A stretch of 64,000 nt of DNA from Bacillus sp. F19. Lineage in GTDB: Bacteria; Bacillota; Bacilli; Bacillales; Bacillaceae. A program made the translations under genes and the position numbers. Shown one piece after another: positions 1 through 64,000 of this stretch. Below the pieces are notes generated by a model that was not told the origin of the DNA, searched no databases, and was given only the letters and a program-made list of their open reading frames with translations. Position 1 is the first letter of the stretch, and every line of letters begins with the position of its first letter. The stretch is from contig CP085710.1 in NCBI GenBank assembly GCA_023823795.1, forward strand, positions 1,514,001-1,578,000, given 5' to 3'.

Positions 1-2
1 AA

Positions 3-791
3 GATGTGAATATGAATGCTCCTCGCTTATATACTGATACGTTTATGCTTGAATATATTGGCCACATATCGAGAGCTGGTTTACTTGCATATGGTGGCTA
101 CGTTGCAATGAGTGCTAGAAAAGACATAAGAGCCTATTTTATGGAGGGGCTTACAGAAGTATCTAACTTATACGACACTGGTGCGGATGTATCTCTTTCA
201 AAAGGATTATTTGTTAGAGCACCTTATATCGCTTATCCAACTAAAACAGACTTTATAGACAGCAAAAATTATTTTAGTGGGTTAAATCCATTTACCAACA
301 AAAGACCACTAAATACAATAGAGATATCTTACTTACATATGAATACCCAAACCAACGTTATAGGAGGAAGCTTGGCACTTAGTTTTGCTCAAACATCCTC
401 GAGTGAAAATATTCAAAAATGGATGTTAAGAGGAAGAGATATTACAAAAAAACATGTTCAAGTCTTTACAAAGATGCTTATTGATAACGATATACAACCA
501 CCTCTTTCGTCAGAAGTTGCTATTACTGATTCAACAACACCGCCTTTTTCAGATAAATTAACAATGTTTTTTATGTCATTGTTAAGTGCCATTGGAACAG
601 GTAATTATGCAACGGCAGCAGCCGCAAGTCAGCGAAATGATTTAGCCATAAATTACGAACGTCTATCACTTGAAATCGCTCAATATGCGAAGGATGGTCT
701 CGATATCATGATTAGTAATGAATGGATCGAACAACCACCTGGAACGATGGATAAAGAGAAACTTGCAAGAAATAAGAACCAAAATAGTTAA
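3..791 (+). CDS. DUF3231 family protein, 5' partial
   Basis: The frame is open to the first base of the window (codons GAT GTG before the first listed start), so the N-terminus lies outside. The visible 262 residues match my memory of the DUF3231 family of Bacillaceae: an all-helical protein with two similar four-helix halves, related to spore-coat CotF-like proteins. Here the second half starts around TFMLEYIGHISRAGL and the pattern YERLSLEIAQYAKDG sits near the C-terminus. The family usually exceeds 300 aa, consistent with truncation by the window edge. Function is not established; association with sporulation or the spore surface is an inference from family members. The stop at 789-791 is followed by a weakly linked small membrane gene. 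Confidence 0.75.
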   Translation, partial: DVNMNAPRLYTDTFMLEYIGHISRAGLLAYGGYVAMSARKDIRAYFMEGLTEVSNLYDTGADVSLSKGLFVRAPYIAYPTKTDFIDSKNYFSGLNPFTNKRPLNTIEISYLHMNTQTNVIGGSLALSFAQTSSSENIQKWMLRGRDITKKHVQVFTKMLIDNDIQPPLSSEVAITDSTTPPFSDKLTMFFMSLLSAIGTGNYATAAAASQRNDLAINYERLSLEIAQYAKDGLDIMISNEWIEQPPGTMDKEKLARNKNQNS

Positions 792-828
792 AATTTATTA
801 GATTGGTTAACCAGTAGGAAGTGGATAA

Positions 829-1083
829 ATGTCAAAGGAAGGACGAATGGAGAAAGTCCTTTGGAGTATTGCATTACCTGGCTTTGGACAAATTTTAAAT
901 GGTAAGTTTCTCAAAGGACTACTTTTGATACTATTAGAATTTTTAGTTAACGTTCAATCAAATTTCAATAAAGTGATTATGTATAGCTTTCAAGGTGAAA
1001 TTCAAGCAGCTATTGACCATGTTAACTATCAATGGCTTATGTTTTATCCCTGTCTGGGGTACCGCCAATGTCTGAACCCCTAA
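829..1083 (+). pseudogene. Small membrane protein gene, 3' end lost
   Basis: The first 70 or so residues (ALPGFGQILNGKFLKGLLLI then a second hydrophobic stretch ending WLMFYPCL) look like a conserved Bacillus membrane protein of unknown function whose intact form continues with further membrane segments. Here homology stops after FYPCL near position 1053, and the frame runs for only ten unrelated codons into a terminator hairpin before stopping. I infer that the 3' part was replaced by other DNA through a deletion or recombination. The start ATG at 829 has GTAGGAAGTGG upstream. The product, if made, would be 84 aa with one or two membrane helices. Confidence 0.5.
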
Positions 1084-1097
1084 TTGGCGCTTTTTTT
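1063..1097 (+). terminator. Rho-independent terminator
   Basis: A CGCCAAT stem pairs with ATTGGCG and is followed by a run of seven T. It overlaps the end of the truncated membrane gene, so it probably belonged to whatever DNA replaced that gene's 3' end. Confidence 0.65.
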
Positions 1098-1182
1098 ATC
1101 ATTAAGGCCTATATTGGAAGTTTGAAAAAACCATGGACTCTGTCCAAACCTGCTGGGGAACTCTTCCCCAGCCCCCCTTTAA

Positions 1183-1437
1183 GGAGACGGCTCAGATATT
1201 AACAATACAACTCCGGTGATCCTTGCTGAGAATCCGCATATTAAATTTTTTAACAATTACCGCGGTTATGTACGTTGCACGGTAACTCCTGAAACTTGGA
1301 CTACTGATTACCGAGTTGTACCCTATGTTAGACGTCCTGATGCACCGATTGCAACACGGGCAACGTTTATCGTGGAAAATGGAAAGAACGAATTGAAGAA
1401 GATTTATGATGTACCTCTCACTGTTACATCTCAATAA
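1183..1437 (+). pseudogene. phoD: PhoD-type alkaline phosphatase, C-terminal remnant
   Basis: The frame is open from just after a TAA at 1180 and encodes about 84 residues matching the C-terminal part of PhoD phosphodiesterase/alkaline phosphatase proteins of Bacillus: [11 protein letters not shown], then [20 protein letters not shown] and [15 protein letters not shown], ending DVPLTVTSQ. The catalytic metallophosphatase core is missing entirely, and no ribosome binding site or credible start precedes it. It is followed by a hairpin (GGGGTAC pairing with GTACCC near 1440-1462). This is a gene tail left after a deletion, lying directly next to the truncated membrane gene, so both may record one rearrangement. 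Confidence 0.7.
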
Positions 1438-1559
1438 GGGGTACCACCAGGGTGTACCCTATTGATAAAAAGTACAGTATTGATTCTTAAGGATTTAAAA
1501 CTTATCAAATACACCTATCAAAATTATATAATGGGATATTTTTGAAGTGTGGTCCTTGA

Positions 1560-1724
1560 AACCCTAAATCGTTTCCGTACCCCTTTAACAAGAGAAAAGA
1601 GCAAATCGAGGATCTCTTCTCACCATACCCAGAGACCATTTTTCACGACGATCCGGCTAAATGGGCAGAATTACTTGCAGCCAATTGGGGACTTGTTAAA
1701 GAACGCGAACTCGAATTCGCATAA
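1560..1724 (+). pseudogene. C-terminal remnant of an unrecognised gene
   Basis: An open frame after a TGA at 1557 encodes 54 residues including FPYPFNKRKEQIEDLFSPYP and DDPAKWAELLAANWG and ends at 1724 immediately before a terminator. The composition is protein-like and the terminator fits a true gene end, but there is no ATG or ribosome binding site. I do not recognise the family. The overlapping 72-aa frame in the other phase lacks protein-like features and is treated as its shadow. Confidence 0.35.
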
Positions 1725-1755
1725 AAACCACTGGAAAATAACCAGTGGTTTTTAT
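1724..1755 (+). terminator. Rho-independent terminator
   Basis: AAAACCACTGG pairs with CCAGTGGTTTTT, followed by T-rich sequence, directly after the stop of the 54-residue remnant. Confidence 0.75.
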
Positions 1756-1763
1756 TATATATT

Positions 1764-1885
1764 TTAAAGATCTCCAAACATCCGTTTCCAAATGCTTTTC
1801 TTTTCGATTTTATCTGGCTGTCTTTCTAAGCTTTGTATGTAATCTACATTTTTCGTTATATTATCTCCCAACAAAACGATCGAAA
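1764..1885 (-). pseudogene. C-terminal remnant on the minus strand, unrecognised
   Basis: Read on the minus strand, an open frame ends DNITKNVDYIQSLERQPDKI followed by EKKSIWKRMFGDL and stop. The charged, amphipathic tail looks like the end of a real protein, but no start or upstream domain remains. The family was not recognised. It faces the terminator at 1724-1755. Confidence 0.25.
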
Positions 1886-1890
1886 TAGAT

Positions 1891-1919
1891 AAAAGCGTAT
1901 GTATCAAACATACGCTTTT
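1891..1919. terminator. Symmetrical hairpin, likely terminator
   Basis: AAAAGCGTATGT pairs with ACATACGCTTTT around a short loop. The A and T runs on either side would allow termination in both directions. Bases 1920-2213 beyond it show no gene that I can support. Confidence 0.6.
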
Positions 1920-2213
1920 ACCTTTGAGGTGACAATATGGGTGGGAGGCACCAGAGATACTTGCGTTCTCTTACTATAAAATATGCCTTAAAACTAAAAA
2001 GGTTTGGACAGCTATTGAGAAAAAAAGTGGATATTAGAAAAGATAGACAAAGTTAATCAGAATAATTTATTCCATCTACAGAAATAAGAAAATGACGGAC
2101 ATATGTTGTTACTTTTTTTGTAAAAATCATTGAATGCCCAGAGTGTCTGTCCAATCATTCTCAATCTTTCCGCATAATTTAGAAGTAGCTTATATTGGGG
2201 GGAGGAATCATAA

Positions 2214-2327
2214 ATGAGTGATTTTCGTGATGATTTTCGTAGAAAAGACAACGATTTTGTGTTAATCGTTGTATTGTTTATCTTATTGATTATTGTAGGC
2301 GCAGCATTTATGAAAGACCACTACTAA
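2214..2327 (+). CDS. YjcZ family sporulation peptide, 37 aa
   Basis: A 37-aa ORF too short for routine ORF calling, with a very strong ribosome binding site (GGGGGGAGG) about ten bases before the ATG. The N-terminus is charged (SDFRDDFRRKDNDF) and the C-terminal half is the family signature VLIVVLFILLIIVGAAF, a single membrane helix typical of YjcZ-type small sporulation proteins of Bacillaceae. The family is expressed in the mother cell or forespore envelope in B. subtilis relatives; the exact role is unknown. It is followed by a strong terminator. A second family member lies about 270 bases downstream. Confidence 0.85.
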   Translation: MSDFRDDFRRKDNDFVLIVVLFILLIIVGAAFMKDHY

Positions 2328-2342
2328 AATCGTTTAGATTTA

Positions 2343-2382
2343 CAAAAAACACCTAGCTTAATTGAAAGCTAGGTGTTTTTTG
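2343..2382 (+). terminator. Rho-independent terminator of the YjcZ gene
   Basis: AAAAAACACCTAGCTT pairs with AAGCTAGGTGTTTTTT; long perfect stem. Confidence 0.85.
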
Positions 2383-2384
2383 AT

Positions 2385-2528
2385 TTAATGTATAAAACCT
2401 ATATATAAGCCATAATTAGTCATGCAATCACAAATATGCTCTTGTTGCAGTGGTTTACATCCTGGGCAATAGACTGTGTTTAATCGATTTAGGCTGCGAA
2501 TAAGCTTCACATAAGGACCGTACAACAT
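2385..2528 (-). CDS. Hypothetical 47-aa protein with clustered cysteines
   Basis: A minus-strand frame starting ATG at 2528 encodes 47 residues (MLYGPYVKLIRSLNRLNTV..., ending GLYIGFIH). It contains CPGC and, eleven residues on, CDC, a spacing that could bind one zinc ion. No good Shine-Dalgarno sequence precedes the ATG. I do not recognise a family and it may be a chance ORF or a decayed tail. Confidence 0.3.
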   Translation of the reverse strand: MLYGPYVKLIRSLNRLNTVYCPGCKPLQQEHICDCMTNYGLYIGFIH

Positions 2529-2598
2529 ATTAATACTTTATCAAAGCTTTATGAAATGGATAATCACAGGGCTTTACAAACGAAGGGAAGATGTGAAA

Positions 2599-2817
2599 AT
2601 GTATAATAACGTAAACGCACCATTTACTTCTGGAGAGAATATTCCTTTCTCACCTGCGTTATCTCACGGATATATAGCTCCTGTTTATGGATACGCAGCT
2701 CCTGTTTGTGAATATAGAGATCACCGTCATGGATGTCATGATTTCGTGATTATAGTAGTGTTGTTTATTTTACTAATCATTATTGGCGCATGTACTTTCT
2801 GTGGTTATAAGTGCTGA
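2599..2817 (+). CDS. YjcZ family sporulation protein, long N-terminus
   Basis: The start ATG at 2599 is chosen because AAGGGAAG lies eight bases upstream; an earlier in-frame ATG at 2551 has no such site. The 72-aa product has a proline/tyrosine-rich N-terminal half with a near repeat (GYIAPVYGYAAPVCEY), a His-rich stretch (RDHRHGCHDF), and the YjcZ hydrophobic signature VIIVVLFILLIIIGACTF near the end. The N-terminal extension makes it about twice the length of the classical YjcZ peptide. A surface role in sporulation is inferred from the family and from the neighbouring 37-aa paralogue. Confidence 0.75.
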   Translation: MYNNVNAPFTSGENIPFSPALSHGYIAPVYGYAAPVCEYRDHRHGCHDFVIIVVLFILLIIIGACTFCGYKC

Positions 2818-2839
2818 CCTAATCACAGGCATCCGCCTT

Positions 2840-2872
2840 CAAAAACTCCAGTATGAGTACTGGAGTTTTTAT
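2840..2872 (+). terminator. Rho-independent terminator
   Basis: AAAAACTCCAGTA pairs with TACTGGAGTTTTT; follows the second YjcZ gene. Confidence 0.85.
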
Positions 2873-2991
2873 TGAGAGGATTGACTTAGTTACTTTTAAG
2901 TAAGAGATAGAGACACATTTTCATTCAAGTTCCATATATAAATAAGAGGTAAATCGAGAAGTAACCTTATTTCTTTGAAAGGGAATTTTTT

Positions 2992-3399
2992 ATGAAGAGG
3001 AAAGATATGGAAAAATTATGTCGGGAATTTGCTAGAATCCTTGGCGGCATTGGTAGTTTAGATGAAAATGGGGTTTGTCTTGTACAAAAGTTTCGCGATA
3101 TTGACTTTACGATTCTTGGCCGTAAAACGAATTCTCCACTAGTCAACCCTCAATTTTTTACGTTTGAAAATCTCGACAGCAAAGGGAGAGCTTTAAATTT
3201 AGGCGAAACAGTACTTTTAGAAAAAGAAATTAACCCATTATTAACTGAACTTCGAAAAAGGGACATTATCGTTACCGCCGTCCATAATCACTGGTTATTT
3301 GACGAACCACGGGCGATGTATATGCACTTTGAATCGGTTGAACCACCACTAGAATTTGCTAAAAAAGTAAGAGAAGCATTGAAAGTATTAAAAGATTAA
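2992..3399 (+). CDS. DUF1259 domain protein (LppY/LpqO-like)
   Basis: The 135-aa product matches the DUF1259 pattern as I know it: an N-terminal helix, LVQKFRDIDFTILGR, a central segment around NPQFFTFENLD, then VTAVHNHWLFDEPRAMYMHF and a C-terminal helix. The family occurs in Bacillus and as the lipoproteins LppY/LpqO in mycobacteria; function is unknown. The conserved His-Asn-His motif (residues about 102-104) may bind a metal or ligand. No signal peptide is seen, so it is probably cytoplasmic. The start has GAAAGGG eleven bases upstream. It is a single-gene unit, converging on ymaF through a shared terminator. Confidence 0.8.
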   Translation: MKRKDMEKLCREFARILGGIGSLDENGVCLVQKFRDIDFTILGRKTNSPLVNPQFFTFENLDSKGRALNLGETVLLEKEINPLLTELRKRDIIVTAVHNHWLFDEPRAMYMHFESVEPPLEFAKKVREALKVLKD

Positions 3400-3425
3400 A
3401 ACATTGACTTCCCTCTAACAACATC

Positions 3426-3453
3426 AAAAACTCCTTGATAGACAAGGAGTTTT
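3426..3453. terminator. Bidirectional terminator
   Basis: AAAAACTCCTTG pairs with CAAGGAGTTTT, lying between convergent genes (DUF1259 on plus, ymaF on minus). Confidence 0.85.
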
Positions 3454-3458
3454 AAATG

Positions 3459-3806
3459 TTACTTATTCCCTGGGGCTGGTTGATCTACTCCTGTAACACG
3501 ATGTCGATGTCCGTCATCCTCGGTTGTGTAAAAATCGTAATAATGAACGTGCATGCCGTTCCCAACGGGAATAGCTGGACCTGAATAAGCTTTATAATAA
3601 TGAGTATGCCCATCTTCAAAGAGAACATATCCTTCTGTATAGTGAATATGACTCCCCTCCCCAGCCGAAATCGGTGGAGATGTCACATCAAGACACTGAT
3701 GAACATGGTCGTCATTGACAGATGTATAGTCGACAGAGCCATGATTATGATTTGGAACAAACCCTGAGACAAAATCATTCTTTCCTACTCTTTTCATTCC
3801 GATCAC
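3459..3806 (-). CDS. ymaF: YmaF family protein
   Basis: The 115-aa product carries the repeated HxH units of the YmaF family: NHNHGS, DDHVHQ, GSHIHYTEG, DGHTHYY, NGMHVHYYD and DGHRHR, spread evenly through the protein. Such spacing suggests a repeated beta structure with histidine pairs, possibly for metal binding; no reaction is known. No signal peptide is seen. The ribosome binding site is a weak GGGGTGATC before the ATG. Homologues are common in Bacillaceae, and this copy is full length. Confidence 0.85.
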   Translation of the reverse strand: MIGMKRVGKNDFVSGFVPNHNHGSVDYTSVNDDHVHQCLDVTSPPISAGEGSHIHYTEGYVLFEDGHTHYYKAYSGPAIPVGNGMHVHYYDFYTTEDDGHRHRVTGVDQPAPGNK

Positions 3807-4063
3807 CCCTAGTCAATATAAAAATTAAACAACACTAAAGTATATGTATTAGAGTCCTTGTTATATATCATTTAAGTGGGAAATTTAAAAAGAACCGAGC
3901 ACAACACAATATCATTATGTTACATTCAATTCCTATTTAGAATCTACATATCTATCTTGTAGGACTACTGGAGATAAAAAGTATTGTAGCTCTTGCGCGA
4001 AAAGATTTAGTTCATTTGAAATGATAGGATTCATCAAAAACGCCATCCTTTCTCGTAAACTTC

Positions 4064-4424
4064 TTACGATAAGCATAGCGTTTTTTCATTTTGAGGGTAT
4101 GATTTTAACTTCGCTTGATGGGTATGGGGTGGGACCCCTTTTTGGATAGTCGAAGGAGAAGAAATATTATACACGGCGGCTGCTTGTGTAATGGACACTC
4201 CAAAATCGGTCATATAAGTTAGTACATCCATTTTAAATCTACGATCATAGTTTGTATAGGTATGCGTTAACCCCTCTATGCCATGTTCTATATAATGAGC
4301 CACCCAATTCTTTAAAGGTGTCAGACTAACATTATATCTATTGGCGACCGTATTAAAAATAATCCTTTCCTTCTAAATAAGCAAAAACAGCTTTTACTTT
4401 TAACTCTAATGAATATTTTGTCAT
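4064..4424 (-). pseudogene. IS3-type transposase OrfA (helix-turn-helix), frameshifted
   Basis: On the minus strand a GGAGGTG site precedes ATG at 4424 and the frame begins MTKYSLELKVKAVFAYLEGK, the classic N-terminus of IS3-family OrfA proteins. It breaks after GKDYF at a T run, and the homology resumes in the next frame with NTVANRYNVSLT and then VAHYIEHGIEGLTHTYTNYD and ITQAAAVYNISSPSTI, a second helix-turn-helix. The end of the ORF runs into the dispersed repeat noted at 4083-4140. OrfB (the DDE catalytic part) is absent. The element is dead. Confidence 0.7.
4083..4140. repeat. Dispersed about 60-bp repeat, copy A
   Basis: Shares with copies near 6240 and 59437 the core GCTTGATGGGCATGTGGC-like sequence (here TCGCTTGATGGGTATGGGGT) followed by GGGACCCC and preceded by TTTTGAGGG. 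See the finding on the three copies. Confidence 0.5.
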
Positions 4425-4646
4425 AAAAAACAGCACCTCCAATTGTTAGATGGTGTCAAACAATTGGGGTGCAGTTCAACCGACGGTCTCTTTATTTTAT
4501 TAACTTTCATGAAGCCTATTTTATCTTTTTGGTTTTCAGTGGAATGCTGTTGAGGGAGTTGAATAGGATGATAGTAAGCATCCTTAAAGAATGGTTTATA
4601 ACTATCATCTATCGGGTGTGCTGAGTAATTGCAAAGGAGACAAAGT

Positions 4647-6164
4647 ATGTTAAATTACGTATTTCCTCAATTACCACCCGATCAAATGGTTTCGTTCATC
4701 AGAAATGGACTTAACAAAACACAAAACCCCAAAAAGATCATCATTGTCGGCGCAGGGATGTCAGGACTTGTCGCTGCTTCATTATTAAAGGACGCCGGAC
4801 ACAATGTTACAATCCTTGAAGCAGACGAAAGAATGGGTGGCCGTGTCTACACGTTGAAATCTGATTTTACTGATGGATTATATCTTGAAGCAGGCGCAAT
4901 GCGTATTCCTCATACTCATTATTTAACATTGGAATACATAAAAAAATTTCACCTATCAGTTAATCGGTTTATTAACAGTACTCCTAACGACATCATCTAT
5001 GCTAGAGGAATTAAGACCCGATTGAAGTTTTATAAACAGAACCCTGATATTCTAAGGTTTCCGGTAGCTCCACATGAAAGAGGTAAAACGGCTTCAGAAT
5101 TGCTTACATTAGCAATAAAACCCATCACAGATTTTATCAACCAAAACCCGCAGAGAAATTGGCCTTTGGTCATAAAAGAACTTGATAAATACTCGATGGA
5201 TGCATTTTTGAGATATAACCCGTTTGGTGTCACTTTATCACCGGCTGCTATCGAAATGATTAAAGTACTTCTTTCACTGGGAGGATTCCCGGAGCTCTCT
5301 TTCCTGGAATTATTGCGTGAACTGATGATTTTATTTACCCCTGATGTTCGCTTCTATGAGATCCCGGGTGGAAACGACCAACTTCCTAAAGCATTTCTCC
5401 CACAATTGAAGGATAACATTATGTTTGGGCATAAGGTGACGAAAATTACACAGCATCATAACCAAGTAACGCTTGACTCTATCCATACCAAAATCTTGAG
5501 ACCATTTCAAATCACCGGTGATCTTGCCATCGTGACCATTCCCTTTTCGATATTGCAATTTGTCGAGGTTGAACCCCGGAATTCCTTTTCCGAAAACAAA
5601 TGGAAAGCGATCCGTGACCTACATTATGTTGGCTCCACTAAAACCGGTATCCAGTTTAAAAGCAGGTTCTGGGAAAGAGAAGGTATGTTTGGGGGAAACA
5701 CAGCTTCTGACCTCCCTATTACATACACTCAATATCCAAGCCATGGGGTGGGTACATCATCCGGGCCAGGTGTCATTTTGGCTAGTTATACATGGGAAGA
5801 TGATGCGTTACCTTGGGATAGTTTGAATACTGAAAATCGACTGGAATATGCATTGAGAAATTTGGCCACCATTCATGGGGAACAGGTGTATCGTGAGTTT
5901 ATAACAGGAACGGGCTTTAGTTGGGTTCGAAATCCGTATTCCGGTGGAGCTTTTGCTATGTTTAAACCGGAACAGATAACAGAACTATCTCCCTATATTG
6001 CTTCTCCGGAAGGTCGTGTTCACTTTGCCGGTGAACACGCTTCAACAGTTCACGGTTGGATCCAAGGTGCAATTGAATCAGGTATACGGGTTGCAGATGA
6101 AGTTAATGACTTACAGAGGACTCTTTTTATCGAGGAAGAATTAACGCAAATTCTTAAGCAGTAA
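4647..6164 (+). CDS. Flavin monoamine / L-amino-acid oxidase family enzyme
   Basis: The product (505 aa) is an FAD-dependent amine oxidase. The dinucleotide-binding motif IIIVGAGMSGLVAASLLKDA lies at about residues 32-51, followed by the ADERMGGRVYTL signature of the amine oxidase family. AGAMRIPHTH (about 90-100) is typical of the L-amino-acid oxidase branch, and GRVHFAGEHASTVHGWIQGA near residue 460 is the C-terminal FAD motif. The expected reaction is oxidative deamination of an amine or amino acid with release of H2O2 and ammonia; the substrate cannot be told. No signal peptide is evident. ATG 4647 is preferred over the upstream TTG (4629) because AAAGGAGA precedes it at a normal distance. 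It stands alone, between IS and intron remnants. Confidence 0.85.
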   Translation: MLNYVFPQLPPDQMVSFIRNGLNKTQNPKKIIIVGAGMSGLVAASLLKDAGHNVTILEADERMGGRVYTLKSDFTDGLYLEAGAMRIPHTHYLTLEYIKKFHLSVNRFINSTPNDIIYARGIKTRLKFYKQNPDILRFPVAPHERGKTASELLTLAIKPITDFINQNPQRNWPLVIKELDKYSMDAFLRYNPFGVTLSPAAIEMIKVLLSLGGFPELSFLELLRELMILFTPDVRFYEIPGGNDQLPKAFLPQLKDNIMFGHKVTKITQHHNQVTLDSIHTKILRPFQITGDLAIVTIPFSILQFVEVEPRNSFSENKWKAIRDLHYVGSTKTGIQFKSRFWEREGMFGGNTASDLPITYTQYPSHGVGTSSGPGVILASYTWEDDALPWDSLNTENRLEYALRNLATIHGEQVYREFITGTGFSWVRNPYSGGAFAMFKPEQITELSPYIASPEGRVHFAGEHASTVHGWIQGAIESGIRVADEVNDLQRTLFIEEELTQILKQ

Positions 6165-6239
6165 ATGCAAATTTTCTAATATCACCAAACAGAAAAAAAC
6201 CATTCCTTATGTAATAATTCACAAAAACCAGGCCTTATT

Positions 6240-6296
6240 TTTATCGTTTTGAGGTGTTAGAGTTTCTTAGCTTGATGGGCATGTGGCTGGACCCCA
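6240..6296. repeat. Dispersed about 60-bp repeat, copy B
   Basis: Best-preserved copy: TTTTGAGG, then CTTAGCTTGATGGGCATGTG and GCTGGACCCC. On the minus strand the segment begins CATGCCCATCAAGCTAAGAA, which resembles the terminal inverted repeat of IS231-type elements as I remember it. It lies about 35 bases before the intron remnant. Confidence 0.55.
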
Positions 6297-6330
6297 TATA
6301 CATAAAAATATTGAATGAATTGGATTAGTT

Positions 6331-6415
6331 GGAACGCCGTATGCTGGGAAACTCGCCTGTACGGTGTGAAGCGGGGGAAAAGCTGGCGATAACGTCAAAA
6401 GCTTACCTATCACTA
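6331..6415 (+). ncRNA. Group II intron 3' remnant (domain V and part of VI)
   Basis: Bases 6332-6367 fold as intron domain V: ACGCCGTA pairs with TACGGTGT around an upper GCTGG/CTCGC stem capped by a GAAA loop. The catalytic-triad position reads CGC, as in several bacterial introns. One upper-stem pair is mismatched. The following GGGGGAAAAGCTGG and CAAAAGCTTACCTATC resemble the domain VI and 3' splice region of Bacillus introns. No reverse transcriptase gene or 5' intron part is present, so this is a 3' fragment that cannot move by itself. Confidence 0.6.
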
Positions 6416-6821
6416 TAATTACACTCGGAAGATTTTTATGTTAATTCATAGAGATTGTGAAGAAATAATAGTTTTTTTACAGTATTCCCCCAATTTTTAG
6501 CAGGATTACAATCTGAAAAAAATACAATTTCCAACAAAAAAGGACATTTTCGCCGAATTTATATAATAGATCTTCGCTAATTTCGTCAAAGTAAAAATAT
6601 TTTTTTAATAAATATTAAGAAAATTGTCATTATAAAAATCGGAAATTCCCCCAATTTTAAATATTCTAAATATTCGTTATAATGAGAAATGCATAGGTAA
6701 CAATTAATAGCAATTAACGAAAGTAAATGTAGGCTATAAATACTTGAACCTTTTTAGAATCATTTTTTCGTGTTGCATTAAATACTTACATATGTAAAAA
6801 AGGGATTGGGAGGAAAAAAAC
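6416..6821 (+). promoter_or_regulatory. AT-rich leader/promoter region of the large subtilase gene
   Basis: About 400 bases without an ORF. It is very AT-rich with two similar CCCCCAATTTT motifs (near 6487 and 6651) about 165 bases apart and several A/T tracts, which could mark regulator sites for the secreted protease. I could not identify one convincing sigma-A promoter. Confidence 0.3.
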
Positions 6822-9800
6822 TTGGTAAAAAAAGCTATCAAAAGCAAGATTGTAAAAAACTTAACTATAGCAGCCCTATCATGTAGCTTTATATTAAGTT
6901 CTATGGGACAAACACCGTATGTTCCAAAGGCTGCTAGTTATTCGAAGGCGGAGGAGATATTAGGCAGCTTAACACCAGAACAAAGAGCAGCTCTTAAGCA
7001 GATTTCAACGAATGAAGAAACAGGGTTACAACTTTCTTCCGATATCGATTTAACTTCTTTGGATTTAACTAATGTCATTGTTGAATTTAAGAATAAGCCG
7101 GCAAAGGTTGCACAAGTTGTTGCAGGAAAACAAGGTCAACCATTATCTGAAACTGAAGCAGCCGACTTAGTAAATCAGGACCATGAAACCTTTAACAAAG
7201 ATTTTCAACAATTAAAGGATGAAAATAATAAAAAGGTAGATGTTAAAATTGAACGTTATTATAAGCATGCTTTCAATGGTGTTTCTATTAGTCTGCCTGC
7301 AAACCAAATTAAAAATCTATTAAAATCAAATGCAGTTAAAGCGGTTTGGAGTAACGAAACATTTTCCGTTGAACCTCCTGTTCAAGTTGAAGGTAATGGT
7401 CAAGAAAAAGGAGATCAAATCACGGTTGCGAATTACACACCATATGATGGCCTAGATCGTTTACATGCAGAAGGTATTACTGGTAAAGGAATTAAGGTTG
7501 GTGTTCTAGATACAGGAATCGATTATAATCATCCTGACTTAAAGGATGCTTATAAAGGCGGATATGATTTCGTCAATAATGATGAGGATCCGATGGAAAC
7601 CACCTACGCAGAATGGAAAAAATCCGGTAAACCTGAAAAGGATGGAAGCTCGATATATTATACAGAACATGGTACGCATGTGGCAGGAATCATTGCGGGC
7701 CGTGGAGTTGCTAATAGTGAGTATAAAATGACAGGTGCAGCACCTGAAGCCGATATTTATGCTTATCGTGTACTTGGGCCATACGGCAGCGGGTCAAGTG
7801 ATGCCATTATTGCAGCATTAGATCGAGCTGTTCAAGACGATATGGATGTCATCAACATGTCATTAGGTGCCGCTATTAATGATCCCAATTCTCCAACTTC
7901 CATGGCAGTAAACAATGCCGTCCTTCATGGAGTAACAGCGGTTGTATCAGCTGGAAATAGCGGTGACAAGATGTATACACTTGGTTCACCAGGAGCGGCA
8001 GCATTCGCTTTAACCGTTGGTGCATCATCGATCGCAATGGATGTTTATCAATATTCAGGCGTCCAAAATGGAAAAAATTATTCGTTAAGACAGCTGGCAA
8101 AAAACTATGCGGATGATTTAACGCAATTAAAAGGAAAAACCTATAAACTTGTGAATGTTAATCTAGGTAACCCAGGTGATTTTACTGGGAAAGGTGTAAG
8201 CGGAAACATTGCATTCATTAAGAGGGGATCCATTGCCTTAATTGATAAAATCAAAAATGCAAAAGCAAATGGTGCCGTTGCAGTCATTATGTATAATGAT
8301 GAAGCCAATCAGGCAGAAGGGGCGATTCAGGCCTATTTAGGAGAATCGATGGACGCGATTCCAGCGTTTTCTGTATCAAATGCGGAAGGTAATGCCATTT
8401 TAGCAGCTATGCAAGCTGGTAATGCCAATTTCACTTTTGGTGACTTTACAAAGGTAAAAACGGCCGGAGATGAACTTGCAGGATTTAGTTCAAGAGGTCC
8501 ATCTCGAGCTAATACTGATATCAAACCGGAAATAACTGGACCAGGAGTGTCCATTCTTTCAACCGTGCCATTTTATATGAATGATAAAAATGCTGATGGT
8601 ACCAAACCGGAGGACTATAAATTTGCATACGAACGCTTATCAGGAACATCCATGTCTTCACCATATGTGGCAGGTGTATCCGCATTAATGCTTCAATCCA
8701 ATAAGGATCTTCAGCCAGCTGATGTTAAGACGATTCTAATGAATACGGCAGATCCTCTTTCAAAGGATTATAGTGTTTTTGAAATAGGAAGCGGTCGAAT
8801 CGATGCGTATGAAGCGGTTCACTCAAGTGTTGAGTTTGCAGTGATGGACAAAACACCTATTAACCTAAATGGAAAAGAAAAATCCTTGGATGATATAACA
8901 GGTGCCATGAGCTTTGGAACCTATGGTTTTAAAGATGAAGATATTAAGGATTCCCGTCACATTAAAGTAAAGAGTCTTTCCAAACAAGATAAAACTTTTA
9001 ATGTAGAGGTTAATTTCCAAACGGGATTAAGAGGATCAAAAGATGCTGCACAAAACAACGTGACATTACAAGGTCCAGCAACCGTAAAAGTTGAGGGCAA
9101 TAGTGACAGAGAGATCAAATTTGATTTACACATTCCAAAAACAGCAGAAATAGGAACGTATGAAGGAAATATTGTATTTACGAACAATGATAATCCTTCA
9201 GAGCAATACCAAATTCCGTTTGGCGGTCGAGTAGTAAATGAAGGAATTGATAAATTTAATCTCTATAACCCTATTTTTACAGCAATCAAAACAGCGGCTG
9301 GAAACCCTATACCTTATATAGCCGGAGAAGTATCAATCAAATCATATATGAAAACGTTGGATGTTATTATTTCTGATCCAAAGACAGGAGAAGACTTAGG
9401 TTTTGTGGGTGCATTCAATACCGCTGCAATGGATGAAAATAAATCGTATCCAGTTTATAAACTAATCGGTTATATTTACTATCCATTTACTGGTGATAAG
9501 AAAAATCCAATCAGCAAGGACTGGAAGACATTAAAACCAGGTCATTATATTGCAAAACTAGTAGGGAAAAATGAAAAGGGAGATACTTTCATAGCATCAA
9601 AAGATATTATGCTCGATCATGGAGTACCAAATGTAACGACAAGCTTTGACTCATTAGACCAGAAGGTAATTGAATATAGTGATAGTCAGCTAGATTCAAA
9701 AGGACAATTTCTATATGACTTTAAAGTCCATGTAGAGGATCCAGAGATGAAAGAAGCGAAGAGCTACGGTATACCTGTAGATGGAAGGTTTGCAGTAGTT

Positions 9801-10979
9801 CCTTACTACAATGGTTACCCTAGGGGAGCAGGTCTAACTGATACTAATGGTGACTACGTTGATAAAATTTTAGTTAGAAGTGAATACAAAGTACTGCCAG
9901 TTAGTTTTCTTGGGGTGGACGATGCAGGTAATGGACCTGTTGAAAGAAGGCTCGTCTTCACGAAGAATTCAACACCTTATTATTATTTGAAAGCTAATAA
10001 ACAAGCGGTTACGACTGGCGATACGATCAACTATTCCGTTCGTTCCAATAATATCAAAAGTTTAAAAACAACCAAAATGGAGCTCCAAGTAGTAAATACT
10101 CAAGCGACAATTGAAAACGTTACTCTAAATGATGCGGTTAAACAATATGGTGACGCTCAAGTGACCGTAACAGCTGCACCTACAAAGTATTCTTATATGA
10201 CAGCATACACCTTTACGTTTACGTATTTAGGTAATAAAACATTACCTGAAGATCTAAAATTATTTAACTTCGACTTAAGAACACTTGATAAAGGCTATAC
10301 TCATAGAGAAGCCTTCTACGTAGAGAGTGCAAGCTCCATTGACCAATCAAATGTAGAAACGAAAGATATTTACTCTTTTGCAGACATTTATGATGTAAAA
10401 CCAAAAGTCACTAGATTCGTAAGTTCAGTACAGGCAGAAGGAGCAAAAGATCCGGTAACAGGTCAATCGATTATAGGCATTGACTACAGAACACTTGGAG
10501 CGAAAATAACTTTAACATCATATGATGGAAAAACAGTCCTTGATGCAGTACCAACACTATCGAGTGTCGGCCTATATGAGTTTGATGGCATTAAAGTTGA
10601 TCCAAATCCACATACGATTATGGTAGATGTTCCTGGACATTTTACGATGTATAGATCATTGGAATTTTTATCTGATGAAGTTCGTGGTGAATTGGTTGGA
10701 AAATACATCCGCGATCCATTAGAATTGTCTCTGGCTGGAGATGTGAATAAAGATAATGTCATCGATGTTCTAGATGCCATCGAGCTGCAAAAAAATTGGG
10801 ACACCAATAATCCATCTTCAGATTTAAACTTTGATAAGAAAGTGGATAGTAAAGATATGTATTTTATAAAGAAAAATTATGGAATCAGTAATCCTACATT
10901 AACAGATGCGCCAAAAGCTAAAACCATTTATAAAGGGGCTACATTGGATAGTATACTAAGTGAATTAAGTTTAAAATAA
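6822..10979 (+). CDS. Vpr-like secreted subtilisin-family (S8) protease with dockerin-like C-terminus
   Basis: The 1385-aa product starts at TTG 6822, ten bases after GGGAGG. Residues 1-38 are a signal peptide. An inhibitor-type propeptide follows (about 80-185; NVIVEFKNKPAKV and HAFNGVSISLP). The S8 domain has catalytic Asp230 (VGVLDTGID), His283 (EHGTHVAGI), the oxyanion Asn379 (SAGNSG) and Ser610 (SGTSMSSPYVAG). A PA domain is inserted at about 430-545, as in Vpr. Then come Fn3-like and further beta-rich repeats, and residues about 1309-1356 carry two calcium-loop motifs (GDVNKDNVIDVLDA and DLNFDKKVDSKD) like dockerin type I. Vpr of B. subtilis is about 800 aa, so this form is much longer. 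Role: extracellular protein degradation. All catalytic residues are intact. Confidence 0.9.
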   Translation: MVKKAIKSKIVKNLTIAALSCSFILSSMGQTPYVPKAASYSKAEEILGSLTPEQRAALKQISTNEETGLQLSSDIDLTSLDLTNVIVEFKNKPAKVAQVVAGKQGQPLSETEAADLVNQDHETFNKDFQQLKDENNKKVDVKIERYYKHAFNGVSISLPANQIKNLLKSNAVKAVWSNETFSVEPPVQVEGNGQEKGDQITVANYTPYDGLDRLHAEGITGKGIKVGVLDTGIDYNHPDLKDAYKGGYDFVNNDEDPMETTYAEWKKSGKPEKDGSSIYYTEHGTHVAGIIAGRGVANSEYKMTGAAPEADIYAYRVLGPYGSGSSDAIIAALDRAVQDDMDVINMSLGAAINDPNSPTSMAVNNAVLHGVTAVVSAGNSGDKMYTLGSPGAAAFALTVGASSIAMDVYQYSGVQNGKNYSLRQLAKNYADDLTQLKGKTYKLVNVNLGNPGDFTGKGVSGNIAFIKRGSIALIDKIKNAKANGAVAVIMYNDEANQAEGAIQAYLGESMDAIPAFSVSNAEGNAILAAMQAGNANFTFGDFTKVKTAGDELAGFSSRGPSRANTDIKPEITGPGVSILSTVPFYMNDKNADGTKPEDYKFAYERLSGTSMSSPYVAGVSALMLQSNKDLQPADVKTILMNTADPLSKDYSVFEIGSGRIDAYEAVHSSVEFAVMDKTPINLNGKEKSLDDITGAMSFGTYGFKDEDIKDSRHIKVKSLSKQDKTFNVEVNFQTGLRGSKDAAQNNVTLQGPATVKVEGNSDREIKFDLHIPKTAEIGTYEGNIVFTNNDNPSEQYQIPFGGRVVNEGIDKFNLYNPIFTAIKTAAGNPIPYIAGEVSIKSYMKTLDVIISDPKTGEDLGFVGAFNTAAMDENKSYPVYKLIGYIYYPFTGDKKNPISKDWKTLKPGHYIAKLVGKNEKGDTFIASKDIMLDHGVPNVTTSFDSLDQKVIEYSDSQLDSKGQFLYDFKVHVEDPEMKEAKSYGIPVDGRFAVVPYYNGYPRGAGLTDTNGDYVDKILVRSEYKVLPVSFLGVDDAGNGPVERRLVFTKNSTPYYYLKANKQAVTTGDTINYSVRSNNIKSLKTTKMELQVVNTQATIENVTLNDAVKQYGDAQVTVTAAPTKYSYMTAYTFTFTYLGNKTLPEDLKLFNFDLRTLDKGYTHREAFYVESASSIDQSNVETKDIYSFADIYDVKPKVTRFVSSVQAEGAKDPVTGQSIIGIDYRTLGAKITLTSYDGKTVLDAVPTLSSVGLYEFDGIKVDPNPHTIMVDVPGHFTMYRSLEFLSDEVRGELVGKYIRDPLELSLAGDVNKDNVIDVLDAIELQKNWDTNNPSSDLNFDKKVDSKDMYFIKKNYGISNPTLTDAPKAKTIYKGATLDSILSELSLK

Positions 10980-11010
10980 AAACTAATACAAGGTTAAGTT
11001 ATAATAATTT

Positions 11011-11040
11011 GCCACTAGCTAGTGCTGGTGGTTTTTTTAC
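11011..11040 (+). terminator. Rho-independent terminator of the protease gene
   Basis: GCCACTAGC pairs imperfectly with GCTGGTGG, followed by seven T. The 300 bases after it (to 11347) hold no ORF that I can support. Confidence 0.7.
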
Positions 11041-11347
11041 GTTTAGTCATAAGAGCACTTTATAGTTATCATTATCACATATTCAAATAGTCCTTCCTTG
11101 AGCACTGTAGAAGCTGTATTTTAATTAAGAAGTAATGGTAATTTTCTTAAGTTAACGGGACCGTTGCGTTTGCTTAATGCTATAATCAAGCCTAATATAG
11201 CTTTCCCCTTTGCAAATAATCACTTGCTATGTGAATAGAGATACAATTTATAACCCCGGCTAAATTGCCAGATTGACTAGAACCGCAAACTTATTATCTT
11301 TTCAATATTCTCCATAGAACGATGAAATCATGAAACGAGAAAATGGC

Positions 11348-11764
11348 TTACAAGGACTCCAACCGTTTTTTTATGGGCAAATGTCTAAACCGATAGAATT
11401 GTGATTCAGGGTGATGGTATTTTGCTGGAGGTGGAAAAGACCAATGTGAATGTAGACACTCCCCTTTAAACCTTTCAAATACAGCTGCATACCCACATTC
11501 CTTATGGAAGTGATCAACCAAATGTATGAGATGTGGATGTCTTAAAGTACTGTATAATGGTATTGCCCTCTGTAATCGTGTTACCGCACCTTGGGGATTC
11601 CCTGATAAATCTAATGGTCTTGAACCTGCATACTTCTCGAATCTTTTTTTGCCGTCCTTCTCAACCCCAAAACAAATATTACCTGAATCATGTTCGTCAA
11701 ACACGCAAAACACATGACCGAGAGGAGATTGTAACCATTCGAAATCATGTTGTTCTTGAAGCTA
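11348..11764 (-). pseudogene. Protein-kinase-like gene, internal fragment
   Basis: The minus-strand frame begins LQEQHDFEWLQSPLGHVFCV and continues DSGNICFGVEKDGKKRF..KYAG, TRLQRAIPLYSTLRHPHLIH and LVDHFHKECGYAAVFERF, the N-lobe of a Bacillus serine/threonine-kinase-like protein. Homology ends at LPIKKRLESL where a stop cuts off the C-lobe with the catalytic loop. There is no start codon, since a TAG at 11763-11765 precedes the fragment and upstream DNA encodes a resolvase remnant. It is dead. Confidence 0.65.
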
Positions 11765-12055
11765 AAACGTAACATTGTCCAAAGAAATTGTAACTGGAAT
11801 TCTTCCTGTTTTATTAGATATATAAACTACTTCATCATAAACGATTTTCTTCTTGCCCTTTGCAGCTGCGCGATATGTCTTCTTTCCGCCTTTATATATT
11901 CCTTTTTTTTTGCAATCTCGATGCCTTCACGTTGAGCTGTCTTGATTCGATTTCGTTCTTCATCTACCATCCACGAAAAAAGTTTAAAACAAGGTCCGAT
12001 ACTAGTTGACTAAATCTTGGCCAACTGTACTGACTCTCGCATAACCAATCTTCAT
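11765..12055 (-). pseudogene. Serine resolvase/invertase, deleted and frameshifted
   Basis: The minus-strand ATG at 12055 starts MKIGYARVSTVGQDL, the serine recombinase N-terminus with its nucleophilic Ser in RVST. After 17 codons it stops, and the next recognisable part, WMVDEERNRIKTAQREGIEI, comes from the linker region, so the catalytic domain has been deleted. A run of nine A causes a frameshift, after which YKGGKKTYRA and the DNA-binding helix-turn-helix (IPVTISLDNVTF) follow in another frame. It then joins the kinase fragment. This is debris of a mobile element. Confidence 0.65.
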
Positions 12056-12451
12056 TATTAAACTCCTTTTGTCTATAAATTAACAATCTTTTATACCTTT
12101 GATTATAGACTATCTTTTAGACTAATTTCTACTAAAAAATACATAAAAAATAACTTCCAAACATAAGTGTCTAGACAACTTTTATACAAGTTATTTTGGT
12201 TATTAATGGTAAATGTAAATTGATGAAGTAAATTAAATCCTTTATTTATATCAAATTTGCCAATAGACATTTCTAATGAATTTCAGAAAGTATACTTGCA
12301 CTCCTTTTGGTTTTTGATAGAGAAATAGAAAGGAAGTAAAAAAAAAGTGTAATTAATATTGATGTTCTAATATTTGGATACAAAAGTGTCAGAGCCGACA
12401 TAGTGGAAAATATTCCAATCAAATTCAATATAATTATTAGAACGTGTAATC

Positions 12452-12672
12452 TGTAAAGATTATATCCTTTATATTCACTCTCTTGATCGTTTTGGTAAAT
12501 TGAATGACATCACTAAAAATCAGGGATACATTGATATTTTTGGATGTTCTTTGCTCGATAGCACTCAATTTAAGGATAGTCTTAGTGCTTTCATAGCAGA
12601 TCTTGTTTTAGCCGGTTCTATAATGGATGGCACAAGAAGAACGAGATCGTTTTAGAAAGGGCAGCGTGAATT
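12452..12672 (+). pseudogene. Second serine resolvase remnant, opposite strand
   Basis: Plus-strand frame: DYILYIHSLDRFGKLNDITK, then STQFKDSLSAFIADLVLA, both matching the catalytic domain of serine resolvases (the HSLDRFGRN motif). A frameshift near 12615 moves the match to another frame (WMAQEERDRFRKG). Both ends are missing. It is more diverged and AT-rich than the fragment at 11765-12055 and may be from a different element. Confidence 0.55.
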
Positions 12673-13073
12673 TTATAAGTCGGTTATAGAATATGAAAAT
12701 GAATTTAAAAAAACCACTATTTAAATAGAAGAAACTCGTCAAATAAGTAGCATTTGTTCAACGAGAGCAAATGCTAATCCAAAGTATGTAGATTGGTTTA
12801 TCGCCTTACCTATTTTGTAGAGGTATTTAAACCCTTAATAAAATAGTTAATTATAATCAAAGAGTTAATCTTAGTTATATGATTCTTATAATTATTAAGA
12901 CATATACATTATTGAAAAAATAGTAAGGTGGTACTATATCTCTAACATATGGTAAAATATTTAATATGTTTATAGTAAAATATACCAAAATTGGGATGTC
13001 TCTAAGTGGATATGAGATTTTTTTCTAGCTGCCTCTCTTACCGTATAAAAAATATGAATGTAGGAGGATTTCT
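12673..13073. other. AT-rich intergenic region with no recognisable gene
   Basis: About 400 very AT-rich bases between the resolvase remnant and the 110-aa ORF. I see no coding frame with protein-like content and no clear terminator. The last 60 bases before 13074 should contain the promoter of the next gene. Confidence 0.4.
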
Positions 13074-13406
13074 TTGGCTATATGGGAAGTTGAGTTATTA
13101 GTTTTATGGACCGGTAAAAGTGGAGGGTGTAATAAGATTCCAAAATTCAATCCATTTTTTAGTGATATAGAAATAAAAAACATACTTGAAGGAGTAGTTG
13201 TTAATATAACAGCTTATGCACCAACTAGTGATCTGGCTAATAACGCTGCTCTAGTATTTGTTGGACATATGTTGGACTGTTTAGTGATTAATTTAGTAGA
13301 ACCATTACCATTGTTCCTAAGTTTTGATGGTAAGAGAAAAAGTAGTTCTCGAAATAGTAACGTTAAAATGTTTGTAACAAAATATGAATGGTCTCTTGCC
13401 TTTTAA
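13074..13406 (+). CDS. Uncharacterised 110-aa protein upstream of the KAP NTPase
   Basis: TTG start with GTAGGAGG about seven bases upstream, which supports translation. The product (IWEVELLVLWTGKSGG, PFFSDIEIKNILEGVVVNIT, YAPTSDLANNAALVFVGHML) resembles, from memory, the N-terminal beta-rich domain of larger uncharacterised bacterial proteins whose C-terminus carries a HEPN-like helical domain. If that is right this copy is truncated. No signal peptide or membrane helix is clear. The gap to the NTPase gene is 168 bases, same strand, so the two may or may not be co-transcribed. I do not assign a function; a role as partner of the NTPase is only a guess from proximity. Confidence 0.5.
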   Translation: MAIWEVELLVLWTGKSGGCNKIPKFNPFFSDIEIKNILEGVVVNITAYAPTSDLANNAALVFVGHMLDCLVINLVEPLPLFLSFDGKRKSSSRNSNVKMFVTKYEWSLAF

Positions 13407-13574
13407 GTTATTTTTCTAATAATTATGAAAAATATAGATATTTTATTTGGAAACTTAATATTTAAGTGGCATTAATTAAAATTTAAAATTAAAATTAATA
13501 TTATCCTATATATATTAACTATTAAGTATAATAGTGGAAAAATGATGAATATGCATTAGAAAGGTGAAATATAA

Positions 13575-16500
13575 ATGAATATATTTGACAGGGGATCTAA
13601 AACAATAGAAGAGAAAATTTATTTGAATGATCTACCTCTAGAGAATGGTTTAGATGATAAATTTCAAGCAATCCAGATTGGTGAAATATTAAAACAAAGC
13701 ATTGAGCAATCTACTCTTCCTCTTCATATAAGTTTACTAGGGAAGTGGGGTTCAGGTAAAACAACAGTTATTAAGATGTTAGAAAGTTTGCTCGATAAAA
13801 GTGAATATGAATTAAAAGTAATAAGCGTTTGGAAATTTGCAGATGATGCCCCCTCTTTACATAGAAAAATAGTTAGGGAAATAGAAATTCAACTTAAACA
13901 AGAAAATCCGGAAAACCTAGATGTATCTACAACTTTTGAGGAACAATTTAGATCAAATGGTGTAATATCAAACCTATTGCTTTTACGAAGGTTAGGAAAT
14001 TATAAATATATTATTTTGTTTGGAACATTGATTTATTTAGCATTACTTCTCATACAATTTCTCATCCCATTAATATATAAAGATTTAGTTAATAATATTG
14101 TTTTAATTGGCATATTAGGTTTAATAACGATTCTACTTTCTAGAAATAGTTATTCATTATTTACTGCTATAAAAAACGTTCGTTCTAATCTTCCTCTAAA
14201 TCATGGTGATCAGTATGAAAATAGATTTAGAAATGTAGTAAATGAATACTTAGGTAAATCCACTAAAAAAAAATTAATATTAGTGTTTGACGATTTAGAT
14301 AGGTTACCTCCTAAACAATTATATGGAGCTCTTAATACAGTAAAAACATTTTTAGATTCAAATAGATGTGCATTTATTATTCCGTGTGATGAAGAAGTTC
14401 TTAAAAAGGAACTTGCGGATGCATTTGAAAAAAAGAATATGGAACAATTTGATGTTAAGGAATACTTAAATAAAACTTTTGATTTGACTGTTAGATTACC
14501 TAAACTTGAACAAGCAAATATGAGAAAGTACGCACTTTCACTATTGGAAAAAAATAATATTTTATGGTATAAGGAAAATTCCCGAATTTACCATGAAATA
14601 TTAACTATTCTTATTCACTCTGATGTATTAACTCCAAGACATGTTAAAAAGAACATTAATGGGTTTGCAACTGATTGGGAGTTAGCTAAAAGAAGGGATA
14701 ATGTAAATAAAAGTGGGAATTTCCTTACATTACATCCAGTAGAACTTGCTATATTTGTTGTGCTTAAGTCAGACTTCAGCGAGTTTTACAATATTATGAT
14801 GGAAAATCCATATATCATATGGGATTTAATTGATGAAAAAGATGGGATAGAAGTGCAATTAAGTGAGTTAAATAACATTAATAGCTTAAAAGGTTTTTTA
14901 TCGCGGGTAGAACCAGTATTGCCAACTGATCCAAGACCATTTATATATTTTAATAATCAAGAACTTAACCCTTTAACTGGAAGGATCGAACTGGAAAAAA
15001 TAAAAAAATATATTTTAAATGGCCAAATAAATGAATTTGAGGAAAGTATTGAAGAGATTGATAAAAGTGAACTAGAGTTTGTATTTAATTCCGTGTTAAT
15101 AGATTTAAGTTCTAGTCTAGATTGTAAAAATGTATTTTCTATTATTTTTAGTTATCCTGAAGTGGTAGATGTATTAAGGGAAGACGATAAGATAAAATTA
15201 CAAGATATCATTAGGAACAACCTTAATATTGTAATAGAATATAATTTAAATAATATACTCAATATATTTGAAAAGGTTATTCGACATAGCAGTGTTTGGA
15301 GCTTGTTAGGTGGATTAATTTATAATCAAGAAGAAAAATATTTTGAATTATTTAATGCTAGTATAAAGTATCCTGCATTAGTTAATAAATTACAGATAAA
15401 AGATATAAATAACTTGTTTACAAACCATTCATCCTTAATTGGTTTCCAAGCAAATGATACTTATTTTGTGCCCAAATCATTATTCAATTTACCTTTTGAA
15501 CATGTTATGGTACAAGAAATTGATTGGTATGCATCCTTAAATAACTGCTTTTCTCAGATTGCAAAACTAAAAGACATTGAAGATGCAGAAGCTTATCAAG
15601 AAGAAGTAGAAAGGCTAAAGTTGAATTTCAAACTTTCTGAATGGGTATTAAGTGTAAACGAAAAAACTAATCAAATTATAGAATGTAAAGGGTTTAACTT
15701 ATTAATAAAAAAATATAAATTTATCGACACAAATAGTTTAGAAGGAATTATTCCTGTATGGATAAACTTATTTAACGATTCACCACAGCCAGAAAATCTA
15801 ATTTCTTTCTTTAAAGTTATTAAAAATAATTTATTAATCCTGGCTAAAAATAATGGTGATTTAGATCTTTTGGGAAGAGAAATAAGTAATTTTAATGGGA
15901 ATGAAGAATTATCTAAAGAAATTTACAGCTTTTTAGAAACTAGAAAAGATATAAAAAATAAGGAATTATTTATGAGAATCTTGCAGGGATTTCGGAATGT
16001 TGACGCTGTCGCTAGATTTTCATTAGAATCATTTGCTTTTGAGACAGACGAAATAAACGAAGTTTTTCTAGAGATATTAATTCGTAGAGATAAATTCTTT
16101 GATGAAGAGTCCAAAGACACTTTATTTAATGCTGCAACCACACATATATTTAATGTTCCTAATAACAAATCATCAAATAATCTGTTAAAGCTACTAATTC
16201 AATCTGAAACATGGCTAAAAGCAGCTATTAAATATAGAGACAATTGGTTTTTGAGTAACGATTTAACCTCATGGTTTAGATGGGATGGATCTGAGCAAAA
16301 TTATTATGATAAATTAGAAATCTACTACCTATTATATATGAACGAAACATATATATGGAAGAATTTAATAGACTGCTTAGTAAGAATAATCTCTAATAAT
16401 AGTTATCATTATAATATCTCTTCATACCCATTTGCTTCTAATTGGAGAACATTCTTAAATAGTGTAATTAATTTATTTATTAATAAATGCACTAATGAAG

Positions 16501-17246
16501 AAATTTGGGATCAAGTCTTAAATGATTTAACTTCTGTTAGTTTATATTCAAATAATTCAATTAAGAGTTCGATTTTTGATTTTATGGACAAAGATATGAT
16601 AAACAAAGTACTAACTCATTGCCCTAATATCATAGCTCTCAATAATGAAAAGTTTAATGAAGTATTATTTGAGCTGGCAGATCTAGATAATTCAAACCAT
16701 TTAAACCATGTATTGAGTAGATGGAATTACTTTAGCTCTGCACATAGAAAAGAGTTAACATCAAATATCCCGAAAGAAAATGAATCGCTATTAACTAGTT
16801 ACATTGAAAGGAATCCGGAGCTGAAATATATAAGTGAGTTAAATGATTATGTTTTAGAGGATAATATAAAGCAAGATATTATGGAGACAATCGTTATTAA
16901 TTCCAGTAAAGATGCTTTTAACCAATGGGTGTTACAAAGTATAAAATTATTTATTGAACAAGGTTTAAATAAATGGAGGTTGACAGCAATTGAATTTGCT
17001 ATTCAATCGAGAAATGATTTAGTAATACCAAATCTTGAAAGCATAAATTTACTCTTTAGTTTTAAAGACAATAGGACTGCACTAGCAATTAAATTAGTTA
17101 ACAACCTTTACTCCAAAAGAAATAAAAATAAATCTGAGATAAAAGAAATAAGAAAAAATATATTGTTGTTAGAAGATAATATAGAATTTAAAGAGTTGGT
17201 TTTAGGTGCAAAAAGTAAATTTGGTTGGAGAAATAACATGTTATAA
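13575..17246 (+). CDS. KAP-family P-loop NTPase with two membrane helices, 1223 aa
   Basis: The Walker A motif LLGKWGSGKTTVIK lies at residues 54-67 and Walker B LILVFDDLDRL at 234-244. Between them two strongly hydrophobic segments (about 145-167 and 173-189) form the membrane hairpin characteristic of KAP NTPases. After the ATPase core (to about residue 390) lies a long region of about 830 residues rich in Leu, Asn, Lys and Glu with a helical, repeat-like look, and no domain I can name. KAP proteins are scattered among bacteria, usually mobile, and several families with this build act in phage defence; the B. subtilis YobI protein has similar size and plan. The gene is much more AT-rich than its neighbours and sits among resolvase debris, both signs of horizontal transfer. 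The ATG at 13575 has AGAAAGGTG upstream. The frame is intact, with no in-frame stop. Confidence 0.8.
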   Translation: MNIFDRGSKTIEEKIYLNDLPLENGLDDKFQAIQIGEILKQSIEQSTLPLHISLLGKWGSGKTTVIKMLESLLDKSEYELKVISVWKFADDAPSLHRKIVREIEIQLKQENPENLDVSTTFEEQFRSNGVISNLLLLRRLGNYKYIILFGTLIYLALLLIQFLIPLIYKDLVNNIVLIGILGLITILLSRNSYSLFTAIKNVRSNLPLNHGDQYENRFRNVVNEYLGKSTKKKLILVFDDLDRLPPKQLYGALNTVKTFLDSNRCAFIIPCDEEVLKKELADAFEKKNMEQFDVKEYLNKTFDLTVRLPKLEQANMRKYALSLLEKNNILWYKENSRIYHEILTILIHSDVLTPRHVKKNINGFATDWELAKRRDNVNKSGNFLTLHPVELAIFVVLKSDFSEFYNIMMENPYIIWDLIDEKDGIEVQLSELNNINSLKGFLSRVEPVLPTDPRPFIYFNNQELNPLTGRIELEKIKKYILNGQINEFEESIEEIDKSELEFVFNSVLIDLSSSLDCKNVFSIIFSYPEVVDVLREDDKIKLQDIIRNNLNIVIEYNLNNILNIFEKVIRHSSVWSLLGGLIYNQEEKYFELFNASIKYPALVNKLQIKDINNLFTNHSSLIGFQANDTYFVPKSLFNLPFEHVMVQEIDWYASLNNCFSQIAKLKDIEDAEAYQEEVERLKLNFKLSEWVLSVNEKTNQIIECKGFNLLIKKYKFIDTNSLEGIIPVWINLFNDSPQPENLISFFKVIKNNLLILAKNNGDLDLLGREISNFNGNEELSKEIYSFLETRKDIKNKELFMRILQGFRNVDAVARFSLESFAFETDEINEVFLEILIRRDKFFDEESKDTLFNAATTHIFNVPNNKSSNNLLKLLIQSETWLKAAIKYRDNWFLSNDLTSWFRWDGSEQNYYDKLEIYYLLYMNETYIWKNLIDCLVRIISNNSYHYNISSYPFASNWRTFLNSVINLFINKCTNEEIWDQVLNDLTSVSLYSNNSIKSSIFDFMDKDMINKVLTHCPNIIALNNEKFNEVLFELADLDNSNHLNHVLSRWNYFSSAHRKELTSNIPKENESLLTSYIERNPELKYISELNDYVLEDNIKQDIMETIVINSSKDAFNQWVLQSIKLFIEQGLNKWRLTAIEFAIQSRNDLVIPNLESINLLFSFKDNRTALAIKLVNNLYSKRNKNKSEIKEIRKNILLLEDNIEFKELVLGAKSKFGWRNNML

Positions 17247-17409
17247 ATTATTCAATAATAAGCAAACTTAAAATATATATATTAAAATTTTGATAATTTA
17301 GGTTAAATTCCCAATTATTTGCTTGTAACCTGTGAATTAGTGCGAAAAAATTTTACTTTTCGTACTGTTTTTTCTTTGTTTACATAATACAGATTATAAA
17401 CAGCTATTT

Positions 17410-17439
17410 AAAAAGAGCAGTGAGAGCTGCTCTTTTTGA
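17410..17439 (+). terminator. Rho-independent terminator
   Basis: AAAAAGAGCAG pairs with CTGCTCTTTTT, 165 bases after the NTPase stop. It probably ends that transcript. Confidence 0.7.
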
Positions 17440-17520
17440 TTGTTGTAAGTTTGATGTCAGCTGCTGCTGTTGAACGACAATAAGATGTTTCATTACAAAT
17501 AAGGTTGTTTAAAACTCCAG

Positions 17521-17552
17521 TTATTCAACAATCGGGCCAGATTGTTGAATAA
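17521..17552. repeat. Perfect inverted repeat around GGGCCA
   Basis: TTATTCAACAATC and its exact complement GATTGTTGAATAA flank the palindromic-looking loop GGGCCA. It has no T run on either side, so it is not an ordinary terminator. A similar but imperfect copy (CAAACGGGCCAGATTGTGGA) lies at about 18569-18598. Confidence 0.6.
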
Positions 17553-17688
17553 GGGGTTGTTCCTAGAAAGAATGTTTGAAATAATTGTAAGTGAATTATT
17601 ATATAAATATTTTCATATTTAAATTCAAGGGCTTGTAATCATAGTGATATAGGTTTCAACAAGTCAAAGTCATTTTGGAGGGAAGGAC

Positions 17689-18162
17689 ATGAACCAAAAC
17701 AACGCAACAAACAAAATCGCAACGCAAGTAGGTGAACGCGAGATTGTGATCACCCGCGTATTTGATGCTCGACGCGATCTTGTGTTTGATGCTTGGACGA
17801 AAGAGGAGCACCTGTCGAAGTGGTGGGGACCTCGAGGTTTTACGACGACTTTTCAGAAGTTTGATATGAAACCGGGCGGTACATGGCAGTTTATCATGCA
17901 CGGTCCTGATGGCGTTGATTATCCCAACACCAACGTCTTTGTCGAGGTCGTTAAACCCGAGCGAATCGTCATCAAACATGCTGTGTTTCCCCATTTTCTG
18001 GCGACAGTAATCTTTGAGGATCTGGATGGTAAGACCAAACTTACTTATAGCACAGTTTTTGAAGAAAATGCCGCTGTATTCGATAAGGTGAAAACATATG
18101 CCGTCCCAGGTGCCGAACAGACCATGGATCGTCTTGAGGAGCATCTGGCAAGTATGTCTTAA
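17689..18162 (+). CDS. AHSA1/SRPBCC domain protein
   Basis: The 157-aa product is a typical AHSA1-type START-like protein. The family opening EIVITRVFDARRDLVFDAWT (about 18-37) is followed by HLSKWWGPRGFTTT, MKPGGTWQFIMHGPDG, and a C-terminal helix with GAEQTMDRLEEHL. Such proteins form a helix-grip cavity for hydrophobic ligands; bacterial members are often paired with ArsR regulators, but none is here. No catalytic residues are defined. The start has TTGGAGGGAAGG just upstream. GC content looks higher than in the island to its left, so the AT-rich island ends before this gene. Confidence 0.85.
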   Translation: MNQNNATNKIATQVGEREIVITRVFDARRDLVFDAWTKEEHLSKWWGPRGFTTTFQKFDMKPGGTWQFIMHGPDGVDYPNTNVFVEVVKPERIVIKHAVFPHFLATVIFEDLDGKTKLTYSTVFEENAAVFDKVKTYAVPGAEQTMDRLEEHLASMS

Positions 18163-18938
18163 AAAACCAAAAGTATTTATCCAGCTATACTGTTCCACGT
18201 CATCATAAACTCGGGAATGGCTTTTAATGGTTGGATCATTTGAACTACTGGATAAACTTTTTAATAATCGGGTGCGATTGTGAAGTATCGGGTTGTTTAG
18301 CAAAGCACTTTTTATCACGTATTCTTCGTTCAATTACGAGTGCTTACTAAAAATAAAAAACTATTTTTTGGAGTAGCCGCATTTTCTGTTGAGAATAAAC
18401 AATTTTTTACTGTACAGCTACACTGCTTCTATACGTCTTTTCCGATGACAAAAAAGCGACAAAACAAATGAAAAGTAACAAATTATCAACTGGTTGTTTT
18501 TTGATAAAGTTATTTTTAGCAGCATAAACGTCTGTTTATGGATAAAGAGTGCTTTTTTAGTTTTGTTCAGCAAACGGGCCAGATTGTGGAATATCTGTTT
18601 TTTAAGGAAAAGGGATTTTGGAATTAACAGTTAAGAATTATATGTCAGGATGGGGTGACTTTAATAAAAGTTTTTGGGATGAATATAACGAATTAATAAA
18701 CTTTCATTCCAAAGCAAATAATTAAAAAAATTCAGATTACTTATTCAACTCCCTCAGTTTGATAGGTATATCTCGGGTGATACCTCCATAATAGTGAAAG
18801 ACGAAGGCTATTAATAGATACCCTGGGTATCAAAATAATCATTGTCTAAAGAAAAATGAAACAGGTTAAGTGTTTTTTAAAAATCAGTTTCCTGTAAGAA
18901 TGAAAGGATTAGTAAAAATAATGAGTAGGGAAATAGTA
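18163..18938. other. Gene-poor stretch with a short unrecognised remnant
   Basis: No intact gene seen. At 18618-18725 a plus-strand frame reads LTVKNYMSGWGDFNKSFWDE YNELINFHSKANN then stops; it looks like a protein tail but I do not recognise it. Several GGGCCA/ATCGGGT-type short repeats occur (18269, 18575). The 225-aa minus-strand frame over 17656-18333 is a shadow of the AHSA1 gene. Confidence 0.35.
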
Positions 18939-18986
18939 TAAGCGATCTTGCATTCTAGTCAGAGGAATAACAAGATCGCTTATTTT
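18939..18986. terminator. Hairpin between convergent units
   Basis: AAGCGATCTTG pairs with CAAGATCGCTT across a 25-base loop, flanked by T-rich sequence on the right and A-rich on the left. It may end the lapA-mscL unit on the minus strand. Confidence 0.5.
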
Positions 18987-19005
18987 CGTTGTAAACCCTT
19001 TGATT

Positions 19006-19283
19006 TTAATCAAAAAAACCTAGGATATTAAGGTGTTTATCTTCACTTTCTGCTTTTTTTAAAGCTCTTTGAAGCTGATAAATCTTCATCATACCTATTA
19101 ATCCAACGAATAGGGCTCCCAATAAGACTGACCCAATAATGACGAGGATCAAAGGCCACTCAGCTTTTCCAAATAAATAATTAACCGTTACGGATCAACA
19201 TTGATAACTGAAAAAATCGCAATAATTAAAACGACAATTAGTGCTAATAATAAGTTCCATTGATATTTTATAAGCCACCTCAT
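19006..19283 (-). pseudogene. LapA-domain (DUF1049) membrane protein, frameshifted
   Basis: The minus strand starts MRWLIKYQWNLLLALIVVLI then IAIFSVINVDP, the first membrane helix of LapA/DUF1049 proteins, and meets a TAA at the point where the family continues VTVNYLFGKAEWPLILVIIG. That continuation and the rest (LLGALFVGLIGMMKIYQLQR, then AESEDKHLNILGFFD) are present in another frame. A small indel near 19190 therefore breaks an otherwise well-kept gene, suggesting recent loss or a sequencing error. The intact product would be about 90 aa with two membrane helices and a cytoplasmic helix. Confidence 0.7.
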
Positions 19284-19298
19284 TAATAAATTTTTAGA

Positions 19299-19700
19299 TT
19301 ATGATTGTTCTCTTGCTGATTCAGTTCTTAGCAAGTCACGAATTTCGGTTAATAACTCTTCTTCTTTGGATAGTGTTGGTTCTGTCGCTTCCTCTTGTTT
19401 TTCTTCTTTTTCTTTAATCTGCTAATCAATTAGATAAAAATGAAAATAGAAAAGGCAACAATTAGAAAGTCTACAATTGTTTGAATAAACGTTCCATACT
19501 TTACAACAGCACTTCCAACTTTAATTTGTAAATGATTAAAATCGATACCACCCATTAATAGCCCAATTAGTGGCATGATCATATCATTCACTAACGATGT
19601 GACAACCTTACCAAAAAGCTGCACCTATAATTACACCTACAGCTAAATCAATCACATTTCCTTTTAAGGCAAATTCCCTAAACTCTATTATCATTTTCAT
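19299..19700 (-). pseudogene. mscL: Large-conductance mechanosensitive channel gene, broken
   Basis: AGGAGGA precedes ATG at 19700. The frame reads [29 protein letters not shown], the first transmembrane helix of MscL, and is broken at a TTTTT tract (one extra base), giving a stop. It resumes in the next frame as [20 protein letters not shown] through [14 protein letters not shown], the second helix. A TAA replaces the following Lys codon, and a further one-base loss in an A-rich run shifts to the frame encoding the acidic tail EEATEPTLSKEEELLTEIRD. At least three lesions are present, so the osmotic safety valve from this copy is lost. It lies 15 bases from the broken lapA-like gene. Confidence 0.8.
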
Positions 19701-19775
19701 TTCCTCCTAACCATATAAAGGATTGTTTACCAAAACTATAATATAAGATTTACTTAGTATTATGTAGGTTAGCTT

Positions 19776-20393
19776 TTACTTTGCAAATAAGTGGTTTCCT
19801 ATTCTAATTACTGTTTCCCTAGTAAAAATCCATTCATCAGATGCCAAGAGGGGATTATAATAATAAACAGAACCATGCGTAGGGTCCCAGCCTTTTAAAG
19901 CATCAATGACTGCTCGATAAGAATAGCTGTTAGGGGTCAAATAATATTGACCATCATGTACAGCTGTAAAAGCATTCGTCTGGAAAATAACATCGTAAGT
20001 ATTTTTAGGAAAACCTGGCGTTGACATCCGATTCATAATAACAGCAGCTACAGCTACTTTTCCTTCATAAGACTCACCGCGAGCTTCTCCATGAACAACC
20101 CTTGCCATCATTTCTATACTATTTAATTTTTGTTGCGTTTGGAATCCAAAGACTCCATCTGGGAATAGTCTAGTATCTAGCTGAAATTGTCTAACTGCAT
20201 TATCTGTAATAGAACCATAATACCCTGTCGGTTGACTGGTAAAGTAACCCATTTTCTTTAAATTCTCTTGCAAGTCATAAACTGCTTGTCCTTGACTTCC
20301 TTTGTGTAAAACTTCTTGAGCAAAGATTGAATTTGGTATTAAAAACATGAAACAAATAAAAACAACAAACGAAATTTTTACATTTAATCTCAA
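19776..20393 (-). CDS. SleB-like cell-wall/spore-cortex hydrolase
   Basis: The 205-aa product has a signal peptide (1-25), a peptidoglycan-binding type 1 domain (about 30-92; GSQGQAVYDLQENLKKMGYF, DNAVRQFQ) and a Hydrolase_2 domain (about 95-205; MMARVVHGEARGESYEGKVA VAAVIMNR, with the catalytic Glu in GEARGE). The order is that of SleB, the germination-specific lytic transglycosylase of the spore cortex, though SleB proteins are usually a little longer. The start is TTG with AAGGATG upstream. It may be a secondary paralogue such as those named SleB family in many Bacillus genomes. No ypeB follows, which would be expected for the main sleB locus. Confidence 0.85.
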   Translation of the reverse strand: MRLNVKISFVVFICFMFLIPNSIFAQEVLHKGSQGQAVYDLQENLKKMGYFTSQPTGYYGSITDNAVRQFQLDTRLFPDGVFGFQTQQKLNSIEMMARVVHGEARGESYEGKVAVAAVIMNRMSTPGFPKNTYDVIFQTNAFTAVHDGQYYLTPNSYSYRAVIDALKGWDPTHGSVYYYNPLLASDEWIFTRETVIRIGNHLFAK

Positions 20394-20537
20394 GATACCA
20401 CATCCTTCGAGTTTTTTTCTAAGATTTCACTTTATCATACAAGCAAAGTATATTTCTCATAAAATAGTTCTATTTTTAACTAGTCTAATTTTCCCTGAAA
20501 AAAAGTTACCGATGTTTCTAATATGTAGTGCTAAAGC

Positions 20538-20564
20538 GAAAAAGACTCATTCGGTAAATGAGTC
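20538..20564 (-). terminator. Rho-independent terminator of the has operon
   Basis: On the minus strand GACTCATT pairs with AATGAGTC and is followed by TTTTTCGC, 25 bases beyond the stop of the UDP-glucose dehydrogenase gene. Confidence 0.8.
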
Positions 20565-20588
20565 CTTCCTTTAAAAGAGGATAATCTA

Positions 20589-21926
20589 TTAAATGACAGC
20601 GGCCACTCTGTTTTCCCGTATATTTAATAGGCGTTCTCTTCCAACCGAAATATATTCAACTTCCAGATTGAAAAGATCTTCACTTGTATAACAATTGCGT
20701 CCGTCGAAAATGATTGGCTCGTTCATGAACAGGGTGGAAAGGATGAGCGTTTTTTCTACGATTTCTTTCCACTCTGTCAAAATGAACACAACGTCTGCTT
20801 GTTTTATTGCTTCCTCGATTTGATCGGCATACAGCACTTCCTCAGGCAGAACTTTTTTTGCATTATTCGCAGCGATTGGATCATATCCGATCACTTCTGC
20901 TCCTTCTTCCACGAGTTCGCTGGCAACTGAGATGCTGGCTGCTTCTCTCATATCATCTGTTTCAGGTTTGAAAGCAAGCCCCAATAGAGCGACTTTTTTT
21001 CCTGTTAGTGTTCCGAAGCGCTCTTTTGCTTTTCTCACAAGAAGAGTCTTTTGCTTTTCATTTACTGTAATGACAGACTTCAATAAATGAAAATCATGAT
21101 TGTAGTCCTCGGAGATTTTCACAAGGGCCTGGGTATCTTTAGGGAAGCAAGAACCTCCGTATCCAATCCCTGCGTTCAGGAATTTGTTTCCGATCCTTGA
21201 GTCCATGCCGATTCCTTTGGCGACCTCTTCGATATGGGCGTTTGTTTTTTCAGAAAGATTGGCAATTTCATTTATGAATGAAATCTTTGTTGCCAGGAAA
21301 GCATTAGATGCATATTTGATCATTTCTGCACTGTGAAGGCTTGTTCGCAAGATAGGCAGTCCAAATGACTTGTTGATTTCTTCCACAATGTCTCCTGCTT
21401 CTTGATTGTCTGTTCCGATCACGATGCGGTCCCCATTAAAGGAATCATGGATGGCCGATCCTTCACGTAAGAACTCAGGATTGGATACAACTTCTGCACA
21501 GACGTTTTCTTGAAGATTGGACATCACTAATTGACGTACTTTCGCATTAGTACCGATCGGCACTGTACTCTTCGTCACTACCACCACATTTCTCGTGATG
21601 TTCTCTCCGATGTTGCGGGCAGCGTTGAACACATAGGTCAGATCTGCTGCACCGTCTTCACCTTGCGGGGTGCCTACAGCAATATAGATTACTTCTTTGT
21701 CTTTAAGGCCAATGATGGAATTGTTTGTGAATTCAAGGCGGCCAGCCGCACAATTTTTCTTCATTAGCTCTTCTAATCCTGGTTCATAGATAGGAGAAAT
21801 TCCTTTTTTAAGCTGATCAACCTTCTCTAGATTGGTATCAATGCATGTTACCTCATGTCCGATTTCTGAAAGGCAAACACCCGTCACAAGACCGACATAA
21901 CCCGTTCCAATAATAGCAATTTTCAT
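20589..21926 (-). CDS. ugd: UDP-glucose 6-dehydrogenase (HasB/TuaD type)
   Basis: This 445-aa enzyme oxidises UDP-glucose to UDP-glucuronate using two NAD+, supplying one of the two precursors of hyaluronan. The Rossmann motif IGTGYVGLVTGVCLSEIGHE is at residues 6-25, and the catalytic Cys lies in GIGYGGSCFPKD at about 260. A central helix with SAEMIKYASNAFLATKISFI and the C-terminal UDP-binding domain (LGLAFKPETDDMREAASI, about 325-342) complete the family plan. AGGAGGA precedes the ATG. It is last of three same-strand genes (synthase, galU, ugd) with gaps of about 45-60 bases. It could also serve teichuronic acid synthesis, but no tua genes are here. Confidence 0.93.
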   Translation of the reverse strand: MKIAIIGTGYVGLVTGVCLSEIGHEVTCIDTNLEKVDQLKKGISPIYEPGLEELMKKNCAAGRLEFTNNSIIGLKDKEVIYIAVGTPQGEDGAADLTYVFNAARNIGENITRNVVVVTKSTVPIGTNAKVRQLVMSNLQENVCAEVVSNPEFLREGSAIHDSFNGDRIVIGTDNQEAGDIVEEINKSFGLPILRTSLHSAEMIKYASNAFLATKISFINEIANLSEKTNAHIEEVAKGIGMDSRIGNKFLNAGIGYGGSCFPKDTQALVKISEDYNHDFHLLKSVITVNEKQKTLLVRKAKERFGTLTGKKVALLGLAFKPETDDMREAASISVASELVEEGAEVIGYDPIAANNAKKVLPEEVLYADQIEEAIKQADVVFILTEWKEIVEKTLILSTLFMNEPIIFDGRNCYTSEDLFNLEVEYISVGRERLLNIRENRVAAVI

Positions 21927-21986
21927 CGTTTTTCCTCCTCAAAAAGTCGCTATTTCCTCAAGTATCCTCAGTAAACTATTGTTATG

Positions 21987-22880
21987 TTAAGAGCTGGAGA
22001 CGAGTTCTTTTTCTGCCATAAGCTCTTTAAGATAATCTCTCACATTCTCACTCAAATCCGGACGATGCAGGGAGAAATCAATCGTTGCTTTGATAAATCC
22101 GAATTTATCCCCCACATCATATCTTTTTCCAGAGAACTTATACGCCAGTACATTTTGTGTTTCGTTTAAAATTTTGATCGCATCCGTCAGTTGAATTTCA
22201 TTACCGGAACCCGGCGGCAACATTTCTAAAATCGGCAAGATATCTGGTGTCAGCACGTAGCGTCCCATAATGGCATAATTGGATGGTGCACATTCAGTCT
22301 CCGGTTTTTCGACAACGGTTGAAATGGCGACAAGTTGTTCATCAAGCATGTTGTCGAGGGGGGCGACGATTCCATACTTGGATACATCCTCTGCCGGAAC
22401 CTCCTGTACGCCTAATACGGATGACTGATAGATATTAAAGACGTCCAGCAGCTGCTTTAAGCAAGGCGTTTCAGACTGGACAATGTCGTCCCCAAGCAAA
22501 ACAGCAAATGGCTCGTTGCCTATAAAACGGCTCGCACAGCCAATCGCATGACCAAGGCCTTTTGGTTCTTTTTGACGAACATAATGGATGTTCGCCAAGT
22601 TAGAGATGCCTTGAATTTCTTCCAATCTATTGAATTTTTCTTTTTTAAAGAGAGTTTCTTCTAATTCATAGGATTTGTCAAAATGATCTTCAATCGCGCG
22701 TTTTCCTCTGCCGCTGATAATGAGAATATCTTCAATGCCAGATTTGACAGCTTCCTCTACGATATATTGAATGGTTGGCTTATCTACAATAGGCAGCATT
22801 TCCTTAGGTTGAGCTTTTGTAGCCGGCAAAAATCTTGTACCTAAACCAGCTGCAGGAATGATAGCTTTACGAACTCTCAT
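21987..22880 (-). CDS. galU: UTP--glucose-1-phosphate uridylyltransferase (GalU/HasC)
   Basis: The 297-aa enzyme makes UDP-glucose from UTP and glucose-1-phosphate. The nucleotidyltransferase signature [20 protein letters not shown] is at the N-terminus, then [26 protein letters not shown] at about 130, and [19 protein letters not shown] near 265. It is close in sequence to GtaB of B. subtilis. I place the start at ATG 22880; the ATG three codons earlier abuts the AAGGAG site and is unlikely. In the hasACB arrangement this gene is hasC and feeds the dehydrogenase downstream. A housekeeping gtaB probably exists elsewhere in the genome, making this a dedicated copy (inference). Confidence 0.92.
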
Positions 22881-22924
22881 TTCAAACATCTCCTTAGAAA
22901 TTCGTATTTTACGTTACGCTCTGC

Positions 22925-24286
22925 TTAGCCGCGAGTGCCCCAAGAAGTTGAACGAAGTGTCAACAGTGCCCAGAAACGCATTGGGCATAGGATTACAAGG
23001 AATAGAATTCCATAGATCGGCGCAAGCAGGAAGGTGAATGGCCGCTTGTAAGCGTAGAAAACATTTCGCGCATAAGCAGATATCACCACGTATGCCAGGT
23101 AATAAACGAGCATAATTAGTCCCATCGTAGACGATGTATAATAAATCGCAAAAATCAGCGATACTCCAAAGGCCAGCCACAAGAACATTTCGAGTACTAC
23201 CCACACAAACACATTCGGTTTTTGCAATCCGATCTTCAAGGCGATCAAGCTTTCTCTGAAAAAGGATTTGTTCCAGCGATTTTGCTGCTTGATCAGTGTT
23301 TTAAGGCTTGTCGGTGCATCTGTGATACATCGGGCCGTTGATTGATATAACGTCTTTCCTTCCCGGATCGCATAGTTCGTTAGACAGCGGTCGTCTCCAA
23401 GCTGCACTTGTTGTCCCAGGAATGTCTGACTTCCATAATGTTCTAAATTTTTCATGACGACTTCGCGCCGGTAAGCACTAAGCGGTCCACTGCAAACCAA
23501 TACATTGTTCGTAACGGAATGCGCTGCACGCTCGACACGAAATGCATTGTCATACCGCATGTCAATTAGGCGAGTCAGAACATTGTCCGTACGGTTTCTG
23601 ATGTTTACATGTCCCGTTGTTGCCATTACTTCCTTGTCATTGAGAGGTTTTAACAACTCTCTAACCGCATTCGGGAATACCGTACAATCTGAATCGACAG
23701 TAATGAATATATCTCCGGCAGCTCTTTCAAATGCCCAGATTTGTGCATGACGCTTCCCCTGATTTTTCGGCAGGCGGTGCACGATAAGATTCGGCATTTG
23801 GAAGGAAGGGTTATCCTTTTTGATTTCCGTTAACGTCGCTCCAACTCCAGCTTTTAAATTATCTTGTAATTTCAGAACAGCGTGATAGGCGGAAACTTCT
23901 TTACTTCCATCATCAATGACAAAAATTTCATGAACCGGATAGTCCTGCTTCAATATACTTTCGATTGTTCCCAATACTGCATGAGGCTCTTCATTATAGG
24001 AAGGTATGATGACAGAGACCTTCAGATCAGGCGGGTCTTCCATGATTTCCTGGTATTTAAAAGATAAAAGCATTTTTCCTAATAAGTAACTGATCATGAC
24101 AGCACCGTAAATTCCTATAGTTAAGTTCAGCTTATCTGAAGCTGTCCAGTTCACATAGAAAAGGGCCGAGACCGTCAGCAGAAACAACGTAATAACAAAT
24201 GTTTTCTCCCTCATAGAAAGTTTCTTCTGAGTTTGAAGGGATACTGCTGCCATTCCACCTGAAAGATCTTGTTCCATTTTGGCCAT
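22925..24286 (-). CDS. hasA: Class I hyaluronan synthase (HasA-like), GT2
   Basis: The 453-aa membrane glycosyltransferase has two N-terminal helices (about 28-45 and 56-76), a cytosolic GT2 domain and three or four C-terminal helices (from about 357). GT2 motifs are intact: IDDGS (124-128), VDSD (197-200), GDDR (297-300) and QQNRW (334-338). Long stretches agree with streptococcal HasA as I remember it, e.g. GKRHAQ.WAFER, NVLTRL.D.RYDNAF.VERAA, LVCSGPLS.YRREV and KQQNRWNKSFFRES, plus the C-terminal S.SWGTR. NodC/chitin synthase-like enzymes share the motifs but not these segments. It should polymerise UDP-GlcNAc and UDP-GlcA and extrude the chain. Length exceeds the usual 417-420 because of an N-terminal extension and an insert at about 140-163. 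It is first in the operon with GAGAGGAG before ATG. Confidence 0.88.
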   Translation of the reverse strand: MAKMEQDLSGGMAAVSLQTQKKLSMREKTFVITLFLLTVSALFYVNWTASDKLNLTIGIYGAVMISYLLGKMLLSFKYQEIMEDPPDLKVSVIIPSYNEEPHAVLGTIESILKQDYPVHEIFVIDDGSKEVSAYHAVLKLQDNLKAGVGATLTEIKKDNPSFQMPNLIVHRLPKNQGKRHAQIWAFERAAGDIFITVDSDCTVFPNAVRELLKPLNDKEVMATTGHVNIRNRTDNVLTRLIDMRYDNAFRVERAAHSVTNNVLVCSGPLSAYRREVVMKNLEHYGSQTFLGQQVQLGDDRCLTNYAIREGKTLYQSTARCITDAPTSLKTLIKQQNRWNKSFFRESLIALKIGLQKPNVFVWVVLEMFLWLAFGVSLIFAIYYTSSTMGLIMLVYYLAYVVISAYARNVFYAYKRPFTFLLAPIYGILFLVILCPMRFWALLTLRSTSWGTRG

Positions 24287-24479
24287 TCGAATTCTCCTCT
24301 CTCACCGTAAATTTAAATCATAGCTGGCTGGCTTTACTCTCCCCAATTCTGATTTCCGTGACGAGTAGTTCACACAACCGAGTTTATGAAAGGCTTCAAA
24401 GTCTTGCAATCTATCTTTTTACCCTGTGACTATCATCACTATTTTTTGAGTGAATTGAAATCATCCCTTTAGTAACAGC

Positions 24480-24497
24480 ATTGGAAACGCTTTCAAA
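24480..24497. promoter_or_regulatory. cre box (CcpA site) upstream of hasA
   Basis: ATTGGAAACGCTTTCAAA fits the catabolite-response element consensus WWTGNAARCGNWWWCAWW at every position and is nearly palindromic. It lies about 195 bases upstream of the hasA start and about 490 upstream of the ABC gene on the other strand. Effect (repression or activation) cannot be told without the promoter position. Confidence 0.7.
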
Positions 24498-24986
24498 TTA
24501 GTTTTTCATAATTCTTCCACTATGTAACATGATTGAAATATTTTCCACTAATCCGATCTTATAAGTATTCACTTGCGTTATGAAAGACCTTTAGAGGTCA
24601 GACGTTTGTCCCCAATCTTTACAATCAAAAAGTTTTTGTAATATTTCAGAAAGGAATAGAGTTGAATTTTTTTCTATTTTTTTCATTTCGTGTATTTTCT
24701 ACATTTTTGGGAGATTTTTTGACAAAATTATTTAAAAAATGAGACATGAGGGCTAACCCTTGTTTGATGAATGCGCTTTCAATTCTAATTTCTTCCAATA
24801 CGTATGTGATAGATATCCCTTTTTACGATTTCACTCCTGCTTGTCGGTAAATTTGTATGTAAATACGGGACAAATTCTTTGTGAAAAAGGGTTCATACTT
24901 TTCCATCATTCTCTTCGGCGTCTGTTGCAGGGTCCCTATTTGAGTGCTATATATGGGGAGAGTTGTTCCCTGAAAGGAGCCTTTCT
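24498..24986. other. Divergent intergenic region between has operon and ABC genes
   Basis: No gene supported. TTGACA at about 24719-24724 with AGACAT 17 bases later may be a promoter for the ABC genes. A short plus-strand frame (24760-24990) lacks a ribosome site and protein-like content and is ignored. Confidence 0.35.
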
Positions 24987-25652
24987 ATGATAGAAGTGAA
25001 AAATTTATCGAAAAAATATCCTAACGGAGAACATCAGGAGTACGCATTGAAGGACGTTCAATTCGTAGTGAATAAGGGAGAATTGCTCGGGATCTTCGGA
25101 AAATCAGGAAGCGGGAAATCTACCTTGTTAAATATTCTTTCCGGCATAGAGGCTCCGACAACCGGAACCGTGAAAATAGATGGAAAGGATATCGCCGGAT
25201 TTTCAAACAGAGCCCTGACAAAATGGAGAGGAGCAAATGTTGGGATCGTGTTTCAATCCTTTCATCTTATTCCAACCCTGACCCTGGTGGAAAATGTGAT
25301 GCTTCCGATGGAGTTCTCTAAAAATCGAAAACGAAAGAGACAGCGTGCTTTGAACCTTTTAGAGCAAACCGGATTATTAATGAAAGCAAATCAGTTTCCG
25401 GAATCTGTATCAGGCGGGGAAAGACAGAGAACGGCCATCGCCAGGGCACTTGCCAATGATCCTCCGGTAATTGCTGCAGATGAACCTACGGGTAATCTGG
25501 ACTCTCAAACATCCAAAGAGATTTTTAACCTCTTCCAGATACTTGCCGAGACCGGTAAAACAGTACTGTTCGTCACACATGATCTCGATTTTTATGGGAA
25601 GGTCTCAAGAAGACTCCATGTTCAGGATGGATCCGTATATGAAGCGGAGTGA
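24987..25652 (+). CDS. ABC transporter ATP-binding protein (LolD/MacB type)
   Basis: The 221-aa ATPase has Walker A GKSGSGKST (about 39-47), Q-loop FQSFHLIPTLTLVENVMLP, signature SGGERQRTAIARAL (about 140), Walker B VIAADEPTGNLDSQ and the H-loop VTHD. The EPTGNLD form marks the MacB/LolD/FtsE class that works with FtsX-like permeases to drive mechanical work or release of extracytoplasmic molecules rather than ordinary uptake. AAAGGAG precedes the ATG. It is followed after 4 bases by its permease, so the two form one unit. Location next to the has genes suggests a role in the cell envelope or export, but this is inference only. Confidence 0.9.
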   Translation: MIEVKNLSKKYPNGEHQEYALKDVQFVVNKGELLGIFGKSGSGKSTLLNILSGIEAPTTGTVKIDGKDIAGFSNRALTKWRGANVGIVFQSFHLIPTLTLVENVMLPMEFSKNRKRKRQRALNLLEQTGLLMKANQFPESVSGGERQRTAIARALANDPPVIAADEPTGNLDSQTSKEIFNLFQILAETGKTVLFVTHDLDFYGKVSRRLHVQDGSVYEAE

Positions 25653-25656
25653 TTGA

Positions 25657-27981
25657 ATGCCTATATATTTGAGACTTGCCTTGAGAAGCTTTTTTCATCA
25701 AAAAACAAAAGCATTATTAATAATAGGTTCTTTTCTTTTTTGCTTGGTTTCAGTTGGAACACTGGTCAACTCGAAATACTTGTTTCAGCAGCTGCTGCAG
25801 ACCAGCCAGCAAGAATCAGCCATTGCGGATATAACCTATTACACTGGTCATTTTAATAAGGAAATCGATTTTATCTCTTCTATGAAAGGAGTCCAACATG
25901 CTGAAGCAAAGACGCAGCTAAGAAGCCGTGCAAAGCTGGATGGAAACTATATAAATCTTCAATTACTGGTAAAACCAAATTCGCTTTATGAGATTAATAA
26001 AATTCAGCTCATCAAGGGTTCTTCTTTAGAGAATAAAGATATTTGGATAGAAGCATCCACTTCCGAGAAAACGGGTATCAACCTGGGTGAAAAAATGGAA
26101 ATTATCCTTCCTAATAATCAAAAAGGAACTTCTCTGTCTATGACAGGAGTCGTTCAAGATCCATCAAGAATTCCTACGAAGTACAGCGGAATCGGATATG
26201 GCTATATTTCGGAAGCAGCGGCGAAGGAACTGAAGATCCCTCTTTCGAAGAACATGATCCACATGACATTGAAAGCCGGTTATAACGAGAAGGATGTTGT
26301 TCAGAAAGTACAAAAACGACTTGAAGCTAACGGAATCGCTGTCTACAGAATTGAAACCTCTTCTGAAACGTTTTTCATTAGAGAAACAATGGTTAACTCG
26401 TTATTGAATCTCTTTATTTTACTCGGTATTTTGGCATTCGCTCTTGGATTCATCTTAATCGTACATCTTTTCTATCGCATACTATCCGAAGATACCTATT
26501 CACTGAGCATTCAAAAAGTTGTTGGAGCAAAAGATTCACATCTTTGGAAGCAATACGTTTTATTGATCATCGTGATCGGAACGCTGTTAAGTATGATGTC
26601 AATTCCGATTATAAGTCTTGTTTCACGGTATTTCGTTTCCTTCTTGGGAGAAGAATTGAATTTCGGCGGCGGATTTTCACAATGGATATCGCCAAGACTT
26701 GCGATATCGTTGTTCATCCTATCATTCAGCCTGCCTTATTTAGGTGCGATTGTACCTGTCAGAAGCTTGATATCATCCCCAATAGCGGAAGGATTGAAAA
26801 GGTCTGGACAGTTGAACATGAAGAAAGCGGGAAAAAGCCGCAGACGTTTTTTTCACCTATCACTTCTGTCATTCCGAAACACTTTATCAAAAAAATCCCA
26901 ATCACTCATGAACATCATCATGCTTTCCTTTGGAGGAGCCGTCATTATTGCGTGCTTCTCATTGCATCAGTCCCTTCAGCATTTAATGAATGATATGGAT
27001 GATTTTTGGCAGCATGATGTTGAATGGTCTGTAAACAGCCCGCTTCCAAAAGAAGATATCACTTCTCTTGCCGGAGAGATCGATGGAGTAAGCAAAGTTG
27101 AAGGATGGACGAAAAGAAATACAGAGGTCATGGATCCTTCTTCATCTGATCATATAAATTCGCTGCTATACTCACTGCCGGCATCATCAGAATTCATAAA
27201 TCCAGAACTATTAAAAGGCCGGTGGCTGAGACCTTCACAACCTGATGAAATCGTGATTAACACAGAGCTGGAAGAAAAAATCGGACCTATTTCACCTGGG
27301 GACACCATCCGTTTGCGGATAGGACAAGAAAACAAGGAATGGAGGGTTGCCGGTATTATGAAAGGCTCCCTTACAGGCCCATCTGTTTACATGGATCAGA
27401 AATCCTATCAAGGGTGGCTGGGTCAACAATCCATTAATCGTCTGCTGGTGGAAAAACAAAGGAATCAGGGCGTTCGATCTCTTCTGAATGAAGGGGAAAA
27501 TGAATTATCTTCTGCAGGAGTATTTGTGGAAGGGTCCGAAACGGTTGTGGAAATGAATTCCCGTCCGAAAGAAATGATCCGCCTCGTCATCATGACGATC
27601 GTATGCATTGGATTGCTGTTTTCTATCGTTGGGATAGCCAATCTCATGATTGCTGTCAGCATAAATATTTACGAGAGAACAAAAGAGATTGGGATTATGA
27701 GAAGCCTTGGAGGCTCAAATGCAAAGATATATGGCTTATTTATTTGGGAAAGCATTTTCATAGCACTGCTGGGCTGGGGATTAGCCTGTGTCATGTCCTA
27801 TCCCCTTAACTGGCTGCTCGGATGGAAAATCGGAGATTCCTTACTGCAATTCTCTTTACAGCCGCACCTCTCAAAGGAAGGAAGTTTGATTTGGCTATGC
27901 GTCAGTATTCTGATCGGATTTGCAGCAAGTATCGTCCCTGTTCGGAAGACTCTCAAAAAGAATATAAACGAATTACTGTAA
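25657..27981 (+). CDS. FtsX/MacB-like ABC transporter permease, 774 aa
   Basis: The product has a first membrane helix at about 15-40, a large extracytoplasmic domain (about 45-240), three helices around 250-375 (LLGILAFALGFILIVHLFYR; VLLIIVIGTLLSMMSIPIIS), then a second half with another helix (about 420-440), a second extracytoplasmic domain and three C-terminal helices with the FtsX signature (ERTKEIGIMRSLGGSNAKIY at about 670). This double FtsX-domain plan is typical of long Gram-positive permeases of the MacB class. It pairs with the ATPase four bases upstream. Substrate unknown; antimicrobial-peptide resistance and envelope remodelling are common roles in the family. Confidence 0.88.
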   Translation: MPIYLRLALRSFFHQKTKALLIIGSFLFCLVSVGTLVNSKYLFQQLLQTSQQESAIADITYYTGHFNKEIDFISSMKGVQHAEAKTQLRSRAKLDGNYINLQLLVKPNSLYEINKIQLIKGSSLENKDIWIEASTSEKTGINLGEKMEIILPNNQKGTSLSMTGVVQDPSRIPTKYSGIGYGYISEAAAKELKIPLSKNMIHMTLKAGYNEKDVVQKVQKRLEANGIAVYRIETSSETFFIRETMVNSLLNLFILLGILAFALGFILIVHLFYRILSEDTYSLSIQKVVGAKDSHLWKQYVLLIIVIGTLLSMMSIPIISLVSRYFVSFLGEELNFGGGFSQWISPRLAISLFILSFSLPYLGAIVPVRSLISSPIAEGLKRSGQLNMKKAGKSRRRFFHLSLLSFRNTLSKKSQSLMNIIMLSFGGAVIIACFSLHQSLQHLMNDMDDFWQHDVEWSVNSPLPKEDITSLAGEIDGVSKVEGWTKRNTEVMDPSSSDHINSLLYSLPASSEFINPELLKGRWLRPSQPDEIVINTELEEKIGPISPGDTIRLRIGQENKEWRVAGIMKGSLTGPSVYMDQKSYQGWLGQQSINRLLVEKQRNQGVRSLLNEGENELSSAGVFVEGSETVVEMNSRPKEMIRLVIMTIVCIGLLFSIVGIANLMIAVSINIYERTKEIGIMRSLGGSNAKIYGLFIWESIFIALLGWGLACVMSYPLNWLLGWKIGDSLLQFSLQPHLSKEGSLIWLCVSILIGFAASIVPVRKTLKKNINELL

Positions 27982-28007
27982 CCATTATTTCCTTGGGGGA
28001 TTGATTC

Positions 28008-29168
28008 ATGAAACACGTGCTAGTACTGCCGCTTTTTCAAATGGAATCAGGTCACCACCGAACGGCTGATGCATTAATAGAAGCCTTTCATAAACAGGAC
28101 CCTGACATCGAATGTGAAAAAGTGGATTTTCTTAGTTATGCAAATACGTCACTGGAAAAGTTCACATCACATCTTTACTTAAGATGGATAACGAGGTGGC
28201 CATCTGCCTACAGCTTGATGTACTCTTCTTTCTTCCAAAGAAACAAAACCTTTTTGCATTCTCTTTATGAGGCCCTTTTTTTAGAGAAGATGGAGCAGCT
28301 TCTGCAAGAGAAGCAGCCGGACGTCATCGTTTGTACCCATAGCTTCTCCTCTTTTTTAGTAGATAAGCTGAAAGGCTATGGGGTCGATACAGCCCCTGTC
28401 GTCAATATATATACAGACTTTTTTGTTAACGGGGTTTGGGGAAAACAGCACGTTAATATGCATATTGTGCCTACAGCCGAAATGAAGCAAAAGGTGATAA
28501 ACGAAGGTGCAGATCCCCAATCTGTCAAGATTTCAGGGATATTGACGAATGATGCGTTTAAAAGGGGTAAACCAATGAAGAAGGACAGCAAGCTTCATAT
28601 CCTCGTCAGCGGCGGAAGTCTGGGATTGGGGGATTCATTGCAGTCCCTTGTTTCGAAGTCTGCCAACCATATTGAGTATAAAATCCTTTGCGGTCAAAAT
28701 ATGAACCTATTTGATCATGTTCAAGCCTTGCAGTGTCCAAATATTACAGGAATTTCGTACATTACGGAAGCAGAACAAATGAACCAACTATATAACTGGG
28801 CAGATGCCCTGATTACAAAGCCAGGCGGAATAACGGTTGGAGAAGCAATCAAAAAAATGCTTCCGATATTTGTTCATTCTGTGCTGCCGGGTCAAGAGGA
28901 AAAGAATATGAGTTATTTGGAAGGAGAAGGATTGGTCTGGAGATTGGATCCAAACCGTCCAGTCGATCATCAAGTGCTGACTGTCATGAATGATGCAAGC
29001 ACCCAATTCTTAATGAAAAAATCAAGATATCAATTCTTAAGGAACATAGATGTCTCATCCTGTAAGGAACTTGCACGTTTATTGACCGAAACATATTTAC
29101 AGGAAAATCAAAATGAACAGCTTCAATTTATTGATGATTTATTTTCGAAGTTATATAAAAGCCTTTAG
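28008..29168 (+). CDS. UgtP-like (MGDG synthase family) glycosyltransferase
   Basis: The 386-aa GT-B enzyme opens with VLVLPLFQMESGHHRTADAL, the MGDG-synthase N-domain in which GSGHH-type residues contact the lipid acceptor. VCTHSFSSFLVDKL and NIYTDFFVNGVW follow, and the C-domain has LVSGGSLGLGDS and the UDP-binding ITKPGGITVGEAI (about 268-280). UgtP adds glucose from UDP-glucose to diacylglycerol. Several Bacillaceae carry extra paralogues like this one, whose acceptor is not known. It starts 26 bases after the permease with GGGGG upstream, so it is probably co-transcribed with the ABC genes. UDP-glucose from the adjacent galU is the plausible donor. Confidence 0.82.
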   Translation: MKHVLVLPLFQMESGHHRTADALIEAFHKQDPDIECEKVDFLSYANTSLEKFTSHLYLRWITRWPSAYSLMYSSFFQRNKTFLHSLYEALFLEKMEQLLQEKQPDVIVCTHSFSSFLVDKLKGYGVDTAPVVNIYTDFFVNGVWGKQHVNMHIVPTAEMKQKVINEGADPQSVKISGILTNDAFKRGKPMKKDSKLHILVSGGSLGLGDSLQSLVSKSANHIEYKILCGQNMNLFDHVQALQCPNITGISYITEAEQMNQLYNWADALITKPGGITVGEAIKKMLPIFVHSVLPGQEEKNMSYLEGEGLVWRLDPNRPVDHQVLTVMNDASTQFLMKKSRYQFLRNIDVSSCKELARLLTETYLQENQNEQLQFIDDLFSKLYKSL

Positions 29169-29169
29169 T

Positions 29170-29349
29170 TTATTGCTTCTTAAACAAGTGATAGTAAATA
29201 AAACAACAGCCGGTTAACATGATGCCACTATAAATAATGTGGTAAACGTCCCGAAAGACTTCAAAAAAAACAGGCATATTAATTACTCGCTTTTTATCAT
29301 ATTGTTTTCCTTTTATTGCTTGTATGAAACCTGTTCTGTATACATTCAT
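29170..29349 (-). CDS. Hypothetical 59-aa single-helix protein
   Basis: Minus-strand frame from ATG 29349, ending VYHIIYSGIMLTGCCFIYYH LFKKQ, with one hydrophobic helix near the C-terminus and a positive tail. No convincing ribosome binding site; an internal Met at codon 25 is an alternative start. No family recognised. It could be a chance ORF in a 313-base gap between two larger genes. Confidence 0.25.
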   Translation of the reverse strand: MNVYRTGFIQAIKGKQYDKKRVINMPVFFEVFRDVYHIIYSGIMLTGCCFIYYHLFKKQ

Positions 29350-29481
29350 TATCTTACATCAACCGGATCTATCAATCCATAGTAAAAGACTTCAAATCTA
29401 CTATCGGTATAAAAGAACTATCGTCTATTTTCATTTTTGTTCATCAAACCCGGACTTCCAACATGGAGGAGGAAAAATAAC

Positions 29482-30597
29482 ATGACAGCTAAAACAGGAG
29501 AACAAAAATCACCCGCACAAAAAAAATATATTTTTGAAATTCACTTCTTGCGCGCCTTTGCCTGTTTACTAGTGGTAGGCGTTCACGTATCTGCAACAAA
29601 CTATGGAATGAACGAAGAGACATGGAACTGGTTCACGTATTTCATGAATCAATATGGCCGCTTCGGTACAACCATTTTTGCCGTCATCAGCGGTTTCCTG
29701 CTCTTTTATCAAGTAAAAAGAAGAGGATTTGAGCTGGGCCGATTCCTGCAATCGAGGTTTTTAAAGATCGTCATCCCTTTTCTGATTTGGAGTGCAGCTT
29801 ACCGCTGCCTTCTCTACTATTACGATAGGCAGATACTCGGTGACCCTGTGGACGAGATAACGAAAATTCTAATGGGAGAATCATTTTACCACTTATATTT
29901 CGTAGCAATCGTTGTTCAGTTCTATCTTATTTTTCCATTCTTGCAGAGGATTTTCCGGACACAGACATTAGTATTGGTCTTCACGGTCCTCGCGTTCATC
30001 ATCAGCTATAACTTATATGGCTACACCCCTGGAATCGAAGGAAAGCTTGGCGAGTTCCTAGCGAGCAAATCCTTTATGCCCATCTGGATTTTTTATTTTG
30101 CCTTTGGCGGCTTTATGGCTTACTTCTGGGATGAGATCGTCGGATTCGCCACGAAACGCCCTTGGAAAATGCTTGCTGTGATCCTGCTGGTTTCAGCTGG
30201 TGCAGTCTATGAGTATCAAACAATTGGATACGTATCAAACCGAAGATTGACGAATCTGTTTAACATTCCTGCCCTGAGCATTGCAATTGTCGGGATTTAC
30301 CCGCTGCTGGCTAAATTCAGCATCGTGAAAAAGACGTTAACCGTGATCGGTCAATATTCCATGGGGATCTATTTAGTTCATCCAATGATTCTTTATTTAT
30401 TTGCCCGCCTTCTTCCGGATGCTTACTGGCAGTTAGAATATGTTCCTCTGATGTTCATTGCCGTAATGGTGATTGCATCGGTATTTATTCGTATTCTTCA
30501 ATTCATCCCGCTCGGCGGATTCATTATTCCTGTACCAAAAATCAAGAATAGTAAACTGCAGCACTCCATACAGCCGGAGCAAAAAGAATCGGCGTAA
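29482..30597 (+). CDS. Membrane acyltransferase family 3 protein
   Basis: The 371-aa product is an acyltransferase-3 protein with about ten membrane helices. The family signature FEIHFLRAFACLLVVGVHVS near the N-terminus holds the conserved Arg and the catalytic His (in VGVHVS). Further hallmarks are RFGTTIFAVISGFLLFYQVK and SRFLKIVIPFLIWSAAYRCL. Such enzymes O-acetylate or otherwise acylate exopolysaccharides, teichoic acids or peptidoglycan at the outer membrane face. In this neighbourhood it may modify the has polysaccharide, which would be unusual because hyaluronan is normally unmodified. ATG 29482 is chosen for the GGAGGAGG site; the frame extends upstream without one. A terminator follows. 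Confidence 0.87.
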   Translation: MTAKTGEQKSPAQKKYIFEIHFLRAFACLLVVGVHVSATNYGMNEETWNWFTYFMNQYGRFGTTIFAVISGFLLFYQVKRRGFELGRFLQSRFLKIVIPFLIWSAAYRCLLYYYDRQILGDPVDEITKILMGESFYHLYFVAIVVQFYLIFPFLQRIFRTQTLVLVFTVLAFIISYNLYGYTPGIEGKLGEFLASKSFMPIWIFYFAFGGFMAYFWDEIVGFATKRPWKMLAVILLVSAGAVYEYQTIGYVSNRRLTNLFNIPALSIAIVGIYPLLAKFSIVKKTLTVIGQYSMGIYLVHPMILYLFARLLPDAYWQLEYVPLMFIAVMVIASVFIRILQFIPLGGFIIPVPKIKNSKLQHSIQPEQKESA

Positions 30598-30608
30598 AAT
30601 TTATCAGG

Positions 30609-30636
30609 AGCAGTCACCATGACTGCTTTCTTTTTT
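30609..30636 (+). terminator. Rho-independent terminator
   Basis: AGCAGTCA pairs with TGACTGCT, followed by TTCTTTTTT, just after the acyltransferase stop. Confidence 0.8.
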
Positions 30637-30786
30637 GGCACGATAAAGGCCTAAGGTCTATGCTTTGATAAGTTAATAGGAAAATATGATTAAAAAATCC
30701 TTTCTTTTTTGTGTAAAAGTTCTATACCTGTCCGATACTTTTGGAGGGTAGAGTTTTTATTTTATACAAAAAGAAAGGAAAACTTC

Positions 30787-32013
30787 ATGAGCAAAAGAAA
30801 AGGACTGATTGTTTCTTCCATGATTTTAATGTGTGTTTGTGCTGTCTGGGTGTCAGGATTTGTTAATGCAGAGAATGGTATGATCAATGTTAAAGAGTAT
30901 GGAGCTGCCGGTGACGGGATATCAAATGACACCGCGGCCATCAAAAAAGCTCTCTATTACGGGAAGAATAAAACCGTTTATTTTCCAGAGGGTACCTATC
31001 TCATCACCGATACGCTGACGGTAAAGGAAAATACGGAAGTGTATGGAATAGATGCTGTCATAAAGGCGAACGGACCCGGAGATACGATGTTCAGAATTTA
31101 TGGCGACAATATTACAATCCATGACTTGAAGATAGATGGCAATGATACGTTTTTACGAGGCATGACGGTGATAAATGGCACCGGCAATCTGAAGGTAACG
31201 GATGTCCTACTTACCCATTTCAGCCAGCCTGATCATTCCAAGATGTCTACGTCTACACCGATCGCCATACGGATAGAAGGGGGAGTTCAGGATGTGCTGT
31301 TCGATCACCTCACCATCAAACATGTGTATGCCAAAAACATGACATCAAGCGCCGGCTGGAACCATAAAACAGCGCGCGGGATTCTAATCAGTCCTGCCTT
31401 ATCTTCTCAACCGATGAGCAAGAACATTACAATCCAGCATTCATCGATATCAGACATTGGGCCAAAGGATGATGGAGACGGCATCGTCGTCCAAGGATTT
31501 CAAGATGACGTACATGTTACAATCAGGCACAATACATTTGAAAAAAACCATAAACGAGCCATCAAAATCCAATCACCGGGGGCGATCATTGCTAACAATC
31601 ATATACGCAACAGCTTCCATCAGAATAATTTCTATGACACGTATAAAGAAACAAACGAGTATGATATGTGGTCTGCCATATCGGTCTACAGCGATAATGT
31701 CGAAATCACAGAAAATACGATCGACGGTATAGGGAGATATTCTGCAGCCATTGACATCGCCGGGGGAAATAACATTAAAGTCATCAATAATTCTGCAGCC
31801 AACCGTGAATCTTCACAATCCTCCGATGTGATACGGATCAACAAAGGCAATGATGGCACAAATCAATTCTCCGACATTTCCATAAAGAACAATTCCCTGA
31901 AAAATGGCCGCTATGGAATTAACGTTGCAGCTGAAGTAAAACAGCTTACCCTTTCAGGAAATACCTATAACAATGTGAGCCGACCAACAAGCAATGGGAT
32001 ACAGGCGAAATAA
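30787..32013 (+). CDS. Secreted right-handed beta-helix (pectate-lyase-3-like) protein
   Basis: The 408-aa product has a signal peptide (about 1-28, cleaved near VNAENG) and opens with INVKEYGAAGDGISNDTAAI KKAL and TVYFPEGTYLITD, the typical first coil of pectate-lyase-3/polygalacturonase-like beta helices. Repeated N-rich turns (NITIQHSSISD, NNFYDT, VEITENTIDGI, IKVINNSA) continue to the end. Such folds bind or cleave long polysaccharides; epimerases, lyases and hydrolases all occur. Placed between the hyaluronan synthase block and a PL8 lyase, it may act on the same polymer, but no catalytic residues can be assigned. ATG 30787 follows AAGAAAGG. The ORF extends 26 codons upstream without a credible start. 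Confidence 0.82.
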   Translation: MSKRKGLIVSSMILMCVCAVWVSGFVNAENGMINVKEYGAAGDGISNDTAAIKKALYYGKNKTVYFPEGTYLITDTLTVKENTEVYGIDAVIKANGPGDTMFRIYGDNITIHDLKIDGNDTFLRGMTVINGTGNLKVTDVLLTHFSQPDHSKMSTSTPIAIRIEGGVQDVLFDHLTIKHVYAKNMTSSAGWNHKTARGILISPALSSQPMSKNITIQHSSISDIGPKDDGDGIVVQGFQDDVHVTIRHNTFEKNHKRAIKIQSPGAIIANNHIRNSFHQNNFYDTYKETNEYDMWSAISVYSDNVEITENTIDGIGRYSAAIDIAGGNNIKVINNSAANRESSQSSDVIRINKGNDGTNQFSDISIKNNSLKNGRYGINVAAEVKQLTLSGNTYNNVSRPTSNGIQAK

Positions 32014-32019
32014 ACTAAC

Positions 32020-32051
32020 AAAAATAGCTTCCTCAGTGAAGCTATTTTTTT
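32020..32051 (+). terminator. Rho-independent terminator
   Basis: AAAAATAGCTTC pairs with GAAGCTATTTTTTT after the beta-helix gene. The PL8 gene beyond therefore has its own promoter. Confidence 0.85.
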
Positions 32052-32227
32052 GTTAACGAAACATTAACTCTTTCCTCACCTTTGTAACAAAACTTTTAAA
32101 AATTGTAATGTCCGCCCTTTTATTTTACATCCCCTTTTCATTTTGGATTTGAGTCATTATGGGGCCCCTCGATATGTTATGTTAGAAATGAATTTTTCTA
32201 TCATTCATACAAACAAAAGGATGACAG

Positions 32228-34342
32228 GTGAGACAATTGTACATATCCAAGAAGACAACGCTGATATCTCTGACAATCATTCTAATGGCAGCAATTATAA
32301 TGGTCTTTACAATAGATCATGAACGGGAAAAGCCTCAAAGAGAAGATTACCTGCCACAGCTTAAAAAACGGTATTGGTCCCACTTAACGGACTCTGGCAG
32401 CGATATTGACATTTCTTCTCTGCAAAAGAAACTGAACAGTGAAGGCAAATTCTCGGATATAGCTTATAAAGATAAGGCGGAGAATCCAAGGGAAACTGTC
32501 AGGCACCTGGAACGATTGGAAACCATGGCAATAGCCTATCATTCTGAAAATCACGCGAGCTATCATGATAAAAAACTGAAAAACGAAATCCTGGCAGGAC
32601 TGGAATACTGGAATCAGCACCCTGTGCAAGCTGAAAATTGGTGGTGGAACAGGCTGAGGATCCCTATGATCTTAAGTAATATCCTATTTCTAATGGATCA
32701 GGAACTCCCAAAATACACCGAGGAAACTTCCATAAAACTGCTGCAGGAATATACCGAATCCGAATCACCTCCTTTACACGGGGTGAACTTGATAGAAGCT
32801 GAAAAAGTTACCTATATTACCGGTTTACGGCAAGAAGATTCCGTGAAGATCAATGAAGCCGTCTCAGCAATTAAAGAATCATTAAAGGTAAGCAGTATCG
32901 GCATTCAGCCTGATATGACCTTTCATCAGCACGAACAATCCGTTCAGACCGGTACATATGGGATTCGCTACTCATTAGAGACAGCCGGCATGTTTACCTT
33001 TGTTCACGGAACACCGTACTCTTTTTCCAATGAGGACTATCAATTGTTATCTCACTTTATACTGGATGGAATTCAATGGTTCATTGCTGATGACACCATT
33101 GACTACACCTCATTAGGGAGAGGGATTACAAGAAAGAATAATCAAATACAAGATGTGATATCCATCGCCAGGATGATGGAAAAGCTCCCGACCAGCCGGA
33201 AAGATGAATTCGAGCGCATGATCGGACGCTTGGAAGGGAAGCGTCCCCCGTTTGTTGGCAATAGAGCTTATAACACATCCGGACTGATGGTTCATCATCA
33301 AAAGGATTACTATAGCTCGGTTCGAATCTTGCCTGAGGAAATGAACTCCAGTGAACCGTATTACAACGGAGAAGGGATCAATAATCGTCATATGGCGGAC
33401 GGAGCCAGTCTCTTCTATTTGAGGGGCAACGGGTATGCAGGAATCTTCCCAGTTTGGGATTGGCGCAAGATCCCCGGAACAACCGTTGTCCATAATGATG
33501 AAAAGAAAGAACCGCTTTCAGGCGAAAACAATGAAACGCTCATGTTCAGTGATGGCAAAAATGGGATCTCTGCAATGAATATGAATTATAAAGAACTATC
33601 AGCAAAGAAATCATGGTTCTTTTTCGAGGACACGATCGCAGCTCTCGGAGCCGATATACAATCCAATAGCAGCCATCCGGTCGTCACGACCATCGACCAG
33701 CGGATTTGGAATCACCCTGTAGAAACGTCGGAAACATCCAGCTTGGCAGATTCCACTCACCAAACGATTGACAAACCCAGCTGGGTGTATCACGATGGCA
33801 TCGGCTACCTGTTTCCCGGAAACAACGACCGCATCCACCTGTTGCTTAACAAACGGGAAGCCAGCTGGAAAAAAATCAATCAGCGTTATGATGGAGAATC
33901 CCCTGTACAAAAAAAGGTACTGGGGTTATGGATCAATCACGGATCCAAACCAGAGCATAATCGCTATCAATATATCGTTGTACCCGGTGCCTCTAAAGAG
34001 GAATTCAATACGATAAAAAACGATTCCCCCATTCAGATCATTAGCAATAACGCCAATGTCCAGGCAGTCAAAAACACCAATCTCCAGTTAACTGAGGCCG
34101 TATTCTGGAATGCTGATACGTTCAAAACGCCAGATGGCGTAAAAATCAGCATGAACCAGCCTGCTGCCCTCCAGCTTAAACGGGACGGAAAGGAATGGAT
34201 CATCAAAGCAAAAGCGGCAAATGATTCTAAAAAAGAGCTTAAGTTAATCGTTAAAAAGGAAATAGACAACAGGGAGAGAACACTGATCGGTTGGGAAGAT
34301 AAGGAAGGATTCATCAGTGGAAAATATAAGGCTCAATTTTGA
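32228..34342 (+). CDS. Polysaccharide lyase family 8 (hyaluronate lyase-like), membrane-anchored
   Basis: The 704-aa product has an uncleaved-looking N-terminal helix (about 11-29) followed by an alpha/alpha toroid and beta domains of PL8. The aromatic patch NWWWNRLRIP is at 137-146. The catalytic His235 and Tyr244 lie in FHQHEQSVQTGTYGIRYS with the same nine-residue spacing as the His/Tyr pair of pneumococcal hyaluronate lyase, and Asn187 in HGVNLIEAEKV fits the catalytic Asn. NNRHMADGASLFYLRGNGYA and DWRKIPGTTV are further PL8 signatures. Members cut hyaluronan, chondroitin or xanthan by beta-elimination. Next to a hyaluronan synthase it most likely trims or releases the capsule polymer. 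It is shorter than streptococcal lyases and lacks cell-wall anchors. GTG start after AAAAGGA. Confidence 0.87.
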   Translation: MRQLYISKKTTLISLTIILMAAIIMVFTIDHEREKPQREDYLPQLKKRYWSHLTDSGSDIDISSLQKKLNSEGKFSDIAYKDKAENPRETVRHLERLETMAIAYHSENHASYHDKKLKNEILAGLEYWNQHPVQAENWWWNRLRIPMILSNILFLMDQELPKYTEETSIKLLQEYTESESPPLHGVNLIEAEKVTYITGLRQEDSVKINEAVSAIKESLKVSSIGIQPDMTFHQHEQSVQTGTYGIRYSLETAGMFTFVHGTPYSFSNEDYQLLSHFILDGIQWFIADDTIDYTSLGRGITRKNNQIQDVISIARMMEKLPTSRKDEFERMIGRLEGKRPPFVGNRAYNTSGLMVHHQKDYYSSVRILPEEMNSSEPYYNGEGINNRHMADGASLFYLRGNGYAGIFPVWDWRKIPGTTVVHNDEKKEPLSGENNETLMFSDGKNGISAMNMNYKELSAKKSWFFFEDTIAALGADIQSNSSHPVVTTIDQRIWNHPVETSETSSLADSTHQTIDKPSWVYHDGIGYLFPGNNDRIHLLLNKREASWKKINQRYDGESPVQKKVLGLWINHGSKPEHNRYQYIVVPGASKEEFNTIKNDSPIQIISNNANVQAVKNTNLQLTEAVFWNADTFKTPDGVKISMNQPAALQLKRDGKEWIIKAKAANDSKKELKLIVKKEIDNRERTLIGWEDKEGFISGKYKAQF

Positions 34343-34366
34343 TCAAAATCTGTCTTAGAAAAGGAA

Positions 34367-34394
34367 AACCAGTTCAATAACTGAACTGGTTATT
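34367..34394 (+). terminator. Rho-independent terminator
   Basis: AACCAGTTCA pairs with TGAACTGGTTA after the PL8 gene. Confidence 0.75.
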
Positions 34395-34516
34395 TACTAT
34401 TCTTTTCTTTATATTCAAAATTTTTCCTCAATAGAAAATTTTTCAATGTTATTCCCAAAATACCGCTATTAGTACTTATTTGACAAAACCTTTAATCCTT
34501 ATTAAAATTTAATTGA

Positions 34517-34846
34517 ACATTCAATCAAAATGATGTATCAAGCTATAACAAAAATTACTTAGGTCTTGCAAAATATGACTTTAAAACAAACAAATATGAA
34601 TTTTTTGATGCCAAAACCGGTGAAAGCCGCGGTGATTACGGATATTTTGATGTTGTACATGGTAATAAGTTAAGAGCCCATGTTTCACTAGGAATGAAGT
34701 ATGGTGCAGTTCTCGAACTAACAGAGCTAAATGAATATAAATTTACTTATAAAAGAAACGGTAAAGATAAAGATGGTAATGACATAACCATAACCGTTGA
34801 GCATATTCCATATGATGGTGATTACAAACTAAAATTCACTAAATAA
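34517..34846 (+). pseudogene. DUF4822-like protein, 5' end lost
   Basis: An open frame after a TGA at 34514 encodes about 109 residues: [57 protein letters not shown] and [16 protein letters not shown]. This resembles the DUF4822 domain of secreted Bacillus proteins. No ATG, ribosome site or signal peptide is left; the region before it contains a palindrome ATTGAACATTCAAT like a TetR-type operator. I infer fusion of a foreign promoter region to the gene's 3' half by deletion. A terminator follows at the normal distance. Confidence 0.6.
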
Positions 34847-34874
34847 TTTAAATAGGTCTTGACGTGTAGTCAAG

Positions 34875-34906
34875 AAGGGAATGGATTTCTCCATTCCCTT
34901 TTTGTT
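34875..34906 (+). terminator. Rho-independent terminator
   Basis: AAGGGAATGGA pairs with TCCATTCCCTT followed by TTTG, after the DUF4822-like remnant. Bases 34907-35180 hold no gene; a GCGCAATTC/GAATTGTGC hairpin with a pyrimidine tail lies at about 35070-35105. Confidence 0.75.
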
Positions 34907-35183
34907 TTCCTTTAACTAGGCAAGAAATATCCAGAATTTCTTTTGTTGAATTTAAACAGTAAGAAATTCAATTTGAAATGACGGGTTTAGTACAAAAGAT
35001 GTGAAGCTTTCTATTAAAACTATAGCGGGATTATCTTCAATAAGAAACATAATTGAACTTCCAGAATCGGGCGCAATTCAGCAGCAAGAATTGTGCTCTT
35101 TCTTTTATGTTATAACTATTAATTTTGGTATACGGTAAGGATTTATTTAATTAATATTGATGTAAAAAAAATGATAAAAGATC

Positions 35184-35212
35184 TTGAACCTAACGTGACG
35201 TCAGGTTATATA
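35184..35212 (+). promoter_or_regulatory. MerR-type operator within a promoter
   Basis: The 21-base near-palindrome AACCTAACGTGACGTCAGGT(T) at 35187-35207 (18 of 21 positions symmetric) sits between TTGAAC (35184-35189) and TATATA (35207-35212). This arrangement, with ACGT half-sites in the spacer, is typical of MerR-family activators of Bacillus. No MerR gene lies nearby, and the next coding gene starts 134 bases downstream behind its own operator. Confidence 0.5.
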
Positions 35213-35281
35213 GTACAAGCGGGCCATTTTGCAGAATAGAAATAATAACTTAAATTATTTAAAATTAAATGACGTTTTCTA

Positions 35282-35301
35282 TTGACTAAACGTTCATTCA
35301 A
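35282..35301 (+). promoter_or_regulatory. TetR-type operator before the hydrolase-TetR operon
   Basis: TTGACTAAACGTTCATTCAA: arms TTGAxTxAAC and GTTxAxTCAA are complementary at 8 of 10 positions. The TTGACT may double as the -35 element. It lies 45 bases before the hydrolase ribosome site, so the TetR protein encoded second in the operon probably represses its own transcription here. Confidence 0.65.
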
Positions 35302-35345
35302 TAATAAAATAATACTGAAAATTCAGTGAAAATGGAGGGGTTGCA

Positions 35346-36098
35346 TTGGACTTATATTTAGAGATTACTGGCAATGGTCATCCTGTTGTTCTTATTCATA
35401 GTGGTGGGGCTGATTTGAGGCAATGGACATTTTTAGGATCTCTTTTATCTAAGAATTACAAAGTGATTACTTTTGATGGCCGTGGTGCCGGTAAATCACC
35501 ATCCCCTATAAAACATGCAAACTATGTTGAAGATGTGCTGTCACTATTGGATTACCTTGAACTTAATCAGGCAACAATTATAGGCCATTCCATGGGTGGA
35601 CAGATTGCAACTGATTTAGCTCTTAATTATCCTGAAAGAGTATCAAAACTTGTATTAATTGCTCCTTCTTTGACTGGTTTTCCCTATTCAAAAGAGTTTG
35701 AAGAATATCATACCAAAATATTTGAAACTGCTCCCAATATTGATAAAATGTTAGAGCTTGCCCTTCATTCACCAACATATCAAGTCGTTATCAATAGTCC
35801 GTTCAAAGATCTCACTGTTCAAATGCTCAGGCATCATTTCGAGCGTATGCTTAAGTGGCCTGTTGATTTCTGCATGAAATGGCCTCAGCCGCCAGCAATG
35901 GAACGATTAAGAGAATTGAATCCCGAAACTTTATTTTTTATTGGAAAAAAGGACTTGGCAGATAATTCTCGAGTTGCCGATTGTTTCCTTAAGGTTCCAA
36001 ACATCCGTTTCATCGAAATAGAGGATGCCGATCATATGCTGCCCCTCACTCATTCTGAAGATTTATATCAAGAAATAACTGCTTTTATGGAGGATTGA
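35346..36098 (+). CDS. Alpha/beta hydrolase
   Basis: The 250-aa product is an alpha/beta-hydrolase-fold enzyme. The N-terminal strand with PVVLIHSGGADLRQW holds the oxyanion loop, followed by the nucleophile elbow GHSMGG (Ser at about 82), the acid in FFIGKKDLADNS (Asp about 206) and the catalytic His in DADHMLPL (about 230). Substrate unknown; the family includes esterases, lactonases and haloperoxidase-like enzymes. TTG start five bases after GGAGGGG. It is followed after 7 bases by a TetR regulator, which suggests that its substrate or a related xenobiotic is the inducer. Confidence 0.85.
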   Translation: MDLYLEITGNGHPVVLIHSGGADLRQWTFLGSLLSKNYKVITFDGRGAGKSPSPIKHANYVEDVLSLLDYLELNQATIIGHSMGGQIATDLALNYPERVSKLVLIAPSLTGFPYSKEFEEYHTKIFETAPNIDKMLELALHSPTYQVVINSPFKDLTVQMLRHHFERMLKWPVDFCMKWPQPPAMERLRELNPETLFFIGKKDLADNSRVADCFLKVPNIRFIEIEDADHMLPLTHSEDLYQEITAFMED

Positions 36099-36105
36099 AT
36101 CTAAA

Positions 36106-36690
36106 ATGCCACGTACACCCGAAGAGAATGACCGTATTCGCCAAGCAACCAAAGAAAAAATTCGCGCTGCAGCTATGCAGTTATTTACGAAACAGGGGTA
36201 TTACGCTACTTCTATAAGCGATATAGCCAAACAAGCGGTCATTTCGAAAGGGTTACTCTATAACTATTACAAAGGAAAAGAAGAGCTGCTTTCTGAAATG
36301 GTAGAGGCCAGAATCGGAGAAGTAGTTGAAGTAATGACAGAAGCAGTCTCCCTGGAGACACCTGGTGAACAGCTTAAATATATTATCAATGGTGCCATTG
36401 ATAATATCCACAAAAACCCGGAAGTCCATCGGTTTTATCTTCACCTGCAAACTCATCCAGAGGCTGATGAAGAGTTGATTAAATACAGTCATCTCATTAT
36501 CGAAGAAAACACTAGACAGTTTGAGTTGCAATGTGAAATATTTGAAAGAATGGGAGAAAAGGAGCCAAGGAAACGGTCGTTATATTTTTCATCTGTGCTG
36601 CAAGGTATTATGTTGATGATATCTACCTATCCACAGAAGTTTCCGATAGAAGAAATAAAGAAACAGATTATAAGTGAGTTTTGTATCTAG
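36106..36690 (+). CDS. TetR/AcrR family transcriptional regulator
   Basis: The 194-aa regulator has the TetR N-terminal helix-turn-helix at about 12-58: KIRAAAMQLFTKQGYYATSI then SDIAKQAVISKGLLYNYYKG KEELL. The C-terminal ligand-binding domain is all-helical. It probably binds the 20-base operator upstream of the preceding hydrolase gene, giving an autoregulated two-gene operon. The ATG lies 7 bases after the hydrolase stop and its ribosome site (GGAGGAT) is inside the hydrolase gene end. A terminator follows at 36753-36784. Confidence 0.9.
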   Translation: MPRTPEENDRIRQATKEKIRAAAMQLFTKQGYYATSISDIAKQAVISKGLLYNYYKGKEELLSEMVEARIGEVVEVMTEAVSLETPGEQLKYIINGAIDNIHKNPEVHRFYLHLQTHPEADEELIKYSHLIIEENTRQFELQCEIFERMGEKEPRKRSLYFSSVLQGIMLMISTYPQKFPIEEIKKQIISEFCI

Positions 36691-36752
36691 TTTACCGTTT
36701 AAAAAGGGCTTATCTTCAATAAGCTTTAAGCATGTATATTCAACAAATGGGG

Positions 36753-36784
36753 CGTTAATCCAAAAAGGGTTAACGTTCTTTTTG
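36753..36784 (+). terminator. Rho-independent terminator
   Basis: CGTTAATCC pairs with GGGTTAACG followed by TTCTTTTTG. Confidence 0.7.
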
Positions 36785-36833
36785 TTTAATAATATACATT
36801 AATAAAGATTGTTATTTATTATGGGGAGTTTTT

Positions 36834-37091
36834 ATGATTTGGTAATATTTTTTTTTACCTGTATTTATTATTGTTGCTACAGCTGTCTATTTTGAAAAAA
36901 AATATTGGATGTTACCACCAGATGAAAGCCAACAAGCAGAGAAGTTAGATGAGGTTATTAAACAAAACACATTAATTCGAATGGAACAGGAACTAATTGA
37001 TATTCCATTAAAAGGGGGCGTTAATGTAAGAAGAATTAACACTTTTTTTATTGAATATATTCAAGTATCTAATGCTATATTGATTGGCTAG
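36834..37091 (+). pseudogene. Small single-helix membrane protein, early stop
   Basis: After GGGGAG an ATG at 36834 is followed by ATT TGG TAA; the same frame then continues YFFLPVFIIVATAVYFEKKY WMLPPDESQQAEKLDEVIKQ NTLIRMEQE. This has the layout of small Bacillus membrane proteins with one N-terminal helix and a charged tail. The stop at codon 4 breaks it, and the tail after residue 60 looks unrelated. Translation could restart at ATG 36909, but without the membrane helix. The family is not named. Confidence 0.45.
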
Positions 37092-37257
37092 CAACCGGTC
37101 GTGGTTGTAGAGATAGTTAAAATTTAAGGATTTTATCCTCAAGTTTTAATTACTTGGCAAACACGTTTGCTATCCAACAGATCTAGAATTTGATGACGAA
37201 TTTTTTATAAAAAGTGAAATTTCTTTTGACGCTTAACAATAAATGGAATATTATTTA

Positions 37258-37386
37258 AGCGAAAAGACGCTATTTCGCAACTTTGGCAGCAAGCAAAATC
37301 TTCTCCAATCTGCTTTTGACCGTTTTCATTATATCGAAGAGATGAAAAAGCTTTGGGTGTTACGATTGGAACATAGTGGTGATTAA
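37258..37386 (+). pseudogene. TetR regulator fragment
   Basis: Plus-strand frame EKTLFRNFGSKQNLLQSAFD RFHYIEEMKKL matches the end of a TetR helix-turn-helix and the following helix. The recognition helix start and the whole ligand domain are missing. It lies just before an ABM-domain fragment, as if a tetR-monooxygenase pair had decayed together. Confidence 0.5.
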
Positions 37387-37494
37387 TGATTGGGGGGTAC
37401 ACTCAAAACTGAAATGGCCGCGATTTTATATGTCTACTTTAGACCGTGAGAACACTACAGTTTATCGTATTTCAGGAGGCTGGGCCGATTTACG

Positions 37495-37602
37495 GTGATA
37501 GTTGAGTTCGAAGTTGATCCACAACAACAGCAAACATTGATTGACGGTATCGCCAATCAAATCGAACAACACTTTAAGATCTTCCCCGGATTCATCTCAT
37601 AA
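37495..37602 (+). pseudogene. Antibiotic biosynthesis monooxygenase (ABM) fragment
   Basis: Frame reads VEFEVDPQQQQTLIDGIANQ IEQHFKIFPGFIS then stop, the first half of an ABM-type ferredoxin-like fold. The second half is replaced by unrelated sequence. The 105-aa protein encoded 80 bases downstream is an intact member of the same fold but not closely similar in sequence. Confidence 0.5.
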
Positions 37603-37678
37603 GCGTTTCAACAACTGGTCGCTCCATCAGCTAGGCTCGGTGTAGGTAAGATAATTTAAATTTAAGGAGGTTATTTAA

Positions 37679-37996
37679 ATGAATTCTAGTAAATCAATAG
37701 TGTGGATAAATGTATTTACTGCAAAGCCAGGCAAATTAGATGAATTGGTCAATATCCAAGCTAAAGAATTACTAAACTTCAAGGGTAAAGCTATTCCTGG
37801 TTGGATTAGTAGTCGTTGGCATCGTTCTGTCGATAATAACAAGGCAATTATGATAACTACCTTTGAGAGTATTGAATTTCATAAAAGTTGGTTAGAAAAA
37901 ACTGACTTCTCGGAACACCTAAACAAGATTAAACATCTAATTGAAGGAGCAGAAGGTGGGTACTACACGTTGGTGGAAAGCATTGAAAACTTGTAA
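37679..37996 (+). CDS. ABM-domain protein (antibiotic biosynthesis monooxygenase family)
   Basis: The 105-aa product has the one-domain ABM pattern: IVWINVFTAKPGKLDELVNI, the central FKGKAIPGWISSRWHRSVDN (about 34-53), then ITTFESIEFHKSWLEKTDF and a C-terminal strand. Such small dimeric proteins act on quinones, haem or other aromatics, or have no known enzyme function. TTAAGGAGG precedes the ATG. It stands alone between remnants and the sensor kinase. Confidence 0.75.
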   Translation: MNSSKSIVWINVFTAKPGKLDELVNIQAKELLNFKGKAIPGWISSRWHRSVDNNKAIMITTFESIEFHKSWLEKTDFSEHLNKIKHLIEGAEGGYYTLVESIENL

Positions 37997-38205
37997 GTCG
38001 CCTAAATTCTAAACTTTTACTTTTTAATAGGGGTCACTTTATCTCCCCATCGAACTAAGCAATTCCACCAATAATTCAATCTTTCAAAGTAGATGTTTGT
38101 TGAGGAACGTTTTCTGGCAATTAGATTATTCGAGTTTGAATATATCATCAAGATTTTAAAAATTTTTCACTTAAACTACGGCAGGTTTGTTGAAGAAGAG
38201 AAATA
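37997..38205. other. Intergenic region without a recognised gene
   Basis: No coding frame supported. The sequence between here and the kinase stop (38206-38417) holds the kinase terminator and a 66-aa minus-strand frame that I consider non-coding. Confidence 0.3.
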
Positions 38206-38240
38206 AAAAGAGGATGCAGTACATTACTACACCCTCTAAT
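38206..38240 (-). terminator. Terminator of the sensor kinase gene
   Basis: On the minus strand AGAGGGTGTAGTA pairs with TACTGCATCCTCT and is followed by TTTTTATTT. It lies about 180 bases beyond the kinase stop. Confidence 0.7.
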
Positions 38241-38417
38241 CTTCTACTTCACCTGTCCCAGAAAGTGAAGGTATTTTATTGTTCCAGTGATCTATGTCCA
38301 GTTCGGCAGCAGCGTTTCTCCACGGTCTGCTGCAGGTTGAGGCGTAACTGAAAGGGAAGATATTTCCTCTAGCCATTCTGGGGTCATGTATACATAGCAA
38401 TTTTCTGGTCGTATACT

Positions 38418-39662
38418 TTAAATCCGCTCCTCCCAAACAGGAAAATCCAGATAAAATATAGTACCGTTTTCGTCACTGCTTGCTGTCATTGTACCCTTAT
38501 GGTTCTCGACAATTTTTTTCGAAACAGAGAGACCGAGTCCTGTTCCGCTGTCTTTTGTAGAGAAGAACGGATCGAATATATGATGCATAGCGGAAGGGAT
38601 AATGCCCTTTCCATTATCAGAAAAATTGATTTGCAGACGATTTTTCTGGCGTGTGCATGAGATCTGAATTCTAAGCGGATCTGTGTTTTTTGCCTGAAAC
38701 GAATTTTGAAACAAATTCAGAAAGACCTGAAGCAGTTCATCCTTACTTCCAAGGATATAGATCCCCTCTGCTGAGGGATCAACTTTGATTTGAAACTCAA
38801 TGGAGTAAAGAAGCGATTCGCTTTCTAAGATTCTTCCTAAATGATTCAGGAGAAATTCTTTCACTTCAAAATGCTCAGACCGAATTTCGGCAGTTTTTGC
38901 GATGCTCAGGAAATCTGAAATGATTTTATTTGCCCGGTCGATTTCAGGAATTAAAATCGTCTGAAATAAGCTTTTTGTTTCAGGATCTGCTGAAGCTTGA
39001 AGCACCTGGAGAAAGCCTCTGACCGTAGTTAATGGATTTCTGATTTCATGGGCAATTCCAGCGGCAATTCTGCCGGCGATCGCCTGTTTTTCGGCTTCTT
39101 TTATCGCATTTAAAAAGTAGAAGGTGCCGATTACCCGTTTAATGGATCCGTCGCTATTCCAGAGGATTTTCGTATTCAGGATTCCATAATTTTTATCAAG
39201 CACTTCACGGTCAATGAATTCAATCCCGGTGCGAGCGGTTTCAAGTGTCAGAAGCTGATCGTCTGGAATGCATACAAGCTCCCTTAAATGCTTGCCGATA
39301 ATCTCGTCCCGGTTGACCCCGTGATCCTTTGCGGCTTGAAGATTGCATAAAGTAACAATGCCCGCTTCATCAATGAAAACAACATGATGGGCAACTAAAT
39401 CGAAGATATCGGATAAAAAAGCTTCTGTGTGATGAAATGAATCATTAGCTGATGATGATAGGTTGAGGCGCTGATTTGTGTATGCCGTCAGCTGTGTGCT
39501 GGTCATTTTCTGAATGGATGGAGGCATGTCTGCCTTATCTTTGCAAACCGCAAGCTCGAGTTCCGGATTTACATAAGTAAACGCAGAGGGCCATTGTGTG
39601 ATGAGTTCTTTTAAAAGCTGATTTTCTTTTCGTAATGTTTCTAGTTCATTTTCAATTTTCAT
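38418..39662 (-). CDS. Soluble PAS-domain sensor histidine kinase (sporulation-kinase-like)
   Basis: The 414-aa product has an N-terminal coiled coil (IENELETLRKENQLLKELIT), a PAS domain (about 80-190; VFIDEAGIVTLCNLQAAKDHG), a HisKA domain with the phospho-accepting His in GIAHEIRNPLTTVRGFLQVL (about 205-225), and an ATPase domain with N box (LFQNSFQA), G1 (FSDNGKGI), F (FDPFFSTK) and G2 (GTGLGLSV) motifs. It lacks membrane helices, like KinA/KinE-type orphan kinases, and no response regulator gene is adjacent. The start at ATG 39662 is chosen as the frame upstream has no protein-like start region or ribosome site. It is divergent from a YkgA-like gene. Confidence 0.85.
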   Translation of the reverse strand: MKIENELETLRKENQLLKELITQWPSAFTYVNPELELAVCKDKADMPPSIQKMTSTQLTAYTNQRLNLSSSANDSFHHTEAFLSDIFDLVAHHVVFIDEAGIVTLCNLQAAKDHGVNRDEIIGKHLRELVCIPDDQLLTLETARTGIEFIDREVLDKNYGILNTKILWNSDGSIKRVIGTFYFLNAIKEAEKQAIAGRIAAGIAHEIRNPLTTVRGFLQVLQASADPETKSLFQTILIPEIDRANKIISDFLSIAKTAEIRSEHFEVKEFLLNHLGRILESESLLYSIEFQIKVDPSAEGIYILGSKDELLQVFLNLFQNSFQAKNTDPLRIQISCTRQKNRLQINFSDNGKGIIPSAMHHIFDPFFSTKDSGTGLGLSVSKKIVENHKGTMTASSDENGTIFYLDFPVWEERI

Positions 39663-39846
39663 TCTTTCCAGCCTCATATGAGAAAAATATAGTTCAACCT
39701 TTAAAACTATATAACAATTAAACATGTTTGACAATTACTAACAGTCATGATTAAAAATTAGGCGTAAGATAATGTCACAAAAAGTTTAATATTTAAGCCA
39801 TTTAGGGAATAATCTCATAAAAGCAATCTTTATGGAGGAATTTATT

Positions 39847-40704
39847 TTGACGACCATTCGAAAACCAGATCAGACGTTAGCCTGTTTTAGCGAATATGAT
39901 TCATTAAAGCGGGTTCTGGTATGTCCGCCAAACTATATGCGTATCACCGAAGTTATTAATGAAACACAGAGGCATTATGCCGATGAAAATATTGATGTAG
40001 ACCTCGCAATCAGCCAGCATCAGCAGTTTGTCCGGACATTAGAGAAAAATAAGGCCGAAGTAATTATGCTCACACCTTATGAAAAATACCCTGAGCAAGT
40101 GTTCACCCGTGACATCGGGTTCACTTTAGGCAAAACCGTTTACGTTTCGGAAATGGGCCAGGACATCAGACAGGGAGAGGAAGAAGTGCTGCGCAGCTGG
40201 CTTGACGTACAGGGCTATCCGATGCAATGTCTGAAAGAGCACCGGATTGAAGGCGGAGACGTGATTATCGACAAAACAGATATTTTCGTTGGGGTGAGTG
40301 ACAGAACGTGCATGCATGCGATCGAAAAACTGCAGTCGCTTGTTCCAGCCTTTGAGGTTATACCTGTTCCTATCAATGAAAAATACCTTCATCTAGACTG
40401 TGTATTTAATGTCCTGTCTGAAACGGAAGCCCTGGTCTTTCCAGATGCTTTTGAAGAGAAAGAGCTGAAAATGCTTAAGTTGCGCTACAACTTAATTGAA
40501 GTAACGGGAGCTGAACAGTTTACAATGGGCACAAACGTCCTTTCGATAGGGGATAAAAAAATCATCAGTCTTCCTGTTAATAAAAATGTTAACAAACAGC
40601 TGAGAGACAGAGGATATGAGGTTATTGAAGTGGATATCACTGAAATCATTAAATCTGGCGGCTCTTTCAGATGCTGTACATTACCTCTTTTAAGAACAGT
40701 ATAA
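39847..40704 (+). CDS. DDAH/arginine-deiminase family amidinohydrolase (YkgA-like)
   Basis: The 285-aa product belongs to the amidinotransferase superfamily: the substrate-binding FTRDIGFTLGKTVYVSEMG, the catalytic Glu-His region IEGGDVII and LHLDCVFNVLSETEALVFPD (His at about 180), and the C-terminal Cys in FRCCTLPLLR. Family enzymes hydrolyse dimethylarginine to citrulline and an amine or act on related guanidino compounds. Length and sequence fit B. subtilis YkgA. TTG 39847 is taken as start because GGAGGA is seven bases upstream; the in-frame ATG at 39832 overlaps that site. A terminator follows. Confidence 0.85.
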   Translation: MTTIRKPDQTLACFSEYDSLKRVLVCPPNYMRITEVINETQRHYADENIDVDLAISQHQQFVRTLEKNKAEVIMLTPYEKYPEQVFTRDIGFTLGKTVYVSEMGQDIRQGEEEVLRSWLDVQGYPMQCLKEHRIEGGDVIIDKTDIFVGVSDRTCMHAIEKLQSLVPAFEVIPVPINEKYLHLDCVFNVLSETEALVFPDAFEEKELKMLKLRYNLIEVTGAEQFTMGTNVLSIGDKKIISLPVNKNVNKQLRDRGYEVIEVDITEIIKSGGSFRCCTLPLLRTV

Positions 40705-40714
40705 ATGGTATAAG

Positions 40715-40746
40715 AGCCTGCTGCCAAAATGAGCAGCAGGCTTTAC
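40715..40746 (+). terminator. Rho-independent terminator
   Basis: GCCTGCTGC pairs with GCAGCAGGC, followed by TTTACTT. Bases 40747-41052 hold no gene; AAAAAAGTGCATCAAA occurs twice there (about 40908 and 40950). Confidence 0.8.
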
Positions 40747-41052
40747 TTGTAATCAATAAATCTAGCTTTCGGAGAGTTAGGAGCCTTTATCCGGGAGTTA
40801 GAACTGGGGACTCCATTCTAATACGTGGCCTTTCAAATAGGTACTTTCTAAAATAAATCGCGGCTATTCTTACATGATTACGCATAAATGTTGTAGAAAA
40901 AAGTGCATCAAAACGGGTGAATAGAGCAGAAAAAGTGCTTCTGCGCAGAAAAAAAGTGCATCAAACAGTCAAAATTCACTAGTATGATAGGTAAGCTGGC
41001 ACACCACTCGAGTTCGCTTTTCGGCGATAATAGGAACTTCAATTTTGGATTC

Positions 41053-41081
41053 TGGACATTTAAGTCAATGATCTGTATACT
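41053..41081 (+). promoter_or_regulatory. Sigma-A promoter of the LacI-family regulator
   Basis: TGGACA (41053-41058) and TATACT (41076-41081) with a 17-base spacer. The operator at 41084-41099 begins three bases after the -10, so bound repressor would block initiation. Confidence 0.6.
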
Positions 41082-41083
41082 CA

Positions 41084-41099
41084 ACTTAAACGATTAAGT
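41084..41099 (+). promoter_or_regulatory. LacI-family operator, copy 1
   Basis: ACTTAAACGATTAAGT, palindromic except for one position and centred on CG as is usual for LacI-family regulators. It matches the site at 42055-42070 in 15 of 16 bases. Confidence 0.75.
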
Positions 41100-41115
41100 G
41101 AAAATGGTGAAAGAA

Positions 41116-42033
41116 ATGAAAAAAGCAACAATGAAAGATATTGCGTCTCAAGCGAATGTTTCTGTTGCGACTGTGAGCTACGTTTTAAATAATGCAGAAA
41201 ATCAATCGATTCCAGCAGAGACAAAGGAACGTGTGCTCCAGATTGCAAAGAAATTGAATTATGTGCCTAACCTTGCTGCAAGATCACTTGTTAAGCAGAA
41301 GACGGGGTTAATCGGAATTCTTTTAAACCGCTCTGCACATGAAGGGATATGGAGACGCGCGCATCACGCCGAGTTTATTTTTGAGCTTGAGCAGATGCTG
41401 ACAAAACAGGGGTATCACGTTGTGCTTTCAAGTATTGATGTGGAGAAGCCCAATTTTGAGATTATCGCAGAACGTAAGCTGGATGGCGTTTTCTTGATTG
41501 ATGTCCGGGAAGATTTCTTCTACAGCATCTCAAAAACTGTTCCAACAGGAGTGCCGCTCGTTCTCGTTGACAGTGTAATTGATGATGAATTGTTTTACAA
41601 GGTCATGTATGATTACAAGAGTGCTTTTTCAGCTGCAAAAAAACAGCTAAAAGGAAAATCAGCCATTTTAATTATGGAGAAGTTTCAAAATGCTGGACTT
41701 ACTGAGCATATTAAGATCGCATCGGGTCTTGAAGAGGATGACATACATCATATGGAGGATGAAAAAGTCCTTGCTGAATTTTTAGCAAAGAACACCGATC
41801 AATCAGCGATTATTCTAAACGAGTTTTTGGCCGCCACTGTATCGAAATACCGGAACGTTGAAGATGATGCCGTGATTTGCACATCCAATTGTCCGGAGAT
41901 CCTTCCTGCGGGAGCTGAAATGGTTTTATTCAAGGACTCTAAAGCGAATATTGCATTCAAGGTTTTATCCGACCTTATTAAAGACAACAGAGGTCTGGAT
42001 TTAGAAAAATACACTTATATACCGGCAGAGTAG
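41116..42033 (+). CDS. LacI-family transcriptional regulator of the GH13 gene
   Basis: The product (305 aa) has the LacI helix-turn-helix TMKDIASQANVSVATVSYVL at about 4-23, the hinge helix LNYVPNLAARSLVKQKT and a periplasmic-binding-protein-like sugar domain (LIGILLNRSAHEGIW; GVFLIDVRED). ATG 41116 is preferred: the GTG at 41098 lies inside the operator. It is somewhat short for the family (usually 330-340 aa); the C-terminal subdomain looks compact. The same operator is found before this gene and before the neopullulanase gene downstream, so it probably represses itself and that gene until a maltooligosaccharide-type sugar is present. Confidence 0.87.
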   Translation: MKKATMKDIASQANVSVATVSYVLNNAENQSIPAETKERVLQIAKKLNYVPNLAARSLVKQKTGLIGILLNRSAHEGIWRRAHHAEFIFELEQMLTKQGYHVVLSSIDVEKPNFEIIAERKLDGVFLIDVREDFFYSISKTVPTGVPLVLVDSVIDDELFYKVMYDYKSAFSAAKKQLKGKSAILIMEKFQNAGLTEHIKIASGLEEDDIHHMEDEKVLAEFLAKNTDQSAIILNEFLAATVSKYRNVEDDAVICTSNCPEILPAGAEMVLFKDSKANIAFKVLSDLIKDNRGLDLEKYTYIPAE

Positions 42034-42054
42034 CTTCTGCTTTTTTCTACCTTT

Positions 42055-42070
42055 ACTTAAACGTTTAAGT
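42055..42070 (+). promoter_or_regulatory. LacI-family operator, copy 2
   Basis: ACTTAAACGTTTAAGT, a perfect 16-base palindrome, 24 bases before the start of the GH13 gene. Confidence 0.8.
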
Positions 42071-42093
42071 CTATGAATGGGGGAACTGAAACG

Positions 42094-43857
42094 ATGTTAA
42101 AAGAAGCGGTTTACCACCGTCCTAAAAATAATTTTGCTTATGCTTATGATAAAGATACGCTGCACATCCGTCTGCAGACAAAGAAAAATGATGCTGAAAA
42201 GGTGAATTTGATCTGGGGGGATCCATTCACGTGGGAGCAGGAGAGTAAAGGAGTCTGGAAATGGAAGTCTGAGGAGCATATTAAGATGACTAAGCTTGGA
42301 AGGACGGAGCTTTACGATATTTGGACGGTTGCGCTTAAACCTCCGCATAGACGTTTGAAATATGGGTTTGAAATGATATCGGGAGATCAAACGCTCATTT
42401 TTACGGAGCAGGGATTTTTGGATAAAAAGCCGCAAGATCATAACGGGTACTATTTTACCTTCCCTTATATAAATGAAGAAGATATCTTTGCTGCCCCGTC
42501 ATGGGTCAAGGACACGGTCTGGTATCAGATTTTTCCTGAACGCTTTGCGAATGGAGACCAAGCACTGAACCCCAAAGATGCTTTGCCTTGGGGAAGTACG
42601 GAGCCGACAGCAGCGAACAGCTTCGGCGGAGACTTTGAAGGGGTCATTCAAAATATTAATTACCTGGTGAAGCTTGGCATTACGGGTATCTATTTTACCC
42701 CTATTTTTAAAGCTTTTTCGAATCACAAGTACGATACGATTGATTATTTAGAAATTGATCCGCAATTTGGGGACAAAGAAACGTTTAAAAAGTTAATGAA
42801 GGTCTGTCATGAAAATGGCATTAAAGTGATGCTTGATGCTGTGTTTAATCATTGCGGCTATGAGTTTCCCCCGTTTCAGGATGTGGTCGTAAACGGAGAA
42901 GCTTCAAAATATAAAGATTGGTTTCACATTGATCAGTTTCCGCTGAAAAAAGACGGCAAGGTTCATTACGAAACGTTCGGTTTCTCGGAAAATATGCCAA
43001 AGCTCAGAACAGGGAATCCTGAAGTGCGTGAATACTTGCTTGAGGTTGGGCGGTACTGGGTGAAGGAATTTGGCATTGACGGCTGGAGACTTGATGTTGC
43101 AAATGAGGTTTCCCATGACTTCTGGCGCGAGTTCCGCAAAGAAATCAAAACGATTGATCCTGAGGTTTATATTTTAGGAGAGGTATGGCATGATGCAATG
43201 CCTTGGCTGCAGGGTGATCAGTTTGATGCAGTGATGAATTATCCGTACACAAGTGTGGCAATAGACTTTTTTGCTCACGGAAAAGTAACAGCATCAGAGT
43301 TTATAAACCGAACGGCAGAAGCGCTTCTTATGTATCCTGCGCAAGTGTCGGAGGTTGCATTTAACTTGCTTGGAAGTCATGACACCCCTCGTATCGCTAC
43401 TGTCTGCGGAGAAAATACAGATAAAGTGAAGCAGCTTTTCACTTTTCTGCTCTCATCACCGGGCGCACCTTGTATTTATTATGGGGACGAAATAGGCATG
43501 ACGGGCATGATGGATCCAGGCTGCCGCAAATGCATGATTTGGGATGAGGAAAAACAGGACGGTGAATTATTGAAATTTATTACGCAGATGATTGAGCTTC
43601 GCAAAAACAATCCGGCATTCGGCAACAAGGGGAAAATTCAATTTGTTGAGGCTGGCCGAGAAGATCAGCATATCATGTATACAAAAACGTTTAACGATGA
43701 AAAAATCCTGTTTATTTTAAACGGGGCGGATCATCCAATTGATGCTTCTCTTCCTAAAGATTTGAAGAAGGCTTCATGCTTATTAACAGGTCAAGAGATT
43801 TCAGGTTCAACGCTTGAACTTGATGCCCATGGGCTCAGCATCATCTCATATGAATAA
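42094..43857 (+). CDS. Neopullulanase/cyclomaltodextrinase-type alpha-glycosidase (GH13)
   Basis: The 587-aa enzyme has the extra N-terminal beta domain (about 1-125) that marks the neopullulanase-maltogenic amylase-cyclomaltodextrinase group. The GH13 regions follow: VMLDAVFNHCG (region I), GWRLDVANE with the nucleophile Asp (II), ILGEVWHD with the acid Glu (III) and NLLGSHDTPRI (IV). It hydrolyses cyclodextrins, pullulan or maltodextrins in the cytoplasm, as there is no signal peptide. ATG 42094 is chosen because GGGGGAAC precedes it; the upstream in-frame ATG at 42073 overlaps the region next to the operator. No maltodextrin transporter is adjacent. Confidence 0.9.
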   Translation: MLKEAVYHRPKNNFAYAYDKDTLHIRLQTKKNDAEKVNLIWGDPFTWEQESKGVWKWKSEEHIKMTKLGRTELYDIWTVALKPPHRRLKYGFEMISGDQTLIFTEQGFLDKKPQDHNGYYFTFPYINEEDIFAAPSWVKDTVWYQIFPERFANGDQALNPKDALPWGSTEPTAANSFGGDFEGVIQNINYLVKLGITGIYFTPIFKAFSNHKYDTIDYLEIDPQFGDKETFKKLMKVCHENGIKVMLDAVFNHCGYEFPPFQDVVVNGEASKYKDWFHIDQFPLKKDGKVHYETFGFSENMPKLRTGNPEVREYLLEVGRYWVKEFGIDGWRLDVANEVSHDFWREFRKEIKTIDPEVYILGEVWHDAMPWLQGDQFDAVMNYPYTSVAIDFFAHGKVTASEFINRTAEALLMYPAQVSEVAFNLLGSHDTPRIATVCGENTDKVKQLFTFLLSSPGAPCIYYGDEIGMTGMMDPGCRKCMIWDEEKQDGELLKFITQMIELRKNNPAFGNKGKIQFVEAGREDQHIMYTKTFNDEKILFILNGADHPIDASLPKDLKKASCLLTGQEISGSTLELDAHGLSIISYE

Positions 43858-43961
43858 GGCCAAACAGCCGATTTCACATTTATGGGGAATCGGTTCTGCT
43901 ATTTTAAGGAGGTCTGAAACTGCTATAATATAGAAAAAGCAACTAAAAGGGGAGAATTCTT

Positions 43962-44996
43962 TTGAATGAAACGATGCAGCTGATCAAAGAGCTCGTGTCA
44001 ATACCGAGCCCATCAGGAAATACAAATGAAGTGATTACATATGTAGAAAACTATCTAGCTGAATGTCAAATAGAGACGAGACGCAATCGCAAAGGCGGAC
44101 TGCTTGCAACTATTCCGGGAAGAGACAATTCCCATCACCGCATGCTGACAGCGCATGTTGATACGCTTGGGGCAATCGTAAAAGAAATTAAAGCAAGCGG
44201 ACGGCTGACGATTGATTTAATCGGAGGTTTCAACTATAACTCAATTGAAGGTGAATATTGCAAAATCGAATCTTCATCGGGCAAGATGTTTACAGGCACA
44301 ATCCTGATGCACCAGACTTCTGTTCATGTCTATAAAGATGCAGGAAAAGCAGAACGGAATCAGGCCAACATGGAAATCCGTCTTGATGAGGTTGTGAAAA
44401 ACGCCGATGATGTCAGGGCACTCGGCATAGAAGTCGGAGACTTTGTTTCTTTTGATCCACGTGTTGAAGTGACGGATAATGGCTTTATTAAATCCCGCCA
44501 TTTAGACGATAAAGCAAGTGTTGCGCTTTTGCTTCAGCTTATGAAGCAAATCAAGGAAGAAAAATTGCTGCTTCCTTATACAACTCATTTTTTGATATCA
44601 AATAACGAAGAAATCGGCTACGGCGGAAACTCTAATATCACACCTGAAACAGTTGAATATTTAGCTGTTGATATGGGTGCGATGGGTGACGGACAGTCAA
44701 CGGATGAATACACCGTTTCGATTTGTGTGAAGGATGCAAGCGGTCCTTACCATTATGAGCTCCGCAAAAACTTAACGAATCTGGCGAAAGAGCATAACAT
44801 CGGCTATAAATTAGATATTTATCCTTACTATGGATCTGATGCCTCAGCAGCGATCCGTTCCGGCCATGATATTGTTCATGGATTAATCGGACCGGGAATC
44901 GACTCCTCACACGCGTTTGAACGCACTCACAAAGATTCGCTTGAAAATACAGCGAAGCTGCTTTATCACTATGTGAAATCTGCTATGGTGATGTAA
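43962..44996 (+). CDS. M42 family metallopeptidase
   Basis: The 344-aa product is a dinuclear aminopeptidase of family M42 (FrvX/YsdC type). Metal ligands are visible: His in LTAHVDTLG (about 66), bridging Asp in SRHLDDKASVA (about 180), Glu pair in ISNNEEIGYGG (general base and ligand, about 213), Asp in AVDMGA and the terminal His in GIDSSHAFERTH. These enzymes trim N-terminal residues from peptides in the cytosol; some were misnamed endoglucanases. TTG start after AAAGGGGAG. Its gene is 104 bases after the GH13 gene and may have its own promoter (CTGCTATAATATAG at 43919-43932 contains a TATAAT). Confidence 0.88.
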   Translation: MNETMQLIKELVSIPSPSGNTNEVITYVENYLAECQIETRRNRKGGLLATIPGRDNSHHRMLTAHVDTLGAIVKEIKASGRLTIDLIGGFNYNSIEGEYCKIESSSGKMFTGTILMHQTSVHVYKDAGKAERNQANMEIRLDEVVKNADDVRALGIEVGDFVSFDPRVEVTDNGFIKSRHLDDKASVALLLQLMKQIKEEKLLLPYTTHFLISNNEEIGYGGNSNITPETVEYLAVDMGAMGDGQSTDEYTVSICVKDASGPYHYELRKNLTNLAKEHNIGYKLDIYPYYGSDASAAIRSGHDIVHGLIGPGIDSSHAFERTHKDSLENTAKLLYHYVKSAMVM

Positions 44997-45012
44997 AAAT
45001 AGGTTCACCAGC

Positions 45013-45041
45013 AAGGAGCTGCGAAAAGCAGCTCCTTGTTT
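45013..45041 (+). terminator. Rho-independent terminator
   Basis: AAGGAGCTGC pairs with GCAGCTCCTT followed by GTTTAATT, after the M42 gene. Confidence 0.8.
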
Positions 45042-45141
45042 AATTCTACCTTAAATATATAGAAATGTTTTCCAAAAAAGAAATTTCTATGTTTTAATAG
45101 AAAATGTTAAATATTATGAATCTATTAAGCGGAGGTTTCAA

Positions 45142-48100
45142 ATGACGAAAAGAAAGTTTAGCAGTTTCATGGCAGTCATTCTGATTTTTGCCCTGTTTTT
45201 CAGTCAATTTCCTGTAAATGATGTTAAGGCAGCAGAAGCAGATGTACCGAAAGAAGAAGCGAAATTAACCATTTCAGAACCAGTAGAAGGCTTGTTTGAG
45301 GAATCGGAACAAGTACATTGGTACACGATAGATCCAACGGAAGCAGAAATTAAAGATTACACGCACCTGCGAGTAAAGCTTCAATCAGAAGCTGAATTGA
45401 ATGTAACGGTATATTCCAGTCTTGAAAATGCAGTTGATAATCGCGCATTCGACAGATATATGGGGTATTCTTATGCAGATCAACCGGCAGTCATTGATTT
45501 CCCGGTAGCATGGGCGGGACCTTTTTATATTAAAGTAGAGCATTACGCTGGTGAAGAAGAGAACACAGAAGAAGAGAACACAGAAGAAGAGATGACGATT
45601 GAGGAAGAGCCGTCAGAGCCACCCGCTTCCTATATGATCGGATATGATGGGATAACACTTCCTCCTTCTGAATATGTAAGTACGGAAGAGTGCCCGGCAG
45701 AGCTTAGCACAAAAGAAAGAGAAAACGGCAAAAACATCATAAATGACTTGAGAGCCATTCGTGAGGATGTGCTTGCTAAAACAGAAAATGGACAAGAATT
45801 GTCATCCATGTATTACAAAATTGCCCCATTCTTAAGCACGAAAATGGTTTTTAGCAAAACCACCCGTGATAACGTTTATCAAGATTTAATGCAATTAAAA
45901 GGCTTATTTACAGATGTTGCTGAAAAAGGCAGCAGCAGTACGTATAAAATTACAAAAGCCGATCAAGATGCAATCAATCGTCTATACACGACTGCACTTG
46001 AATCTGTACCGGCTTTCCTTCAGGATCAAATTGAGAAAACCGGGAAAAGCATCGGAATTTCAAACGTAACAAACAAAACAGTTTCTTCCATTTTACAAAT
46101 GGGCGGATATGCGTTACCTTCTGCAAGCAGCTATGAAAACCGCGTCATTGTAAAATTAAAAGAAGGCAAGAAACTAAGCAGTATACAGTCAAAAACAAAA
46201 TCATTCGGCATTCAGTCGGCTGCTTCGCTAAAAGCCAATAAATCTGTTTTTCCTGATATGTATGTCATGGAAGTAGAAGGAAGCTCATCAGGCTTTAAAG
46301 CTTCAGCGAGTTCTTTAAACACAGCAGCAGGAAAGCTTGCCAAGCTTCCTGAGGTAGAATTTGCCGAACCTGTTCAGCAATATAAAGCATTTACTGCTGA
46401 CGCTCAATATCCATATCAATGGCCGCTGAAAAACGCAGGAAAAGATGGCGGCACTGCTGATGCTGATATTAAATTTGAACAGCTTCACGAATTAATTAAA
46501 GGCAGAGAGCTGAATGATACCGTTATTGCCGTAGTTGACACTGGTGTTGATCATACACTAGCCGACCTTAACAGCAAAGTACTTGCGGATAACGGCTACA
46601 ATTTTATTGGAAAAAATTCAAATGCAATGGATGATCATGGGCATGGCACACATGTTTCGGGCATCATCGCTGCAGAGAACAATAACCATTACTCAATGTC
46701 AGGCATCAATTCACATGCTGAAATTCTTCCTGTAAAAGTCCTTGATGCAGCAGGAAGCGGCGACACGGAGCAAATTGCATTCGGAATTCGATATGCAGTT
46801 GATCAAGGTGCAGACGTGATCAACCTGAGTCTTGGCGGAGGATACAGCCGCGTCATCGAGAGTGCATTAAAATATGCTTACGATCATGATGTAACAGTTG
46901 TAGCAGCAAGCGGAAATGATGGCATGGAAGAGCTTTCTTACCCTGCTTCTTCTAAGTATGTTATCTCAGTAGGCGGAACAAACCGCATTGATCTAGTATC
47001 GGATTATTCCAACTATGGAAAAGGACTGGATCTAGTTGCACCAGGTACTGACATTCCTAGCTTAATGCCTGATGGCAATGTAACGAATATGACGGGAACA
47101 TCAATGGCAGCACCTCATGTTGCAGCAGCAGCCGGCCTGCTTCTTTCACATAATATGGATTTAACGCCAGGTGAAGTAGAACGAATCCTGACGAAATCTG
47201 CTGCTGACATTGCATTTGATGAACAAGATAACCCTATGGATGACTTCGAAGAGTATCCATATGACGAAGAATACCCGTATCCTGAAGAAGAAGTCATTCC
47301 AGGTTATGACACAGTTTCTGGCTGGGGCCGACTTGATGTATTCGGCGCTGTTAAAGCATTTGATCGAATGAATATTCCGGTGGAACGCATTTCTGGTTCA
47401 GACCGCTATGAAACAGCTGTAAAAGTATCAAAAGAAAGCTTTACTGGGTCCGGTACAGTTGTGATTGCAACAGGCAAAAATTATCCGGATGCATTAAGTG
47501 CAGCTCCTCTTGCCCATAAACACAAGGCCCCTCTTTTATTAACAGACACGAATTCACTTCCTGCTGTTGTAAAAGGTGAGCTTAAGCGCCTGGGAGCGAA
47601 AAAAGTTATTCTGGTTGGCGGAAAATCTGTCATAACAGCGAACGTAGAAAAAGAGCTGAAGGCTGCAGGCATAACAACGATTTCCAGAATCAGCGGCTTA
47701 GACCGTTATGAGACATCAGTTAATATTGCTAAACAGCTTGGTACGGCGGATCGTGCTGCAGTTGTTACAGGAGAAAGCTTTGCAGATGCCTTATCAATTG
47801 CACCAATCGCTGCATCGAAAACGATGCCAATATTACTGACAAAGAAAAATGCCATACCGAATTCTGTCAGCCAATACGTTAAATCAAGCAACATGAAGCA
47901 AACCTTTGTTATTGGAGGCGCAGCTGTTGTGCCTGATAAAATTGCTAAAGTTTTCCCAAATCATAAACGCATCAGCGGGGCGACTCGTTATGAAACAAAC
48001 AGCAGCATCATCAGCTACTTTGCAGCTGACTTGAATATGTCCAGTCCGTTTATTGCAACTGGAACAAACTACCCCGATGCATTGTCAGGTTCTGCTGCAG

Positions 48101-48261
48101 CAGCAGTTCATGGAAATCCTATGATTTTAACAAATCCAAAAGCAGCTGATCAAACAACGATCGATACAATTGCTGCTTATGCTGATTCAGCTAAAATGTA
48201 TTACATCATTGGCGGAGAAAATGCTCTTCCTGAATCTGCAATCAGCTCATTATTTGAATAA
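45142..48261 (+). CDS. Cell-wall-bound S8 subtilase with three CWB2 repeats
   Basis: The 1039-aa product has a signal peptide (1-30), a beta-rich prepeptidase-like domain (about 40-135), an acidic linker with a repeated EENTE unit (138-160), a helical region, a propeptide (about 330-415) and the S8 catalytic domain: Asp466 (AVVDTGVDH), His501 (DHGHGTHVSG), Asn592 (ASGNDG) and Ser654 (TGTSMAAPHV). A second acidic Tyr/Pro-rich insert (696-720) leads to three CW_binding_2 repeats (about 745-1039), each starting RISG.DRYET or similar. Such repeats bind anionic wall polymers. The enzyme is thus a wall-attached extracellular protease, with all catalytic residues present. It is followed by the tail of a lost paralogue. 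AAGCGGAGG precedes the ATG. Confidence 0.92.
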   Translation: MTKRKFSSFMAVILIFALFFSQFPVNDVKAAEADVPKEEAKLTISEPVEGLFEESEQVHWYTIDPTEAEIKDYTHLRVKLQSEAELNVTVYSSLENAVDNRAFDRYMGYSYADQPAVIDFPVAWAGPFYIKVEHYAGEEENTEEENTEEEMTIEEEPSEPPASYMIGYDGITLPPSEYVSTEECPAELSTKERENGKNIINDLRAIREDVLAKTENGQELSSMYYKIAPFLSTKMVFSKTTRDNVYQDLMQLKGLFTDVAEKGSSSTYKITKADQDAINRLYTTALESVPAFLQDQIEKTGKSIGISNVTNKTVSSILQMGGYALPSASSYENRVIVKLKEGKKLSSIQSKTKSFGIQSAASLKANKSVFPDMYVMEVEGSSSGFKASASSLNTAAGKLAKLPEVEFAEPVQQYKAFTADAQYPYQWPLKNAGKDGGTADADIKFEQLHELIKGRELNDTVIAVVDTGVDHTLADLNSKVLADNGYNFIGKNSNAMDDHGHGTHVSGIIAAENNNHYSMSGINSHAEILPVKVLDAAGSGDTEQIAFGIRYAVDQGADVINLSLGGGYSRVIESALKYAYDHDVTVVAASGNDGMEELSYPASSKYVISVGGTNRIDLVSDYSNYGKGLDLVAPGTDIPSLMPDGNVTNMTGTSMAAPHVAAAAGLLLSHNMDLTPGEVERILTKSAADIAFDEQDNPMDDFEEYPYDEEYPYPEEEVIPGYDTVSGWGRLDVFGAVKAFDRMNIPVERISGSDRYETAVKVSKESFTGSGTVVIATGKNYPDALSAAPLAHKHKAPLLLTDTNSLPAVVKGELKRLGAKKVILVGGKSVITANVEKELKAAGITTISRISGLDRYETSVNIAKQLGTADRAAVVTGESFADALSIAPIAASKTMPILLTKKNAIPNSVSQYVKSSNMKQTFVIGGAAVVPDKIAKVFPNHKRISGATRYETNSSIISYFAADLNMSSPFIATGTNYPDALSGSAAAAVHGNPMILTNPKAADQTTIDTIAAYADSAKMYYIIGGENALPESAISSLFE

Positions 48262-48443
48262 GTTTTGCGGGTTCTGCACTTGCGGCTCAATATTTAAGCC
48301 CGGTTGTTTTAACAAATCCAAATACTGCGAACGGCGCAACTAAAACTACTATTCAAAAGTATAAGGAACAAACATTTGTTTATTACATTCTCGGAGGAGA
48401 AAATGCTCTTCCTCAAAGTGCAATTGATCAGCTGTTTGAATAA
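48262..48443 (+). pseudogene. C-terminal tail of a second CWB2-repeat protein
   Basis: Directly after the protease stop, another frame (offset by one base) reads SFAGSALAAQYLSPVVLTNP NTAN, then YYILGGENALPQSAIDQLFE and stop. This matches the last CWB2 repeat of the upstream protein (YYIIGGENALPESAISSLFE) but with clear divergence, so it comes from a paralogue. I infer a tandem pair that collapsed by recombination between repeats. Confidence 0.75.
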
Positions 48444-48446
48444 AAG

Positions 48447-48474
48447 AAGCGCGGCTTGCTGCCGCGCTTTTAAA
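48447..48474. terminator. Terminator between convergent genes
   Basis: AAGCGCGGC pairs with GCCGCGCTT followed by TTAAAA; it lies between the CWB2 tail (plus) and the hydrolase (minus). Confidence 0.8.
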
Positions 48475-49111
48475 ATGCCTCAATCTTCGCCATCACTTCT
48501 TTTAATATATCCACGGAACCTACAGGATCACCATCCAATTCTAAACTATGATTCGCCAGAGGAATAAGGACGGAGTGAAGAGCAGGGTTTTCCTTCAGCT
48601 GTTGAAATCTATCTTCCTTATAATAAGGATCCTTATCGCCAATCATGCACAATCCTCGTTTTTTGCTCTTTACGATCGACCAAAAAACATCTTCTCTATT
48701 TAATAGCGGTGTTAACCAAATGACTTTTGCATCGAAAAAAGCTGTTCTGCCGAGCTCTGAAGCTAATGCAATGGTTCCGAGCGATTTTCCTATTAGATAA
48801 AAATCACTGTAAGTATGTGCGCTTAAGACAGTGTCGATTACGTTTCTTACATCTCTTTTTAAAGCCTCATCGATTTCTTCATTTGTAAAAGATTCATAGA
48901 ATGCTGAATTGTAATGATAATTGATGTGGAGCACGTCAGCATTCTTGTTTAAGAATACCCCTGTTGAATAATGAAAAAGAGGACCCTGGGCTGTATAGCC
49001 TAAGCCTGGAAGCATAATGGCAAGGCTTTTTGTGTTAGAATTTCTGCTGAGAAGTGTATATGGAATGTTAGCATTCTTAAATCCGGTTACAGAATCTGTT
49101 TTGATCTTCAT
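48470..49111 (-). CDS. Alpha/beta-fold hydrolase-like protein
   Basis: The product (213 aa) shows an alpha/beta hydrolase layout: LAIMLPGLGYTAQGPLFHYS near the N-terminus, the nucleophile elbow IGKSLGT (Ser at about 116), GDKDPYYKE as acid region and NHSLELDGD with the His. Substrate unknown. ATG 49111 follows GAGAGGGTG at a normal distance; the GTG at 49123 overlaps it. It is a single gene divergent from the ABC importer. Confidence 0.75.
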   Translation of the reverse strand: MKIKTDSVTGFKNANIPYTLLSRNSNTKSLAIMLPGLGYTAQGPLFHYSTGVFLNKNADVLHINYHYNSAFYESFTNEEIDEALKRDVRNVIDTVLSAHTYSDFYLIGKSLGTIALASELGRTAFFDAKVIWLTPLLNREDVFWSIVKSKKRGLCMIGDKDPYYKEDRFQQLKENPALHSVLIPLANHSLELDGDPVGSVDILKEVMAKIEAF

Positions 49112-49277
49112 CACTGGCTTCACCCTCTCTTTTCTAGTATTATACAGATAATTCCACTTTTGCTTAAGAGAAAGTTTTCGTTATTTGAAAAAAGATGCAT
49201 AACTCCTGAATATTTCGGGTAATAGAGAGTAAGGTATGACTATTTTTTTCATTATTATAATAGAAAAAGGTGAGCTG

Positions 49278-50225
49278 ATGATCCGCTTTGAGAACGTATC
49301 TAAGGTATATAAGGATGGTACAAAAGCCGTTAATGCTTTGGATTTAACCATAGAAAAAGGGGAGTTTTTTGTTTTTATCGGGCCTTCAGGCTGCGGGAAA
49401 ACAACAACAATGAAAATGATTAACCGTCTGATAGATGCAACGGCTGGATCTGTTTACATAGACGGAAAAAATGTTCATAACTACGACATTCATGAACTCC
49501 GCTGGAATATTGGGTATGTGCTGCAGCAGATTGCTCTGTTTCCGCATATGACGATTGAAGAAAATATCGCGATCGTTCCTGAGCTTAGAAAATGGGAAGC
49601 TGACAAAATCCGCAAGCGGACAGATGAGCTTCTTGAAATGGTAGGTCTTGAACCTGATACATATCGAACACGGAAACCGAGCGAATTATCCGGCGGTCAG
49701 CAGCAGAGAATCGGAGTCATCAGGGCGCTTGCTGCTGATCCTGATATCATTCTCATGGACGAGCCATTCAGCGCGCTAGATCCGATCAGCCGCGAAAAAC
49801 TGCAGCAGGATATGATTGATCTGCAAAAGCGGATTCATAAAACGATTGTATTTGTCACACATGATATGCAGGAGGCCTTGGCTTTAGGAGACCGCATTTG
49901 TGTGATGAAGGATGGAGAGGCTATTCAGGTTGATGCACCTGAAGCCATTATAGCGAATCCTGCTAATGAGTTTGTAAAGGAGTTTATCGGTCATCGTGCC
50001 GTGACAAATGTTCTAGAGGGTTCGATTGAAGGGTTTGTTCGTCCTCCTCAAGAAACAGATTCCCTGAAAGTCCCGTTGTCTTATTCAGCAGACATCAAGG
50101 AGGCCCTGGCTCGATTAGGAGAAGAAGATATGATTCCAATTGAACGGGATGGACAGATTATCGGAACCATTACAAGAGAGTCGGCCGTACAGTTTCTATC
50201 GGGGCAAACGGAAGAAAGAGGTTAA
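49278..50225 (+). CDS. ABC importer ATPase, quaternary amine / EgtV-OpuCA type
   Basis: The 315-aa ATPase has Walker A GPSGCGKTT (about 35-43), Q-loop VLQQIALFPHMTIEEN, signature LSGGQQQRIGVIRAL, Walker B IILMDEPFSALDPI and VTHDMQEAL. The QQIALFPHMT form and the C-terminal regulatory part with a CBS-like segment (about 250-312) are typical of OpuA/OpuC-type osmoprotectant importers. Start ATG 49278 follows AAAAAGGTGAG. Its stop is three bases before the permease gene, so they are one operon. Confidence 0.88.
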   Translation: MIRFENVSKVYKDGTKAVNALDLTIEKGEFFVFIGPSGCGKTTTMKMINRLIDATAGSVYIDGKNVHNYDIHELRWNIGYVLQQIALFPHMTIEENIAIVPELRKWEADKIRKRTDELLEMVGLEPDTYRTRKPSELSGGQQQRIGVIRALAADPDIILMDEPFSALDPISREKLQQDMIDLQKRIHKTIVFVTHDMQEALALGDRICVMKDGEAIQVDAPEAIIANPANEFVKEFIGHRAVTNVLEGSIEGFVRPPQETDSLKVPLSYSADIKEALARLGEEDMIPIERDGQIIGTITRESAVQFLSGQTEERG

Positions 50226-50228
50226 CGC

Positions 50229-51749
50229 ATGAATGAATTCATTGATGTTTTTAAAGATAGACAAGGCGAGCTATTATCTGCTTTGTTTGAACATATCCAA
50301 ATTTCGTTTATAGCTCTTTTGCTTGCTGTCATCATATCTATTCCCCTTGGCATTTATTTAACAAGAAAAACCAAAGCTGCAGAAGGTGTCATTGGAATCT
50401 CAGCAGTGCTCCAAACCATACCTTCCCTTGCTTTGCTTGGATTGCTGATACCGCTTGTCGGGATTGGAGTCGTACCAGCAATTATTGCCTTGGTTATTTA
50501 TGCACTGCTCCCAATCCTGAGAAATACATACACGGGAATTAAAGAGGTTGATCCTTCCTTAATTGAAGCGGCAAGAGCGATGGGAATGAACAATTCCAAG
50601 CGTCTGTTTAAAGTGGAGCTGCCTCTTGCCCTCCCGGTAATTATGGCCGGAATCCGGACAGCGATGGTGCTGATCGTAGGAACGACAACACTTGCAGCTC
50701 TAATAGGCGCAGGGGGATTAGGGAAACTGATTCTGCTTGGCATCGACCGCAACGATAACATGCTGATTTTACTTGGAGCAATTCCAGCGGCCCTTCTTGC
50801 AATCTTGTTTGATGTTCTCCTTCGTTTAGTTGAAAAAACATCAGCGAAAAGATCAATGAAAGCAGTTGGTATTGCAGGATTAATCGCAGTCTTAATTGTT
50901 GCTGTGCCGCTTGTATTTGGGACAGGGAAAAAAGATATCGTCATCGCCGGCAAACTTGGATCTGAGCCTGAAATTTTAATCAATATGTATAAGCTGCTGA
51001 TTGAGAAGGAGACAGATTTAGAAGTGGAAGTTAAACCTGGTCTCGGAAAAACCTCTTTTGTTTTCAATGCGCTAAAATCAGGAGATATTGATATTTACCC
51101 GGAATTCACTGGTACCGCCATTACTACATTTTTAAAAGAGGAAGCAGTAAGCAACAATCGAAACGAAGTGTATGAGCAGGCCAAAATAGGTATGATGGAA
51201 GAATTTGATATGGCCTACCTTGAGCCGATGAAATTTAACAACACATACACTCTAGCCGTGCCCCAGGAAGCAGCAGAACAATTTGGCCTTGAAAAAATGT
51301 CAGATTTAAAACAAGTGGCAGGCAATATGAAGGCTGGTTTTACACTTGAATTTACTGATCGTGAGGACGGATATAAAGGTATCCAAAAGCTTTATGAAAC
51401 AACCTTTCCAAACTTAAAAACGATGGAGCCAAAGCTGCGTTACGAAGCCATTCAGTCTGGTGAAATCAATTTAATTGATGCATATTCTACAGACAGTGAG
51501 CTGCAGCAATACAACTTAACAGTTCTAGAAGATGATAAAAACTTATTCCCGCCTTATCAGGGTGCACCGTTATTGAAAAAAGAAACGCTTGAAGAGCATC
51601 CGGAGATTGAGGACGCGCTAAATAATCTCGCAGGAAAAATTACGGACGATGAAATGCGGGATATGAACTATCAGGTAAATGTTGAAGGAAAGCAAGCTTC
51701 AGAAGTGGCGAAAGAGTACCTTCAAAAAGAAGGCCTGCTGAAAGAATAG
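50229..51749 (+). CDS. Fused ABC permease and substrate-binding protein (EgtU/OpuC-like)
   Basis: The 506-aa protein joins a permease (about 1-230, six helices; the EAA loop reads EAARAMGMNNSKRLFKVELP) to a type-F extracytoplasmic binding domain (about 235-506). The latter starts IVIAGKLGSEPEILINMYKL and has GKTSFVFNALKSGDIDIYPE FTGTA. This fused build and the GKLGSEPEIL opening resemble EgtU of S. pneumoniae (an ergothioneine importer) and BilEB of Listeria. Carnitine, choline or betaine uptake is the alternative; the ligand cage cannot be judged by eye. Adjacent to the ATPase gene with a 3-base gap. A terminator follows. Confidence 0.85.
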   Translation: MNEFIDVFKDRQGELLSALFEHIQISFIALLLAVIISIPLGIYLTRKTKAAEGVIGISAVLQTIPSLALLGLLIPLVGIGVVPAIIALVIYALLPILRNTYTGIKEVDPSLIEAARAMGMNNSKRLFKVELPLALPVIMAGIRTAMVLIVGTTTLAALIGAGGLGKLILLGIDRNDNMLILLGAIPAALLAILFDVLLRLVEKTSAKRSMKAVGIAGLIAVLIVAVPLVFGTGKKDIVIAGKLGSEPEILINMYKLLIEKETDLEVEVKPGLGKTSFVFNALKSGDIDIYPEFTGTAITTFLKEEAVSNNRNEVYEQAKIGMMEEFDMAYLEPMKFNNTYTLAVPQEAAEQFGLEKMSDLKQVAGNMKAGFTLEFTDREDGYKGIQKLYETTFPNLKTMEPKLRYEAIQSGEINLIDAYSTDSELQQYNLTVLEDDKNLFPPYQGAPLLKKETLEEHPEIEDALNNLAGKITDDEMRDMNYQVNVEGKQASEVAKEYLQKEGLLKE

Positions 51750-51754
51750 AGAAT

Positions 51755-51789
51755 AAAAAGAGAGAATCCAACTGGAATTCTCTCTTTTT
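51755..51789 (+). terminator. Rho-independent terminator
   Basis: AAAAAGAGAGAATTCC-like arm (AAAAAGAGAGAATCC) pairs with GGAATTCTCTCTTTTT. Confidence 0.85.
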
Positions 51790-52049
51790 GCTATTTGACC
51801 AAGGGAATATGCAATGAAATGATAGAAAACCATACAAATTAAGCTTTCTGAATAGATTTCTTTGTTTATCATAAAAGAAAAATGAGATATGATGAGATTT
51901 AATGTCTGCGGTTTTTACAAATTCCCCGTCTAGTTTTTATAGATGTATTGTGTCAATTAGAATATCATCAAATGTATCGTATAAAAAACGGTGTTAAATC
52001 CACAATATAATGAATATAGAATTGTTCCAAAGATAAGCAGGTGAACCTA

Positions 52050-54002
52050 ATGAATGCAAGACAGCAAGAAATCCTACATATTTTATTAACTCAATCAGAT
52101 CAGCATTTGTTAGTGCAGGATATTGCAGAAAGAGTGGATTGTTCCGAAAAAACAATACGCAATGATTTTAAGGCTATCGAAGAGTACATGAAACATCATT
52201 CAAATGCTTCTTTAATTCGAAAACCAGGGTTAGGCGTATACTTAGAAATTGAAGAGCGCGAGAAGACAACCTTATTTAAACAGCTGCACCTGGCAAAAAA
52301 TCCAGTCTATGAATCTAATGAAAGGGTTCTCCAAATAGCCTATCAGCTTCTAATGTCCGTAAAGCAAGTAACAGTGCAGGATTTTGCTTTGCAGTATTTT
52401 GTGAATAAATCAGTTATTAAAAAAGACTTGGACAAAATCAATGAATGGCTAAAGAATATGGACTTAACATTAATTTCTAAGCAAAGAGTCGGTCTATCGA
52501 TTATAGGAACTGAAAAAAATAAACGAACAGCTTTTTCCCGATTCTATCAGCTGACCAACAATATGACATCCAGTATACAATTTATAAAAGAACAATTTTC
52601 ATCTCATGAAGCTGAAGCAGTAAAAAATGAATTGAAAGAACTTCAAAATCGGCAGTCTTTATATTTTACAGATGAAACAGTTGAAAGTTTAATCATCCAT
52701 ACACTCCTGATGATTAAGCGAATAAAACTTAAACAGCCTATTTCTATCTCAGAAAAAGAAAAATCTCTTCTCAGAGATAAGAAAGAATATGAATGGACTT
52801 CTGAATTTCTAAAAAGGCTGGAACCTGTTTTTTCATTGCATTTTCCAGAAGAGGAAATCACTTATTTAGCTTTACATATATTAGGCGGGAAAATTCGTTA
52901 TCAACAAAGAAACGAGACAGACAAAATGGCTGGTTTTACTGAAAATAACCCTATGCTATTAATGCTTGTGCATCTTTTAGTAAATCGTATGACCGAGTTA
53001 AATATGATTGAATTTACAAAGGATCAAACCTTGTTAAGCGGACTGAAGGTTCATTTGTATACAACATTAAATCGTCTTAATTACGGTCTTTCTGTTACAA
53101 ATCCAATGTTGGATGATATAAAAAAAATGTATCCTTATATGTTTGATATGGTCATTAACGTCTTAGAAGAAATTAATCAATCTTTCGCTTTGTCAATTCC
53201 AGAGGAAGAAGCAGCCTATGTCACTTTGCATTTTCAAGCATCGATTGAACGGCTTAAAAGTACTAGAGAAAAGATGAAAAATGCCGTTATTGTTTGTCAT
53301 ATGGGAATTGGTACGTCCCAGTTATTAAAAACTAAAATTGAGAGAAAGTTTTATTCCATCCATATCAAGGGGTGCATAGCGAAGGCAGACTTAAAAGATT
53401 TTTTAGCAAAATATGATATCGATCTTGTGATATCCACTGTCTCTTTGCCGGAACTAAAGATTCCGCATCTTGTCGTTTCCCCATTGTTAACGGAAGCAGA
53501 AGTAGAGAAATTAAAGAATTTTATCAATCAGTTTGAAGAATCTGTTCATCATGAACTAGAAGAATCTGTTGTGTTGAAATATACGAATCCTTTTTTAGTT
53601 TTTTTACAGCAGGATGCAGAACATCGTTATGAAATAATCGAAATGCTTGCTGACTCCTTGTATGAAAAAGGGTATGTGGAAAAAGAATATGCACATAACG
53701 CCATTAATAGGGAAAAAATGTCATCGACAACCATTGGTGCAGGCATTGCCATTCCACACGGCAATCCCAAACTGATCAAGCAGTCAGCAATTGCAATTGC
53801 TACTTTAAAAAAACCGATTAAATGGGGATCAGAAAAAGTAACACTCGTATTTATGCTCGCTGTAAAAAATGATGAGCATGAAGAGACAAGGCAGCTATTT
53901 GGTGAATTGTCCTATATAAGCGAACAACCTGCTTTCATTCAAACTCTCATTAAAGAAAAAGACAAAATGAACTTTTTATCTTATTTTCATGGTGGAAAAT
54001 AG
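52050..54002 (+). CDS. manR: PRD-containing transcriptional activator of mannose genes (ManR)
   Basis: The 650-aa regulator has a DeoR-like helix-turn-helix (about 18-50; VQDIAERVDCSEKTIRNDFK), a second helix-turn-helix region (about 90-150), two PTS regulation domains (about 175-290 and 300-405, each with conserved His), an EIIB-like domain (VIVCHMGIGTSQLLKTK at about 414-430, with its Cys) and an EIIA-like domain (GAGIAIPHGNPKL at about 572). This is the ManR/MtlR plan. Phosphorylation by HPr and by the cognate transporter controls activity; it should activate manP transcription when mannose is present. Start ATG 52050 follows AAGCAGGTG. It is directly upstream of manP and manA, as in B. 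subtilis. Confidence 0.9.
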   Translation: MNARQQEILHILLTQSDQHLLVQDIAERVDCSEKTIRNDFKAIEEYMKHHSNASLIRKPGLGVYLEIEEREKTTLFKQLHLAKNPVYESNERVLQIAYQLLMSVKQVTVQDFALQYFVNKSVIKKDLDKINEWLKNMDLTLISKQRVGLSIIGTEKNKRTAFSRFYQLTNNMTSSIQFIKEQFSSHEAEAVKNELKELQNRQSLYFTDETVESLIIHTLLMIKRIKLKQPISISEKEKSLLRDKKEYEWTSEFLKRLEPVFSLHFPEEEITYLALHILGGKIRYQQRNETDKMAGFTENNPMLLMLVHLLVNRMTELNMIEFTKDQTLLSGLKVHLYTTLNRLNYGLSVTNPMLDDIKKMYPYMFDMVINVLEEINQSFALSIPEEEAAYVTLHFQASIERLKSTREKMKNAVIVCHMGIGTSQLLKTKIERKFYSIHIKGCIAKADLKDFLAKYDIDLVISTVSLPELKIPHLVVSPLLTEAEVEKLKNFINQFEESVHHELEESVVLKYTNPFLVFLQQDAEHRYEIIEMLADSLYEKGYVEKEYAHNAINREKMSSTTIGAGIAIPHGNPKLIKQSAIAIATLKKPIKWGSEKVTLVFMLAVKNDEHEETRQLFGELSYISEQPAFIQTLIKEKDKMNFLSYFHGGK

Positions 54003-54074
54003 TAACCTATAAAGGATAAAAAACGATTTTTCCGGAAGCTGCGGTAAAAAGTTAAACTTTTCCCCTTGTTATTT

Positions 54075-54104
54075 CGCGGTATAGTGAGAATGTAAGCGAT
54101 TGCG
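54075..54104 (+). promoter_or_regulatory. manP promoter region with a cre-like sequence
   Basis: GGTATAGTGAGA (about 54078-54089) offers a TATAGT -10. TGTAAGCGATTGCG at 54091-54104 resembles a cre box with two mismatches. The region between manR and manP should also hold the ManR site. Confidence 0.4.
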
Positions 54105-54127
54105 AGATGAATTTAGGAGGATTAGAA

Positions 54128-56041
54128 ATGAAGATATTAGCGATTACATCCTGTCCAAACGGGATTGCTCATACTTATATGGCTGCAGAAAATCTTCAAA
54201 AAGCTGCTAAAAAGTTAGGCGTTCAAATGAAGGTTGAAACCCAGGGCTCGATCGGGGTAGAAAATGAATTTACTGAGAAGGATATTCGTGAAGCGGACGG
54301 CATTATTATCGCTGCTGACAAAACAGTCAATAAAGATCGATTTATTGGCAAAAAGGTGTTAGTTGCTGGTGTTCAAGACGGTATACGCAAGCCTGAAGAA
54401 TTAATTAATAAAATAAGCGGCGACGTACCTGTGTACAAAGCATCAAAGACTGCAGAAAATAATCATAAAAAAGAAGATAAACAAAACCCATTTTACCGGC
54501 ATTTAATGAATGGTGTTTCTTATATGATTCCATTCATAGTGATTGGCGGTTTATTAATAGCGATTGCGTTAACTCTGGGAGGAGAAAAGACTCCTGGAGG
54601 GCTGGTGATTCCGGATGATTCATTCTGGAAAACAATCGAAAAGCTCGGTGGAGCATCCTTTACATTCATGCTTCCAATTCTGGCAGGATTCATTGCCGTT
54701 AGTATTGCTGATAGACCTGGTTTAGCTCCTGGTATGATTGGCGGATATATTGCAGCAAATGGCAGTTTTTACGGAAGCGAAGCTGGTGCAGGCTTTATCG
54801 GCGGTATTATCGCGGGTTTCTTAGCTGGTTATGTAGCTTTAGGTATTAAAAAACTAAAAGTACCAAAAGCCATTCAGCCTATCATGCCAATTATCATCAT
54901 CCCGATCGTTGCGTCACTCATTGTCGGTCTCATATTTGTTTATATACTTGGAGCACCTGTTGCACAAGTTTTCGAATCATTAACATCTTGGTTAGCAAGC
55001 ATGCAAGGTACAAGCTCAATCCTATTAGCATTAATTTTAGGTGCAATGATTTCCTTTGATATGGGAGGTCCTGTAAATAAGGTTGCCTTCCTCTTCGGAT
55101 CTGCAATGATAGCTGAAGGAAACTATGAAATCATGGGCCCAATCGCAGTTGCAATCTGTATTCCGCCTATTGGAATGGGACTTGCGACGTTCTTAGGAAA
55201 GAAAAAATTCCAGCCTGCAGAAAGAGAAGCAGGAAAAGCATCATTTACAATGGGATTATTCGGAATCACAGAAGGAGCAATCCCGTTTGCAGCTCAAGAT
55301 CCGCTTCGTGTCATTCCAAGCATTATGGCCGGTTCTATGATTGGTTCAGTTATCGCGATGCTTGGACATGTTGGAGACAAAGTTGCACATGGAGGACCGA
55401 TCGTTGCCGTCCTTGGAGCTGTTGATAATGTTCTGATGTTTTTTATCGCCGTTATTGCAGGTTCGTTTGTAACAGCTCTTTTGGTCAATATCTTGAAAAG
55501 AGATATTCAAACATTAGATATCCCTGATGCAGAAGAAGCTGAAGAAACACTAGAAGTACCTCAAAAAGCAGCAAATATAGAAATTAAAAAATTAACAGAT
55601 ATTACCGACCTAGAGCTAATTGACGTGAATTTAACCGGATTAACACGTGATGATGTTATTGATGAAATGATACAGAAATTAGATGATGCAGGAGCCTTAA
55701 GTTCAACTTCAGATTTCAAACAGGCTATCCTAAACCGAGAACAAGAAAGTTCAACAGGAATTGGCATGAACATTGCTATCCCTCACGGAAAATCAATGGC
55801 CGTAAAGAAACCTCGCGTTGTTTTTGGTCTCAAAAAAGATGGGGTAGACTGGAAAAGCCTTGATGGTACAGATGCAAAGCTGATTTTCATGATTGCTGTT
55901 CCTAAGGATAGTGAAGGGAATGAACATTTAAAAATCCTTCAAATGCTTTCTCGGAAACTGATGGATGAAAGCTATAGAGAACAATTATTAGCTGTTAAAA
56001 CAAAAGAAGAAGCATTTAAGCTACTAGAATCGATTGAATAG
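54128..56041 (+). CDS. manP: PTS mannose transporter EIIBCA (ManP)
   Basis: The 637-aa fructose-family PTS permease has domain order EIIB (1-100; MKILAITSCPNGIAHTYMAA with phospho-Cys9), EIIC (about 120-460; eight or so helices, HLMNGVSYMIPFIVIGGLLI and GAMISFDMGGPVNKVAFLFG) and EIIA (about 490-637; phospho-His in GMNIAIPHGKSM at about 556). It imports mannose (or fructose) with phosphorylation at C6. Assignment to mannose rests on manR upstream and manA downstream, the same order as B. subtilis manR-manPA. AGGAGG precedes ATG 54128. Confidence 0.9.
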   Translation: MKILAITSCPNGIAHTYMAAENLQKAAKKLGVQMKVETQGSIGVENEFTEKDIREADGIIIAADKTVNKDRFIGKKVLVAGVQDGIRKPEELINKISGDVPVYKASKTAENNHKKEDKQNPFYRHLMNGVSYMIPFIVIGGLLIAIALTLGGEKTPGGLVIPDDSFWKTIEKLGGASFTFMLPILAGFIAVSIADRPGLAPGMIGGYIAANGSFYGSEAGAGFIGGIIAGFLAGYVALGIKKLKVPKAIQPIMPIIIIPIVASLIVGLIFVYILGAPVAQVFESLTSWLASMQGTSSILLALILGAMISFDMGGPVNKVAFLFGSAMIAEGNYEIMGPIAVAICIPPIGMGLATFLGKKKFQPAEREAGKASFTMGLFGITEGAIPFAAQDPLRVIPSIMAGSMIGSVIAMLGHVGDKVAHGGPIVAVLGAVDNVLMFFIAVIAGSFVTALLVNILKRDIQTLDIPDAEEAEETLEVPQKAANIEIKKLTDITDLELIDVNLTGLTRDDVIDEMIQKLDDAGALSSTSDFKQAILNREQESSTGIGMNIAIPHGKSMAVKKPRVVFGLKKDGVDWKSLDGTDAKLIFMIAVPKDSEGNEHLKILQMLSRKLMDESYREQLLAVKTKEEAFKLLESIE

Positions 56042-56216
56042 GTTAGCCGCCAAGAGAGTTCAGTCCTCAAACTAAAGGATAAATTTTAGCCCTTTTTCTC
56101 ATTTTTGATGGGAAGAGGGCCTGAACTTTTTACTTGAAAAAAAAGATGTTTCAAAGGACACAGTATGACAACTTATATACTTAAAAGATAATAAGGATGA
56201 AAGGGAGAGATTTGTT

Positions 56217-57164
56217 TTGACCATTGAGCCATTGTTTTTTGAACCTATTTTTAAAGAAAGAATTTGGGGCGGAGAGAACCTGACTTCCTTCGGATATGAT
56301 ATTCCATATACTCAAACAGGAGAGTGCTGGGCATTCGCAGCACATTCAAATGGACAAAGTGTTGTAAAAAATGGCGCATATAAAGGGTTATCCTTGGGTG
56401 AACTATGGGAAAAACACCGTGAGTTATTTGGAAATATAGCAGGAGACCGTTTTCCTCTTCTTACTAAAATATTAGACGCAAATCAAGACTTGTCGGTTCA
56501 GGTTCATCCTAATGATGAGTATGCCAAGATTCATGAGAATGGAGAGTTAGGGAAAACCGAATGCTGGTATATTATTGATTGTAAAGATAATGCCGAAATT
56601 ATTTATGGACATCATGCAAAAACAAAAGAAGAACTAATTCGGATGATTGAAAATGAAGAATGGGATAAACTGCTTCGTTCGGTAAAAGTCAAACCAGGTG
56701 ATTTCTTCTATGTACCTAGTGGAACCATTCATGCGATTGGTGAAGGCATTATCATATTAGAGACGCAGCAAAACTCTGATACTACTTACCGTGTATATGA
56801 TTATAATCGAAAGGATTCACAAGGGAATCTTCGTGAGCTTCATATTCAAAAAAGTATCGAAGTAACCGAAGTTCCTTTCTCAGCAAATAAATTAATTACT
56901 CAACCTGAAAAAATTGAGGGTTTAACGATCGATTCACTAATTGAATGCCCTTACTTTACAGTACAAAAATGGGAAATAGATGGATCAGCCAGCTTAAAAC
57001 AACAAAAGCCATTCCTTCTTGTAAGTGTTATTCATGGAGAGGGTGAACTTATCCATAATGGTAATCATTCCTTCTTTAAAAAAGGAGATCACTTTTTATT
57101 ACCTGGTGAATTCGGTGAATTCGAGCTTGCAGGTAAATCAGAACTTATTATTTCAAGTATTTAA
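56217..57164 (+). CDS. manA: Mannose-6-phosphate isomerase, class I
   Basis: The 315-aa cupin enzyme converts mannose-6-phosphate to fructose-6-phosphate. Signatures: EPIFKERIWGGENLTSFGYD at the N-terminus, LTKILDANQDLSVQVHPNDE with the zinc ligands Gln and His (about 95-100), the Glu in GKTECWYII, and GEGIIILETQQNSDTTYRVY (about 178-197). It completes the mannose uptake pathway begun by ManP. TTG start after AAAGGGAGA. The gap to manP is 175 bases, so a separate promoter is possible. The terminator hairpin behind it was used as an insertion target by the IS element. Confidence 0.92.
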   Translation: MTIEPLFFEPIFKERIWGGENLTSFGYDIPYTQTGECWAFAAHSNGQSVVKNGAYKGLSLGELWEKHRELFGNIAGDRFPLLTKILDANQDLSVQVHPNDEYAKIHENGELGKTECWYIIDCKDNAEIIYGHHAKTKEELIRMIENEEWDKLLRSVKVKPGDFFYVPSGTIHAIGEGIIILETQQNSDTTYRVYDYNRKDSQGNLRELHIQKSIEVTEVPFSANKLITQPEKIEGLTIDSLIECPYFTVQKWEIDGSASLKQQKPFLLVSVIHGEGELIHNGNHSFFKKGDHFLLPGEFGEFELAGKSELIISSI

Positions 57165-57238
57165 GAGACAATTCGCCGCTCTCGTATGAAAGAATCATAA
57201 AGTTATTTACTTATAACAACTTAAATAAGGAAATGTAA

Positions 57239-57267
57239 GAAAGGACAACTCTTAGAGTTGTCCTTTC
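57239..57267. repeat. Terminator hairpin, left copy of the 29-bp IS target duplication
   Basis: A perfect palindrome beginning GAAAGGACAACTCT and ending AGAGTTGTCCTTTC. It is a plausible terminator of manA. The identical 29 bases occur at 58810-58838 on the other side of the IS. Confidence 0.85.
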
Positions 57268-58809
57268 AGATTGTAGACAAAAGGCATTCGGATGAACTCT
57301 ATCCGAATGCTTTTTGTCATTTCTAGGGCTAATTTGATGTTTGTAGGCCTATTCGTTGACTATTTTTATACCGCTTTCGCTGGCTTCCATGTCCAGGATG
57401 CCAACTTTTTCAAGTTCATGGCAGCAAAAGTAAGCATCGCCTGCATGGACAATTTTTTGAGTCCTCTCAACGTTGTCCAACGCATACCATGCTTTTCTTT
57501 TGCATCTGCAAAGACACGCTCTATCGTTTCTTTACGTTTTGCATAAATTGTTTTGTTCTCTTCTGTATGACGAAGGTGTTCAGCTTCATCTAAGTATTCT
57601 TGCCAGAGATGCCTTTCAATCAATTTCTGATGATTTTGGCTCTCCGTACATTGGCTTAGGAATGGGCAATTTTCACAAACCTTCGGATCGGAAGAGTATT
57701 GTCTGTATCCTTTTTTCGTAGTAGTTCTGTAAGGAAGCACTTGATCGTGCGGGCATATGTAACAATCAAAATGTTCGTCGTACACATAATCACTTTTCTT
57801 GAAAAATCCATCTTTTGTTTTTGGCCGTGTATAAGGAAAAACCGGACGAATTTCTTTTTCGTTCAAATAGTGAGCAAGAGCAGGGTTCTTGTAAGCAGCA
57901 TCGGCAGCAACAGCAGCAGGTTTCTTGTGAAGCTCAGTTACTTGATCAAGTAGAGGCTCGAATATTGCACTGTCGTGCACGTTACCAGGCGTAACGATTG
58001 TCCCCAGAACAAATCCTTTTTCGTCAGAGGCTGCGTGAAATGAGTAAGCGAACTGTTTTGTTCTTTCATCTTTTACGTAATAGCCACTTTCCGGATCCGT
58101 CGTACTTTCTTTAATCTCTTTCTCTTCCGGTTCAAATTTATCTGGGGGAAAAGGCTTTTTTCCGTTTTCTTCGCGGTCTAGATTGAGTTCGTTTTGGAGC
58201 CTTTCCTCATATGATTTCGTTTCTTTTCGTACGATTTTTTTCTGATACTTTCGTTTATTAGCACTAGCCTTTACGTGAGTTGAATCAATAAATACCTGTT
58301 CTCCATTGACCAGTTTCTTATCAATCGCCTCTTTTAAGATGCGGTAAAATATCTGCTCAAACAGATCTGTATCCTTAAAGCGCCGTTCATAGTTTTACCG
58401 AATGTTGAGAAGTGGGGCACCTTGTCATGAAAACCAAAACCCAAAAACCAACGGTAGGCTAAGTTGGTTTCAATCTCTTCAATGGTTCTTCTCATGGATC
58501 GAATACCGAAAAGGTATTGGATGAAGGTCATTTTAATCAATATGACCGGATCAATACTTGGACGACCTCGATCTGCGGAATAGACTTTCTCTACTAATGG
58601 ATAGATGAAAGAAAAATCGAGAGCTTGTTCAATTTTACGGACTAAGTGATCTTCCGGCACCAACTGTTCAAGTGTAATCATTTCTAGTTGATCGCGATTC
58701 ATTTGATTATTTTTAGACAACATCCAAATCACCTCTGTATTGTTCTATTTTCATTATATAAAAAAACTGCCGACAAATCCCCCAAAAAGGGGGGATTTGT
58801 CGACAGTCT
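57268..58809 (-). mobile_element. IS1182-family insertion sequence, 1542 bp
   Basis: Bounded by exact 29-bp direct repeats of a hairpin. The ends are imperfect inverted repeats: AGATTGTAGACAAAAGGC on the left and AGACTGTCGACAAATCCC on the right (minus strand). Each end has its own subterminal hairpin: GCATTCGGAT/ATCCGAATGC with T run on the left (57284-57315), and GACAAATCCCCC/GGGGGGATTTGTC on the right (about 58771-58802). These protect against read-through from outside. The element encodes one transposase gene, broken by a single-base deletion. Confidence 0.85.
57366..58723 (-). pseudogene. IS1182-family transposase, single frameshift
   Basis: The ATG at 58723 follows AGAGGTG. The first part (MLSKNNQMNRDQLEMITLEQ, VYSADRGRPSIDPVILIKM, GIRSMRRTIEEIETNLAYRW) is the DUF772-type N-terminal domain of IS1182 transposases. 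At about 58395 the expected sequence FGKNYERRFKDTDLF needs an AAAAAC run, but only AAAAC is present, causing premature termination. The rest is intact in the next frame: FIDSTHVKASANKRKYQKK with a catalytic Asp, AADAAYKN, CPFLSQC and the terminal RGLKKLSMQAMLTFAAMNLK. One base would restore about 452 aa, so inactivation is recent or the base is a sequencing error. Confidence 0.85.
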
Positions 58810-58838
58810 GAAAGGACAACTCTTAGAGTTGTCCTTTC
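58810..58838. repeat. Terminator hairpin, right copy of the 29-bp IS target duplication
   Basis: Identical to 57239-57267. On this side it follows the minus-strand LysE remnant, so the original hairpin served two convergent genes. Confidence 0.85.
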
Positions 58839-58858
58839 TCAATGAAAAATGGTTTTCA

Positions 58859-59017
58859 TTATTTTTCACTGAACGCGATTTGCAATCCAATAAAGCCCAG
58901 CAATGAACCTTTTATGACGTTCATTATCTTTGCTATAAACGTTTTTCTTAATAGTAGATTGCGTATTTTATCCGAAAATACACTAACTGCTATAAAAATG
59001 ATTAAAGCCAGAACCAT
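58859..59017 (-). pseudogene. LysE-family exporter, C-terminal remnant
   Basis: Minus-strand frame from ATG 59017 reads MVLALIIFIAVSVFSDKIRN, then KTFIAKIMNVIKGSLLGFIG LQIAFSEK and stop. It matches the last two membrane segments of LysE/RhtB amino-acid exporters. The N-terminal three quarters are absent. Confidence 0.55.
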
Positions 59018-59139
59018 AAATAAATCCTAAAGTATCCTTATTCTTTTAGCATAATTACCTCAATTCGTTGATAAAACGATGGGGCATGTAATGTTCATCA
59101 AAATACCTTTTTTGTACAATTGATCCGTTTTAATGGTTC

Positions 59140-59286
59140 ATGGATTTCAATTTTCTCCCTAAAGTTCAAGGACAACCGGTAATGGTTCGTAATCAAGATA
59201 AAGATGTAATATTAATCGGGTTAGAGCCAGCATTCCGTGATCACACAGAATATCTCTTTAGACTCCTTTCAAATGCTATTTTTTAA
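59140..59286 (+). pseudogene. Peptidase M14 (zinc carboxypeptidase-like), C-terminal remnant
   Basis: Frame reads LPKVQGQPVMVRNQDKDVIL IGLEPAFRDHTEYLFRLLSN AIF and stop, the tail of an M14-like secreted protein of Bacillus whose C-terminal part carries an amidotransferase-like domain. No ribosome site; upstream domains are missing. Confidence 0.5.
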
Positions 59287-59436
59287 AAATAAAAAAAGGA
59301 TTTGACCCATTAGTTAAGCTATTAGCCGAATATTGGAGACTTATAAATCAAAGTTTCCGATATTCGGTTTAATGATTTATTTAACTAACATTCAGCGGTT
59401 TTCACAAAAATTCAGATGGATTAATTAGAATAAATT

Positions 59437-59500
59437 TTTTTCGTTTAGGGGGTAATTATTTGCCTTAGCTTGAAGGGCATGTGGCGGTAGCCCTAGTTGA
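59437..59500. repeat. Dispersed about 60-bp repeat, copy C
   Basis: CCTTAGCTTGAAGGGCATGT followed by GGCGGTAGCCC and preceded by TTTCGTTTAGGGGGTAATTA. More diverged than copy B. The 65-aa minus-strand frame that crosses it has a C-terminus (LPPHALQAKANNYPLNEK) like that of the IS3-type remnant at 4064, purely because both read through the repeat. Confidence 0.5.
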
Positions 59501-59660
59501 AAAACAAAAAGTTGCCGGAAATCTTCTTGATTATGGCAACCCTCTAGTGAGTACCCATATTTAACAATTAAATCTTTATTATGTTGAATAACAAGAATAA
59601 TTATATTGTTTGAAGTTAACATTATGACTTGATTGTTATAAAAAGAGAGGGGGTCTTAAT

Positions 59661-59840
59661 ATGAACAAACAACGTGCACAAGAGATTGCTGCATCACCAG
59701 TTATGGCTAATGTAACCTATAATGAAGCTCCAATCTATATTCAGAATGTGGATGAAAACAATGAAACAGCTAGAATTTATCCTATTGATGAACCACAGAA
59801 TGAACAAGTGGTTCCTTTGTCTAACTTAAAAGAACATTAA
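59661..59840 (+). CDS. sspH: H-type small acid-soluble spore protein
   Basis: The 59-aa product starts MNKQRAQEIAASPVMANVTY and contains PIYIQNVDENNETARIYPID and VVPLSNLKEH, matching SspH proteins, which are made in the forespore late in sporulation and packaged in the spore core. GAGAGGGGGTC precedes the ATG. It was too short for the usual length cut-off but is full length for the family. The sequence following its stop is a degenerate, unrelated gene remnant. Confidence 0.9.
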   Translation: MNKQRAQEIAASPVMANVTYNEAPIYIQNVDENNETARIYPIDEPQNEQVVPLSNLKEH

Positions 59841-59843
59841 ATC

Positions 59844-60136
59844 TTCAAAGCGAGTTCATTCGATGTGTTCGGCGAGCGGCTCTCAGGATGGAAGCAAATT
59901 AATGAAAAGCACAAGGCAGTATTGACGGGATCACTCCTTAACTCATATGCATGGTATACAGTCGAGAGCATCCTCTTTGTGCGTCCGGATGTGACTGTTG
60001 CACATATTCAACAATACCCGGCGACCTCTGAAGGGGAATATTAGAAAATGGTCAAGGCAGTCTAGCTATTTACGTGATGGTCAAAGAACAGGGAACATGG
60101 CAGGTCGCCGCATGACAGAATACGCTAGTCCAATAA
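59844..60136 (+). pseudogene. SgcJ/EcaC (DUF4440, NTF2-like) family remnant
   Basis: Directly after sspH the frame reads FDVFGERLSGWKQINEKHKA VLTGSLLNSYAWYTVESILF VRPDVTVAHIQQYP and meets a TAG; the homology continues in another frame as NGQGSLAIYVMVKEQGTWQV AA.QNTLVQ. This is the C-terminal two thirds of an NTF2-like protein with a small indel. The N-terminus is gone, apparently replaced by the sspH end. Confidence 0.6.
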
Positions 60137-60172
60137 TCTTATTTCAACTAAAGAGTTCGTTAGTAAAGATCT

Positions 60173-60198
60173 GAGCTGCCTTTTAGGCAGCTTTCTTT
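60173..60198 (+). terminator. Rho-independent terminator
   Basis: GAGCTGCC pairs with GGCAGCTTTC-type arm, followed by a T-rich tail, 40 bases after the NTF2-like remnant. Confidence 0.7.
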
Positions 60199-60497
60199 CT
60201 TTTACCACCTATCTGGTCAGTTTAGCTTCATGCTAATTATAGATAATTAACTTTTATAGGAATAAATTTGTTAGTGGAGTCTTGGTATATGATTAAAGTA
60301 ATAGCCCTCGTTTTCCTTATGCCGTCTAATAGGAGAAAAGTAAGGAAGGTTTTTCAGAAAATGGATCTTTTATCCATGTTTTAAATTAGACCTATTTCCT
60401 TTTTGACGAAATATTCAGATTATATATAATCAATATATAGATATATATTGTTATATTTTTCATATATGTCTATATAACAACATATCAATCGAGAATG

Positions 60498-60533
60498 AAA
60501 ACAGCAGAAACGAAAGGATCTGCTGTTTTTTCT
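60498..60533 (+). terminator. Rho-independent terminator
   Basis: AAAACAGCAGA pairs with TCTGCTGTTTTTTC. No gene is recognisable just upstream (60200-60497), which is AT-rich with TATATA repeats near 60420-60480. Confidence 0.7.
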
Positions 60534-60611
60534 TCATAGGAAATGCACCAATCAAATGAAAGGAGGTTAAAAGGTTTAGCCTGTTCAATTAAATTTCCTT
60601 AGGAGGTTCTT

Positions 60612-61760
60612 ATGAAATCAATTGTCAGTCTTCTAATTACATTGAGCATCTTCTTATCAATCTTTAGTCCAATGAGGGTTCAGGCAAAGCAGCATCAAAC
60701 TCAAAATGCAGAAAGAGCCGTTCAATCATATGAGTCTCTGCAGCATTACTTTTATAAGGAAGATTCAAAATTGTATTTAGAGGAATTTCCTTATCAAAGC
60801 GGAAATCCATATTCCTATGTTTGGCCTTTTTCTCAAGCGATGGCAGGAACCATTGACTTATCAGGAGTACCAAAGATAGGTTCAGATTATGAAGATGATG
60901 TACAAGACCGTTTAGATGCGCTTGAACTGTATTGGAACGTAGAAAAACAGCCTAAAGGCTATGACTCTTATGTCCTTGCTCCGTATGGACATGGGGGAGA
61001 TTTTTTTTATGACGATAATGAATGGATTGGACTTGAGTTTATTCAGCTCTATAAAATGACTCATGACAAAAAGTATTTAGAAAGAGCAAAAGAAATATTC
61101 AATCTTGTAGTCTATGGATGGGACAATGACCCATCACATCCTGCTTCCGGCGGTGTCTTTTGGACACAAGCAGCCTGGAGCAGCGATCGGAATACAGTGT
61201 CAAATGCTCCAGGGGCCGAGCTTGGGTTCCATCTATATGAAATAACAGGCAAGACTCATTATTTTCAATGGGCAAAGAAAATGTATGACTGGACAAATGA
61301 ATACATGCTCGCACCTAACGGGCTTTTTTGGGATCATATTGATTTAGCGGGCACGATTGAAAAAACGCAATGGAGCTACAACCAGGGTGTAATGATTGGA
61401 GCGAATGTTCTTTTATACCGTATTACGAATGAGAAAAAATATTTGACAAGAGCAGAAAGCATTGCAAATACAGCTTTAGCCTATTACGAAGAAGAAGAGC
61501 GACTGTATAAACAGCCAGCGAGATTCAATGCGATTTTCTTTAAAAACCTTTTATTGTTAGAAGCAGAAACAAAAAACAAAGAATATTCCCGTGCGATGCA
61601 AACATATGCAGATAAGGTCTGGGAGCAGTATCGAGACCCTGAAACAGGACTATTTAAATTTGACGGTGAACATCCTGTTACTCTTCTGGAACAATCAGCT
61701 ATGGTGCAAATTTATGCTTCGCTTGCCTGGAAGAAAAAAGATTACCGGAAAAAAGCTTAA
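60612..61760 (+). CDS. Secreted GH76-like (alpha-1,6-mannanase family) glycosidase
   Basis: The 382-aa product has a signal peptide (1-25, cleavage near VQAKQ) and an (alpha/alpha)6-type domain with the consecutive acidic pair of GH76 in GGDFFYDDNEWIGLEFIQLY (about 127-146). GGVFWTQAAW and QWSYNQGVMIGANVLLYRIT (about 255-274) are further family signatures. GH76 enzymes cut alpha-1,6-mannan backbones such as those of yeast walls. AGGAGG precedes ATG. It is followed after 12 bases by a GxGYxYP protein, forming an operon, and lies 3.4 kb downstream of manRPA, which could take up the released mannose (inference). Confidence 0.85.
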   Translation: MKSIVSLLITLSIFLSIFSPMRVQAKQHQTQNAERAVQSYESLQHYFYKEDSKLYLEEFPYQSGNPYSYVWPFSQAMAGTIDLSGVPKIGSDYEDDVQDRLDALELYWNVEKQPKGYDSYVLAPYGHGGDFFYDDNEWIGLEFIQLYKMTHDKKYLERAKEIFNLVVYGWDNDPSHPASGGVFWTQAAWSSDRNTVSNAPGAELGFHLYEITGKTHYFQWAKKMYDWTNEYMLAPNGLFWDHIDLAGTIEKTQWSYNQGVMIGANVLLYRITNEKKYLTRAESIANTALAYYEEEERLYKQPARFNAIFFKNLLLLEAETKNKEYSRAMQTYADKVWEQYRDPETGLFKFDGEHPVTLLEQSAMVQIYASLAWKKKDYRKKA

Positions 61761-61772
61761 TGGAGGTGTTTT

Positions 61773-63317
61773 ATGAATAATCGTAAAAAAATCATAGCTT
61801 GGATAACATTTCTGCTTATCATGATGGCTTGTCATCCACTATATACAACAGCTAAAGCACAGTATCCGGAGCATATATACGTAATCAAAACGTCTGAAAT
61901 GTCGGCTGAAGAAGCGACAATGATTGCCACTCTTCAAGGCTTATTGGCTCAGCAAAACTCAAAAATTCATCTTTACCTTGACCGCGATTATGGCGGGTAT
62001 CAAACATGGTTAAAGGACTTGGAAGGAAACTATGGCATCCCATACTCTTATACGGACAATCCTTGGGAACTTGTGAAGAAATCTAAAATAAAGGACTATA
62101 TTCTATTTAAAAAAGGAGATGATTCGATCAATTCCGCAACAAGTTTAGCTGGGGTGACCGGAGCTATTGCGGTTGAGGAAAGTCTTGTGAGCAAAGCAGA
62201 ATTTTATGGTTTAAAAGAAAAAATGGATGTGAGAGGCAAAGATGAAAAATGGGTAAAGGATCATTATTGGCCTCAATTTAAGAAGGATAAAATTGTTGAA
62301 CAAAAAGAGGATTTTGCCTTTCAATTAAGAGATTTTGCAGTAAAAGAAAAGTCGATGATTTTTTATGACGGAAACTCGCCTTTCCGTTCTGAGTTAATGG
62401 AGGGACTTAAAAAAGATTCAACAGCATTTGGATGGGGAGATGCATCCTCAGGGGAAGATCAATTTATATCTCCATCATCAAAAGCCGGTGTATTTACGAT
62501 TCCTTCTGACCATGCTTCTAATCTATCGATATTATCAACTATTAAAACCGGACCTCTTAAGCAGAAAACAGCCGATACAAAGCGGGAGGCAAACAAAAAC
62601 ACCCATTATGTTACATTTTTGATGACAGATGGAGATAATGTCCAGTGGCTTCTCGGTGATTTTCAATCAGACAACAGGTGGTATTCGAGCAAAGAAAGAG
62701 GCACCTTCAATATGGGCTGGGGAATATCCCCGCTGCTTTCTGAACTCGCTCCTTCCGTTATGAACTGGTATTATGAAAGCGCTTCACAAGGAGAGCACTC
62801 TGATCAATTTGTAGTCGGACCATCTGGTACAGGCTATATGTATCCGAGTCAATATCCAGAGAAGGAATTAAATAAGCATGTAAAAAAGCTAAATCAATAT
62901 ATGGGTAAAACAGATCTGCACATTGCACAAATTATTGATTTCAACTCACTGGAAAATAAATCTCTTTGGAACAAATATACCTCGCAGAAGAACATAGACG
63001 CCTTGTTTTACCTTGAATATTCAAGGTATGACACCCATAAAGGGAAAATTGTCTGGTCAAACGATAAGCCGATCATATCTGCTAGAGAAATGTTATGGAG
63101 CGGACTTGTTGGTGCAGACGAACAAAGTGTCATAGAAAGCATTAATTCAGCACCGCGAAACCCTGAAAGTGAACAAGGCTACACACTCGTTTTGGTACAT
63201 GCATGGAGCAAGTCGCTTTCCGATGTGAAAACCGTAGTGGAACAGCTCGATTCAGATGTAGAGGTCGTGACACCAGAGGATTTTTCGTCCCTCATTAAAG
63301 AGAATGTAACCCATTAA
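61773..63317 (+). CDS. Secreted GxGYxYP-domain protein, putative glycoside hydrolase
   Basis: The 514-aa product has an N-terminal signal sequence (about 1-29) and matches the GxGYxYP family: IYVIKTSEMSAEEATMIATL QGLLAQ near the N-terminus, HYVTFLMTDGDNVQWLLGDF (about 284-303) and the naming motif GPSGTGYMYPSQYP (about 350-363), then DLHIAQIIDFNSLE. The family is secreted and found next to polysaccharide-degrading genes; its activity is not established. It shares an operon with the GH76 gene. AATGGAGG precedes ATG 61773. Confidence 0.82.
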   Translation: MNNRKKIIAWITFLLIMMACHPLYTTAKAQYPEHIYVIKTSEMSAEEATMIATLQGLLAQQNSKIHLYLDRDYGGYQTWLKDLEGNYGIPYSYTDNPWELVKKSKIKDYILFKKGDDSINSATSLAGVTGAIAVEESLVSKAEFYGLKEKMDVRGKDEKWVKDHYWPQFKKDKIVEQKEDFAFQLRDFAVKEKSMIFYDGNSPFRSELMEGLKKDSTAFGWGDASSGEDQFISPSSKAGVFTIPSDHASNLSILSTIKTGPLKQKTADTKREANKNTHYVTFLMTDGDNVQWLLGDFQSDNRWYSSKERGTFNMGWGISPLLSELAPSVMNWYYESASQGEHSDQFVVGPSGTGYMYPSQYPEKELNKHVKKLNQYMGKTDLHIAQIIDFNSLENKSLWNKYTSQKNIDALFYLEYSRYDTHKGKIVWSNDKPIISAREMLWSGLVGADEQSVIESINSAPRNPESEQGYTLVLVHAWSKSLSDVKTVVEQLDSDVEVVTPEDFSSLIKENVTH

Positions 63318-63325
63318 CATATGGA

Positions 63326-63357
63326 AGGTGCCGATAAACACGGCACCTTTCTTTAAA
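63326..63357 (+). terminator. Rho-independent terminator
   Basis: AAGGTGCCG pairs with CGGCACCTT followed by TCTTTAAATTTTT. Confidence 0.8.
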
Positions 63358-63507
63358 TTTTTGTTCGTTTCTTTCCCAATCTATTCAGTATGAGTCTTTC
63401 ATAAATCCATCTCTTAATAAAAACTCAAGAAGTATGAGCCTTCTTATGCAGTCCCTTGAATTCGGTACTGAGGAATTGATTTAAATATCGCGGGATTTCC
63501 TTTTACT

Positions 63508-63642
63508 TTAATACTCAATTTCTTCGTAATCTTTAGGCTGAGGGAGCGGCTGCCCGTTTTCGCTGATAGAAATATCATTAATTGTTTGCAGCTCCTCTTG
63601 CCTTGTTGCACGGTCCTTTTCATTTTGCTTTTCTTTTTTCAT
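63508..63642 (-). CDS. Hypothetical 44-aa charged protein
   Basis: Minus-strand ATG at 63642 with GGAAGGGG upstream. The product (MKKEKQNEKDRATRQEELQT INDISISENGQPLPQPKDYE EIEY) is very hydrophilic, without cysteines or a membrane helix. The ribosome site and strongly protein-like composition make it a likely real gene. No family recognised. Confidence 0.55.
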   Translation of the reverse strand: MKKEKQNEKDRATRQEELQTINDISISENGQPLPQPKDYEEIEY

Positions 63643-63695
63643 CGTGATTAACCCCTTCCAATTATTCTAAAAATTAATATGCACAACTAGGGGTT

Positions 63696-63779
63696 TCACC
63701 ATGCATTTAAGAAAAATGCTGCCAAATCTTCAATCGGCTGAATCATTTTTCTATCATAAAATGCCAAGAAAAAAAGCAT
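63696..63779 (-). CDS. Putative 27-aa peptide with a strong ribosome site
   Basis: AAGGAGG lies six bases before ATG 63779 on the minus strand. The peptide MLFFLAFYDRKMIQPIEDLA AFFLNAW has a hydrophobic first third and an amphipathic remainder. It may be a real small peptide or the leftover of a larger gene. Bases 63780-64000 show nothing else. Confidence 0.3.
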   Translation of the reverse strand: MLFFLAFYDRKMIQPIEDLAAFFLNAW

Positions 63780-64000
63780 TGGCTCCTCCTTCGCCAAATA
63801 CCATGACAGCCACTCTTGCTATCCAGCCTATTTATATTTTAACTGCATTTTATTAATAAATCGGACAGTCTTTATTAAGAAAGGTTATTAAAGGCTCTGT
63901 TAAGGAATGTTGAATATTTCAATCCTTGAAAAGGGCAGCTCTTCTTTTTTAATTTAAGAATCTAGACAGACTGGTTGGGAAAAGTGTATAAACAACAATT

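What the first reader, a model, noticed from the sequence alone, without database searches (positions are those of the whole stretch)
20589..34342. hasACB-type hyaluronan synthesis operon beside a PL8 lyase in a Bacillaceae genome
Synthase, galU and UDP-glucose dehydrogenase occur in the order hasA-hasC-hasB on one strand. The synthase shares long identical-looking blocks with streptococcal class I HasA, not just GT2 motifs. To my knowledge hasACB in Bacillus is described mainly from virulence plasmids of the B. cereus/B. anthracis group. Here the genes adjoin a secreted beta-helix protein and a membrane-anchored PL8 enzyme with the catalytic Asn/His/Tyr set, an acyltransferase, a UgtP-like enzyme and a MacB-type ABC pair. 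This suggests one locus to build, perhaps acylate, and cut the polymer.
Basis: partly seen in the sequence, partly recalled or inferred. Interest (0 to 1): 0.8.

Follow-up and report, generated by a model that had tools for sequence, protein, structure and literature searches.

The report
Bacillus hyaluronan-type locus with transporter pair
A 14-kilobase gene block in a Bacillus relative very probably makes a hyaluronan-type coat sugar, and in its close relatives it nearly always travels with a transporter and a lipid-sugar enzyme whose role is still unknown.

Summary
At 20589-24286 (-) lie ugd, galU and a 453-aa GT2 synthase in hasACB order; at 24963-34342 (+) lie a MacB-type ABC pair, a UgtP-like GT28, an acyltransferase, a beta-helix protein and a membrane-anchored PL8 lyase. 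The synthase groups with streptococcal-type HasA, not with NodC (AU p 8e-5). A hyaluronan-type polymer is likely; no product was tested.

The emphasis needs changing. PL8, acyltransferase and beta-helix are accessories (4, 10 and 10 of 21 loci). Conserved is a six-gene core: hasA-galU-ugd divergent from abcA-abcP-GT28. In 81 genomes of the family the ABC permease occurs in exactly the 11 that have this hasA and in 0 of the other 70. The shared intergenic region keeps a cre (CcpA)-like site, at most one mismatch, in 20 of 20 loci. Window 20539-34327 is 93.7% identical in a congener but lies elsewhere there; here it sits in a roughly 90-kb insertion.

A constant ABC partner is unexpected, since class I synthases are held to need none (PMC10939387). 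Its role (lipid handling, release, anchoring, or bystander) is inferred, not shown. New variant of a known kind.

The parts
20544..20564 (-). Inverted repeat GACTCATT..AATGAGTC just past ugd; read on the - strand it is followed by TTTTT: likely end of the hasA-galU-ugd transcript
   Evidence: Stem listed (as a + strand site); flanking bases printed, which also shows it at the same place in L017.
20589..21926 (-). ugd (hasB-like): UDP-glucose 6-dehydrogenase, TuaD-like, makes UDP-GlcA
   Evidence: TIGR03026 447 bits; best equivalog model TuaD 553 bits, below its cut-off of 700; 21 of 21 loci.
21987..22889 (-). galU (hasC-like): UTP-glucose-1-phosphate uridylyltransferase
   Evidence: TIGR01099 391 bits, cut-off 327; 21 of 21 loci.
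22925..24286 (-). hasA-like membrane GT2 synthase (class I hyaluronan synthase type)
   Evidence: solved hyaluronan synthases are the best matches, 132 bits; HasA-type clade, NodC grouping rejected.
24482..24495 (.). cre-like (CcpA) site TGGAAACGCTTTCA in the shared hasA/abcA intergenic region
   Evidence: site with at most 1 mismatch in 20 of 20 regions (exact in 9); 60 shuffles: mean 4.2 loci, max 12. Position read. Pattern recalled and chosen after seeing the alignment.
24523..24539 (+). WalR-like tandem site with one mismatch in the window (TGTAACATGATTGAAAT)
   Evidence: exact TGTWAH-N5-TGTWAH in 9 of 21 regions (13 sites; 200 shuffles mean 0.17, max 2), not in the window; with 1 mismatch 18 of 20 (shuffles mean 4.7, max 10).
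24963..25652 (+). abcA: ABC ATPase of LolD/FtsE/MacB type (probable start ATG at 24987)
   Evidence: 20 of 21 loci; start codon and ribosome-site-like AAAGGAG read.
25657..27981 (+). abcP: ABC permease of two fused MacB-like halves (TM, extracellular domain, 3 TM, twice)
   Evidence: in 11 of 81 family genomes, exactly those with near hasA.
28008..29168 (+). GT28, relative of UgtP / MGDG synthase (lipid glycosyltransferase)
   Evidence: processive diacylglycerol glucosyltransferase 151 bits; 20 of 21 loci.
29437..30597 (+). Acyltransferase-3 membrane protein (ATG at 29482 is an alternative start)
   Evidence: 10 of 21 loci.
30709..32013 (+). Secreted or anchored right-handed beta-helix protein (ATG at 30787 likely start), activity unknown
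   Evidence: 10 of 21 loci.
32228..34342 (+). Membrane-anchored PL8 lyase, chondroitinase-AC-like, complete catalytic set
   Evidence: 4 of 21 loci.
20539..34327 (.). Extent of the block shared with congener G045 (93.7% identical), placed elsewhere in that genome

Best explanation
This is a chromosomal hyaluronan-type coat locus of Bacillaceae outside the B. cereus group, carried as a compact cassette. GalU makes UDP-glucose and Ugd oxidises it to UDP-glucuronate. The HasA-type synthase polymerises this with UDP-GlcNAc (from the cell's general pool) and passes the chain through its own membrane channel. The divergent abcA-abcP-GT28 genes are its constant partners: GT28 most likely puts a sugar (Glc or GlcA) on diacylglycerol, and the MacB-like ABC pair, which is not built like a capsule exporter, most likely moves that lipid or helps release or anchor the chain. 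PL8 is a lineage-specific add-on that can trim or shed the coat; the acyltransferase and beta-helix protein are optional modifiers. A conserved cre-like site suggests carbon (CcpA) control. Shown here: gene content, clade of the synthase, core conservation, co-occurrence, site conservation, block boundaries. Inferred: the polymer, all enzyme specificities, the role of the ABC/GT28 pair, and regulation.
For: Synthase: seven streptococcal-type HasA at 49-53% identity (46-48% for three of them over a full-length alignment), each beside a Ugd-like gene (7 of 7), with galU within the fetched 18 kb in 5 of 5 wider loci. NodC is at 30-32% in the same alignment (4 of 4). The HasA-type clade of 27 rows has support 95/98 and a window+NodC clade is rejected, p-AU 8e-5. 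Supply genes: hasA-galU-ugd in 21 of 21 loci. Core: abcA and abcP 20 of 21, GT28 20 of 21. Co-occurrence: abcP at E<=1e-20 in 11 of 81 family genomes, the same 11 with near hasA, 0 of 70 others (Fisher 8e-14, ignoring relatedness; five genera). In L041 (Bacillus sp. HNG) the ABC pair is gone, yet GT28 stays next to hasA. abcP and GT28 distances track each other (Spearman 0.77). Regulation. Cassette. PL8; PL8 anywhere in 4 of 11 hasA+ against 3 of 70 hasA- family genomes (Fisher 0.0055).
Against: No product or activity was measured. Residues that contact UDP-GlcA in Chlorella virus HAS (Lys177, Arg341, Trp342) are matched, but 4 of 4 NodC match them too, so they do not prove GlcA use. In the first tree the clade that joins the window with streptococcal HasA had only 92/91 support. 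A HAS is sufficient on its own in vitro (PMC10939387, section read), so an ABC partner is not required. The five genomes with HasA-like proteins at 56-63% (L042-L046) lack abcP: four have no match at E<=1e-10 and one a 23% match. None of five streptococcal has loci has an abcP match. hasA and abcA distances hardly correlate (0.16), hasA and abcP only 0.47, so the two halves may not share one history. Stricter cre patterns are found in only 3 and 5 of 21 regions, and the window has no exact WalR-like site.
Confidence: 0.65

Rival explanations
1. The synthase makes another polymer, for example a Glc-GlcA chain as the pneumococcal type 3 synthase does (recalled), or a GlcNAc-only chain as NodC does. 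Then the locus is a sugar-polymer locus but not a hyaluronan locus.
For: galU and ugd beside a processive GT2 would also serve a type-3-like capsule (recalled); key residues are shared with NodC. No Cps3S sequence was placed in the tree.
Against: 46-53% identity to streptococcal-type HasA against 30-32% to NodC; NodC grouping rejected; HasA-identical motifs GDDRCLTNYAI and KQQNRWNKSFFRES; V294 shared with streptococcal HasA where NodC has Ser.
Confidence: 0.13
2. The ABC pair and GT28 are bystanders: an envelope-stress or lipid module that sits next to hasA and is carried along with it, with no part in making, moving or anchoring the polymer.
For: HAS needs no ABC partner in vitro (PMC10939387, section 18); WalR-like sites fit envelope control; abcA distances do not track hasA (0.16); HasA-like genes outside this clade lack abcP.
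Against: Exact co-occurrence 11 of 11 against 0 of 70 while flanking genes turn over; the pair is kept in named Rossellomorea, Metabacillus, Neobacillus, Peribacillus and Fredinandcohnia loci.
Confidence: 0.25
3. The PL8 lyase and beta-helix protein serve to feed on outside polysaccharides and are unrelated to the cell's own polymer.
For: PL8 is beside hasA in only 4 of 21 loci and occurs in 3 hasA-less family genomes.
Against: PL8 is next to the core in all 4 members of the window's own clade and inside the block shared with G045; PL8 is commoner in hasA+ family genomes, 4 of 11 against 3 of 70.
Confidence: 0.35

Closest known systems
Streptococcal hasABC locus (class I-R HasA)
   Same: HasA-type synthase of the same clade, with a UDP-glucose dehydrogenase next to it and a UTP-glucose-1-phosphate uridylyltransferase nearby.
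   Different: Order A-C-B here; the dehydrogenase is TuaD-like and only 27-32% identical to the streptococcal one; divergent ABC pair and GT28 here. None of five streptococcal loci (18 kb each) has an abcP or GT28 match at E<=1e-4; ABC genes seen in four of them match abcA at 28-33% and by eye look like ECF ATPases (L110) or full-length ABC exporters (L111, L113, L114).
hasACB of Bacillus cereus G9241-type plasmids
   Same: Same gene order; hyaluronidase-sensitive capsule reported there (PMC10939387 section 26, PMC6105005 passages).
   Different: Plasmid-borne there, chromosomal here. Its sequence was not fetched (virulence plasmid of a listed germ), so identity and neighbours were not compared.
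Chondroitinase AC (PL8; PDB 1cb8/1hm2)
   Same: Best solved relative, 248 bits; ten of ten mapped active-site and neighbouring residues identical.
   Different: 324 bits against the NCBIfam chondroitinase-AC cut-off of 1000; membrane anchor; substrate unknown.
MacB / LolCDE / YtrF type ABC permeases
   Same: FtsX and MacB periplasmic-core domains; best solved relatives MacB, YtrF, LolE.
   Different: Two MacB-like halves fused in one 774-aa chain; no MacA-like partner beside it; linked to a HasA-type synthase.
UgtP / MGDG synthase (GT28)
   Same: MGDG_synth domain; closest solved enzyme is a processive diacylglycerol beta-glucosyltransferase.
   Different: 145 bits against a cut-off of 500 for the UgtP-type model. 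Further UgtP-like genes, mostly 24-29% identical, give a match in all 81 family genomes, so this copy is an extra one.
Pasteurella class II hyaluronan system with HexABCD (PMC10939387, passage)
   Same: Hyaluronan with an ABC transporter and a lipid link, all in one locus.
   Different: Another synthase class and another kind of transporter; the resemblance is of logic only.

Membership tests
Class I hyaluronan synthase (HasA, GT2) | Single GT2 module with DxD, GDD and QxxRW motifs and the terminal WGTR | tested here: met
Class I hyaluronan synthase (HasA, GT2) | Groups with streptococcal HasA to the exclusion of NodC | tested here: met
   95/98 support; window+NodC clade rejected, p-AU 8e-5. 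(long branches included): same grouping, 92/91.
Class I hyaluronan synthase (HasA, GT2) | N- and C-terminal membrane helices | tested here: met
   hydrophobic peaks near residue 38 and at 372-426; simple hydropathy only.
Class I hyaluronan synthase (HasA, GT2) | Makes [GlcA-GlcNAc]n from both UDP sugars | not testable with these tools
   Needs an enzyme assay; the matched residues are shared with NodC.
has operon | Synthase adjacent to ugd and galU on one strand | tested here: met
   21 of 21 loci.
has operon | Dehydrogenase of the streptococcal HasB subfamily | tested here: not met
   27-32% identity to the streptococcal dehydrogenases; best equivalog model is TuaD. I do not treat this as a required feature.
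NodC / chitooligosaccharide synthase | GEDR motif, NodC grouping, TIGR04242 cut-off | tested here: not met
   201 of 550 bits; GDDR in place of GEDR; grouping rejected.
PL8 polysaccharide lyase | N, middle and C PL8 domains and catalytic Asn/His/Tyr/Arg | tested here: met
   (roles of residues recalled).
PL8 polysaccharide lyase | Cleaves hyaluronan rather than xanthan or other polymers | tested here: inconclusive
   Sequence nearest chondroitinase AC; no assay.
MacB-type (type VII) ABC transporter | FtsX plus MacB_PCD permease with LolD-like ATPase | tested here: met
MacB-type (type VII) ABC transporter | Adaptor (MacA) partner gene, as in MacAB proper | tested here: not met
   No such domain in the frames scanned between 19776 and 36690.
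GT28 UgtP/MGDG synthase | MGDG_synth / GT28 family domain | tested here: met
GT28 UgtP/MGDG synthase | Glycosylates diacylglycerol | not testable with these tools
   Needs an enzyme assay.

The most novel reading that the evidence does not exclude
A class I hyaluronan synthase with an obligate genetic partner: a fused MacB-type ABC transporter plus a lipid glycosyltransferase that together make and move a glycolipid which anchors, primes or releases the hyaluronan chain in Bacillaceae. This would be a lipid-coupled hyaluronan pathway in Gram-positive bacteria and would reopen the closed question of ABC partners for class I synthases.
Probability: 0.27. Interest if true: 0.78.

Novelty: new variant of a known kind. 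Interest (0 to 1): 0.56.

Why it matters
The bacterial hyaluronan synthases listed in the parts of the 2023 review that I read (PMC10939387) are from pathogens, where the polymer is seen as camouflage. A conserved chromosomal locus in many other Bacillaceae would suggest a use outside animal hosts and offer further native synthases for industry. The constant ABC/GT28 partner gives a system in which the ABC question, raised for Streptococcus in 2004 (cited in PMC3331846) and since called a myth (PMC10939387), can be tested by single deletions, with Bacillus sp. HNG (no ABC pair, GT28 kept) as a natural comparison.

Tried and rejected
NodC or chitin synthase reading: rejected by tree and motifs. 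Xanthan-lyase reading of PL8: lower score than chondroitinase AC. 'Build-acylate-cut' as the defining unit: accessories are patchy. Known RNA element: no Rfam match at gathering threshold in 18000-37000. Phosphate-starvation (PhoP) reading: strict TTHACA-N5-TTHACA sites in only 3 of 21 regions; these exceed shuffles (mean 0.07, max 1) but are the same places as WalR-like sites, so it was set aside, not excluded. Patterns tried: five and four; the cre form was chosen after seeing the alignment. A short block AAAAATGAGA is in 5 of 20 and was not followed. CvHAS residue mapping was printed with labels shifted by one; one search repeats it with the right numbering. CvHAS sits on a very long branch. 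Beta-helix activity: profile hits cover mostly the N-terminal part of many beta-helix enzymes, so it stays unassigned. Structure prediction: the job for the beta-helix alignment A4 was accepted and unfinished; the job for the permease A2 was never accepted; no fold evidence is used.

Rows dropped: one search left out 13 of the 57 rows (8 long or outgroup rows and 5 Bacillaceae rows to thin the clade). itself used part of what was held: 6 of 7 streptococcal HasA, 8 of the about 600-aa family, 5 of the lactococcal group (L016 and L093 not used). L083 was left out because one search lists an in-frame stop in its match. L050 and L097 were left out because of stops in the matched range; L081 was used by its annotated CDS. 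One search used 20 regions (L041 lacks abcA); one search used 21, with a 756-base stretch for L041. Beta-helix copies of L033 and L040 were dropped from A4 (stops in the ranges I gave).

In print: searches showed, in the rows listed (most lists capped, for instance 10 of 178 and 12 of 1,165), no paper on a hasA/ABC/GT28 locus in these genera. The nearest seen is B. endophyticus with HAS and UDP-glucose dehydrogenase (PMC6038202). Papers: PMC10939387 (sections 18 and 26 plus passages), PMC12987647 (abstract, passages), PMC3331846, PMC6038202, PMC6105005 (passages); all others as search listings only.


Full report
OBSERVATION. The nine genes are present as described. The - strand carries hasA (22925-24286), galU (21987-22889) and ugd (20589-21926), with gaps of 35 and 60 bases and an inverted repeat followed by T's on the - strand just past ugd. 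The + strand carries abcA, abcP, GT28, acyltransferase-3, beta-helix and PL8.

SYNTHASE. The best solved relatives are hyaluronan synthases: 7sp7 (132 bits; the Chlorella virus enzyme) and 8smm, 'hyaluronan synthase 1' (130 bits). NCBIfam's NodC model gives 201 bits against a cut-off of 550. In 335 genomes of a family that I take to be Streptococcaceae, 16 have a match at E<=1e-15; seven of these (L082-L088) are 49-53% identical to the window protein, the other nine 27-42%. In a full-length alignment three of the seven are at 46-48% and four NodC at 30-32%. All seven lie beside a Ugd-like gene, and galU lies within the 18 kb fetched in 5 of 5 wider loci. A first tree (57 rows) joins the window, its Bacillaceae relatives and the streptococcal proteins with 92/91 support, together with some long-branched rows. 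A tree without the long branches (44 rows) gives the 27-row HasA-type clade 95/98, and a window+NodC clade without the streptococci is rejected (log-likelihood 54.6 lower, p-AU 8e-5). GDDRCLTNYAI and KQQNRWNKSFFRES are identical in L082. The UDP-GlcA contacts described for Chlorella virus HAS (Lys177, Arg341, Trp342; PMC12987647, passages) are matched at K178, R337 and W338, but 4 of 4 NodC match them too, so they do not settle the substrate. I did not place the pneumococcal type 3 synthase. Hyaluronan is therefore likely, not proved.

CONSERVED CORE. In the 81 genomes of the window's family, 12 have a HasA-like gene at E<=1e-40: 11 at 80% identity or more and one remote at 31%. A scan of named genomes returned 22 loci: 16 at 77-92% identity, from Rossellomorea, Metabacillus, Neobacillus, Peribacillus, Fredinandcohnia, Bacillus canaveralius and Bacillus strains without species names; five at 56-63%; and one at 27% that I take as spurious. 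Over 21 distinct loci, hasA, galU and ugd are in 21, abcA and abcP in 20, and GT28 in 20 (the contig of L037 ends before it). The exception for the ABC pair is Bacillus sp. HNG (L041), which has no abcP match at E<=1e-10 in its genome but keeps GT28 beside hasA. Beta-helix and acyltransferase are in 10 loci each (9 have both) and PL8 in 4: the window, G045, R. aquimaris and Bacillus sp. REN3. A secreted YusW-like protein (PF14039) follows ugd in 12 of 21 but not in the window. These absences hold for the flanks fetched.

CO-OCCURRENCE. abcP at E<=1e-20 is found in 11 of 81 family genomes, exactly the 11 with near hasA; 0 of the other 70 have it. Fisher p is 8e-14, but the genomes are related and fall in five genera, so the effective number is smaller. 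GT28 is less clean: its has-linked copies (44-100%) are in the same 11, but other copies at 36-43% are common and further UgtP-like genes, mostly 24-29%, give every one of the 81 a match. The five genomes with HasA-like proteins at 56-63% lack abcP except for one 23% match. One more distant HasA-like locus (L115, 58-61%) has, about 6 kb away, a 406-aa MacB-like permease (38% to part of abcP) with an ATPase (39%); this may be chance or a looser form of the same link. Pairwise distances over 19 loci (Spearman): abcP-GT28 0.77, hasA-ugd 0.76, hasA-galU 0.71, ugd-GT28 0.71, hasA-GT28 0.57, hasA-abcP 0.47, hasA-abcA 0.16, ugd-abcA 0.01.

WHAT THE PARTNERS ARE. abcP has eight hydrophobic segments arranged as TM, extracellular domain, 3 TM, twice, a tandem of the MacB design; solved relatives are MacB, YtrF and LolE. 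Such transporters do not resemble the ABC exporters of capsules (general knowledge). GT28's closest solved relative is a processive diacylglycerol beta-glucosyltransferase. I infer lipid or glycolipid handling, with a link to anchoring or release of the polymer. Against this, purified streptococcal HAS alone makes and translocates hyaluronan, and a 2023 review calls the ABC requirement a myth (PMC10939387, section 18 read; PMC3331846, passages).

PL8. The protein has all three PL8 domains and an N-terminal hydrophobic anchor. It scores 248 bits with chondroitinase AC, 134 with xanthan lyase and 84 with a solved hyaluronate lyase. W138, W139, N187, H235, Y244, R298, R302, E376, N380 and E382, ten of the ten that I mapped, match chondroitinase AC (catalytic roles recalled). 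PL8 (PF02278) occurs in 7 of 81 family genomes and 0 of 14 control genomes: 4 of 11 with near hasA and 3 of 70 without (Fisher 0.0055).

REGULATION. The hasA-abcA intergenic regions (about 610-930 bases) align over 20 loci. A cre-like site with at most one mismatch lies at -166 to -222 from hasA in 20 of 20 (exact in 9; shuffles, anywhere in the region: mean 4.2 loci, max 12). Stricter cre patterns are in 3 and 5 of 21 (shuffle max 1 and 2). Exact WalR-like tandem sites occur in 9 of 21 regions, 13 sites, against a shuffle mean of 0.17 and max of 2, but at differing places and strands, and four of the nine are close relatives; the window has only a one-mismatch version. The loci share ancestry, so these counts are not independent. 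Patterns are recalled; only lists papers that use the WalR pattern.

CASSETTE AND ISLAND. Window 20539-34327 matches congener G045 at 93.7% as one block that ends sharply on both sides. The next right-hand gene group (from 38391) is collinear in G045, G050 and G046, but in G045 it lies 3.3 Mb along the contig from its has block. The left-hand neighbour shared by those three genomes lies in the window's genome at 1456658-1462081, some 90 kb before position 1552391; the three congeners have about 0.2-4 kb there. So the window's has block sits in a roughly 90-kb insertion. Of 38 open frames listed in the part left of the window, six were scanned and gave four transposase pieces, a resolvase and an ArdC-like gene. 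Only 2 of 8 genomes of the genus carry this hasA. The simplest reading is horizontal spread of a compact cassette; movement inside the genome is not excluded.

VERDICT. The more interesting fact is the constant ABC/GT28 partner. It is a new variant of a known kind; the role of the partner is open and easy to test.

Noticed in passing
13575-17246: 1223-aa KAP-type NTPase in an AT-rich stretch (26-31% G+C) with weak PifA/QatA-like defence matches, within the inserted region.
   Followed up: partly
G000:C1:1462081-1552391 (window 1-38391 is its right part): Roughly 90-kb insertion absent from three congeners, with transposase pieces, a resolvase and an ArdC-like gene.
   Followed up: partly
L018:1139-1945 (-) and 11 other loci: A secreted YusW-like protein of about 265 aa follows ugd in 12 of 21 loci but not in the window.
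   Followed up: partly
L115:15674-17598: A MacB-like permease (406 aa) and ATPase lie about 6 kb from a more distant HasA-like gene: chance, or a looser form of the same link.
   Followed up: no
L015, L016: Lactococcus and Enterococcus faecium plasmids carry a HAS-like synthase (37%) beside a nucleotide-sugar dehydrogenase.
   Followed up: partly
L054-L077: A family of synthase-like proteins of about 600 aa (29-32% identical) in Bacilli; 19 of 24 loci show a distant Ugd-like match within 1.5 kb.
   Followed up: no
L046: A contig titled Flavobacteriaceae bacterium CP2B carries a Bacillaceae-like hasA-galU-ugd (59-70% identical); probably a misassigned contig.
   Followed up: no
6822-10979: Large subtilase with PA domain and a C-terminal dockerin-like match just over the cut-off (24.7 bits, cut-off 22.9).
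   Followed up: no
19776-20393: Cell-wall hydrolase gene beside the block has a 98% identical second copy at G000:C1:3114438-3115052.
   Followed up: no
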